26,815 nt of DNA from the IMG/VR virus record IMGVR_UViG_3300017781_004250, positions 1 to 26,815 of that record. One strand, given 5' to 3'. Positions 1 through 26,815 of the stretch are shown here, piece by piece. Below the pieces are notes generated by a model. That model saw only the letters and a program-made list of their open reading frames with translations. It was not told the origin of the DNA and ran no database searches. The translations under genes and the position numbers were made by a program. The DNA is from a virus. Numbering within the stretch: the first letter of the stretch is position 1; every line of letters begins with the position of its first letter.

Positions 1-441
1 AAACACGTGTGTGTCCACTGCTATGTGTGGTTCACCAAATACGAATCTCATCACAATGTCTGAACTTTTCCTGCCTACCCCCGGTAACGTCATTAATTCT
101 TTTTGTGTCCTTGGTACTTTACCATTAAACTTTTCTAGTATCATTTTGCTAGTGGCCAGTATGTTTTTACTTTTTGCGTTGTGTAATCCTGCAGGTCGAA
201 TTGCTTCTATCACTTCGTCTTGTGTTAATTTTAGCATATCTTCCGGTGTGTCAGCTAATGCGAACAGTTGTCTACAGGCCACTGCGGTCCTTTTGTCTTG
301 TGATTGTGCTGACAGCATCACACCTATGAGACTGGTGTACGCTTTAGAATAGATTTTTGCTTTAGGTTTCTTGTTAGAATATTCTGGATATAGAGAACTT
401 AATTTCTCATATATGTAGCCAATGTCATTACTGTTCTTCAT
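1..441 (-). CDS. nth: Endonuclease III-like DNA glycosylase/AP lyase (partial, runs off window)
   Basis: I translated this reading frame by hand: 147 codons from ATG at 441 to the window edge with no stop, so the C-terminus is missing. The protein matches the endonuclease III (Nth) fold in order. It has an N-terminal helical region with LSAQSQD (compare LSAQATD in E. coli Nth), then GLHNAKSKNI, then the helix-hairpin-helix LPGVGRKSS whose lysine is the Schiff-base nucleophile in the family, and finally VDTHVF carrying the catalytic aspartate. The family removes oxidised pyrimidines and cuts the abasic site. The four-cysteine iron-sulfur loop would lie outside the window and cannot be checked. 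The gene follows helicase gp41 and overlaps its end by 14 bases, so it probably shares that transcript. No good ribosome binding site is visible, which suggests coupled translation. Confidence 0.9.
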   Translation of the reverse strand, partial: MKNSNDIGYIYEKLSSLYPEYSNKKPKAKIYSKAYTSLIGVMLSAQSQDKRTAVACRQLFALADTPEDMLKLTQDEVIEAIRPAGLHNAKSKNILATSKMILEKFNGKVPRTQKELMTLPGVGRKSSDIVMRFVFGEPHIAVDTHVF

Positions 442-1870
442 CTGAGTGCAGTTCGTTTAGAAGTTGTCTCAGTTTGCCGCCTTCCACATTGGCTTTCACT
501 TTGCCTATTGTGTCACCCTTACGTGGATCCGGCACATCTGGTCTTGCATCTTTTGGCGTACCTTCTGATGCTGACACTTTAGATGTCTGTTTCAGTGAAT
601 CGTATATTGTGCTTCGCTGTTTGTCAAACTGTTTGTATTCCGGATCATCTGCCAAGTCTCTTATACGTAAACTGTCAACATCAAACTCTAAATCTACTTT
701 CTGTCCGACTCCTGAACTAGATCTAGTCTTCATGAACTGTATCTGATATCTTCCTCGTTCTTTCATAGCCCTACTTGTGAATATACCAATCACGTTGTCT
801 GCTGTCTGTATCTTGGATAGCCCACCTGAGATGTGAGAGTGATCAAACTCAATTTCTTCTACAGATGCTCTGTTTAACTGCGACGCTGTGGCCAATACAC
901 ACTGTTTTTCAACAACCAAGTTTCTCAGTTCCTCTGACACATACTTGTCTTTGATAAACAAGTCCGCTGGTGATATTCTTTTACTCTTTGGCATCATGAG
1001 ATCCAAATAGTCAATCAGTATGCAGTCTATCTTTTTTTTATTTTTAAGTTCTAGTTCTTTAAGATATGTTCTCACGTCCAATACATTGCTACCACTTGGC
1101 AAGTATTTGATCTGCAAAGTACCTGATTTTTTCTTCAGCATCTTGACCTTCATCTCAACATTATCTATTTCAGGAAACACTTTCTTAGTTGGAATGTTAG
1201 TCATCATTGCGTCCAACCTCATTGCCGTTAGTTGTTCACTTAATTCAAAAGATATGTAACACACATTCAGGCCTGCCTGTGCCCAGTTCACCGCAAGATT
1301 CTGCAAGAACAAACTCTTACCTGCACCTGATCCACCTGCAAAAATGTTTAGCTCTCCTCGATTAAATCCACCGAATAATTTCTTGTCCAAGTTATTCCAG
1401 CCAGTACTGACTTGTCCGTTGTTTGCCTTGAGTGCCTCAAGTCTTCCCTTCGGATCCTCAAAGTAGTCTGTACCAAGATCACGTGTTAGCCCTACGTTTA
1501 CTGCTTCCTTGACCATGTCCTCCACTGGAGCATAGTCTCCCTTTTCCAGCATGTCTGCGGACTGAAGTATTGCGTGTTCTAGTGCTTTGTGTCTTGAAAA
1601 AGTTTCAAACTCATCTAGTAGCCAATTGAAATGATTTGGATCCAAGTCCTTGGCTGATTTTAGTTTGATATCATGTTTTGCATTTACCTGTTCGACATCA
1701 GGCATAACCTTGTATTCGTCCATGTAGTCTTTTACAAACTTGGCTATTGGTTGTAGTTTACGATCAAACGATTCTGGTTTAAATATGTTCTGTGCTCGTG
1801 CAAATGATTCAGCATCTGCAAGAAGCATCTCAATGTAAAGTTTTTGTACGTCAAAAGTATATTCAGCCAT
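428..1870 (-). CDS. 41: Replicative DNA helicase, T4 gp41-like (DnaB family)
   Basis: A 480-residue hexameric helicase of the DnaB/RecA superfamily that unwinds the fork 5' to 3' and recruits primase in T4-type replisomes. The N-terminal 150 residues form the helical domain. The motor domain has Walker A GGSGAGKS at residues 179-186, Walker B ILIDYLDL near 284-291, and a later ATASQLNRAS stretch typical of DnaB helicases. Length is close to T4 gp41 (about 475). The start ATG at 1870 has GGAG about six bases upstream and overlaps the end of the radical SAM gene by eight bases. It lies in the order primase, radical SAM, helicase, endonuclease III, all on one strand, so it is most likely co-transcribed with the primase. 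The acidic C-terminal tail follows a proline- and lysine-rich linker. Confidence 0.95.
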   Translation of the reverse strand: MAEYTFDVQKLYIEMLLADAESFARAQNIFKPESFDRKLQPIAKFVKDYMDEYKVMPDVEQVNAKHDIKLKSAKDLDPNHFNWLLDEFETFSRHKALEHAILQSADMLEKGDYAPVEDMVKEAVNVGLTRDLGTDYFEDPKGRLEALKANNGQVSTGWNNLDKKLFGGFNRGELNIFAGGSGAGKSLFLQNLAVNWAQAGLNVCYISFELSEQLTAMRLDAMMTNIPTKKVFPEIDNVEMKVKMLKKKSGTLQIKYLPSGSNVLDVRTYLKELELKNKKKIDCILIDYLDLMMPKSKRISPADLFIKDKYVSEELRNLVVEKQCVLATASQLNRASVEEIEFDHSHISGGLSKIQTADNVIGIFTSRAMKERGRYQIQFMKTRSSSGVGQKVDLEFDVDSLRIRDLADDPEYKQFDKQRSTIYDSLKQTSKVSASEGTPKDARPDVPDPRKGDTIGKVKANVEGGKLRQLLNELHSDEEQ

Positions 1871-2771
1871 TTTTTACTCCGCACTTTATTTTACAACAAT
1901 CATGTGCAGAAGTAAATTGATTTGTTGACTCAAAGAACTCTTTTACTTCCGCTTTGGTTAAAATATCTTGTAATGAATTGTTTTCAATATTATATTGTTT
2001 TTGTTTTGGTGAGAACGCACTTTTAAACTTATAACGATATGTAGCTATCCAACAGCAAGGATAAAAGTCACCTTCTGCATCTATGTACAGTCTTTTGGCA
2101 GGTTTATCATTTACCATGCAGTAGGGTTTCATGCTTGTTTGATAGTCCCTATCGATCAACACCTTCTGTTGATGTTCGTAGTGCGTATCAACAAACTCCC
2201 TGTCTGGCATAAGTTCTTTTTTACCCAGCCATCGATCGCTATGTTCCAACATGAAACTATCGAACCCAAGTTTTACTGAGAGATTTTTTGCGGCCATTAT
2301 CTGATGTTGGTTATGTTTGAATACAATATATTTCCACTCCATTTCACATTGCCGATCACGTAAAATTTCTATAGCGTTCATGATTGATTTCCATTTTGCG
2401 TTTTTTCTATACAGATGGTTTGTATCTTCCAATCCATCAATTGAAAATGTAATCTTATCATCTTTATCTAAAATGTTGTTTAGTGTACGCCACCATTTTT
2501 TAGTTTTTGACGAGCCGTTGGTCATAATACTAATTTTACAATTATTTGATTTCAAGCGTTTACACAAGGTATGAAAGTTGGAATGGTAGATAGGATCACC
2601 ATTATTACCACACATGTTTACATCTGCATTCACACCAACGAAATTGACGAGATGTTCTATGTTGATCTCATGCAAATTTCTTTTTTTGAATGTTTCATAA
2701 AACCAAGTCCTGTCACACAGAGGACATTCAAGCGTACATTTACTTGTAGGTTCTATATGAAAACTAACCAT
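1863..2771 (-). CDS. Radical SAM protein with SPASM-like C-terminal cysteines
   Basis: A 302-residue protein. The N-terminal CTLECPLC (C12, C16, C19) is the CxxxCxxC cluster that binds the 4Fe-4S used to cleave S-adenosylmethionine. CGNNGDP at 54-60 corresponds to the GGEP-type SAM-binding motif. The C-terminal third has further cysteines (C218, C239-C240, C292-C293, C297) arranged like a SPASM or twitch auxiliary cluster domain. Such enzymes often modify peptides or sugars; the substrate here is unknown. The gene sits between primase and helicase, overlapping each by eight bases, with AAGGA six bases before the ATG. That fixes the start and implies coupled expression with replication genes, although nothing shows a role in replication. 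The fold call is firm; the function is open. Confidence 0.88.
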   Translation of the reverse strand: MVSFHIEPTSKCTLECPLCDRTWFYETFKKRNLHEINIEHLVNFVGVNADVNMCGNNGDPIYHSNFHTLCKRLKSNNCKISIMTNGSSKTKKWWRTLNNILDKDDKITFSIDGLEDTNHLYRKNAKWKSIMNAIEILRDRQCEMEWKYIVFKHNQHQIMAAKNLSVKLGFDSFMLEHSDRWLGKKELMPDREFVDTHYEHQQKVLIDRDYQTSMKPYCMVNDKPAKRLYIDAEGDFYPCCWIATYRYKFKSAFSPKQKQYNIENNSLQDILTKAEVKEFFESTNQFTSAHDCCKIKCGVKNG

Positions 2772-3777
2772 ACATTTTCCTTTTCAATTCGATCTTAAGT
2801 TTTGTTTTCTCTGCAGTCTTTAGTATTGACTGTATTACAAACAGTCTTCCATATTTTGCCACAGCATCCGCCACGTCATTAACCTCGTCGGCCCATTCCG
2901 GGAAAGCCACACTCCATCCAAATTCAATTGCTTGATTAATCAGTTTTCCTCCAGGGGCATCTCTATCTGGCACTATTATTACTTGTCTGCCTAACCCATC
3001 TATCAATTCTCTTTGTGTATCATTTACCTCCGAGCCTAGTATACTAACACCAGAAATGGTTATTGCGTCAAACGGGCCTTCAGTGACAATAACAAACTTT
3101 CTTGTCCAATCCTGTGCATCCATGTTGAATACGTATCCAGGCCAAACGTCTGTGTAATATTTTACTCCTTCAGATTGTTCAAACATCCTACCAGTAAATC
3201 CAACTATGTCTCCCTTCCAATAGAATGGAATCAAAAGTCTCTGATGCACGTCCCAAACTTTACTAGTCGAGTACATGAAGTCATACCAATCGGGTCCAAT
3301 GCCTCTACTAGATAGATATGTCAACATATTGTCTATACTTTTCTGTTCTGTGTCTGACAATGTTCCTGTTGTGTATTTTTCCAACCATGCGTCCAACGAC
3401 TTGGTATTGTTTGGCAAATTTTTTCTGTTGAATGTTATAAACTTTTTCTTTTCATACTTGATGTCACTCTCCTCTTCACGCATGGCTTCTATGGCAAGTT
3501 TCTTTATGGTGTCGTCTGGTATGCCTATGTAGCCCATGAACTGTCTCATCTTGTAAGTCAGTTTCCTACCAATGACATAACTTGATTTAAATCCACAGTT
3601 GAAACAATGGTAACTCACAGTTCCGTCTGCACTGGTCATTAGCCCTCCACGTTTCTTTTTGTCAGCAGTCTCGCCATTGTACACACAACAAGGTGCGTTA
3701 AAACTTATCCAACCGCTTGGTGTTTTCTTTCTGTTCGCAGGAAGACTAGTCAGAATTGTATTCTGTATAAGATTCAT
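2764..3777 (-). CDS. 61: DNA primase, T4 gp61-like (zinc ribbon plus TOPRIM)
   Basis: A 337-residue primase that makes RNA primers for lagging-strand synthesis and works with gp41. The N-terminal zinc-binding region has C30-C31 and HCFNCGF (H57, C58, C61). The catalytic TOPRIM domain shows VTEGPFDAI (E233, D237) and VPDRDAP (D271, D273), the metal-binding acidic residues of DnaG-type primases. Length matches T4 gp61 (about 342). ATG at 3777 follows the end of the putative virion gene by 13 bases. The next gene (radical SAM) begins inside its last codons. It shares the strand with helicase gp41, one gene further on, so the T4 primase-helicase pair is kept with one gene inserted between. Confidence 0.94.
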   Translation of the reverse strand: MNLIQNTILTSLPANRKKTPSGWISFNAPCCVYNGETADKKKRGGLMTSADGTVSYHCFNCGFKSSYVIGRKLTYKMRQFMGYIGIPDDTIKKLAIEAMREEESDIKYEKKKFITFNRKNLPNNTKSLDAWLEKYTTGTLSDTEQKSIDNMLTYLSSRGIGPDWYDFMYSTSKVWDVHQRLLIPFYWKGDIVGFTGRMFEQSEGVKYYTDVWPGYVFNMDAQDWTRKFVIVTEGPFDAITISGVSILGSEVNDTQRELIDGLGRQVIIVPDRDAPGGKLINQAIEFGWSVAFPEWADEVNDVADAVAKYGRLFVIQSILKTAEKTKLKIELKRKMYG

Positions 3778-3790
3778 AATCTATATTATT

Positions 3791-4591
3791 TTACTGTCTA
3801 TATAGGATTTTGTCAATCACACCAGTGTTACTAGAGCTGTTGCCCCAAGCAAATCTTACACTGTGGTAAACACCAGTAAAGTTGAAATTGGTAACTGTGG
3901 TTGAGTCAGTGAAAGAATTGGCTGGCGATCCTGCATCTTCCATGGTAATGTCAAAGTAATCTGTTTCACTAGGTGAAGCACTCATTGTACCCTGTACTCT
4001 CAATGCTCCTGTAAAGTTTTTTGTGTACACAGCAATAGTGTGTAATGCCTTGTTATTGTTTATTCCTGGACGTGCATCTATCGATCCAGACACATATGCA
4101 AGTGGTCCGCCACTTGAGAAAGTTGAAACGGTCGTACTTGCTACAAATTCAGGATAAGCTCCGTCAAGAAGTTCAACTGTGCCAGCGGCCGCATAGCCTG
4201 TGTCCGAATATGTAATTTCCCTGCTACCATCCGACTTAACCTCTCTAACTGCAAAGTTGTAAAATTTAGCATCCAATGGCAATAGATCGCCTTCAGTGAT
4301 GGTACAACTAGCGTCACCTTTTGTGCTGGTAGTTGATCCGTCATCTAAAATGGTCAGTGTCTTTGTAATCACGGCTTCTTTGCTCTCTGAATCGATCATA
4401 TTGAATTCATAGGTCTTGGATGTGATGTCCTGTGCCTTCTGGTCTTCGTTCTTGAATGTGAACGTAACGGGGTTGGATACCCCTCTGTGCAGTGTTAAGC
4501 GTCTGTCGTACACGTTAGAATTCCTCCCGTGATAACCACTTACATAAGCGATTACCAGTTGTGATAGTAAATACCTTTGAACTGTTTGCAT
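3791..4591 (-). CDS. Putative virion structural protein, beta-rich (BppU-N-like start)
   Basis: A 266-residue protein with no catalytic motif. It is rich in Thr, Ser, Asn and Gly and looks almost wholly beta-strand, as phage surface proteins do. After a 30-residue N-terminus, the stretch LTLHRGVSNPVTFTFKNE followed by TITEGDLLPLDAKFYNFAV resembles the strand pattern of the N-terminal domain of phage baseplate upper protein BppU and of decoration proteins seen in marine T4-like phages. The remainder has a second beta domain ending in VIDKILYRQ. A perfect T4 late promoter box (TATAAATA) lies 16 bases upstream of its ATG, which fits a structural role. Its place directly before primase is odd for a late gene. 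A structural role is inferred from composition and promoter; the exact part of the virion is unknown. Confidence 0.6.
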   Translation of the reverse strand: MQTVQRYLLSQLVIAYVSGYHGRNSNVYDRRLTLHRGVSNPVTFTFKNEDQKAQDITSKTYEFNMIDSESKEAVITKTLTILDDGSTTSTKGDASCTITEGDLLPLDAKFYNFAVREVKSDGSREITYSDTGYAAAGTVELLDGAYPEFVASTTVSTFSSGGPLAYVSGSIDARPGINNNKALHTIAVYTKNFTGALRVQGTMSASPSETDYFDITMEDAGSPANSFTDSTTVTNFNFTGVYHSVRFAWGNSSSNTGVIDKILYRQ

Positions 4592-4607
4592 AGTACATAT
4601 TTAACAG

Positions 4608-4615
4608 TATTTATA
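4608..4615 (-). promoter_or_regulatory. Late promoter-like box TATAAATA
   Basis: Read on the minus strand this is an exact match to the T4 late promoter core TATAAATA, recognised in T4 by sigma gp55 with gp33 and the gp45 clamp. It ends 16 bases before the ATG at 4591. By T4 spacing the transcript would start near 4602. It would drive the putative virion gene and could add late transcription of the primase and helicase genes behind it. Confidence 0.6.
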
Positions 4616-4623
4616 GATATAAA

Positions 4624-4998
4624 ATGAACAAGATTTTTAACACGCTGAGAGACAAATTTCCTTTTTTGAGCCTAATAAGGAAAGGCGATCTGGAGTTTGT
4701 TGGAATAATACAGAACGAGGACAGCAATGTCATTAGTTTCTATGATTATAGCAGACTAATGATGCCCCAGGACAAGATAAAATATTTGAAATGTGGCGAG
4801 ACTTGGTGGCATGAATCTAATCGTAAATTACCAATTAATATCTTCCTAAAGGGTGAATTTCGTTATTTCCGTCACACACTAGTGACTCTGAACTCCAAAG
4901 ATATTGAAATAGTCCATGGACCAACAGTCAAACTTTCTGAAATTTCAAAGAAACGTGTAAAGAGAAGAACTATCCAATTAGTTAGACGTCCTACTTAA
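4624..4998 (+). CDS. Conserved-looking hypothetical protein, 124 residues
   Basis: A lone plus-strand gene between two minus-strand blocks. The 124-residue product is basic, with a C-terminus rich in Arg and Lys (KKRVKRRTIQLVRRP). It has a central WWHESNRKLPINIFLK stretch and no recognised enzyme motif, signal peptide or membrane segment. The fold may be a small beta-barrel, but I do not recognise the family. It starts 33 bases from the divergent virion gene, so both promoters must share that gap; TATAAA directly abuts its ATG. Its last eight bases overlap the end of the convergent 97-residue gene. A nucleic-acid-binding role would suit the basic tail but is only a guess. Confidence 0.7.
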   Translation: MNKIFNTLRDKFPFLSLIRKGDLEFVGIIQNEDSNVISFYDYSRLMMPQDKIKYLKCGETWWHESNRKLPINIFLKGEFRYFRHTLVTLNSKDIEIVHGPTVKLSEISKKRVKRRTIQLVRRPT

Positions 4999-5281
4999 TA
5001 TTAACAACACTCAAAAAAAAAGACCGCTGTCTGCGATCCCATCTAATCTTGATACCACGTGGGTGCCAAATCTTCTGCCACTGTGGCAGTTCATAGCGTA
5101 TCCACTTTTGACTCATTTGGTATTCCTTGTTCAACACCTTAATTGGCCTCTTGCTTTTATCACGCCATATAAAATCTAGATGTTTTACAAAGTCAACACC
5201 GGTCATTGGTCCGTTATCTGACAGGTCTACTATTTTGGGTTGGAGATTTTTTTTGAGCTTTTTAACTTTGCTGTGGTGCAT
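4991..5281 (-). CDS. Hypothetical basic protein, 96 residues
   Basis: A small, strongly basic protein (many Lys, Arg and Trp) with no motif I recognise. I chose ATG at 5281; an in-frame TTG one codon upstream is a less likely start. Its start overlaps the last 20 bases of the DnaE-like gene, so the two are probably translated together. The 3' end is unusual: a Rho-independent terminator stem and its run of nine T residues lie within the codons for the C-terminal DRRQRSFFL stretch, so the terminator of this long minus-strand unit is partly coding. The tight linkage to the DnaE-like protein suggests a shared process, but no function can be assigned. Confidence 0.7.
   Translation of the reverse strand: MHHSKVKKLKKNLQPKIVDLSDNGPMTGVDFVKHLDFIWRDKSKRPIKVLNKEYQMSQKWIRYELPQWQKIWHPRGIKIRWDRRQRSFFLSVVNIK
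5013..5038 (-). terminator. Rho-independent terminator overlapping the 3' end of a gene
   Basis: On the minus strand GATCGC, loop AGACA, then GCGGTC form a six-pair stem (one G-T pair), followed directly by nine T residues. This is a standard intrinsic terminator shape. It would end the minus-strand unit that begins at the promoter near 10728-10755. It lies inside the last codons of the 96-residue gene and about 15 to 40 bases past the convergent stop at 4998. Confidence 0.7.
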
Positions 5282-5852
5282 CAAAACTATATTTAGCTCT
5301 GCTGATCAAATTCATCTGTACAACTATTGCTTGTGCATATGCCACAGCGTGTGATTTCTTAAAGAAGTATGATCCGTCTGTTGGTTTTGTCCAAACCTCT
5401 CTTGTGATGTCTTCCCACTCCTTGTACATCAGTGTTCTTTTGGCAGGACGTATGATAGCCAGCACAGCCGCAAGTTGTTCTATGGTCTTTGGTTCTAGTT
5501 TGGACACTATACCAAAGTGACCGTTTAGGTGAAAAAGTTTTTCAACTATTTTTGGATCCTTCAACATGTCCCAATCTGGATCTTGTATCATCAGTTCTAC
5601 AAGTTCTTGTTCTGACTTAACTTCCTTGTAGATGTTAACGTTTAAACAGTCTATCTTGAAATATCCTCTGGCCTCTGCATTCTTGTAATCCAGTGATGCA
5701 TGTCCTGTCACCGGATGTTCCGGGACGGCATGGAAGTACACTCCAGTCTTGTGTTTTTCAGATTTTCCATCTTTTATCATTGATGCAGGTGTGTGCTTGA
5801 ACAGTTTCAACGTTTTGTCCCTGTCAAAGAAATCTATGTCTACATCAGGCAT
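5262..5852 (-). CDS. DnaE-like mini-protein with DNA polymerase III alpha catalytic motifs
   Basis: A 196-residue protein that lines up, in order, with five separated blocks of bacterial DNA polymerase III alpha (DnaE, about 1,160 residues). PDVDIDF at 2-8 matches PDFDVDF (two catalytic aspartates). HKTGVYF matches KHAGGVV. YFKIDCLNV at 64-72 matches VKFDFLGL (third aspartate, D68). LFHLNGHFGIVSKLEP leads to RPAKR at 135-139, matching FQLESRGMKDLIKRLKP and RPGP. FFKKSHAVAYA at 163-173 matches FNKSHSAAYA. The PHP domain, most of the fingers, and the clamp-binding and OB domains are absent. The start is fixed by a TAATG overlap with the 77-residue gene. Homologues probably occur in other marine T4-like phages as unknown proteins. 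Polymerase activity is doubtful at this size; a regulatory, nuclease or decoy role is possible. Confidence 0.7.
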   Translation of the reverse strand: MPDVDIDFFDRDKTLKLFKHTPASMIKDGKSEKHKTGVYFHAVPEHPVTGHASLDYKNAEARGYFKIDCLNVNIYKEVKSEQELVELMIQDPDWDMLKDPKIVEKLFHLNGHFGIVSKLEPKTIEQLAAVLAIIRPAKRTLMYKEWEDITREVWTKPTDGSYFFKKSHAVAYAQAIVVQMNLISRAKYSFDAPQQS

Positions 5853-6085
5853 TAGTGTACACTACCTTTCTCGCTTTCGTTGTGTTTTATAAACTTTTCT
5901 TTTGATCCTGGTTGTAGTATTTCTACCACTTCTAGTAAGGCCTTGTAGCCTTCACTGTTCAACATCTCTGTGTTCATTTTTGGCACTATCACTTTACCAA
6001 TTGATCCATCTTTTTTTATAGTCACCGCACAATCCCCTTCTTCGAACTCTAAATTTTCTGCTATCTCTAAATCTATCTTAGACAA
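5852..6085 (-). CDS. Small hypothetical protein with TTG start
   Basis: A 77-residue acidic protein with no recognised domain. A central DGSIGKVIVPKM stretch precedes a helical GYKALLEVVEILQPG stretch. No ATG is available near the start; the TTG at 6085 is preceded by the strong ribosome binding site GGGAGG six bases upstream, which decides the start. It overlaps the end of the zinc-finger gene by eight bases and its stop overlaps the start of the DnaE-like gene (TAATG). The three genes are therefore a coupled set. The sequence pattern seems familiar from marine T4-like phages, where it is unnamed. Function unknown. Confidence 0.75.
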   Translation of the reverse strand: MSKIDLEIAENLEFEEGDCAVTIKKDGSIGKVIVPKMNTEMLNSEGYKALLEVVEILQPGSKEKFIKHNESEKGSVH

Positions 6086-6761
6086 TCTTGGCCTCCCTTG
6101 CTGTATCTTGTACCAACATGTGGTCTGCTGGATAGCTCTTCAACTTGCTTGGCCAGAAACTTGGATTTATAAATTTTTCTATCATTTGTAATTGTTCGTC
6201 GTTGAATGATTTTAACATCCTTTTCCCCGCACTGCAACCTAACAGTAGCCATGGACTTATCTTTCCTTGCTGTATATGTTGCACAGCTCTGTTGGTGTTG
6301 ACCAATCTAAAGTAGTCTGACCATTGTGCATTCTGTTCCGTGGCCCAGTCCATCATAGTCGTTATACTTCTCTGTAGTGCCGCTTCGACGGGTTCTGATT
6401 TTAATGCTTCTATGAGATAAAGTTCGTAAAGATCATCTCGAGACCAATGATCCAACTTGACCTTTGACTGTAGGACATAGTCTATGTACTTGTCCGGATA
6501 CAATGGATTAATATGCATAATGAATCGTCCAAACTTTACGAAAGCGTTGTAGTAAGAACTCTTTACAAAGTCGTCGTATGTTTTTGGTTTTGAATTGTGT
6601 TGATGTATCTGATAAAACCTTTGGAACACCATGAACGCATTCACAACCCACTTCTCATCACGTTGCAGATATCTTCTCTTTGGTTCACACAAGTGTACTT
6701 GTAGTGTCCTTTCCTTTGCAAATTCTTTGCCACAGTAAGTGCATTTATTCATTGATGCCAT
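6078..6761 (-). CDS. Zinc-finger protein of marine T4-like phages, unknown role
   Basis: A 227-residue protein with an N-terminal single zinc finger: C7 and C10 in CTYCGKEF, then H23 and C25 in VHLCEPKRR, a C2HC variant of the classical finger. The remaining 200 residues are mostly helical, with SYYNAFVKFGRFI, ISPWLLLGCS and a C-terminal FINPSFWPSKL block. This architecture fits a conserved but unnamed protein I associate with T4-like marine phages near the replication genes. The finger points to binding of nucleic acid or another protein. ATG at 6761 is used here; ATG at 6752, just before the finger, is an alternative. The gene begins within the end of the gp62-like gene and overlaps the TTG-start gene after it. 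Confidence 0.75.
   Translation of the reverse strand: MASMNKCTYCGKEFAKERTLQVHLCEPKRRYLQRDEKWVVNAFMVFQRFYQIHQHNSKPKTYDDFVKSSYYNAFVKFGRFIMHINPLYPDKYIDYVLQSKVKLDHWSRDDLYELYLIEALKSEPVEAALQRSITTMMDWATEQNAQWSDYFRLVNTNRAVQHIQQGKISPWLLLGCSAGKRMLKSFNDEQLQMIEKFINPSFWPSKLKSYPADHMLVQDTAREAKIV
6092..6097 (-). promoter_or_regulatory. Strong ribosome binding site for a TTG start
   Basis: GGGAGG on the minus strand, six bases before the TTG at 6085. It is the best Shine-Dalgarno match I noticed in the window and lies inside the coding sequence of the preceding zinc-finger gene. Confidence 0.7.
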
Positions 6762-7197
6762 GGGCCTCTATCAGTTCTTCTAGTTCTCTGTCTGTGATTA
6801 TTTTATCTAGTGTTTCTAGATCTGCTTCTTTCCATGTAGGATATATCTGTTGTAATTTCTTGAGGCTTTTGTTAGGCACACGTTTCATTGGCTTGACCCA
6901 CGGATGGAACTGTTGTTGCAATGACCCACACATGGCTGTAAGTATCCAAAGTAGTTTTTTGTGTTTGCCCAGCGTAAAACAATGCTTGTTGACACACTCG
7001 TTAACCATTTCAATGTAGTGTTCTACGTAAAACTGATCTTTCGACGATGTGCTGGACACGTACCTCATCAGCATGTATGGTGAGTACAATGATTTCTCTT
7101 TGTCATCAATCCTGTCAAAGTAGTCCTTGTTTCTAAAGTCAACGGCCTTAAGCCCGTTTCTCAGATCAAAGAATTTTCTATTTTTTTCTACCGGCAT
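6745..7197 (-). CDS. 62: Probable clamp-loader small subunit, gp62-like
   Basis: A 150-residue, mostly helical protein with no catalytic motif. Its layout resembles the short gp62 proteins of marine T4-like phages: FDLRNGLKAVDF near the start, then SPYMLMRYVSSTS, a KKLLWILT segment, and a C-terminal YPTWKEADLETLDKIITD block that fits the last helices of gp62. In T4, gp62 joins four gp44 ATPase subunits to load the gp45 sliding clamp. The usual partners gp44 and gp45 are not in this window, which weakens the call or means the clamp-loader genes are split. The next gene starts inside its last codons. The assignment rests on pattern similarity recalled by eye. Confidence 0.55.
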   Translation of the reverse strand: MPVEKNRKFFDLRNGLKAVDFRNKDYFDRIDDKEKSLYSPYMLMRYVSSTSSKDQFYVEHYIEMVNECVNKHCFTLGKHKKLLWILTAMCGSLQQQFHPWVKPMKRVPNKSLKKLQQIYPTWKEADLETLDKIITDRELEELIEAHGINE

Positions 7198-7411
7198 ATT
7201 TTAATCCAAACATTGTGCATTCCTTTGCATTTACAAATGTTAATTTTATTTTATTTTGCATGTGATTCATACCTGAAAGTTGGAATTTATTTTTTCTAAT
7301 AAAATCAAAGAAGTTATGCATCCACGCCTCGTCCATCCAAACAGCGATTCTGTTGCTGGTTATAATAACTGGAGCGTCTATTGTAATTGTTTTCCTACCA
7401 GACGGAGCCAT
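7178..7411 (-). CDS. Small hypothetical protein, 77 residues
   Basis: A small protein with Trp-rich and basic patches (IAVWMDEAWMHNFFDFI, then a beta-like KIKLTFVNAKECTMFGLKY). I prefer ATG at 7411, preceded by AGGTGG four bases upstream; a GTG five codons earlier (7426) is possible. It overlaps the stop of the 167-residue gene by about 17 bases and the start of the gp62-like gene by 20 bases, so expression is almost certainly coupled. I see no catalytic motif, and family and function are not recognised. Confidence 0.7.
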   Translation of the reverse strand: MAPSGRKTITIDAPVIITSNRIAVWMDEAWMHNFFDFIRKNKFQLSGMNHMQNKIKLTFVNAKECTMFGLKYAGRKK

Positions 7412-7898
7412 AGTCCACCTGTTCACACTGCCTTGATATGTCTTTTACAAAGTAGGCACACATTGGTTTTGGCCCATTATTCAATGGCACTGCTAACATC
7501 TGTCCCGACTTTATTTTTGGAAAGTACCATTTGACTTCAGAGTAGATATCAACTACGTCGATGGGATAAAAATCAGGCTTAGGGCTAGACAACGGGTTGA
7601 ATGTAAAAGCGTCAAACCCCCTGTCGTTTAAACTAGTTATAGGAAGGACGTGCATCTCAGATTGTCCTGCTTCCCCTATCAACATTTTCCAGTCAAGGGG
7701 CATTTTAATTTTGTGTGGACCGATCTCCAACACTGCCGCAGGTGCATTAAAACTTTCGAGAAATATCAGTGGAATGTAAAAGAAGTCTGGGTTGGCAGGA
7801 TCAGAATTATCTAAAACTGCAAATCTTAAATTTTCATCAACCCATTCGGGTATCTTTTCCAATGCGTAGGTTCTATTTTCTAATGTAAGGATTTTCAT
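7395..7898 (-). CDS. Conserved hypothetical protein next to UvsW
   Basis: A 167-residue protein with no enzyme motif. Notable stretches are FLESFNAPAAVLEIGPHKI, PITSLNDRGFDAFTFNPL and VKWYFPKIKSGQMLAVPL. This pattern matches an unnamed protein I associate with T4-like marine phages, so it is probably a core gene of that group. It begins within the last codons of uvsW (26-base overlap) and overlaps the next small gene. Position between UvsW and the gp62-like gene suggests replication or transcription control, but there is no direct evidence. No signal peptide or membrane helix is visible. Confidence 0.8.
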   Translation of the reverse strand: MKILTLENRTYALEKIPEWVDENLRFAVLDNSDPANPDFFYIPLIFLESFNAPAAVLEIGPHKIKMPLDWKMLIGEAGQSEMHVLPITSLNDRGFDAFTFNPLSSPKPDFYPIDVVDIYSEVKWYFPKIKSGQMLAVPLNNGPKPMCAYFVKDISRQCEQVDYGSVW

Positions 7899-9342
7899 AA
7901 TTTATCTTTTCTATATTATACGGATAATTTGCCTCTTTGTAAAACTTTTTCCTTGCACCCAGGTGACGCTTTGCAAACTTACAGCTACTGGTAATATCCC
8001 ATATCTGTACACTGTCTTTGTCCTCTGCTTTCCTTATCCCACGCCCTATGCTCTGTATTACCCTAACAAATGATTTTCCAGGTTCTATGAGAACAAGATT
8101 GAAAATACGAGGAATATTAATACCAACAGCGGCAACTCCATATGTGGCGATAATAACTTTATTTTGGCTAGTAGATATTTCATCATATTGTTCCTTTCTA
8201 TCTGTATTTTTTGTTGATCCAGAAACAAACACTGCATCTTTTATTTTCTTTTCAAGTATTTCTCCCGCTGATATTCTGTCCACCAGTATCAGTGTGTTTC
8301 CTGATGTTGCTATGTCTTGTATTGTTTTTGCTACCCATGACATACGTGTTGTGTCTGTGGTTAACCATTTTAATTCTTCGCCATAAGTTTTAAACTGTGG
8401 ATGATCCTGTGTCTGTAAAACATTTACATGGCAGTTGGCCAACACTCCTTTGTCCTGTAGTTCACTTGCTTGGATTCTGTTTGTAACGTCGCCGATACTA
8501 CATTTCAAACCCATAAATTCATAGTCTGCTTTTGGCACAGTCCCAGTCAAACCCCAACGGATGCCACAATGTGCAAACGGACCTGTCAACAATCTTTTTA
8601 ATACATCTGCTTTCGCCATGTGTACTTCATCAATTATGACGGTGTTGATACCTTGTATTGCCTCCAAGAAGTCTGTTGTGTGTTCGTCCTTGCTTTTCTT
8701 TTCTAGAACATTCAACGATTGCCATGTGGCTATAGTGTTGAATCTTCCAAGTTCTTTCCTGTCACCGTAGTATACACCAACATCTAAATTACACGCAATG
8801 AAGTCTTCTTCTGTTTGTGTTACTAAACTTTTGTTTGGAACTATTGTGAGAGTCCTGCCATATGGTTCAACCAGTTGGCACAACGCCGCTGTGATAATAG
8901 TTTTTCCTGCTCCTGTGGCAATTTCTTGTATACATTGTGGATTTTCTATAAACTTGTTGATCGTCTCTACTTGATAATCTCTCAGTACTATTGGTTGTCC
9001 CGCCGCGGGGTGATTCTCCGGCCATGTAATATGGGAAAGGTAATCTTTGTCAACTCTTTTAAATTCAAAGTTGTGCTGTGTCCTTTTGTCCTCGAAGTCC
9101 ACGTAAACTCCACCTTCCTCGAGGATTGGCAGTATTTGATCAACAAGATTAAGATAAGTGGTTCCTCCTAGTCCGAAGAAACTTACCTTACCATCCCATC
9201 TACCTAACTTGACCGCTGGCAAATGTCTTGCGTATGGAATTTCGTATTTGAATTTATTCGTTAATCTCTTCCTCCACTCCAAAGAAAGATTCTCAAATTT
9301 TACGTTTACTTCGTCTTTTATTACTAGTTTACAACTGCTCAT
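7873..9342 (-). CDS. uvsW: UvsW-like DNA helicase (superfamily 2)
   Basis: A 489-residue superfamily 2 helicase. In T4, UvsW rewinds and branch-migrates stalled forks and R-loops and helps shift from origin-dependent to recombination-dependent replication. An N-terminal domain of about 110 residues, with GRWDGKVSFF, precedes the motor. Motif I is ATGAGKT at 142-148, motif II DEVH at 238-241, motif III LTGT near 265-268, and motif VI QSIGRGIRK at 430-438. Length is close to T4 UvsW (about 500). It starts at ATG 9342, one base past the stop of the 449-residue gene, so it is on the transcript from the promoter near 10728-10755. The gene is intact. Confidence 0.94.
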   Translation of the reverse strand: MSSCKLVIKDEVNVKFENLSLEWRKRLTNKFKYEIPYARHLPAVKLGRWDGKVSFFGLGGTTYLNLVDQILPILEEGGVYVDFEDKRTQHNFEFKRVDKDYLSHITWPENHPAAGQPIVLRDYQVETINKFIENPQCIQEIATGAGKTIITAALCQLVEPYGRTLTIVPNKSLVTQTEEDFIACNLDVGVYYGDRKELGRFNTIATWQSLNVLEKKSKDEHTTDFLEAIQGINTVIIDEVHMAKADVLKRLLTGPFAHCGIRWGLTGTVPKADYEFMGLKCSIGDVTNRIQASELQDKGVLANCHVNVLQTQDHPQFKTYGEELKWLTTDTTRMSWVAKTIQDIATSGNTLILVDRISAGEILEKKIKDAVFVSGSTKNTDRKEQYDEISTSQNKVIIATYGVAAVGINIPRIFNLVLIEPGKSFVRVIQSIGRGIRKAEDKDSVQIWDITSSCKFAKRHLGARKKFYKEANYPYNIEKINYENPYIRK

Positions 9343-9343
9343 T

Positions 9344-10693
9344 TTAAAGTTTTATTATAATATGATCATGCCAATCCCAACTACTCGGTTGGTGATCACT
9401 ATAATACAACTTTTTTGGAAGATTCTCAAGAAGTCTTTTTAGATTATCTGTGCCTGTGGCATAATAACCGCCGCCTAAAGCAACCAGACTTGCTTTTGGT
9501 TTTATCTTGCTTTTAATTAATGCACGTGGTATTCTATTTCTAACAAATATTATTTTCGTATCATTGTTTATAAGTTTAAATTGTTTACTCATTTGGTGTA
9601 GCTCATACAAGTTCTCAAAGAACTCTTCAGATTTTTGGTTATCAAGTAGATAGGTTCTGTCACTGTTATGACGATCTATGTCTTTTTTATAAATGGGCTC
9701 TTTAACATCAAAACCCCAACTACACTCATTCAGTATGTCTATGCCATTATCTTTGAAAGCATTCATCCATTCCCAAAAGTTTTTTACGTCATCTTCCATG
9801 TGTATATCACCGCTTACTGGCATTATCAAAGGAAAACAGTTTAATTCAATTAGTCCTTTTACAACTTCTTTTTTGTTAAAGGCCTTTGAATCTATCCATA
9901 ACTTGTGGTAATTGTTATGGGCAATTTTCTTTCCTATCATTGTTTGTGCAGGAACATCTATGTGGGTGGTTGATATATAGAAGTTCTTCAAAGAGTCAAC
10001 TTGTTCTAACGCAGATTTATGTTTCATATTTTGTTGCCAATAATCTTGTAACGACTCAGCGGCATCTCTTAAAACAATTTCGCCTGCTATTAGACTGGCT
10101 GTTGGCTTACGATGTCCTGCGATCTCCTTTTTGATCTGCTCATAATCGTTAAGAAGGCTGTCGTCAGTGAATTTAAAATCATATCGCACTGCTATCAATG
10201 TAAGATAGTAAGCGGTAACATCTGTGTGTAAAAAAGTCCATTTCTTTTTTTCACCATCGTACACAGCATACATTCCAGGCAAATCACGTCTGTCCTTCAT
10301 GCAACGTATCAGTTGTATAACTTTCTTATTGTAAGGGAATCGCATTTCTATTTTAGTTACATTATCCTCGTCAACGTATTTTTCAATCAACTTGTCAAAA
10401 CTTATTACACGAAACTCGTCATCGTACTTTGGTTTGTCTAACAACTTTTTGATGTCCATGCCGTGGGCTTGAAACTTTGTTAGATATCGTTTCAATATAA
10501 CAAGTGCCAATCTGGCCTGTTTCTCGGTCCATGGATATTGTGACTCTGCCAGTGATCTGACTGTCTCGTAATCTTTGGGGTGTGGCTTGATTACGCCTAT
10601 ATTTCCCAACATTGAAGAATTTACCCAAAAATAATCATTATATGCTAGTATTTTAAGTGCTTCGTTAATGGTTTTTGGCATATCTGAGTGCAT
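9344..10693 (-). CDS. Large unknown protein upstream of UvsW (HARP-like stretch)
   Basis: A 449-residue protein of unrecognised family and first gene of the UvsW unit. I chose ATG at 10693, six bases after AGGA; a TTG two codons earlier is less likely. Residues about 115-175 hold KIEMRFPYNKKVIQLIR, then KKKWTFLHTD, an order that recalls the HARP-type domain placed before the motor in some SNF2-like helicases (FPY, then K-W-F). No Walker motifs follow, so it is not a helicase by itself. The C-terminal part has IIFVRNRIPRALIKSKIK and ALGGGYYATGTDNLKRLL. A DNA-structure-binding partner of UvsW is a reasonable inference from position, nothing more. No transmembrane or signal segments. Confidence 0.75.
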   Translation of the reverse strand: MHSDMPKTINEALKILAYNDYFWVNSSMLGNIGVIKPHPKDYETVRSLAESQYPWTEKQARLALVILKRYLTKFQAHGMDIKKLLDKPKYDDEFRVISFDKLIEKYVDEDNVTKIEMRFPYNKKVIQLIRCMKDRRDLPGMYAVYDGEKKKWTFLHTDVTAYYLTLIAVRYDFKFTDDSLLNDYEQIKKEIAGHRKPTASLIAGEIVLRDAAESLQDYWQQNMKHKSALEQVDSLKNFYISTTHIDVPAQTMIGKKIAHNNYHKLWIDSKAFNKKEVVKGLIELNCFPLIMPVSGDIHMEDDVKNFWEWMNAFKDNGIDILNECSWGFDVKEPIYKKDIDRHNSDRTYLLDNQKSEEFFENLYELHQMSKQFKLINNDTKIIFVRNRIPRALIKSKIKPKASLVALGGGYYATGTDNLKRLLENLPKKLYYSDHQPSSWDWHDHIIIKL

Positions 10694-10727
10694 TTTCAAT
10701 CCTGGTAATTTAGATAATTATTAGTAT

Positions 10728-10755
10728 ATTATAGCATAATTGGTAATATAGTCAA
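10728..10755 (-). promoter_or_regulatory. Strong sigma70-like promoter with extended -10
   Basis: On the minus strand: -35 TTGACT (10755-10750), a 16-base spacer, and -10 TATAAT (10733-10728) preceded by TGC, giving an extended -10. This is close to bacterial consensus and would be read by unmodified host polymerase. Predicted start is near 10721, leaving a leader of about 28 bases with AGGA before the ATG at 10693. It should drive the minus-strand unit down to the terminator at 5013-5038. Confidence 0.75.
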
Positions 10756-10757
10756 CC

Positions 10758-11234
10758 ATGAAAAAAAGTAAAAGTAAAAAAGTAAATGCTCGGAAACAAC
10801 TAAAAGTCAAATTGGAGAATACTCTAACTAGACACAAAAACGTTGTGGGATTCAAACCCACACAACAGCAAGTATACCAATGGTTCAGAGTAATAAACAG
10901 AGGCTTATTCAACAGTAGATTACCAATGGTGGAGCTACAAGTTAAAAAATTACACAAAGACTGGGGCAGATGTGTCGCCAATTGGGACAATAGGAAGACT
11001 CCAAAAGGCAAATTTGATCAGAGAGTTATACCGTATCATATAGATGTAGAGTTCTACATCGAACTACACTGTAAGTTTCCTACGTGGAAAGATTTTATAG
11101 AAACACTGGCCCACGAAATGGTACATCTTTACCAAATGACATGGCTGAAAGATCCTTATTCAAACCACAATGCAAACTTTTTTGCTTGGAAAAATAAATT
11201 TAAAAACGCAGGACTAGGTCTGACTAGGTGTTAG
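10758..11234 (+). CDS. SprT-like zinc metallopeptidase
   Basis: A 158-residue protein with the SprT-like domain. QVYQWFRVINRGLFNSRLP near the start matches the first helix of the family. The zinc site is HEMVH at 119-123 (two His ligands and the general-base Glu), with the third ligand probably H137 in HNANFFAWKNKF, a spacing typical of SprT and Spartan. The cellular relatives cut proteins crosslinked to DNA; phage members are uncharacterised. The N-terminus is highly basic, and there is no C-terminal zinc ribbon. It is the only plus-strand gene between two minus blocks, divergent from the UvsW unit across a 64-base gap, and overlaps the convergent sugar-island gene by 21 bases. Confidence 0.88.
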   Translation: MKKSKSKKVNARKQLKVKLENTLTRHKNVVGFKPTQQQVYQWFRVINRGLFNSRLPMVELQVKKLHKDWGRCVANWDNRKTPKGKFDQRVIPYHIDVEFYIELHCKFPTWKDFIETLAHEMVHLYQMTWLKDPYSNHNANFFAWKNKFKNAGLGLTRC

Positions 11235-11954
11235 AACCTTATCAAACTCAGCATAACTTATAATCTTACTATTACCTAAGTCTGTGCCGGTTTGCAAATA
11301 GTTTAAGTAGTCCGGCGGATTGTCATGCACCACCGTGTAATTGACATAAGGTCTCATCTTCAACATGTCGCGGAACTGTTTCAGCCAACCATCAAAAATT
11401 GTATCAGCATGCCTTTCGCCGTAACATTCCGTTTCTTGATAGATATTGTTCAACTGGTCTTTACCGTATTCTCTGAAATCATATCCTAACAGATATATGT
11501 TTTTGTGGCCGTGGACTCCTGCTGTCCAGAATGCCTGGTTGCCTGAGATCCAGTGTGGATTGTTTGGAATAAGATGTATCATTCCTTTCGCATGCCTTCT
11601 GTTCACTTCGAGGGAGGGAGCGTAATGTATAGTCTGGCGTCCTACTCTGTCCAAGCACATCTGTGCGGTCATTTTTGCATCGACACTGAATATAAAGTCC
11701 GGGATAAAATCTCTGTATAAAGCGTTACATCCATACGTCTGTCCTGTTGCTTTTAATTTGTTCAGATCAAAATCTTTACGTGATGGTCCATTGCCTATGC
11801 AGTATGCATTTCCTCTTGGCACTGCTTGGACTTTGTCTTCGAAGAATTTTTTTTCGTGTATGCGTTGCCCTTGACGTATAATTGTGTTCACAATGATTTC
11901 TTCACCAACGTACTTTTGCCATTCTATTTCGGCCACTTCCTTGTTTCGTGCCAT
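11214..11954 (-). CDS. DUF115/MptE-like or sialyltransferase-fold protein
   Basis: A 246-residue protein with IGNGPSRKDFDL at 53-64, then TYGCNALYRDF and FSVDAK at 89-94. A G-N-G-P-S loop followed by a N-A-x-Y and a D-x-K block recalls DUF115/MptE-like proteins and the nucleotide-sugar site of some glycosyltransferases. The middle has WISGNQAFWTAGVHGHKNIYLLGYDF, which looks like a Rossmann strand-loop. It is the last gene of the 14358-11214 run and shares a single base with the end of the KpsS-like gene (start at 11954). Context supports a part in glycan handling, possibly transfer of a sugar or sugar phosphate. The substrate is unknown and family assignment is tentative. Confidence 0.6.
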   Translation of the reverse strand: MARNKEVAEIEWQKYVGEEIIVNTIIRQGQRIHEKKFFEDKVQAVPRGNAYCIGNGPSRKDFDLNKLKATGQTYGCNALYRDFIPDFIFSVDAKMTAQMCLDRVGRQTIHYAPSLEVNRRHAKGMIHLIPNNPHWISGNQAFWTAGVHGHKNIYLLGYDFREYGKDQLNNIYQETECYGERHADTIFDGWLKQFRDMLKMRPYVNYTVVHDNPPDYLNYLQTGTDLGNSKIISYAEFDKVLTPSQT

Positions 11955-12826
11955 TATAAGTATTTCTCCTCTAACCTTTCCTTAATACGTTTCCATGGCC
12001 GTCCTTGATGTATTTCTTCTGTCCACCATTCCGTGTACGCTAACTTGTTAAGCCATTTTTGCCTGTCGGGCATTTGCGGATTGTCTATGTTGTCGAAGGA
12101 CGTGTTGCCGATATCGTAACTTAGGCTTGCCTCAGATACGTACACTGGTATTCCATGAATGGCCGCAGTGATGGCAGGATTGCTTGAATAACTTACAAGT
12201 GCCCAAGCCGACTTCAAACGTTCAGTAAGGTCTGTGTCGTCATATGTAGTGTTGTCTCTTTTAGGGCCTACTATTTTTACATCTTTATATTTGCCTGTAT
12301 CGATAATGACATGATTCCTTGGATGTGGCCTTATGGTAATTGGCCTGTCTGTGTATTTTCTAATTTCGGTTATCTGTTGATCAAACCATTTCGACATGGG
12401 TGGATTGTGACGCCACTGGTGACTGTTAGTATGCTGTCCACAAACTATAATGTTTTCACCTGTCTGATGCCATGGTTTAATGGCAACCTTAAATTTTTTC
12501 CAACGTTCCCCGTCGACAACTTCATTGGCAAAGTCGGCTTCTCTGTTTACACCGTTGATGCCAATTTTCCAAGTTTCATTTCTCTTAATACCTCCCACCT
12601 CTATAACAATTACAGGCTTGTTGTTTTTCTTGTATCGCTCCCATATATCTTTGTATCTCCGCATGCGGCCTTGCCATAACACGCTCCAGATTACTGCTAC
12701 GTCACCATTGGGTGCTTGTTTGTTCACCCAAACTTGTTCTCCAGATGCACGTAATGATTCAATAAACTTGTTGAATACTTCTTTGGAATTCAAAGGACCG
12801 TGCTCAGGCCAAATTTCTATGTTCAT
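11954..12826 (-). CDS. KpsC/KpsS-like glycosyltransferase, copy A
   Basis: A 290-residue protein resembling the capsule polysaccharide (KpsC/KpsS) type of GT-B glycosyltransferase. The C-terminal half carries YTDRPITIRPHPRN at 158-171, SAWALVSYSSNPAITAAIHG around 206-225, then IPVYV. The tail reads DNPQMPDRQKWLNKLAYTEW followed by an EI-x-x-G turn. The same set of blocks recurs in three other genes of this window (14354-15337, 16108-16923, 19432-20244). In the KpsC/S family such blocks bind the CMP-linked donor. The gene is packed between a DxD glycosyltransferase and the DUF115-like gene with one-base overlaps at both ends, so one transcript is likely. Confidence 0.7.
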   Translation of the reverse strand: MNIEIWPEHGPLNSKEVFNKFIESLRASGEQVWVNKQAPNGDVAVIWSVLWQGRMRRYKDIWERYKKNNKPVIVIEVGGIKRNETWKIGINGVNREADFANEVVDGERWKKFKVAIKPWHQTGENIIVCGQHTNSHQWRHNPPMSKWFDQQITEIRKYTDRPITIRPHPRNHVIIDTGKYKDVKIVGPKRDNTTYDDTDLTERLKSAWALVSYSSNPAITAAIHGIPVYVSEASLSYDIGNTSFDNIDNPQMPDRQKWLNKLAYTEWWTEEIHQGRPWKRIKERLEEKYL

Positions 12827-13746
12827 TAGTTGCCTTGTCTTCCTTTTGCAACCTTGCTAACAATATCTTGCTCTTGTTTCGCGTCAAATTTAATACCTCT
12901 AAATGGGTCATAGTCTTCTACGTTCTGCCAGTAGGCTTCGTTCCGTTCGCCACGAAGATCGCTCTTACTACTTTTACCTAGCACTTTCCTTTTACCTTTC
13001 ATGTGATCAACATAGCCACCTAGCACACTGTTAATGAATACATGATGCCCTTTAGCACCTGCACCTTTTCCAATGTCCACACCGTCGTTGGGTGCTATCC
13101 TTTTCACACACTGCCAAAAAACGTAACTGTCGTGCCATTCTAGTTCTTTGAATATGGTGTCTTTGACATAGAGATCTGTCCAGTACTTCATAAATTCATT
13201 TATTTTTGGGTGCCTCTTGTTGTAGCAAACCCAACCACACTCTGGATATTTTTCACCCCTTCCGAGAAAATTTACAAGTTTATCACTAGGTAGTAAAGCT
13301 GTAACGAATGCAGTTGTAATTTTCCTAAATGTGTATGTGTCTGCATCTAGCCATAGGATGTAGTCAGCATCTATTGTTTTAATAGCATGATCTACTGCAA
13401 ACGTTTTGTGAGCAAATCTAACGGCATCCCACAAGTAAGAGCCCTTTCCTTTATCACTTTTTCCTGCGTTTGGGTCTCTTCTTACCCCTCCTGGTATTTC
13501 TTTTATTTCTCCGTTGGCAACTGGATCGTCTTTGTGTTTTTGTTTAAATTTTACAAGCTCTGGGTTGGCCTCTTCGATGTTTATAAATTTTACTTTGCTG
13601 TGATTAAAATCTGGTTTTACACCTTCGTGATATGCGTATAGCACAACATCGTCAGGCCAAAATTCAACATGACTCTCTAACATCCTCTTTGCATATGCTG
13701 TCCACCTGTTTGGCGGAAAGGTTGTAACAACTGCGAGACTACTCAT
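12826..13746 (-). CDS. Glycosyltransferase with DxD motif (GT-A type)
   Basis: A 306-residue protein. YILWLDADTYTFRK around residues 129-142 contains the hydrophobic strand and DxD (D134, D136) that hold the metal and nucleotide sugar in GT-A glycosyltransferases. The N-terminus LAVVTTFPPNRWTAYAKRML and the later GWVCYNKRHPKINEFMKYW and ELEWHDSYVFWQ blocks fit a GT-A-like catalytic domain. The tail is lysine-rich. No signal peptide or membrane helix is seen, so it should act in the cytoplasm. It overlaps the methyltransferase gene upstream by eight bases and the KpsS-like gene downstream by one. Donor and acceptor sugars cannot be read from the sequence. Confidence 0.75.
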   Translation of the reverse strand: MSSLAVVTTFPPNRWTAYAKRMLESHVEFWPDDVVLYAYHEGVKPDFNHSKVKFINIEEANPELVKFKQKHKDDPVANGEIKEIPGGVRRDPNAGKSDKGKGSYLWDAVRFAHKTFAVDHAIKTIDADYILWLDADTYTFRKITTAFVTALLPSDKLVNFLGRGEKYPECGWVCYNKRHPKINEFMKYWTDLYVKDTIFKELEWHDSYVFWQCVKRIAPNDGVDIGKGAGAKGHHVFINSVLGGYVDHMKGKRKVLGKSSKSDLRGERNEAYWQNVEDYDPFRGIKFDAKQEQDIVSKVAKGRQGN

Positions 13747-14341
13747 AATTTCCTAACATGTACACACCAACACGTCTGCCTACTTTATGTTCAATTATTT
13801 GCGGAAATGTTTCCATCATCTCTCCATGGCTCCAGTCGTCCTTTATGTGTGCTTCGTATGGATTACCGTGAACTGGTTCTTGTGGGTAGTGTATGATAGG
13901 AATGCTAATAAACAAGTAGGTGGATATCCTTAATATTTGCTCAACTACTTGCACTGCATCTTCTTTCGCCATATGTTCTAAAACATCACCAGCCACCGCA
14001 ACATCAAAAGGCCCTAGTTTGTTGTAGTCTAACTTCCTCACATCTTCATTTAGTATTGTATCATATTTGGATCTTAGATCAAATTTATCAATGTAGGGCT
14101 CCCACACCTCCACACCTGTCCATCTGTGTTCACTTAATGGACCAGCGTCAATTTCCCAATTTTGTTTTAGTGTTTGGTATTTGTCTCCACCTGCTTGATA
14201 TTTGTGTTTTAGGCAATTTAAATATGCGCCTTCTCCAACACCTATGTCTAATGCGGCCTTGTGTGTAAGTTTGCCTTGCACTTTTAACTGTTCGACCCAT
14301 TCGACAATGGTTGCTTTCCCGGCTTTTTTACTATGTGGCAT
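13739..14341 (-). CDS. SAM-dependent methyltransferase (class I)
   Basis: A 200-residue class I methyltransferase. Motif I is ALDIGVGEGAYL at 30-41, the acidic strand-2 end lies in GVEVWEPYI at 76-84, and motif IV-like FDVAVAGDVLEHM spans 112-124, as in small-molecule and lipid or sugar methyltransferases. There is no DNA-methyltransferase DPPY motif, so a sugar or other surface substrate is more likely than phage DNA. ATG at 14341 lies nine bases after an exact TATAAATA box, suggesting that a late transcript begins here. The gene leads a run of four genes (methyltransferase, DxD transferase, KpsS-like, DUF115-like) with overlaps throughout. Confidence 0.8.
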   Translation of the reverse strand: MPHSKKAGKATIVEWVEQLKVQGKLTHKAALDIGVGEGAYLNCLKHKYQAGGDKYQTLKQNWEIDAGPLSEHRWTGVEVWEPYIDKFDLRSKYDTILNEDVRKLDYNKLGPFDVAVAGDVLEHMAKEDAVQVVEQILRISTYLFISIPIIHYPQEPVHGNPYEAHIKDDWSHGEMMETFPQIIEHKVGRRVGVYMLGNYE

Positions 14342-14350
14342 AATACAACC

Positions 14351-14358
14351 TATTTATA
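14351..14358 (-). promoter_or_regulatory. Late promoter-like box TATAAATA inside the sugar island
   Basis: An exact match to the T4 late promoter core on the minus strand, overlapping the stop codon of the preceding gene and ending nine bases before the ATG at 14341. With T4 spacing the RNA would start only about four bases before the ATG, so the message would be almost leaderless. That makes the site plausible but uncertain. Confidence 0.4.
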
Positions 14359-15337
14359 GACCCAACTTTGACTTGAATCTTTTATAAACTGTGCCGTCTT
14401 TTATCTCATTGATACTCCAAAGTTTATACCCGAGATCATTCACCCACTGTGTCCTGTCCGGAGTATCGGGAGTTTCTATATTGTTTAAATCTTTGTTACA
14501 AACGTCCCAACATAGTGCGAGATTGGATGTGCAGAAAGTTGGAATACCTCTTATACAACTGTCGACACTGGCTGTGGAGTTATGAGTTACAACAGCGTGT
14601 GCATTTGAAATGGCTTCTTGAAAATGGAATCTGTAATATTTTTTTTCGTCACCGACAAAATTTTTTTGTGTGTATTGAATTTCAACATCGTCGGGTAGTT
14701 CGTCCTTGCGTTCTAGAATGTTTGACACATTGTTTGGATGAGGCCGTACAATAAATTTCCTACTTGTTGCGGGTCTAACTTTTTCATATACATCTTTGAA
14801 CCAATCTATCGGATCTAGCTCGTTCATGCTCCAGTTGTCTTTAGGTTGTAGCACAAATATGATCGGATCTTCTTGGTTGGATTTCCTCCATGGTTCATAT
14901 TTTACATCAAACTTCTTCACCAACATGTCCCAACGATCGCTAGGACTGTCATTTGATAGGAAGTCGCCGTCGTTCATTGGCGTGTACAATGACACTCTGA
15001 AATGATGATCAGGTGATGTTGAAACATTACCAAAACTAGATAGGAGCCCACCGTCAAATGTTATTAGTGGAATTTTTTTTGCCCTGCAGTTGTCTGCGAG
15101 TTCTCTACGCCTACCTTTAGTGTGGTGCATCTGTTTGTCTCCACCATAACCAAACATTGCCGCCATTGGTGCAGTGGGCACCATTTCGCCTTCAACGGTT
15201 GGACCTGATCTGTTTTCATTAACTATAATTGGTTCATCCCCAGAGACCTCAATACCTTTTTTTAGATGGTAAAGCAGTTCATAACTGTTTCCACGTTTAC
15301 GATCCTTAACCGTCCTACGGAATATTTCAACTTTCAT
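14354..15337 (-). CDS. KpsC/KpsS-like glycosyltransferase, copy B
   Basis: A 327-residue member of the same family as copy A, with a longer N-terminal half. Shared blocks are RKFIVRPHPNN around 193-203, ISNAHAVVTHNSTASVDSCI around 243-262, IRGIPTFC, and the tail NNIETPDTPDRTQWVNDLGY followed by KLWSINEIKDGT. The RPHP block and the THNSTAS loop are the best-kept family signatures, so this copy looks catalytically complete. I start it at ATG 15337; a TTG one codon upstream is less likely. It overlaps the end of the FkbM gene by 11 bases. The N-terminal region (residues 1-110) is unlike that of copies A, C and D, which may mark a different acceptor. Confidence 0.7.
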   Translation of the reverse strand: MKVEIFRRTVKDRKRGNSYELLYHLKKGIEVSGDEPIIVNENRSGPTVEGEMVPTAPMAAMFGYGGDKQMHHTKGRRRELADNCRAKKIPLITFDGGLLSSFGNVSTSPDHHFRVSLYTPMNDGDFLSNDSPSDRWDMLVKKFDVKYEPWRKSNQEDPIIFVLQPKDNWSMNELDPIDWFKDVYEKVRPATSRKFIVRPHPNNVSNILERKDELPDDVEIQYTQKNFVGDEKKYYRFHFQEAISNAHAVVTHNSTASVDSCIRGIPTFCTSNLALCWDVCNKDLNNIETPDTPDRTQWVNDLGYKLWSINEIKDGTVYKRFKSKLGL

Positions 15338-16115
15338 CAATGTCCTTCCTAAAGAATATTAGTTCCATCATTTTTTTTGATCTTTTCCTGTTTATGTAGA
15401 TATTATACTTTGTTCGATGCAAATTGTAAAGCTCCCTGACTTTATCAAATGCCTCTTCAATCGTCATGCCAACGGTCAACTCTATCTCTGTTACCCAGTA
15501 CTTCACGTCTAAGTTTGCTATTTCTTTACCAACATCGTGCCAAAGTCCTTCTACATCTGTTTTCAGGATGTCAACACTGTCCCACTCCAAATCTGCCATT
15601 ATTGTGGTGATATTTTTGCATTCTACTTCAATGGTCTCTAAACTGTTACCTTGGTCAATCAATGAATAACTGGCTGGAATTGGTAAGTCATTCCATTTAC
15701 CTTTGTGTCCATCCGGTGGATAAAAAGTAAAAAAGCCGTTAACAGGGCCATAAGCAACAGGATAAAATTTAAGACAGCGATTGATTATCTTTTGACTATG
15801 TTTGCCACCTTTTCTTATGCTGGCAAAATAGTGATATCCACCCTGCTGTAATATTCTTTTTATATAAAATTTGGTTGCAGGAGTCGGGTCAAACATACGC
15901 ACATCAAGGGAGTTATTATCAACACATATCAACTTCTCAAAGTGGGCGTCTGCACCTATGCCGAAGCTCAACACCCTTTTAGAATTTTTTACATGATATT
16001 CAGGCACATGGTAGTTCCTATACAGTTTGAAATCCTGGGTCTCAAACAATTCTTCTTCGAACCTTCTGATTTGTCCGATTATATTTGCATCGTCTGGTTT
16101 AGGTATATCAGCCAT
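15327..16115 (-). CDS. FkbM-type methyltransferase, copy 1
   Basis: A 262-residue protein. VLSFGIGADAHFEK at 48-60 is a variant SAM-binding loop, MFDPTPATKFY at 74-84 is the strand-2 acidic region, and VDILKTDVEGLW at 181-192 is the hallmark IKxDVEG motif of FkbM-family methyltransferases. The family usually O-methylates sugars or polyketides. It differs from the second FkbM gene here (21002-21628) in having a longer N-terminus and a degenerate motif I. It lies between KpsS-like copies B and C with short overlaps, so the methylated product is probably the sugar these enzymes build. No membrane segment is seen. Confidence 0.8.
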   Translation of the reverse strand: MADIPKPDDANIIGQIRRFEEELFETQDFKLYRNYHVPEYHVKNSKRVLSFGIGADAHFEKLICVDNNSLDVRMFDPTPATKFYIKRILQQGGYHYFASIRKGGKHSQKIINRCLKFYPVAYGPVNGFFTFYPPDGHKGKWNDLPIPASYSLIDQGNSLETIEVECKNITTIMADLEWDSVDILKTDVEGLWHDVGKEIANLDVKYWVTEIELTVGMTIEEAFDKVRELYNLHRTKYNIYINRKRSKKMMELIFFRKDIDES

Positions 16116-16923
16116 TTAACATTCTCCATGCTGTGCCGTCTGCCATTTCTTTCAAACTCCAGTTGTTGTAGGCTAGGCTTGAAAACAGTGCAACCCTATC
16201 ACCATAAAGTGGTGTTTCGATTTTTGCAAAATCTTTTTCAGATATCGGTGCCGCCGCACTATTCTTAGGGTCACATAGCACCGGTACACCATTTGCCAGA
16301 CTGGCAATCATGGTATTGGAGTTGTATGTCACTGTGGCATAGTAATCTTTCCAATTAATTTTATCTTTGTGTGTTGTTGGTTTATCTACCTTCACAGTGG
16401 CACCCACATGATCCATTTCTACTGTAGGATTGTAAGGCTTTTCACGAACATCTATCTGTCTGTCTGTATTTTCTTTCAGTGTCTTAAGTGTGTCATCTAA
16501 CCAGCCTTTTGCATTGAAGAAGTTTGCGATCGCATTAGTAGGTGGCAGGACCAATATTTTTCCACCTTGCTTGTTCCATGGTTTAATGTCCTGTTTGAAA
16601 TGTTTTTCATACCTATCTGTTGGTCTCTCTTGTAAAATGTTCTGGCAGTGTTTGTTTTTTGTTATCCTTAGCCAATGTGGGGTATTGTGGGCGTTAGTAA
16701 AGTACCCATGATCCATAAAATAAAAATCCTTGTCTTCCTTCTCGCACCATTTGTAAATCTCACCTGAACCGGCCAGTATTCCATACATTGTTAAATTTTC
16801 TTCTGGTAAGGCTACTAGATCTCGGAATTGATAAATTTTATTTGCTCCTGGAGTACCTTTTACAAAAGCATCAACATATCTTTGTGTACGTGGTTTGGTC
16901 GTGTTTATTCCTGCTATGTTCAT
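16108..16923 (-). CDS. KpsC/KpsS-like glycosyltransferase, copy C (altered motif)
   Basis: A 271-residue relative of copies A, B and D. The N-terminal half includes DFYFMDHGYFTNAHNTPHWL (66-85). The family block around 152-164 reads NTDRQIDVREKPY, so the usual R-P-H-P has become R-E-K-P; a true family histidine is lost. The rest is kept: VTYNSNTMIASLANGVPVLC (198-217), KIETPLYGDRVALFSSLAYN and the WSLKEMADGTAW ending. The nearest relative by eye is copy D, which has R-H-K-P at this place. The changed residue may alter donor use or activity. The gene overlaps the oxygenase gene by four bases and the FkbM gene by eight. Confidence 0.68.
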   Translation of the reverse strand: MNIAGINTTKPRTQRYVDAFVKGTPGANKIYQFRDLVALPEENLTMYGILAGSGEIYKWCEKEDKDFYFMDHGYFTNAHNTPHWLRITKNKHCQNILQERPTDRYEKHFKQDIKPWNKQGGKILVLPPTNAIANFFNAKGWLDDTLKTLKENTDRQIDVREKPYNPTVEMDHVGATVKVDKPTTHKDKINWKDYYATVTYNSNTMIASLANGVPVLCDPKNSAAAPISEKDFAKIETPLYGDRVALFSSLAYNNWSLKEMADGTAWRMLNG

Positions 16924-17675
16924 TTCCTAAGTTCTTTTACTTCAAACATTTTTTGTTTTGACGCCCTATTGAATTCTGCAATGATGTTGACGCTTCTTCT
17001 ATGTAACTGTGCATTTTGCCTAGCAGAAACGCTGTGTACATTTTTTGTTGAGTTGTTACAAAAAGCAACTAGTGTGTTAGGTTTGTATGGTACAGTGTTT
17101 ACTATTGCACCAGCTTTGTCGCCAACCGCTCGCCCACCATTTTTATTGACCTCGTGTATCTCATCATTTGTTTTATGTATGCGGAACTCACCACCTGTAC
17201 TTTGATCATCCGCATACGGCATGTAAAGTAATAATGCATAGATCTCTCGAGGATTGTCAATATGAGGAGTTCGGGAACTAAAGTCGATTGGTTTATGCAT
17301 CACTGTCTGGCAGTCAGTGCCAATCCAGTCACCACCTTTATCCCAACCACGTGGACTTAGAGTGTTTTCTAAATTTGGCACATGAGGCATAAGCTCGCCA
17401 AAGGCTTCTTTCATTTCTTTATAGAAAGCTACAGAGGTATGATACTCTGTAAATTCTTTCCATATACTGGAGACTTTTCCTGGTTTAAGCATTTCGTCTG
17501 CTTTAAGTCTGTAGCATATGCCCGAGTCAAATGGTTCTGTGGCTAACAGTTGTTCTTTGGGCCATTTCTTTTCAAGATCGTCATATACATTCTGTGGCAA
17601 TGCATCTTCTATTATAAAGTATGGATAAGGTTCAAGCACTAATTCGGGAGTTTTCTGTAGCACGGAAAGGTTCAT
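16920..17675 (-). CDS. 2-oxoglutarate/Fe(II)-dependent oxygenase
   Basis: A 251-residue oxygenase of the prolyl-4-hydroxylase-like 2OG-Fe(II) group. The iron triad is H138 and D140 in TPHIDNPREIYALLLYMP, and H214 in NSTKNVHSVSAR. The 2-oxoglutarate anchor is an arginine at 226 or 227 in HRRSVNIIAEF. TGGEFRIH at 160-167 lies between them, as in the family. Such enzymes hydroxylate peptides, small molecules or sugars; similar genes are common in marine T4-like phages, without a known substrate. Its position among glycosyltransferases suggests modification of a glycan or its carrier. It overlaps KpsS-like copy C (ATGA-type overlap) and the GT61 gene. Confidence 0.85.
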   Translation of the reverse strand: MNLSVLQKTPELVLEPYPYFIIEDALPQNVYDDLEKKWPKEQLLATEPFDSGICYRLKADEMLKPGKVSSIWKEFTEYHTSVAFYKEMKEAFGELMPHVPNLENTLSPRGWDKGGDWIGTDCQTVMHKPIDFSSRTPHIDNPREIYALLLYMPYADDQSTGGEFRIHKTNDEIHEVNKNGGRAVGDKAGAIVNTVPYKPNTLVAFCNNSTKNVHSVSARQNAQLHRRSVNIIAEFNRASKQKMFEVKELRK

Positions 17676-18760
17676 TCTAGGTGCTCCATTATATCAGGTA
17701 TGTTGATTTTGAAATTAATCATGTCGCTGAATCTTTTTACTCCTTCTAATTTTTTTCCTTTATCTCTTGGTATTTCTACAACATCGGCTAGATAAAGTTT
17801 ATGGTCTAAGTTTAGATTGTGTGATAACAAGGGATAGACTTTCTTGTGTACCATGTTCCTATCTTGTATTTCTATAACTTTTGTTCCTGGTTGACACCAT
17901 AACAAATTGGTCATTCCTGCACCGTGTGCCGCCAACACGTGTGATGCTTCTGCAAATGTTTTCATTTGATCTTCAATACTTAAATTTTCTAATGTCACAG
18001 TTTCCCAACCTTTAAGTTTTAAAAGCAATTCGTCGGAGTTGATCATTCTTCTAGTTTTTGCTCCGGGTCGTAGCACTACAATTTTCCGATGTGGTTTCAC
18101 GCCTTTCAAATTATTAAGACCTTTGAAGTGTCTTAGCCATGGTGCCAGCGGTGGCACAATTATTCCGTCTTTAGAGTTACTCATGCTTGGGACAATCAAA
18201 TGTTTAAATTGCCATGTTTCTCCATGCGGCATAAAAACTATTTTTACATCAGGAAATAATGCCTTACAAACTTTCTCAAAATATGGACTCTTATTAGGAA
18301 CAATATAGCAAAATCTTGCAAAGTTTGTTGACCACCTTTTCTCTATCAGTCTAAATTTAGATATGACATCAATCCATACATGCCAAGGATTATGCTTGGT
18401 ATCGTCATCAATCGGAAGCCAGACATAGGTGTGACTTTCGTTAAAATTTTGTGTCACTGGAGGTAACTCCAGATCTACAGTATCACTCCATTCCGTCCAC
18501 ATCTTGTGACTCTTGCCAGGCTTGTGCCTACGTTTGTGGGTTAACTTCCATACATATTCCGTGATAAGTTTGTTTTCTCTTGTCAGTAACAACGGGCAAG
18601 TATGTACTCTACATTCATGGAACTCCGCTACAAATGTTGGTAAACTTGTAAAGTGAGGGTCAATGGACTCATGATAAGGCACAGTATAGTTGTACTCTGG
18701 GTCAACCATCTCCCAACGGTCGAGGAAATACTTCAGTGAGTTAATGTTTTTGACTGACAT
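17672..18760 (-). CDS. GT61-family glycosyltransferase (DUF563)
   Basis: A 362-residue protein with the GT61 signature HVLAAHGAGMTNLLWC at about 274-289, followed by PGTKVIEIQDRN. The preceding KIVVLRPGAKTRRMINSDEL is the conserved arginine-rich block of the family. GT61 enzymes transfer xylose, arabinose or GlcNAc in known cases; the sugar here is unknown. A longer frame to 18859 exists, but it begins with GTG and would run through the promoter and into the start of the divergent gene, so ATG at 18760 is the better start. It leads the minus-strand half of the island and is followed by the oxygenase with a four-base overlap. Confidence 0.82.
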   Translation of the reverse strand: MSVKNINSLKYFLDRWEMVDPEYNYTVPYHESIDPHFTSLPTFVAEFHECRVHTCPLLLTRENKLITEYVWKLTHKRRHKPGKSHKMWTEWSDTVDLELPPVTQNFNESHTYVWLPIDDDTKHNPWHVWIDVISKFRLIEKRWSTNFARFCYIVPNKSPYFEKVCKALFPDVKIVFMPHGETWQFKHLIVPSMSNSKDGIIVPPLAPWLRHFKGLNNLKGVKPHRKIVVLRPGAKTRRMINSDELLLKLKGWETVTLENLSIEDQMKTFAEASHVLAAHGAGMTNLLWCQPGTKVIEIQDRNMVHKKVYPLLSHNLNLDHKLYLADVVEIPRDKGKKLEGVKRFSDMINFKINIPDIMEHLE

Positions 18761-18783
18761 TTTATTAATAATTATGTTATAAT
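18754..18783 (+). promoter_or_regulatory. Sigma70-like promoter for plus-strand sugar genes
   Basis: CTGACA (18754-18759), an 18-base spacer, and an exact TATAAT (18778-18783) preceded by TGT, which forms an extended -10. The predicted start is near 18790, only two bases before the ATG at 18792, so the message would be nearly leaderless. The 31-base gap is shared with the divergent GT61 gene. Confidence 0.55.
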
Positions 18784-18791
18784 ACACTACT

Positions 18792-19457
18792 ATGATATTA
18801 TTTTCAAATGGATGCAGTTTTCTTACCACTCGTCCCAAGGACGGCGTTGACACATTCACCTCACAAATACTAGCAAAAAATTACGGAATGGATTTAGCAA
18901 ATTTGGCCATGGGTGGTAGAGGCAATGACAGGATAAGTTTCAGCACCAAGGTCTGGTTTGAACAGAATGGTAATGAAGATAAATTTGCAGTGATAGGCTG
19001 GTCCAGTTCGAATCGTAACGACTACTGTACAAACGATGGGCACAAGGCAGGTAGAATTAGGGGAACTAGCCTCACATGGAGGACATGGAAGACTTTGGAC
19101 AATGTCAGTTTCATAAGGAGTCACAAAGGATATGATATAGATTACAATGCCACCATGGGTTTCTTAGATAATGTCTTTGACCTACAGAATTATTTTGAGC
19201 GGAGACGTATTCCATACGTCATGTACAATTCGCTACCAAATGATTTTTATCATAAAGGTGTCACAGACTTTAAAGTTATAAAGGAAGCGATCAACATGGA
19301 TAGGTTTTTCAGTCCGGCTGTGAGCCAATATGAATTTATTGTTGATAAAGGATTGCTGGTCAGTCCAAATGACCCACACCCATCGCAAGAAGGTCATCAA
19401 CAATGGGCACAACAACTAAAGGGCTTCATAGATGCTAACAATCTACGCACCATTTAA
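18792..19457 (+). CDS. SGNH-like hydrolase/esterase, copy 1
   Basis: A 221-residue protein with the blocks of a phage SGNH-type hydrolase: SNGCSF at 5-10 (S9 as candidate nucleophile), NLAMGGRGNDRI at 37-48 (Gly and Asn of the oxyanion hole), and NDPHPSQEGHQQWA with D194 and H196 as the other triad members. SGNH enzymes commonly add or remove O-acetyl groups on sugars. A second copy with the same block order lies at 20241-21005. It is the first gene of the plus-strand half of the island and overlaps the next gene by 26 bases. No signal peptide is seen. Confidence 0.72.
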   Translation: MILFSNGCSFLTTRPKDGVDTFTSQILAKNYGMDLANLAMGGRGNDRISFSTKVWFEQNGNEDKFAVIGWSSSNRNDYCTNDGHKAGRIRGTSLTWRTWKTLDNVSFIRSHKGYDIDYNATMGFLDNVFDLQNYFERRRIPYVMYNSLPNDFYHKGVTDFKVIKEAINMDRFFSPAVSQYEFIVDKGLLVSPNDPHPSQEGHQQWAQQLKGFIDANNLRTI

Positions 19458-20244
19458 CAATAAAAAAAGTAAAGCATGGGAAGTGTTCGACGGGGTCGAG
19501 AAATCTTGGCCGGATCAAATATCAAAATTAGATAATGCAATTGAAACAGATCCTGTAGGTAACAGTATGTTTTGGGGATTCGTAAACAATAATTTGGAAA
19601 TGGTCAAGAAATTGGAAGCACGTAACCACAACTACTGGTTTACGGACACGCCTTACTTTGGCAGATTTGACAACAGTAATTTAAAACCTAACAATCATTT
19701 TTGGCGTGTGTGTAAGAATGCAATACATGTTCCATACATCAAAGACTGCAAAGCAGATAGGTTTGAAAAATTTGGAATTAAAATAAAGGCGCCTGCGTTT
19801 GCTGGCAAGTACGTATTGATTTGTCCTAGTTCAGATGGCATAAATGCTTACCTGGATCAACCAGACTGGACAAATGAAACAATAGAAAAAATTAAAAGAT
19901 ATACTGACAGACCTATCAAACTTCGACACAAGCCTAGGGGCAGGGGTACATCAGGACCGAGTGAGGCAAAGGTACCCCTATCCGAGGACTTAAAAGAAGC
20001 GTGGTGTGTGGTAACAAGCTGTTCAATATCAGCAGTGGAGGCCATGTGTGAGGGTGTGCCTGTGTTCTGCCACGATAAAAGTTTTGCAACGGATGTGGCA
20101 AACACAGAACTTGCTGACATAGAGAATCCATACTATGGTGGACCGGAACCGTGGTTGTACAGCCTGGCGTATCAACAGTTTACACCCGAGGAATTGATGG
20201 ATGGCACGGCAGTTGAAATCTTGCTAGACAAAGGACTGTTATGA
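19432..20244 (+). CDS. KpsC/KpsS-like glycosyltransferase, copy D
   Basis: A 270-residue family member on the opposite strand from copies A-C. It has YTDRPIKLRHKPRG at 157-170 (RPHP replaced by R-H-K-P), VVTSCSISAVEAMCEGVPVF at 193-212, and the tail LADIENPYYGGPEPWLYSLA. Two cysteines flank the serine loop. The N-terminal half (HNYWFTDTPYFGRFDN, then PNNHFWRVCKN) pairs with DFYFMDHGYF and HWLRITKN of copy C, so C and D are probably the closest pair. ATG at 19432 lies inside the preceding SGNH-like gene, and its stop overlaps the next ATG as ATGA. It is thus enclosed between the two SGNH-like genes. Confidence 0.68.
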   Translation: MLTIYAPFNNKKSKAWEVFDGVEKSWPDQISKLDNAIETDPVGNSMFWGFVNNNLEMVKKLEARNHNYWFTDTPYFGRFDNSNLKPNNHFWRVCKNAIHVPYIKDCKADRFEKFGIKIKAPAFAGKYVLICPSSDGINAYLDQPDWTNETIEKIKRYTDRPIKLRHKPRGRGTSGPSEAKVPLSEDLKEAWCVVTSCSISAVEAMCEGVPVFCHDKSFATDVANTELADIENPYYGGPEPWLYSLAYQQFTPEELMDGTAVEILLDKGLL

Positions 20245-21005
20245 AAAAATTAGTTCACTTTGGTTGTTCTTTCGCTGTTGGCAATGCAGTTCCTACTTAC
20301 ATACCAGGTATGGATTCTGGAGCCTACATACATCAGGTAGCAAGAAGAAGGAAACTAGAAAAAAAATACAAAATAAAGATAGGACTACCTACCAATTGTG
20401 GAAAAATACTGGCGAGAGCTTTACAGTTGGAATATAAAATGATAGCAGAAAATGGTGGTAGTAACGAAAGAATTTTTAGAAATATGTTACAAACGGATTT
20501 GGACAACTCAATCGTTTTGATAGGATTGACAAGTTACAACAGGCGTGAAGGCCTAACCACCAGTCAGGACAGCAGTCATTGGCACACATGGAAAATTGTA
20601 GGGCCTGAAGAGCGTGCGGGTTACAAGGATTTAAAATTTGATCCATGGGTGAACAAAGACAAAAGAGAATATTATCCTGCAATAGAGGAAGAGGGACAGA
20701 TCAAGACATCAATGCAAATACTTTACATGCAAAATTATTTGAAGGCAAACGGTGTACCATACATTATGTACAATGCCCTTTACAATGGATTCGACGATCC
20801 CTTAACAGATGAGTGTAAAAAATTACTGCGGATGGTAGATCAAACGAGATATTACAAACTGCAAGGCAGTTTCAATGAAACACAGCACGGATGGTGCCTC
20901 TCTAGAAAGATGGTGGTATCCGAATTAGACGAACATCCAAACACGATGGGTCAAACTGCATGGGCGGATCAGCTGATGCCATTAGTCCAAAAAATTATAC
21001 AATGA
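20241..21005 (+). CDS. SGNH-like hydrolase/esterase, copy 2
   Basis: A 254-residue relative of the 18792 gene: VHFGCSFAVG with S10 as candidate nucleophile, ENGGSNERIFRN at 70-81 as the oxyanion block, a shared middle (YLKANGVPYIMYNALYNGF; compare RRRIPYVMYNSLPNDF in copy 1), and LDEHPNTMGQTAWA with D230 and H232. The insert at 20-50 is rich in Lys and Arg and is absent from copy 1. The pair probably arose by duplication with divergence, perhaps for two acceptor positions. The ATG overlaps the stop of KpsS-like copy D, and its own stop overlaps the next ATG (ATGA), so translation is coupled along the run. Confidence 0.72.
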   Translation: MKKLVHFGCSFAVGNAVPTYIPGMDSGAYIHQVARRRKLEKKYKIKIGLPTNCGKILARALQLEYKMIAENGGSNERIFRNMLQTDLDNSIVLIGLTSYNRREGLTTSQDSSHWHTWKIVGPEERAGYKDLKFDPWVNKDKREYYPAIEEEGQIKTSMQILYMQNYLKANGVPYIMYNALYNGFDDPLTDECKKLLRMVDQTRYYKLQGSFNETQHGWCLSRKMVVSELDEHPNTMGQTAWADQLMPLVQKIIQ

Positions 21006-21628
21006 ATATAGAAAAGATTAACGGATTCTGGGTGCCTAGCAATGACGTACATGTGGAAGACTGGAAGGCAGGAAAACCTTTCACACAAAATAAATGTCTG
21101 TTGCAGTTTCAAAATTATTGCAAGAAACACAATAAAAAATTTAACCACATATTGGACATTGGTGCATGGGTCGGAACATGGAGCATGGCCATGAACCAGT
21201 ACTGTGGGCGAGTTATTGCCTTTGAACCGGAAGCGGTACATTATGAATGTCTAGTCAAAAATGTCAGTGACGATATAGAGACTCATCAACTGGCCGTTGG
21301 TGCAGAAAGTAAAATGATATCTCTATCACAGGACGACTTTACACAGAGTAAAAGGGTACTAGGCGAAGGAGCCATACCAATGGTAACAATTGATAGTTTG
21401 GGTCTTGATGATGTTGATATGATCAAGATTGATGTTGAGGGTTATGAAATGGAAGTATTGAAAGGAGCAACAAAGACATTAGAGAACGTCAAGTACCTTA
21501 TGATTGAATTAAACAATAACACTAAAAAATATGGCAGTAGTAACATAGATGTAGAAAATTATATCAGTTCACTAGGCTTTAAGGGATTGATGGATCACTG
21601 GCCGGACAAAGTTTTCTATCGTCCATAA
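21002..21628 (+). CDS. FkbM-type methyltransferase, copy 2
   Basis: A 208-residue methyltransferase. LDIGAWVGTWS at 51-61 is motif I, VIAFEPE at 71-77 carries the ribose-binding acidic residue, and MIKIDVEGYEMEVLKGA at 140-156 is the FkbM hallmark. It is a clean, complete copy, unlike the longer one at 15327. I start it at ATG 21002, which overlaps the previous stop as ATGA; an in-frame ATG 14 codons upstream (20960) lies well inside the previous gene and is less likely. The likely product is an O-methylated sugar. It is followed by a 19-base gap before the epimerase gene. Confidence 0.87.
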   Translation: MNIEKINGFWVPSNDVHVEDWKAGKPFTQNKCLLQFQNYCKKHNKKFNHILDIGAWVGTWSMAMNQYCGRVIAFEPEAVHYECLVKNVSDDIETHQLAVGAESKMISLSQDDFTQSKRVLGEGAIPMVTIDSLGLDDVDMIKIDVEGYEMEVLKGATKTLENVKYLMIELNNNTKKYGSSNIDVENYISSLGFKGLMDHWPDKVFYRP

Positions 21629-21647
21629 CATAAATTAAATACTTAAA

Positions 21648-22652
21648 ATGAAGATTTTTATAACAGGGGTGGCAGGTTTTTTAGGATCACACCTAGCAGA
21701 CTTGATGATATCAGAAGGTCACACTGTTGCTGGCAATGACAACATGATTGGTGGTTATACGGACAATGTGCCACAGAATGTAGAGTTTCATCAAGTTGAT
21801 TGTTGTGATTTGGAAAACATGACAAAGGCAATGCAAGGTTGTGATATAGTGTACCACACTGCCGCTACAGCCTACGAGGGACTTTCTGTTTTCTCTCCAG
21901 TGCTGGTAACAAGGAATATTTTTGAAGCTTCCGTGACTACAATTACTGCGGCTATTAGGAACAAAGTAAAACGTATTGTGTATTGTTCTAGCATGGCGAG
22001 ATATGGTCATCATGAACAGATGCCATACAAGGAGGATTACGAATGTCGTCCACAGGATCCGTATGGAATTGCAAAAAAGGCAGGAGAGGATGTATTACGG
22101 AATCTATGTGATACGCACGGAGTGGAGTATGTCATTGCTGTTCCTCACAACATAGTTGGACCAAGACAGAAGTACGATGATCCATTCAGGAATGTGATGT
22201 CCATAATGTTAAACAGGATGTTACAAGGTAAACAACCAATCATATACGGAGATGGCGAACAACAAAGATGCTTCAGCTATATTGATGATTGTTTGTATTG
22301 TTTAAACGCACTAGCATTTCAAAACAACGTGGTTGGTGAAGTAATTAACATAGGACCGGACGAAGAACCTATAACAATAAACGAATTAGCGGAAGCCTGT
22401 GCTAATGAGACAGGACTTAACTTAGAGCCTATTCACCACAAGGATAGACCTAAAGAAGTAAAACTAGCTGTGTGTTCGTCGGACAAAGCAAGAGATTTAT
22501 TAGGTTACAGCACGGCGACAAACATGAGACAGTCTGTGAAAAAGACCGCCGAATACATAAGGACCAGAGGCACGAAGAAGTTCCAATATCATTTACCTTT
22601 GGAAATAATAAATGATCAGACCCCAGATACCTGGAAGAAGAAATTGATATGA
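21648..22652 (+). CDS. NAD-dependent sugar-nucleotide epimerase/dehydratase (extended SDR)
   Basis: A 334-residue extended short-chain dehydrogenase. The NAD-binding loop is GVAGFLGSH at 7-15 (GxxGxxG), YHTAAT lies at 69-74, the catalytic serine is in YCSSMARYG at 112-120, and the catalytic pair Y139 and K143 lie in DPYGIAKKAGE. A C-terminal substrate domain includes RCFSYIDDC and EVINIGPDEEPITI. These are the features of UDP-glucose 4-epimerase-like and related nucleotide-sugar enzymes; substrate is not decided. It is the clearest evidence that the island makes its own activated sugar. The 19-base gap in front contains TTAAATA; the stop overlaps the next ATG. Confidence 0.88.
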   Translation: MKIFITGVAGFLGSHLADLMISEGHTVAGNDNMIGGYTDNVPQNVEFHQVDCCDLENMTKAMQGCDIVYHTAATAYEGLSVFSPVLVTRNIFEASVTTITAAIRNKVKRIVYCSSMARYGHHEQMPYKEDYECRPQDPYGIAKKAGEDVLRNLCDTHGVEYVIAVPHNIVGPRQKYDDPFRNVMSIMLNRMLQGKQPIIYGDGEQQRCFSYIDDCLYCLNALAFQNNVVGEVINIGPDEEPITINELAEACANETGLNLEPIHHKDRPKEVKLAVCSSDKARDLLGYSTATNMRQSVKKTAEYIRTRGTKKFQYHLPLEIINDQTPDTWKKKLI

Positions 22653-23359
22653 TAAGTTTCTGCTGTCCATCGAGGGGCAGACCCGAACTAGCAAAGAGAT
22701 TAATTGATACTGCCACAGAAACACAAAAGGGTGATACAGAATTTCTATTCTATTTAAATGACGATGATGAAAAACTAGAACAATACAAAGACTTACTTGA
22801 TGAAAAACATTATACTATAGGCCCAAATCAATCAACATGTTACAGCTGGAATTTAATGAGTGTAAAGGCAACTAACGATGTTGTTATGCTTATGGGTGAT
22901 GATGTACAAGTAAAGACCCATCACTGGGACCAATTAATAGTGGATGAAATAAACAAATATGATGATAGGATTTTAATGGTTGTGCCAAGCGACGGCAGAG
23001 TCAAAGGAACCAAACAACTTACTAACAAGACGAAACTATGGCCCGACAAGCCATTGCCAGCACCACATTTCGCAGTCCATAGTAACTGGGTAAACACTTT
23101 AGGATATCTTGCCCCTGCATTTTTTTGGCATTGGCACGTGGACTCGTACACACAAAAAGTAGCACGTAAAATTAACAGATGTCTCTATCTTCCTACGGTA
23201 GAATTCAAAGCCAAAAAGATACTAGACGATAATGCTGGTAAGCAAATACGGAAAAATTTTAATATTCGTGAAAGAGACAACTTTGTTTGGACAAAAGTTA
23301 GTGACAGGCATTTACAGTCTGATGTCAGCTCTTTACAGAATTTTATTGATGCTTTTTAG
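22649..23359 (+). CDS. GT2-like glycosyltransferase
   Basis: A 236-residue protein opening with ISFCCPSRGRPELAKRLI, the nucleotide-binding start usual in GT2-type transferases, followed by FYLNDDDE at 34-41. VVMLMGDDVQV at 78-88 holds the D-D pair in the place of the DxD metal motif. The region after 140 (FAVHSNWVNTLGYLAPAFFW) probably forms the acceptor side. The family is GT-A and would act in the cytoplasm. It is the last gene of the plus-strand run; its last 27 bases overlap the end of the convergent 145-residue gene. No obvious terminator is seen beyond it. Confidence 0.75.
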   Translation: MISFCCPSRGRPELAKRLIDTATETQKGDTEFLFYLNDDDEKLEQYKDLLDEKHYTIGPNQSTCYSWNLMSVKATNDVVMLMGDDVQVKTHHWDQLIVDEINKYDDRILMVVPSDGRVKGTKQLTNKTKLWPDKPLPAPHFAVHSNWVNTLGYLAPAFFWHWHVDSYTQKVARKINRCLYLPTVEFKAKKILDDNAGKQIRKNFNIRERDNFVWTKVSDRHLQSDVSSLQNFIDAF

Positions 23360-23770
23360 CAAACGGTTGTAAGTTTCTTCATTGATATCTAGTTGTACCA
23401 AAGGACTTCTTATGTATTTCCTTTTTGTGTGTACAAACTTAATGTTTTTTGATTTTGTAATTAGGAAAGTGTTTGCTGTGTATTTTATTTGTTTACCGTT
23501 AAGATGAACGTAAGCGGCAGTGCCGTCACTTCTTTCCCTAAAGAACCATAGGCATAATATATTCCTGTTGAAATCTATATCTGCAAAACTTTCTTTCAAT
23601 TCCGCTTTTGTATCATGCTGTTCGCAAAACTTCTTCCAGTGTTGGTGATTAATATTGTTTTGGTTCTCATACAGGCTATCGTACTCTCTACTGTCAACAA
23701 TATCACCAGCACATATATGTTCTACAGGTTGATCATGGTAATGATGGGTTTTAAGTTTATTCCAGATCAT
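23333..23770 (-). CDS. Hypothetical protein, 145 residues
   Basis: A protein of unrecognised family. It is rich in Asn, Lys, His and aromatic residues, with NILCLWFFRERSDGTAAYVH in the middle and a C-terminal LVQLDINEETYNRLLKSINK helix. I start it at ATG 23770, which shares its first base with the stop of the GT8-like gene (TAATG); a longer frame to 23806 exists but would overlap that gene by 37 bases. It converges on the GT2-like gene with a 27-base overlap. Position at the tail of a HAD and GT8-like run suggests sugar metabolism only by association. Confidence 0.7.
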   Translation of the reverse strand: MIWNKLKTHHYHDQPVEHICAGDIVDSREYDSLYENQNNINHQHWKKFCEQHDTKAELKESFADIDFNRNILCLWFFRERSDGTAAYVHLNGKQIKYTANTFLITKSKNIKFVHTKRKYIRSPLVQLDINEETYNRLLKSINKIL

Positions 23771-24444
23771 TATGCACTGAATAAGTTTATAAGTTCTTTC
23801 TTCCAATCGTCCGCGTACTCACAGTCTCGATAACCATCGAACCATGGTCCACCTTCAGTGTAGTGCAGTATTTTAGGGTGACCGTCATTAGGTTCTTTAT
23901 ACCAACCTACAAGCCAATTGTACTCTAACGGTAAAGATCCTATTTCATTGTCTTCCAACCAACTAAATCTGTGTAGGAATTTCGGTGATTCATCGTTTAG
24001 CAATTCTGGTGTAAGTATTTTGTTCTTAGGATGTTCACAGTTCCATAGTACCATGCTTGACCAATTTTTTCTAGGATATACAGTTTGTACTTGTCCATCC
24101 ATTTTGGTCGTTTCCTTTGGTGTATAATCATGTTGCACAACCATAACTGCTTTAGAATTATCACAGTGTTTGGTAAGTTCATGTGATGGTATCTTCCATA
24201 AAAAGTCGCAGTCACAAAACACTGCCCAACCTTTGAAGTCGTTCATGTATGGCACAAAGAATCTTGTAAAAGTGAATTCTGTTGATGCAAGTTTATCTAC
24301 GGGTCTAGTGTACAGTCCTTGGTCCCTCATCTGCTTCTGTTTCAATGGTATGACTTCGGCCGACGGATCTCTACGTTTGATGCTGTGTTCACACACCTGA
24401 TAGGCTATGTCTTCCCTGCTGTCGTGACCTACGTAAATTTTCAT
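23770..24444 (-). CDS. GT8-like glycosyltransferase
   Basis: A 224-residue protein. KIYVGHDSREDIAYQVCEHSI at the N-terminus and WAVFCDCDFLWK around 73-84, with D78 and D80 as the metal-binding DxD, are typical of bacterial and phage transferases related to GT8. A C-terminal HYTEGGPWFDGYRD block contains the H-x-x-G-x-x-x-W pattern often found near the active site in that group. It is probably cytosolic. The ATG at 24444 overlaps the stop of the HAD gene (ATGA), and its stop overlaps the start of the 145-residue gene. Donor sugar unknown. Confidence 0.78.
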   Translation of the reverse strand: MKIYVGHDSREDIAYQVCEHSIKRRDPSAEVIPLKQKQMRDQGLYTRPVDKLASTEFTFTRFFVPYMNDFKGWAVFCDCDFLWKIPSHELTKHCDNSKAVMVVQHDYTPKETTKMDGQVQTVYPRKNWSSMVLWNCEHPKNKILTPELLNDESPKFLHRFSWLEDNEIGSLPLEYNWLVGWYKEPNDGHPKILHYTEGGPWFDGYRDCEYADDWKKELINLFSA

Positions 24445-25064
24445 TTTCTTCCGGACATTATTTCATGTATTTGTTTCCAATTACTTACACGGATAATGTC
24501 AGGATGTTCAAAGTCGTGATTGTATGGGTGGTCAATTAATATAGGCTTTAAACCGTATTTGAGCCCGGCTACAGCGTTCTTTGGCTTGTCCTCCACCCAA
24601 TACAGTCCGGTGTTGTGAAACTCGGCTAATGCTGAATCTTTGTCTGCACCTGTGTCCAAGATGTGATAATTTTTAAAAATGTGTTCACCAAATAATTGTC
24701 CTAACCTTTTTTTCCTTACAATTTGTGCCGGTATATCTGATGTCTGTGAGGTTATTGGTATAAAGGTCCATCCTTCCGCGGCCAATAGTTTTACCCAAGT
24801 TTGTGAGTCCTCCATTGGGCACTGTGTTGCCATCCATGCACTCTTGTTGAACTCTCTTATCTCCTTACGTATCTCAGGTATAGTAACGCCAAATCTCTCT
24901 GCCATTTCATATGTGTTTTGTTTGTTTGGTAAAAGTTTATACGGATATATTTTTTCGTCGTTCTCGTAGTATGATCGCTGTAACATCCAGTCCGAGAAAT
25001 GCTTTTCCCATTCCAGCAACACGCCGTCTACGTCTGTTAGTATTATTCTATTTGATGTCGGCAT
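24441..25064 (-). CDS. HAD-superfamily phosphatase
   Basis: A 207-residue HAD phosphatase. Motif I is TDVDGVLLEW with nucleophile D11 and acid/base D13; motif II is in PITSQTSD (T105 or S106); a lysine in ADKDSAL (K142) fits motif III; and YWVEDKPKNA at 155-164 (E158, D159) is motif IV. The cap is the helical insert between motifs I and II. Such proteins may act as 5'-nucleotidases or remove phosphate from sugars. It sits at the junction of UvsX/UvsY-like genes and sugar genes, so both nucleotide salvage and sugar phosphate roles are possible. The start overlaps the UvsY-like gene by 17 bases. Confidence 0.82.
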   Translation of the reverse strand: MPTSNRIILTDVDGVLLEWEKHFSDWMLQRSYYENDEKIYPYKLLPNKQNTYEMAERFGVTIPEIRKEIREFNKSAWMATQCPMEDSQTWVKLLAAEGWTFIPITSQTSDIPAQIVRKKRLGQLFGEHIFKNYHILDTGADKDSALAEFHNTGLYWVEDKPKNAVAGLKYGLKPILIDHPYNHDFEHPDIIRVSNWKQIHEIMSGRK

Positions 25065-25533
25065 CTTCCATACCTGCCACCCTCAGCTTTACAATGTTTG
25101 TGATCTGCCATTGCTTCTGGTCTAGACCTTTGGTGATGCCTAGCCATTGGTTTCTTATCAAGGCAAAGTCGTTTATGATCTTGTCCATGTCAACGACGTC
25201 GTCCTCACCGTCAACATACTTTTCTGCATCTCTGCTTGATAACGCTCTGTTGTAATTTTCTAAGTACTTTCTAAAAGTCTTTGATCTTAATCTTCTCAAC
25301 TCTATGTTTAGGTATTCTAATATAGCTTCCAGTTGTTGTAGTTGACTGAACCTTTCTTCGACTATGCCTGGCAGTGAGGCACTTGCTCTTTCTAGATTAC
25401 CATATATTTTGCACTGCTTCTTTGCTTCTAGTAATTCTTTGTCAAAGTATGTAACGCAGTCAGGTATCTTATCGAGATTTCTACTTACTTCGTTGTACCA
25501 GTTAATCATCATAACCGTATCCGTCTGACTCAT
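25048..25533 (-). CDS. UvsY-like recombination mediator candidate
   Basis: A 161-residue, helical, charged protein two genes after UvsX. A central coiled-coil-like stretch (LQQLEAILEYLNIELRRLRSKTF) is followed by basic RKYLENYNRAL, then a C-terminal block: VVDMDKIINDFALIRNQWLG, then QKQWQITNIVKLRVAGM. The order resembles T4 UvsY (137 residues), whose end reads VLSADKDVLKVDTSLQYWG, then RGFAIKHIQDMRAFEAG. UvsY loads UvsX onto single-stranded DNA coated by gp32. Direct identity is low, so this is a candidate only. ATG at 25533 follows GAGG closely; ATGs at 25512 and 25509 are alternatives. Confidence 0.5.
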   Translation of the reverse strand: MSQTDTVMMINWYNEVSRNLDKIPDCVTYFDKELLEAKKQCKIYGNLERASASLPGIVEERFSQLQQLEAILEYLNIELRRLRSKTFRKYLENYNRALSSRDAEKYVDGEDDVVDMDKIINDFALIRNQWLGITKGLDQKQWQITNIVKLRVAGMEDADIK

Positions 25534-25735
25534 CGTCCTCTTCGAACACAGTATTAATTGCTTCTTCTAATTTAGGATCGTATTCTGCAGACGCTTTTAT
25601 TTCATCATGTTCTACACCGATGTCTTCGAGGCTCTTGATAAAGTCAATTGCCATGTCTAGTTTTTGTCTTTCTGGCACGTAATGAACTATTGAATTCCAT
25701 AGACGTTCGATATCTTCGTGTGTAAAATCTATCAT
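25502..25735 (-). CDS. Small acidic protein between UvsX and UvsY-like gene
   Basis: A 77-residue acidic protein with an N-terminal helical part (FTHEDIERLWNSIVHYVPE) and an Asp/Glu-rich tail (FEEDDESDGYGYDD). No catalytic motif is present. The ATG overlaps the UvsX stop (TAATG), fixing the start, and its end overlaps the next gene by up to 32 bases. I associate a small acidic protein at this place with marine T4-like phages, always unnamed. The acidic tail could mimic DNA or bind a basic partner, which is an inference only. Confidence 0.75.
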   Translation of the reverse strand: MIDFTHEDIERLWNSIVHYVPERQKLDMAIDFIKSLEDIGVEHDEIKASAEYDPKLEEAINTVFEEDDESDGYGYDD

Positions 25736-26787
25736 TACTCTTCGTTTGCTTCTGTTGTTTCTGCAGGGACCTCTTCTTTAAATTCTGACATTATCATGTC
25801 TAATTTATCACCTACCCACGCTTTTCTGAACTCTATGTGTTCTTTACCTTTTGAATCGATGTATTTCAGTCTGTTTCCTGTTTGAACCAACAATCCTTTT
25901 TTCTCAAACAAGTCAACTAATCCACTGTATGGATCCATACCTGTATCGTAAGGGATCTTAACTTGAACACCTTCAAACGGTTTGGCATATCTGGTCTTCA
26001 TGACTTTACAAGCGGCTCTAATACCTCTTACGTCAGTGACTTTGTTACCTTTTTCGTCTTCCTTTAGTTTTAATTTTTTCATTGCAACTACAATACTTGA
26101 TGCATAGATAAATCCTTGTCCACCCGATATCTTGTCATCTGGATCAAACATATCTTGTGATGCATAGGTGTGGTTAGTTGCTATAAGTCCTACGTTCCAA
26201 CTTCCAAACATGTTCACACAGTTTCTCACAAGTGCCGTCAATGCCTTTGGCTTTCTACCGAGGTCACCTTTCATATCTCCTGCTTCGAACTGATTAACAT
26301 CTGTTGGTGTAAGCATCATTCCTAAACTGTCTATAACAAATAGCACCTTGGGTGCACCTTCCTTGTTGTCTGCGTGTTGCTCTTTGTAACCTTTCATAAA
26401 CTCCGAAACAGTTTTTGCAACATCATCTACCATGGACATACTTAATTTTAAAAGTTTGTCTTCCGACGTGTCTACTTTTAGTGCTTGTAGCCATTGTTCA
26501 TCCAATGCGTTCTCTGTGTCAATCAGTATAACAAATATACCTTGATCCTGTGCGTTCTTGATGATGTTTCCTGATGCTATGTAACTTTTACCTGCTCCTG
26601 ATTCACCTGCAAGTACAGTCACCTTACCTAGTGGAATACCTCTGTTGAAATCACTGGTCATCAAATAGTTTAATGCGTAATTTCCTGTGCTGATCCAGTC
26701 AGTTGGATCACTGAATCCTATGCCTAGCCCTTGTATACTTTTTGTAATACTTTTCCTAAATTTTGTTGCGTCAAATACTTTTGTCAT
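25735..26787 (-). CDS. uvsX: UvsX-like RecA-family recombinase
   Basis: A 350-residue strand-exchange protein. Walker A is GESGAGKS at 61-68, the catalytic E of the family lies in ILIDTENALD around 88-97, Walker B is VLFVIDSLG at 148-156, and the DNA-binding loops lie in the region following DMKGDLGRKPKAL and KISGGQGF. In T4, UvsX catalyses strand invasion for recombination-dependent replication and repair with UvsY and gp32. The start at 26787 follows AAGGA seven bases upstream. The upstream 28 bases up to the window end are AT-rich and contain no complete promoter. The acidic C-terminal tail (EEVPAETTEANEE) is usual in the family. The gene is complete. Confidence 0.95.
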   Translation of the reverse strand: MTKVFDATKFRKSITKSIQGLGIGFSDPTDWISTGNYALNYLMTSDFNRGIPLGKVTVLAGESGAGKSYIASGNIIKNAQDQGIFVILIDTENALDEQWLQALKVDTSEDKLLKLSMSMVDDVAKTVSEFMKGYKEQHADNKEGAPKVLFVIDSLGMMLTPTDVNQFEAGDMKGDLGRKPKALTALVRNCVNMFGSWNVGLIATNHTYASQDMFDPDDKISGGQGFIYASSIVVAMKKLKLKEDEKGNKVTDVRGIRAACKVMKTRYAKPFEGVQVKIPYDTGMDPYSGLVDLFEKKGLLVQTGNRLKYIDSKGKEHIEFRKAWVGDKLDMIMSEFKEEVPAETTEANEE

Positions 26788-26815
26788 AATTTTGTCCTTT
26801 GTGTAATCTATTTTA

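Follow-up and report, generated by a model that had tools for sequence, protein, structure and literature searches.

The radical SAM (rSAM) gene lying between the primase and replicative helicase genes of the phage DNA analysed here is almost certainly dispensable cargo, one of several interchangeable passengers in a fixed slot of a marine jumbo-phage lineage. As a single explanation, we consider it likely that the slot is moron-like and that cargos placed in it take over a predicted helicase promoter, the present occupant being a putative enzyme for tailoring a sugar or other small molecule. The window, by which we mean the whole stretch of DNA analysed, is a 26.8-kb fragment from IMG/VR; its relevant features are collected in Table 1.

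Table 1. Features of the window that bear on the primase/helicase slot.
Feature	Position	Strand	Basis
Radical SAM / SPASM-Twitch-type enzyme gene, cargo	1863..2771	-	302 aa; Pfam, family alignment, AlphaFold model
CX3CX2C radical SAM cluster motif (C12, C16, C19)	2715..2738	-	Family alignment, conserved
SPASM/Twitch-like C-terminal region (C218, C239, C293, C297)	1881..2105	-	Pfam SPASM residues 223-297; conserved cysteines
Primase (gp61-like)	2764..3777	-	phrog_47 5.8e-38
DnaB-like replicative helicase (gp41-like)	428..1870	-	Pfam DnaB_C; phrog_19 1.4e-72
8-nt overlap ATGGTTAG, rSAM start / primase stop	2764..2771	-	Same octamer in 22/38 rSAM junctions
8-nt overlap ATGGCTGA, helicase start / rSAM stop	1863..1870	-	Sequence
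TTTACT-17-TAAAAT, promoter-like, for helicase, inside rSAM 3′ coding end	1888..1916	-	Promoter scan; position -23; synonymous constraint
GGAG, probable helicase ribosome-binding site, inside rSAM codons (GGA GTA)	1877..1880	-	Read from sequence
Decayed remnant of primase-internal promoter-like element (GTTG...GTGnTAnAAT; invariant in empty relatives)	2853..2883	-	Comparison with empty relatives
TTGACA-17-TAAAAT, promoter-like, just before primase	3788..3816	-	Promoter scan
Sugar/modification island, same phage: GT61, FkbM methyltransferases, 2OG-Fe(II) oxygenase, DUF6071/SGNH-like, NAD epimerase	11214..25064	.	Gene context

A preliminary description of this DNA had reported that the rSAM gene overlaps both of its neighbours by eight nucleotides, and this is exact. 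The open reading frame runs from 2771 to 1863. The octamer ATGGTTAG (2771-2764) holds the rSAM ATG and ends with the primase stop codon, and the octamer ATGGCTGA (1870-1863) begins with the helicase ATG and holds the rSAM stop codon. In relatives with an empty slot ATGGCTGA forms the direct joint between primase and helicase. The primase-rSAM-helicase arrangement is not a chance one, because the same gene order and the same kind of overlap recur in many contigs.

The same description had pointed to rSAM and SPASM-like cysteines, which are indeed conserved, and the protein scores above the curated Pfam cut-offs for both Radical_SAM (PF04055; 8.2e-10, 39.5 bits against 29.5) and SPASM (PF13186; 1.1e-05, 26 bits against 21.5). 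The motif by which the radical SAM superfamily is recognized, CX3CX2C in the core domain, is present as C12-C16-C19. The only invariant C-terminal cysteines in the family alignment are C218, C239, C293 and C297; the seven-cysteine pattern for two auxiliary clusters does not appear in this alignment, and the pattern is that of one-cluster Twitch domains. A single Twitch-like auxiliary Fe-S cluster with four cysteines is predicted. The dN/dS ratio of the gene was 0.04-0.12 in most tested pairs and 0.28 in a single pair that had hardly any substitutions. These low values indicate that the gene is under purifying selection, and it is intact despite its patchy distribution.

To obtain a denominator for the states of the slot, we queried IMG/VR with the helicase and with the primase, never with the rSAM protein. 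The survey took the 80 nearest matches per query and so describes the nearest relatives; identical junctions were merged and related ones remain. Among the matches listed there were 107 distinct primase/helicase junctions, of which 56 were empty, with the primase gene overlapping the helicase gene directly, 33 held a member of the rSAM family and 18 held other cargo. These other occupants include GDSL/SGNH-like and SDR-like proteins, another rSAM protein, a 52-aa coiled coil, a small membrane protein and, by motif only, a 2OG-Fe(II) oxygenase-like protein (HxD...H) and a P-loop sulfotransferase-like protein. Most of them had no significant Pfam match. Two cargos share one slot in five contigs (L013, L020, L037, L168 and L172). 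The 52-aa coiled coil was considered as a peptide substrate of the rSAM enzyme and rejected, since it mostly occurs without the rSAM gene and contains no cysteine.

Jumbo myoviruses are the nearest cultured phages by primase and helicase, among them Pseudomonas phage PA5oct, whose two proteins are 35% and 55% identical to those of the window, Agrobacterium phage Atu_ph07 and Klebsiella phage RaK2. The slot is empty, with the same gene order, in all five cultured relatives inspected (PA5oct, Atu_ph07, Phosso, SCTP-2 and RaK2), and as this whole outgroup is empty, the empty state is most simply ancestral. Mapping rSAM presence on the helicase tree requires 22 changes, at least 10 of them forced by well-supported branches. 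Distances between primases and helicases are correlated (r=0.83), against 0.22 for rSAM with helicase and 0.29 for rSAM with primase. A recombination breakpoint was sought in the flanks of sister pairs, and no clear edge was found.

Several other features of these genomes were noted. Inserts also occur at other core-gene junctions of the same lineage (L005:1012-2976; L026:1795-3010 and 5809-6983), including a glycosyltransferase-like gene and another rSAM gene. In L046, L060, L062 and L099 the helicase begins with a short Asn/Gln-rich N-terminal extension, placed between the conserved ATGGCTGA and the usual start. The window carries a separate small open reading frame at 5262-5852 (minus strand) that matches the DNA polymerase family phrog_11778, and RaK2 and Atu_ph07 have a similar short DNA polymerase gene upstream of primase. 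One contig of the same phage lineage with the same slot arrangement, L264, is binned in a Pelagibacter MAG, which reflects either the host or misbinning.

The preliminary description offered two alternatives, that the enzyme modifies something needed in replication or that the gene was inserted without disturbing coupling, and proposed a survey of gene order as a check. The survey gave the outcome that the description itself had set against a role in replication: most close relatives lack the gene at this slot (74 of the 107 distinct junctions among the matches listed). Pairs of phages with a single helicase difference in 406-472 residues (1/406 or 1/472) differ in whether they carry it. A functional tie to primase and helicase, with the enzyme modifying a replisome protein or DNA, would fit the tight overlaps on both sides of the gene. 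It would also fit the positions of distant rSAM relatives, which adjoin gp46 and gp32/uvsX genes as well, and of a far lineage that likewise has primase followed by rSAM. In that lineage (L216:1709-3760; primase 43% identical) the primase and rSAM (33%) genes share an 8-nt overlap, and a helicase-like start comes after them. Against such a tie stand the near-identical helicases with and without the gene and the unrelated cargos that fill the same slot. No helicase residue tracked rSAM presence, the best column (p 0.01) being equalled by permutation. We regard the replisome tie as very improbable, and the case advises caution against taking operon position or start/stop overlap as functional linkage. 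In the primase one residue was strongly tied to rSAM, the Leu of DAVLKYGRLF (p 1.5e-14). It was rejected as a modification target; the signal extends over synonymous sites and has promoter spacing, and was therefore reassigned to the loss of a promoter-like DNA element.

That element lies in the primase tail. All empty junctions but one carry a frozen sequence, GTTGnnGA...GCnGTGnTAnAAT, which corresponds to TTGRCG-18-TAAAAT with an extended -10 and is located ~85 nt before the helicase start. The exact motif was present at 54 of 55 empty junctions, at none of 39 rSAM junctions (Fisher 1e-25, empty against rSAM) and at 10 of 18 other junctions, and phylogenetically independent pairs agreed with slot state in 10 of 10 cases (p 0.002). 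With a sigma70-type score using E. coli-type weights taken from general knowledge, the primase tail scored 10.7 +/- 0.9 in empty loci and 4.9 in rSAM loci, against a null of 4.3 (95th percentile 7.7). Before the helicase, rSAM loci had a mean score of 8.4 against a null of 4.5. Within the 3′ end of the rSAM gene, most rSAM junctions have TTTACA or TTTACT-17-TAAAAT at -23 relative to the helicase ATG, with the -10 falling in the codons TGT AAA ATA (Cys-Lys-Ile) of CCKIxCG, and in 30 of 39 a GGAG or GGAA occurs no more than 16 nt upstream of the aligned helicase start. A run of about 20 rSAM codons would combine the Fe-S ligands and the start/stop overlap with two helicase signals, a predicted promoter and the ribosome-binding site.

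Among the other cargos, the SGNH-like and sulfotransferase-like ones have TATAAT at -11 or -12 from the helicase, and at the 2OG-like, coiled-coil and membrane cargos the primase element is kept and there is no second element. Filled slots had a promoter-like site in the primase only in 10 cases, near the helicase only in 36, at neither place at threshold in 10 and at both in none. Three to four of the 10 junctions below threshold at both sites have a clear reason: in L013 and L172 the rSAM-borne promoter lies upstream of a second cargo, and L108 has a wrong start call. L007, L008, L126 and L155 are weak at both sites.

Synonymous sites were also compared. In empty phages the codons of the primase element are 97% uniform, against 66 +/- 10% elsewhere, a contrast that rSAM phages do not show; the tail element of the rSAM gene has codons that are 98% uniform, against 71 +/- 12%. 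Synonymous sites are thus nearly frozen at each element only where it is in use, which supports relocation. A generic promoter scan independently listed the window element at 1916-1888. The scan gave 43 hits in the window against 32.8 +/- 5.7 in shuffles, and because this excess is modest the scan alone proves nothing. As a positive control, an element of the TTGACA-17-TAAAAT class was found 12-16 nt before the primase ATG in 108 of 108 loci. In 38 loci the region upstream of the rSAM ATG showed no promoter-like site (mean score 3.3), so that the gene is probably transcribed together with primase, and the element upstream of primase probably drives both. A further embedded promoter-like site, TTTACA-17-TATAAT, is present in the window at 7943-7915 (minus strand) near the uvsW 3′ end, 22 nt before the next gene start. 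From these comparisons of sequence, it is likely that a predicted helicase promoter has relocated between the primase tail and the cargo tail. The second alternative of the preliminary description is accordingly supported for the start/stop overlaps, which are kept, and not for the helicase promoter-like element, which has moved into the inserted gene.

Slot contents would be exchanged between phages, probably by homologous recombination in the conserved flanks. To fit, a cargo would need an ATG that overlaps the primase stop and would have to leave the helicase with a promoter: with short or promoter-neutral cargos the promoter would stay in the primase 3′ end, and with long cargos such as rSAM it would lie in the cargo's own 3′ end, the primase copy being gone. 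Passengers could then come and go without switching the helicase off. We lean towards the view that cargo is tolerated in this replication operon because the promoter of the downstream core gene is rewritten in the cargo's coding tail, that several unrelated families have arrived at this independently, and that the principle may apply at other core junctions of large T4-like phages. This gives a testable rule for loading accessory genes into an essential operon, namely that the promoter is present exactly once and that the cargo may carry it.

An element that is intact when the slot is empty and altered when it is filled is also the pattern of intronless homing in T4 relatives (PMC2993671). 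On that account the primase-tail element would be the target of a homing endonuclease and the cargo would spread by intronless homing, and a SegE-type GIY-YIG gene does lie beside gp46-linked rSAM genes of distant phages. However, no endonuclease was found in or beside the slot: the slot cargos contain none, and a SegE GIY-YIG family model run on 20 contigs detected the family in one, ~75 kb from the slot. At ten junctions with cargo the element is intact. It has a -35/-10 layout whose -10 is also that of the primase promoter, and whenever it is lost a replacement stands before the helicase. These observations make homing very unlikely. A recombination haplotype, in which the primase end travels with the cargo as sequence without function, would account for the flank differing between the two states beyond the promoter (AGGA against AGAGAAAGA in the ribosome-site region). 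It is in turn distinctly unlikely, as the codons found at the element vary among filled alleles (A, S, Q, K, M and N), which are not a single haplotype, empty alleles are frozen at synonymous sites, and the compensating element recurs in several unrelated cargos.

Two junctions appear to record former occupants. L080, the sole empty junction without the primase motif, has TTGATC-17-TAAAAT right before the helicase, within the 60 nt around the start, and we read this element as a scar, such as would remain after deletion of a cargo without its promoter. In L037, where the slot now holds a different rSAM gene and an SDR gene, 30 nt between the SDR cargo and the helicase (L037:3957-3998) agree with an rSAM tail at 23 positions, where 20,000 random draws reached at most 21. 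This relic is likewise read as a scar, of a former rSAM occupant. The frozen primase-tail promoter can thus serve as a DNA mark for distinguishing filled slots from empty ones and for recognizing past occupants.

Related cargos are found at other junctions. In other T4-like contigs, a gp46-like gene is immediately followed by rSAM homologues of ~30% identity, and SGNH/DUF6071 or sulfotransferase genes separate the gp47-like from the gp46-like gene, with short overlaps. In L211, L221 and L227 (e.g. L221:1536-5993) gp46 is followed by one or two rSAM homologues together with the SegE-type GIY-YIG gene. The same kinds of cargo therefore enter replication and recombination modules at several junctions. 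A truncated rSAM homologue was also seen at a contig end beside gp32-like and uvsX genes (L335:5338-5994), in a contig whose primase/helicase slot is empty.

The AlphaFold model of the rSAM protein (pLDDT 91) matched SuiB, DesII, SkfB, anSME, MoaA, BlsE, PqqE and BtrN about equally (Z 15-19; 14-20% identity), and with such similar scores the fold favours neither a peptide nor a sugar substrate. Searched by sequence against solved structures, the single rSAM sequence gave no match and a profile gave only weak ones. Of the NCBIfam models W_rSAM_matur, NirJ, N_Twi_rSAM, QueE and viperin, none reached its cut-off (best 55.8 bits against 380, others far below). The gene's company is more suggestive. 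The window itself has the sugar/modification island of Table 1, with GT61, FkbM methyltransferase, 2OG-Fe(II) oxygenase, DUF6071/SGNH-like and epimerase genes, and cassettes in islands of sister phages encode rSAM, SDR and SGNH-like proteins akin to the occupants of the slot. In Pelagibacter phage Mosig a distant rSAM homologue lies in a group of aminotransferase, carbamoyltransferase and methyltransferase genes, and in Campylobacter phage CP220 several rSAM genes adjoin sugar transferase-like ones. Occurrence only in sugar islands was the other outcome that the preliminary description had set against its idea; members of the wider pool of radical SAM genes also occur in sugar or modification islands of related phages. 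From this gene company we tentatively suggest that the enzyme may modify sugars or other small molecules used in surface glycans.

SuiB, SkfB and anSME being among the nearest solved folds, a RiPP maturase acting on a phage or host peptide was also considered. The sugar enzymes DesII, BlsE and BtrN score similarly in the same search, however, and a radical SAM core beginning at residue 6 leaves no room for an N-terminal RRE, which is absent. Within the slot, no precursor gene fits between the overlapping genes, and a peptide maturase is unlikely. A viperin-like enzyme making chain-terminating nucleotides is extremely improbable: the weak similarity (NF038283, 30 bits; pVip, 33.5 bits) is far below the curated cut-off of 180 bits, and the protein has conserved C-terminal auxiliary-cluster cysteines. 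To our knowledge, viperins lack these cysteines.

The open-access literature searched yielded no report of a primase/helicase cargo slot or of promoter relocation. The enzyme shares fold and CX3CX2C core with the SPASM/Twitch enzymes listed above, but only at the low identities given, and no curated equivalog reaches its cut-off. Morons of lambdoid phages are extra genes between genes that are adjacent in relatives, with their own promoter and terminator. Slot cargo is similarly placed, patchy and dispensable in nature; unlike a moron, the rSAM cargo has no promoter of its own (38 loci), and the promoter-like element that it contains is one for the core gene downstream. The PeSLs of T4-type phages are mobile promoter and stem-loop cassettes (Arbiol 2010, Comeau 2014; PMC4503421). 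They resemble the slot in that a regulatory element is tied to gene shuffling between T4-like core genes, and differ in that the slot element is written inside protein-coding 3′ ends. Nor did a scan of the window find a terminator-like site at 1860-1900 or 2760-2780, where a PeSL would have its stem-loop. Intronless homing by seg and mob endonucleases, described in T4 relatives (PMC2993671), shares with the slot the one-sided presence of a gene between core genes and the altered flank in carriers; the slot differs in having no endonuclease in or beside it. Pelagimyophages are reported to differ in the radical SAM cassettes that adjoin LPS-type genes within their host recognition cluster (PMC7029224). 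Those too are marine phages with variable rSAM genes and LPS-type sugar genes, but their cassettes are in the host recognition cluster, whereas the slot rSAM gene lies in the replication operon.

Follow-up and report, generated by a model that had tools for sequence, protein, structure and literature searches.

The window analysed here is the whole 26,815-nucleotide stretch of the IMG/VR record IMGVR_UViG_3300017781_004250, a metagenomic fragment, and its features are listed in Table 1. The gene under study encodes a protein of 196 residues that opens with MPDVDIDF and stops just past KKSHAVAYA, referred to below as the C half. It sits among UvsX/UvsY/UvsW/primase/helicase genes, and the order UvsW ... 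C half, PHROG_11637 gene, structural gene, primase and DnaB-like helicase was common to the window and phages including Phosso, PA5oct, 121Q and BF. In XacN1 and RAS14 the opposite-strand gene was kept and the gene order differed further on. The TAA that ends the upstream 77-residue gene shares bases with the start ATG of the C half, and translational coupling of the two genes appears likely. The UvsW neighbour named in the preliminary description of this locus was recovered by the family search; the gp62-like gene also named there found no support, as the neighbouring genes matched only PHROGs of no known function.

Table 1. Features of the window, with residue numbers of the 196-residue protein and their E. 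coli DnaE counterparts.
Position	Strand	Feature	Basis or remark
1..468	-	Nth-like (HhH-GPD) DNA glycosylase	Cut by the window end; first 156 residues visible
428..1870	-	gp41/DnaB-like replicative helicase	Replication/recombination cluster
1863-2771	-	Radical SAM protein (QueE-like, weak match)	Between primase and gp41 helicase
2764..3777	-	gp61-like DNA primase	Replication/recombination cluster; PHROG
4624..4998	+	PHROG_11637 gene, opposite strand, downstream of the C half	Synteny marker, same place in relatives inspected
5262..5852	-	C half: Mg2+/template side of the split minimal Pol III alpha, 196 aa, PHROG_11778	PHROG, hhalign, AlphaFold, Foldseek
5337..5351	-	H168-A-V-A-Y172 of KSHAxAYA = H760/Y764	Alignment and conservation
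5439..5450	-	R135-P136-A-K138, finger block = R639/P640	Alignment and conservation
5649..5657	-	K66-I-D68 = K553/D555, third catalytic carboxylate block	Alignment and conservation
5742..5753	-	H34-K-T-G37 = H511..G514	Alignment and conservation
5832..5846	-	D3-V-D5-I-D7, palm carboxylates = D401/D403/D405	Invariant 164/164
5852..6085	-	77-aa gene, no family match	Adjoins the C half upstream
7873..9342	-	UvsW-like helicase	Conserved replication/recombination cluster; family search
9344-16923	-	About nine ORFs, mostly without PHROG match	From UvsW to the endonuclease V-like gene
16920-17675		Endonuclease V-like gene	Weak match
20960-23359	+	Methyltransferase, nucleotide-sugar epimerase, glycosyltransferase	Sugar-modification cluster

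Homology of the C Half to DnaE

Searching the PHROGs collection with the 196-residue protein returned PHROG_11778 ('DNA polymerase') with an E-value of 1.8e-66, and profile-profile alignment by hhalign placed the C half on DnaE residues 509-640 with 95% probability (E=1.7e-8). Pfam gave a sub-threshold match to the DnaE finger model only. A single-sequence phmmer search of PDB gave no match and the profile search was weak (E=0.04), both probably due to the deletion of the thumb. Homology was settled in these cases by the profile-profile and fold comparisons. The protein is a real and conserved one whose similarity to the core of bacterial Pol III alpha (DnaE), the catalytic part, goes far beyond chance and reflects homology, and the preliminary description of a DnaE-like protein with intact carboxylate motifs in the right order was borne out. 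Using tblastn, the C half was found in 90 phage records, nearly all of jumbo phages with many unrelated hosts and including Atu_ph07, Phosso, PA5oct, 121Q, RaK2, CBB, SCTP-2 and XacN1, and in more than 567 contigs of IMG/VR.

Structures predicted by AlphaFold were of high confidence for both the C half (pLDDT 89.7; 67 natural sequences used) and the separately encoded N half described below (pLDDT 91.1; 72 natural sequences). In Foldseek comparisons with PDB all of the top 15 matches of the C half were Pol III alpha (best probability 1.00), as were all of the top 10 matches of the N half. No other fold was confident for either half, so that the fold check proposed beforehand did not speak against the assignment; the global rmsd was high, probably because alignments ran over large targets with deletions.

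Active-Site Conservation and Missing Parts

The motifs M-PDVDIDF, KHKTG, YFKID, LAIIRPAK and KKSHAVAYA follow each other as in DnaE. Twelve positions, D3, D5, D7, H34, G37, K66, D68, R135, P136, K138, H168 and Y172 (window numbering), were invariant in 164 of 164 distinct C halves, and the GxGRGS motif (E. coli G359-S364) was invariant in 137 of 137 distinct N halves. A small set of DnaE sequences assembled for this analysis showed no variation either at the E. coli counterparts of these residues, K138 excepted. Variation of the aspartates among homologues had been named in advance as the observation that would speak against the assignment, and none was found in the 164 sequences. Alignment to the E. 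coli motif MPDFDVDF corrects the proposed D5/D7/D68 mutant by one acidic residue, as D3/D5/D68 correspond to D401/D403/D555. The C half is clearly under strong purifying selection: the median dN/dS within the window group was 0.048, a value that is rough since synonymous sites are near saturation (dS near 1.5) but clear in direction.

In E. coli about 150 residues lie between D401/D403 and D555; here the corresponding distance from DxD to the third aspartate is 61-65 residues, in agreement with the shortened spacing noted previously. The span from D7 to H34 measures 27 residues compared with 106 in E. coli (405-511), a deletion of the size of the thumb, which is gone. Similarly, R135 and H168 are separated by 33 residues compared with 121 in E. 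coli, and the segment with Y686-Q689 and R709 is gone; in the DnaE set, R709/R710 and Y686-Q689 were invariant or nearly so, and the C half has no room for them, so that the binding of dNTPs may be altered or absent. The C half also lacks a PHP domain and everything past KSHAxAYA (clamp-binding, OB and tau-binding parts). Together these losses suggest that the enzyme, should it have any activity, is slow and non-processive. The triphosphate-binding GS block is likewise absent from the 196 residues, but relatives have it in their N half, a separate protein. The earlier estimate that about 80 percent of the polymerase is absent is only partly right: in all complete relatives checked, a gene elsewhere supplies the GS half of the palm in trans.

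The N Half and the Split Point

A search with the DnaE palm model PF07733 recovered a second short DnaE-like ORF elsewhere in the genome in 9 of 9 complete phages, and in all of four further phages (4/4) including the 141-kb Alishewanella phage Slicko01. These N-half ORFs are about 170-180 residues long (about 175) and end in ...VWGVGRGSSVASYVLFLIGIHRVNSITYELDFDEFLN directly before the stop codon. Their profile matched E. coli DnaE 209-393 (E=2e-7), and the C half begins at about 399; by hhalign the N half fell on DnaE 320-395 (E=1.7e-9), without overlap with the 509-640 segment covered by the C half. In the ORFs of 80 IMG/VR N loci the stop lies 0-6 residues past EFL[KR], and in 67 representative copies of the C half the start lies 1-7 residues ahead of DxDxD, extending to about 20 residues in some phages. 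Taken together, these two boundaries indicate that the break in the palm separates the block that binds the triphosphate from the one that binds Mg2+. None of the ORFs of the 80 N loci had N and C fused, nor were intein residues found at the break, where N ORFs stop right after EFL[KR] and C ORFs begin right before DxD. On one 191-kb contig (L126:7583-8513) the N half carries an N-terminal extension of about 140 residues (310-residue frame); the C half was not found on this contig, which is possibly a fragment or a variant.

The N half was present in 13 of 13 complete phages with the C half, and conversely the C half was present in 9 of 9 examined virus contigs longer than 200 kb with the N half; contigs below 200 kb lacking one half were considered uninformative fragments. 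Tallies in the phage collection were nearly equal, with 90 records for the C half and 87 for the N half, as was also seen by host genus (C/N: Escherichia 34/34, Pseudomonas 11/11, Salmonella 8/8, Erwinia 8/8, Klebsiella 11/10). The two genes are separated by about 11 kb in Slicko01 and by more than 180 kb in Atu_ph07 and Phosso. The N half was found neither in the 26.8-kb window nor in the window-type contigs of its close lineage, which reach 61 kb. Four contigs gave matches in this search. A true N half is present in one of them, which belongs to a more distant relative (G064); the other three were rejected as N-half carriers, the match being to a different, single-chain mini-DnaE. An abundant marine N-half clade occurs in overlapping samples. 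The record is only a 26.8-kb fragment, and the phage of the window probably has the N gene elsewhere in its genome. The 196-residue protein appears to be neither a relic nor an isolated fragment, and constitutes the C-terminal half of a two-gene minimal DnaE.

Other Polymerases in the Same Genomes

A family B (gp43) polymerase was detected in 17 of 17 split-pair genomes tested, which argues for the pair being an accessory polymerase and not the sole replicase; it was not found within the window fragment. In the nine genomes inspected motif A of gp43 was recognisable throughout, and motifs B and C were too, with few exceptions at most. Motif C of SCTP-2 is unclear and looks unusual, and gp43 is in pieces in Atu_ph07 and PA5oct; a split Pol B intein has been published for MIJ3, a relative of PA5oct (PMC6892783). 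A DnaQ-like exonuclease (PF00929), a possible partner, was present in 10 of 13 genomes.

Many close relatives of the window have, directly after gp41, the Nth-like glycosylase followed by a single-chain mini-DnaE of about 565 residues (L352:1450-3132), with the blocks RGS, PDVDIDF, K-x-D, RP, RRAFAKK and AHAVN and no PHP domain. It followed nth, with intact motifs, in 8 of 8 window-type contigs that have nth and extend far enough; contigs with the cassette include L352:1405-3132, L353:94-1797, L354, L054, L055, L076 and L077. Within the stretch searched no mini-DnaE was found in contigs lacking nth, and about half of the window-type contigs had no cassette there and kept the C half. Because the window is cut inside its nth gene, a mini-DnaE is expected just outside the window end. 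The huge uncultured phage LR756508 (LR756508.1, L355/L356, 484 kb) has a mini-DnaE (39% identity, 575-residue frame) together with a family B polymerase, and neither half of the split enzyme was found in it; here the mini-DnaE is possibly a functional replacement of the split enzyme. The pairing with a glycosylase suggests repair synthesis, and Nth and mini-DnaE possibly form a repair cassette. Tentatively, one marine phage lineage might have three polymerases, namely gp43, a palm-only heterodimeric family C enzyme and a PHP-less mini-DnaE in an Nth base-excision-repair cassette, the split enzyme being a third polymerase in its own right and having a chemistry of its own. This combination, like the cassette, may be a new observation.

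Putative Function and Alternative Explanations

The gene probably codes for one subunit, the C-terminal one, of a stripped-down family C polymerase that works as a heterodimer and may have a short-patch or gap-filling role beside the family B replicase. The C subunit would supply the palm strands that carry the three aspartates for Mg2+ binding, the shortened fingers and the KSHAxAYA helix, and the N subunit of about 175 residues, encoded far off, would supply the palm helix and the GxGRGS loop holding the dNTP triphosphate. Given that neither an intein nor a fused form was found, both chains would join non-covalently into one Pol-beta-type nucleotidyltransferase palm. Such an enzyme, without thumb, PHP, clamp-binding and R709-type finger elements, would be distributive and unable to replace the replicase, and might serve short-patch, gap-filling or recombination-associated synthesis beside the family B primary replicase. 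The 'reduced polymerase' of the preliminary description is hence retained with regard to the intact carboxylates and amended in that the protein is one subunit of a split enzyme and not the whole.

The same pattern, with all metal-binding and GS residues invariant although the thumb, PHP domain and R709 finger segment are missing and a family B replicase is always present, could also be expected of a non-templated or specialised nucleotidyltransferase with a family C palm, acting in end-tailing or nucleotide modification. We consider this unlikely, since the pair retains the KSHAxAYA helix and the finger block, which in DnaE line the nascent base pair and template, and since the gene has its place among recombination and replication genes. 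That most of a polymerase is missing might instead point to a non-catalytic replisome adaptor or a decoy for host Pol III parts (epsilon, clamp loader). This is very improbable, because none of the host-interacting parts of DnaE (PHP, clamp-binding, OB, tau-binding) is kept, and what remains is the active site, invariant in 164 of 164 sequences across phages of many unrelated hosts. This invariance, an omega of about 0.05 and the co-occurrence of the N half wherever it could be tested also disfavour both the relic and the decoy proposed in the preliminary description.

A further possibility concerns the window lineage only, in which the C half could work with, or be in the course of displacement by, the neighbouring mini-DnaE instead of a dedicated N half. 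The eight window-type contigs with an intact-looking mini-DnaE after Nth and the absence of a detectable split pair from LR756508 fit this proposal, but it is highly unlikely in view of the strong purifying selection on the C half, its retention in the roughly half of window-type contigs without the cassette in the stretch searched, and the abundant marine N-half clade in overlapping samples. The two-subunit polymerase thus remains the preferred reading. If its halves assemble and work, it would rank with the smallest polymerases of family C, with about 370 residues compared with 1160, and would have one catalytic site shared between two distant genes; it would also be a natural test of the DnaE parts needed for chemistry. 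It is relevant, too, to a published proposal in which such minimal forms are likened to ancestral Pol III.

Relation to Known Systems

Jumbo phages of group 2.2 have been described computationally as encoding a split minimal Pol III alpha (Iyer et al., 2021; PMC7824862), which reduces the surprise that the preliminary description attached to a family C gene in such a genome. That system (PHROG_11127 as N and PHROG_11778 as C half) likewise consists of two standalone proteins split into an NTP-binding and a Mg2+/template-binding part, encoded by distant genes and accompanied by a family B polymerase, the latter two features being seen here in relatives of the window. The split was derived independently in the present analysis, and the published description agrees with it without conflict; the window gene is a new marine member of this already described enzyme, on a metagenomic fragment. 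Added here are the abundant marine copies, the pair in the 141-kb Slicko01, the exact split point, the invariance counts and the Nth/mini-DnaE cassette. Our literature search found no experimental test of the split enzyme since the 2021 description.

Compared with bacterial DnaE (E. coli Pol III alpha, 2HNH), the palm and part of the fingers are homologous and D401/D403/D555, K553, H511, R639, H760 and Y764 are kept, whereas the PHP domain, thumb, R709 finger helix, clamp-binding and OB parts are missing and two chains replace one. In cyanobacteria DnaE is encoded by two genes with split inteins. The phage enzyme differs from this arrangement in having no intein and in missing nearly all other domains. 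The phages Krampus (gp56/gp57, L211) and Larrie (L213) have DnaE in two adjacent genes, near full size and split elsewhere, and represent gene splitting of a phage DnaE of independent origin.

Although abundant in the sea, members of the family are often mis-annotated, either as hypothetical or membrane protein or by a start codon placed so late that the catalytic DxD is cut off. One short alpha homologue had been noted as 'DNA polymerase III alpha subunit' in CBB (CBB_328), Atu_ph07 (gp316) and GAP32 (PMC5259590, PMC6102473). CBB_328 (172 aa, PMC5259590) and the annotated alpha subunit of GAP32 are the N half of the split system, as is probably Atu_ph07 gp316 (PMC6102473); in these papers the C half went unrecognised, being listed as hypothetical or as 'putative membrane protein', the latter in CBB and GAP32. 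In Atu_ph07 the annotated start of the C half (YP_009611739.1; L001 8073-8567) lies 81 bases too late, so that the catalytic DxDxD is lost, and the open frame has an ATG from 7992.

Follow-up and report, generated by a model that had tools for sequence, protein, structure and literature searches.

Gene content of the glycosylation block

The window, which denotes here the whole stretch of 26,815 nucleotides of viral DNA that was analysed (IMG/VR record IMGVR_UViG_3300017781_004250), carries four related open reading frames, copies A to D, at the positions claimed in the initial annotation. The interval proposed there, 11954-20244, does hold all four, but it is only part of a longer glycosylation block that runs from 11214 to about 25064, is flanked by UvsW and UvsX and is colinear among related contigs. 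The features of this block are listed below.

11214..11954, minus strand: GT42 (CMP-sialyltransferase)-like gene; profile match to CstI/CstII in the PDB (4e-6) that covers the CMP-binding N-terminus; PHROG sialyltransferase at 0.0065
11954..12826, minus strand: copy A, 290 aa, KpsC/KpsS-superfamily GT-B; base E76, Q131-H-x-x-S135, R166-P-H-P169, SSN loop
12826..13746, minus strand: GTA1, GT-A-like, with LDADTY; relatives adjoin family members in Mosig and in podovirus MW202713
13739..14341, minus strand: class I methyltransferase (PF08241), present in few relatives
14354..15340, minus strand: copy B, 328 aa; base D95, QPxDN, RPHP, HNST loop; AlphaFold2 model
15327..16115, minus strand: FkbM-type methyltransferase (PF05050, just under the cut-off)
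16108..16923, minus strand: copy C, 271 aa; base D71, PPTNAI, R-E-K-P, YNSN loop
16920..17675, minus strand: 2OG-Fe(II) oxygenase (PF13640, 1.2e-5, just under the cut-off)
17672..18859, minus strand: GT61 glycosyltransferase (PF04577, 3e-23)
18792..19457, plus strand: SGNH-like/DUF6071 protein paired with D (4e-5, under the cut-off)
19432..20244, plus strand: copy D, 270 aa; base D72, PSSxGI, R165-x-K167-P168 followed by RGxGTSGP, SCSI loop; AlphaFold2 model
20241..21005, plus strand: second SGNH-like/DUF6071 protein paired with D (0.0015, under the cut-off)
20960..21628, plus strand: FkbM methyltransferase (PF05050, 4.5e-18)
21648..22652, plus strand: NAD-dependent sugar epimerase/dehydratase (PF01370, 1e-47)
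22649..23359, plus strand: GT2-like (GT-A) protein (weak, 0.017)
23770..24444, minus strand: GTA3, a GT8/GT24-like glycosyltransferase with phage relatives next to genes of CMP-sugar type in four cultured lineages

Pairwise blastp comparisons of copies A to D gave E-values of 1e-6 to 1e-18 (search space 1.5e9), so that their likeness is far beyond chance. Their alignment contains 17 invariant columns, including the TxR...R..P block, a serine, G-x-P, I..P, L-x-Y and E...G. The C-terminal signature described initially is common to the four copies but somewhat looser than stated, with LGY in B, EM in C and EL in D; the motif states had been read correctly (RPHP in A and B, REKP in C, RHKP in D).

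The GT42-like gene and copy A share a stop/start overlap. Like D, a fifth paralogue has a DUF6071 protein as its partner; it occurs on 7 of 22 related contigs. Relatives of GTA3 adjoin family members in Mosig and CcrColossus and a GT29-like gene in Stenotrophomonas phage DLP6; another lies near KdsA/KdsB in Synechococcus phage S-SCSM2R, and one also adjoins a family-bearing cassette in a phage-plasmid. A test of whether the S-SCSM2R genes adjoining GTA3 are unrecognised members of the family showed that they are not.

Fold and distant homology

None of the four copies gave a match above cut-off in Pfam, PHROGs or NCBIfam searches, and the 69-row family profile found nothing among PDB sequences at E up to 1. 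Modelled with AlphaFold2, D (pLDDT 90.5) and B (pLDDT 87) match the KpsC-type two-domain GT-B-like fold with a Foldseek probability of 1.00 and a TM-score of about 0.5. Against the PDB, E. coli KpsC heads the matches of the D model (E 7e-7), followed by WbbB and KrkA, and the B model finds T. dismutans KpsC (E 7e-8), with KrkA and WbbB likewise at the top. As TM-scores against these matches reach only 0.4-0.53 and the rmsd is large, fold membership rests on the Foldseek E-values and probability together with the profile match.

In HHalign comparisons, the pooled family profile scored 96% against KpsS and 95% against KpsC, while 11 control families stayed at or below 1% and profiles with shuffled columns scored no more than 16, compared with 73. 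The strength comes from pooling: profiles of single orthologue groups were mostly insignificant, with less than 2% for each of A, C and D, and 72% for B. In the alignment, the D/E of the family falls on the base Glu of the KpsC EDGF motif, and RxKP falls on KxHP. No window copy passes the PF05159 gathering cut-off, the link to that family being a distant profile match. Models and profiles thus support a KpsC/KpsS-like fold and distant homology of A to D. No unrelated fold emerged and the link did not disappear on profile comparison; neither test refuted the KpsC/KpsS likeness put forward in the initial annotation.

A weak match to the putative glycosyltransferase family DUF6716 (PF20471) covers the C-terminal half of 16 of the 69 family members; a bacterial relative, L209, passes its cut-off and all window copies fall below it.

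Active-site signatures

Roles of the motif residues in retaining Kdo transferases have been described (PMC12887879, PMC10148158). In the KpsC/WbbB/KrkA group H, Q and D are essential, H227A being inactive and D193 the nucleophile; in the WbbB GT99 and KrkA GT140 modules, the HP element and the serine contact the CMP phosphate (PMC12887879).

The acid at the general-base position (KpsC Glu66) is Glu in 78/78 A orthologues and Asp in 83/83 B, 65/65 C and 103/103 D orthologues, and the phosphate-binding serine is invariant across all four groups. R, H and P of the (K/R)xHP element are present in all 161 orthologues of A and B (His in 78/78 and 83/83, respectively). The element is intact in no C or D orthologue, since Lys replaces His in 168 of 168 sequences (65/65 and 103/103). 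The His of RHKP in D was considered as the catalytic His shifted by one residue. We rejected this, as it occupies the variable x position (H/E/L/Q/S/K/R in orthologues), with K and P invariant.

The QxxxD motif with its Asp nucleophile is absent from A (QHxxS), C (PPTNAI) and D (PSSxGI). In A, where Ser stands for the Asp, Q, S and H are invariant over the 78 orthologues. All 83 B orthologues have QPxDN, with an invariant Gln, Asp at +3, one residue early, and Asn at +4, in the register suggested by the sequence. Because A, C and D lack the Asp nucleophile and in B it appears displaced, the window copies are not strict GT107/GT99 members. QxxxD is intact in the fifth paralogue, and graded states thus occur in one phage group: QxxxD with HP in the fifth copy, QxxDN with HP in B, QxxxS with HP in A and none of these in C and D.

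Compared with KpsC and KpsS (GT107, PF05159), the retaining beta-Kdo transferases of group 2 capsules and best PDB match of both models, the family shares the GT-B-like fold, the base carboxylate in E/D-x-G-[FY], the (K/R)xHP element, the serine loop and a full-length profile alignment. It differs in scoring below the PF05159 cut-off, in the lost (A, C, D) or altered (B) QxxxD, in KP for HP in C and D, in not keeping KpsC Asp67, which follows the base Glu, and in its shorter, single-module proteins. The GT99 module of WbbB and the GT140 module of KrkA, retaining Kdo transferases also matched by the D and B models, depend on the Asp of QxxxD as their nucleophile (PMC12887879); in the window copies that residue is missing or displaced. 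Bacterial polysialyltransferases of GT38 and other HP-motif sialyltransferases combine a D/E-D/E-G base, HP and Ser/Thr without an Asp nucleophile (PMC5517516). The residues of A come closest to this inverting set; B has all of these residues plus an extra Asp, and C and D lack HP. No solved sialyltransferase is among the Foldseek matches listed for D and B, which Kdo transferases lead, and there was no sequence match to GT38.

Phylogeny and selection

The exchange of His for Lys corresponds to one change on the tree. The RxKP clade is supported at 98/92 and retains an SH-aLRT of 81 when the motif columns are removed. It also holds Caulobacter and Pelagibacter phage genes, a Bradyrhizobium phage-plasmid gene and one bacterial gene, so C and D did not arise from A or B by recent duplication. 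Values of dN/dS are 0.054 for A, 0.035 for B, 0.062 for C and 0.048 for D. The copies are ancient paralogues, each strongly preserved by purifying selection. The initial annotation had spoken of drift of a key motif and of repeated duplication with change at that site; the first description is wrong and the second finds no support, each state being fixed within its orthologue group at dN/dS of 0.035-0.062 and the H/K difference being a single old split. Chance, an error of assembly or the neutral divergence of recent duplicates can practically be dismissed: nothing was found in their support, and they are refuted by orthologues on hundreds of contigs (154 for B, 333 for D), the colinear order, the fixed signatures and the low dN/dS.

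The fixation of the H and K states among orthologues suggests a division of labour rather than decay. C and D might still be pseudo-enzymes that bind sugar or keep A and B together as a complex, as they lack the H, Q and D essential in KpsC, WbbB and KrkA (PMC12887879), and conserved non-catalytic binding partners would equally suit low dN/dS and fixed residues. We regard this as unlikely. Four residues of the pocket, the base Asp, Arg, Lys and Ser, show 100% conservation (65 C and 103 D sequences), which disfavours a non-catalytic role, dN/dS is low in both (0.062 and 0.048) and the Lys substitution is fixed, not variable. Moreover, the bacterial RxKP gene L208 lies on a 3.7-kb sequence that shows no RxHP gene, so a partnership with A/B may not be general.

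The RxKP branch may, as we tentatively propose, represent a new family of glycosyltransferases descended from retaining Kdo transferases: the nucleophile, the carboxylate-binding Gln and the His of HP would have been lost together, with mechanism and donor switched and intermediates kept side by side. The origin of retaining Kdo transferases themselves has been called unclear (PMC10148158).

Genomic setting and likely acceptor

At least four family copies occur on all 22 of the larger contigs of this marine phage group. In its UvsX, the window comes closest to jumbo phages (Phosso and Atu_ph07, for example) and not to pelagiphages; no psbA was found, and a default cyanophage or pelagiphage origin was rejected. 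A genome-contig search with the D alignment matched only phage contigs in MAGs, and one with the podovirus member found no relative.

The block of the window lies among replication genes, not virion genes, so that the case for a virion acceptor is argued from other phages. The Pelagibacter phage isolate Mosig has two family members. In Caulobacter phage CcrColossus, family members directly follow the tail genes; in podovirus MW202713, one lies beside the terminase, portal and capsid genes; in the Bradyrhizobium phage-plasmid, the family is flanked by a collagen-like fibre/portal gene and the gene for the tail tube. This fibre and the 2OG oxygenase of the window suggested collagen as a general glycan acceptor, an idea rejected as the marine records contain no collagen repeats.

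Sequences and models agree on a common fold in which a base-type carboxylate stands where a strand of the N-domain ends, as Glu66 does in KpsC; this residue, the Arg and Pro of (K/R)xHP and the serine of the phosphate loop are all invariant. A to D are probably GT-B paralogues of the KpsC/KpsS/WbbB/KrkA superfamily, each with a fixed signature, that act within a glycan-assembly block as serial transferases for a virion-protein glycan. Inside the cytoplasm of an infected cell, each of the four would bind its nucleotide-activated donor and transfer the sugar in turn, by a soluble, phage-encoded pathway whose donor, product and acceptor we infer. With Gln and RPHP, A and B most likely take CMP-activated acidic sugars (Kdo or a nonulosonic acid). 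Having no correctly placed Asp nucleophile, they probably do not follow a double-displacement (retaining) route, unless B uses its displaced Asp. In C and D, Lys in place of His and the loss of Gln and Asp suggest a changed donor or leaving-group chemistry. CMP-Kdo is a plausible ligand of A/B and a doubtful one of C/D. The related records are fragments; no gene for CMP-sugar-type donor synthesis (PF02348) was found on them, and the donor could come from the host. Methyltransferases, the epimerase and SGNH proteins encoded nearby would trim the product, whose most likely acceptor is the virion proteins of the phage itself.

The transferases could alternatively remodel a host surface polysaccharide (LPS O-chain or capsule), for instance excluding other phages, and leave the virion undecorated. 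KpsC and KpsS act on capsule lipids, the block includes epimerase and GT61 genes, and glycosyltransferases of pelagic myophage hypervariable regions, likewise found several together in marine phages, have been proposed to alter the host O-chain: the available text of that report treats the genes as O-chain AMGs, with GT8 the most represented family, and describes no KpsC-like family that we could find (PMC7029224). We consider such remodelling possible but on balance doubtful. The island proteins include no flippase, polymerase or lipid-carrier transferase (Pfam) and have no membrane-spanning segments, and family members sit in the virion gene modules of other phage lineages. A polysaccharide pyruvyl transferase was also looked for and none was found.

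The position among replication genes, and T4 alpha-glucosyltransferase as a weaker Foldseek match of B (1.2e-4, TM 0.30), would fit glycosylation of the phage DNA (hypermodification) as by T4 glucosyltransferases. This is very improbable, since Kdo transferases outrank AGT for B (AGT at rank 26) and the first 50 matches of D contain no AGT; 16 related records, which are fragments, hold no gene of the thymidylate synthase/dCMP hydroxymethylase family (PF00303), and methyltransferases and SGNH proteins fit glycan tailoring better.

Significance

The initial annotation suspected that a family-level description was lacking, and we found none in the literature searched, nor a Pfam, PHROGs or NCBIfam model that covers A to D; present libraries thus give the window copies no name. 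Retaining Kdo transferases are a mechanistic oddity that works via a covalent Asp-sugar intermediate, and five paralogues ranging from canonical QxxxD and HP to full replacement form a natural series in which a change of donor or mechanism can be tested. The recurrence of the family in virion modules of unrelated phages makes CMP-sugar-type virion glycosylation a concrete, testable hypothesis. Our data point to a marine group of large phages that maintains a conserved sugar-transfer block with four ancient relatives of KpsC/KpsS, in a pattern that suggests a division of labour among them.

Four paralogues with fixed active-site states

The KpsC/KpsS-like genes of the window (copies A to D) lie in a colinear glycosylation block between UvsW and UvsX:

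11214 to about 25064: glycosylation block
11954-12826, - strand: A
14354-15340, - strand: B
16108-16923, - strand: C
19432-20244, + strand: D
23770-24444, - strand: GTA3, GT8/GT24-like gene

All four open reading frames were located where the initial annotation had placed them, and their mutual relatedness was borne out by blastp (E values of 1e-6 to 1e-18, search space 1.5e9) and by 17 invariant columns. Their motifs had also been read correctly: RPHP in A and B, REKP in C and RHKP in D. The proposed drift of this motif does not hold, as the active-site state is fixed inside each of groups A, B, C and D. An exact-peptide-pattern search of viral contigs yielded 20 (A), 154 (B), 17 (C) and 333 (D) confirmed stretches. 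A profile search of every ORF in the fetched loci then recovered 356 distinct full-length sequences; clustered at 60% identity they make 12 groups, and four large ones match A to D.

Active-site states and pairwise dN/dS medians of the four large groups
Group (n); base; QxxxD position; (K/R)xHP position; dN/dS
A (78); E 78/78; QHxxS, Q and S 78/78; RxHP, H 78/78; 0.054
B (83); D 83/83; QPxDN, Q, D and N 83/83; H 83/83; 0.035
C (65); D 65/65; PPTNAI; K 65/65; 0.062
D (103); D 103/103; PSSxGI; K 103/103; 0.048

The x of RxKP varies in group D and is mostly H, so the histidine of RHKP does not correspond to that of the motif. Seven sequences make up F, a small group resembling C, which carries KNKG. 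The four functions are almost certainly conserved separately.

Origin of the histidine/lysine split

In a maximum-likelihood tree (62 rows, KpsS outgroups), all RxKP-type sequences fall in one clade (support 98/92), with a single change between H and K. The split survives removal of the two motif blocks (SH-aLRT 81). Long branches make the deeper RxHP branching order unreliable. The RxKP clade also takes in both Mosig genes, one Bradyrhizobium phage-plasmid gene and a bacterial gene (L208). Two adjoining genes of Caulobacter phage CcrColossus lie on opposite sides of the split, RQKP inside the RxKP clade and RAHP outside it. Histidine versus lysine is thus one old split.

Among 22 larger related contigs, four family matches were found on 15 and five on 7; the nearest cultured UvsX proteins (68-69% identity) belong to the jumbo myoviruses Sinorhizobium Phosso (469 kb) and Agrobacterium Atu_ph07 (490 kb), so these records are probably fragments, and per-genome copy numbers and absences are lower bounds. 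On three contigs (G016-G018) five first-look candidates became four scored matches, and fifth copies may be undercounted. The largest relative (196.6 kb) keeps the window's genes in identical order from UvsW to UvsX, and most of the tabulated contigs show a recognisable block. That relative also holds an open frame of 4584 codons (G007:C1:87519-101270). The UvsX kinship to 469-490 kb phages (window 25735-26787 and 428-9342) suggests that the phages of this abundant marine group may be jumbo-sized; no cultured representative of it was found. Contigs of the group binned in bacterial MAGs named Verrucomicrobia, Flavobacterium and Rickettsiales (L201, L202, L203) are probably misbinned.

On seven contigs (L245-L251) a fifth member lies apart from the block (for example L246:2835-3737, - strand). 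It has the full canonical Q-K-V-G-D (Q-N-P-G-D in L247) with RPHP and, at the loci inspected, adjoins an SGNH-like gene (DUF6071 in L249), as D does. A bacterial relative adjoining sulfotransferase-like genes (L209; QVPGD, RPHP) and a gene of podovirus MW202713 (QVPQD, RPHP) are canonical too, and this set is therefore likely ancestral; A, B and C/D likely depart from it. The podovirus gene (L200, 4792-5610) bears no annotation in its record. Four of 399 Pseudomonadota genomes gave family matches: two have a clear member apiece, one a partial match, and one contains misbinned phage contigs. The family is thus mainly viral within the data searched.

Fold and probable membership of the KpsC/KpsS superfamily

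AF2 models were computed from 64-row alignments of window and fetched loci for D (pLDDT 90.5, pTM 0.86) and B (pLDDT 87.0, pTM 0.87). In Foldseek searches of the PDB, KpsC, WbbB or KrkA filled ranks 1-14 for D (E 7e-7 to 1e-3); for B, KpsC ranked first (7e-8), and the top ten included KrkA and WbbB alongside GT-B enzymes of other kinds (UDP-GlcNAc 2-epimerases and PimA, for example). Moderate TM-scores (0.38-0.53) went with a high rmsd, which would follow from a different angle between the two domains; the fold call rests on E-value and probability. A BFVD search with D returned CcrColossus, uncultured phage proteins and several Tetraselmis virus 1 'capsule polysaccharide biosynthesis' proteins. 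At least four structural relatives (A0A2P0VNK4, A0A2P0VP54, A0A2P0VP74, A0A2P0VP72) are encoded by this algal giant virus, which is another multi-copy case.

With KpsS and KpsC modules drawn from Pseudomonadota genomes, HHalign linked the pooled family to KpsS at 96% (score 73) and KpsC at 95% (score 64). Eleven other gene families from the same phages reached at most 1% with the KpsS and KpsC modules, and column-shuffled family alignments scored at most 16; single orthologue groups were weak, the strong figures coming from the pooled profile. The alignment pairs the family D/E with the first Glu of KpsC EDGF and KpsS EEGY, RxKP with KxHP, and the serine loop with VNS; its QxxxD register is shifted by one or two and was taken instead from the multiple alignment and the fifth copy. 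The KpsC/KpsS likeness first noted is thereby upheld, and the family very probably belongs to this superfamily, A to D being a variant of it outside strict GT107 or GT99.

Predicted chemistry and donor

In KpsC the base is Glu66 and the nucleophile Asp160 of QxxxD (PMC10148158). In KrkA, binding of the CMP phosphate falls to the HP histidine and a pair of serines; the H227A mutant lacks activity, and modelling puts the QxxxD Gln on the sugar carboxylate (PMC12887879). For the inverting polysialyltransferase, the proposed mechanism relies on base Glu153 and His291 and needs no Asp nucleophile (PMC5517516). By analogy, the residues of the fifth copy resemble those of a retaining Kdo-type enzyme, and A looks like an acidic-sugar transferase lacking the nucleophile. 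B retains Gln and His, its Asp standing one residue early. Of the whole set, C and D have only the base, Arg, Pro and Ser, Lys replacing His; because Lys could still neutralise the leaving phosphate, we read them as altered rather than dead, and probably catalytic.

A GT42-like gene matching CstI/CstII profiles (4e-6) adjoins A. GTA3 is rare among cultured phages (18 records). Its relatives adjoin family members in Caulobacter phages and Mosig, lie near KdsB and KdsA in Synechococcus phage S-SCSM2R, adjoin a GT29-like gene in Stenotrophomonas phage DLP6, and share a cassette with a family member in the Bradyrhizobium phage-plasmid. GTA3 (L269, L270, L198, L199, L204) thus has CMP-sugar-type neighbours (KdsA/KdsB, GT29-like, KpsC-like) in four lineages and sits in a family-bearing cassette in a phage-plasmid, which by guilt by association points to CMP-sugar chemistry. 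A search of 26 records turned up no CMP-sugar synthetase. On balance, A and B more likely than not use CMP-sugars.

Candidate acceptors

The family cassette follows tail genes in CcrColossus, and the MW202713 gene has terminase, portal and capsid genes as neighbours. A collagen-like fibre/portal gene and the tail tube gene flank the cassette of the Bradyrhizobium phage-plasmid. The record of that replicon (L204; NZ_CP126028.1, 1114-13554) calls it a 'plasmid' of Bradyrhizobium elkanii; it is a phage-plasmid with a glycosyltransferase/methyltransferase cassette after the collagen-like tail-fibre gene. No membrane-spanning segment was found in any island protein of the window. Taken with the virion-module contexts, this makes a soluble pathway that modifies virion proteins more likely than LPS remodelling, although the window block itself sits among replication genes. 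Glycosylation of the host surface is the less likely reading, and DNA as acceptor is highly improbable. Mycobacteriophages are known to glycosylate their virions (Freeman et al. 2023, as cited in PMC12619734), and we tentatively place the acceptor on the virion. A to D are real, old, conserved and unnamed.
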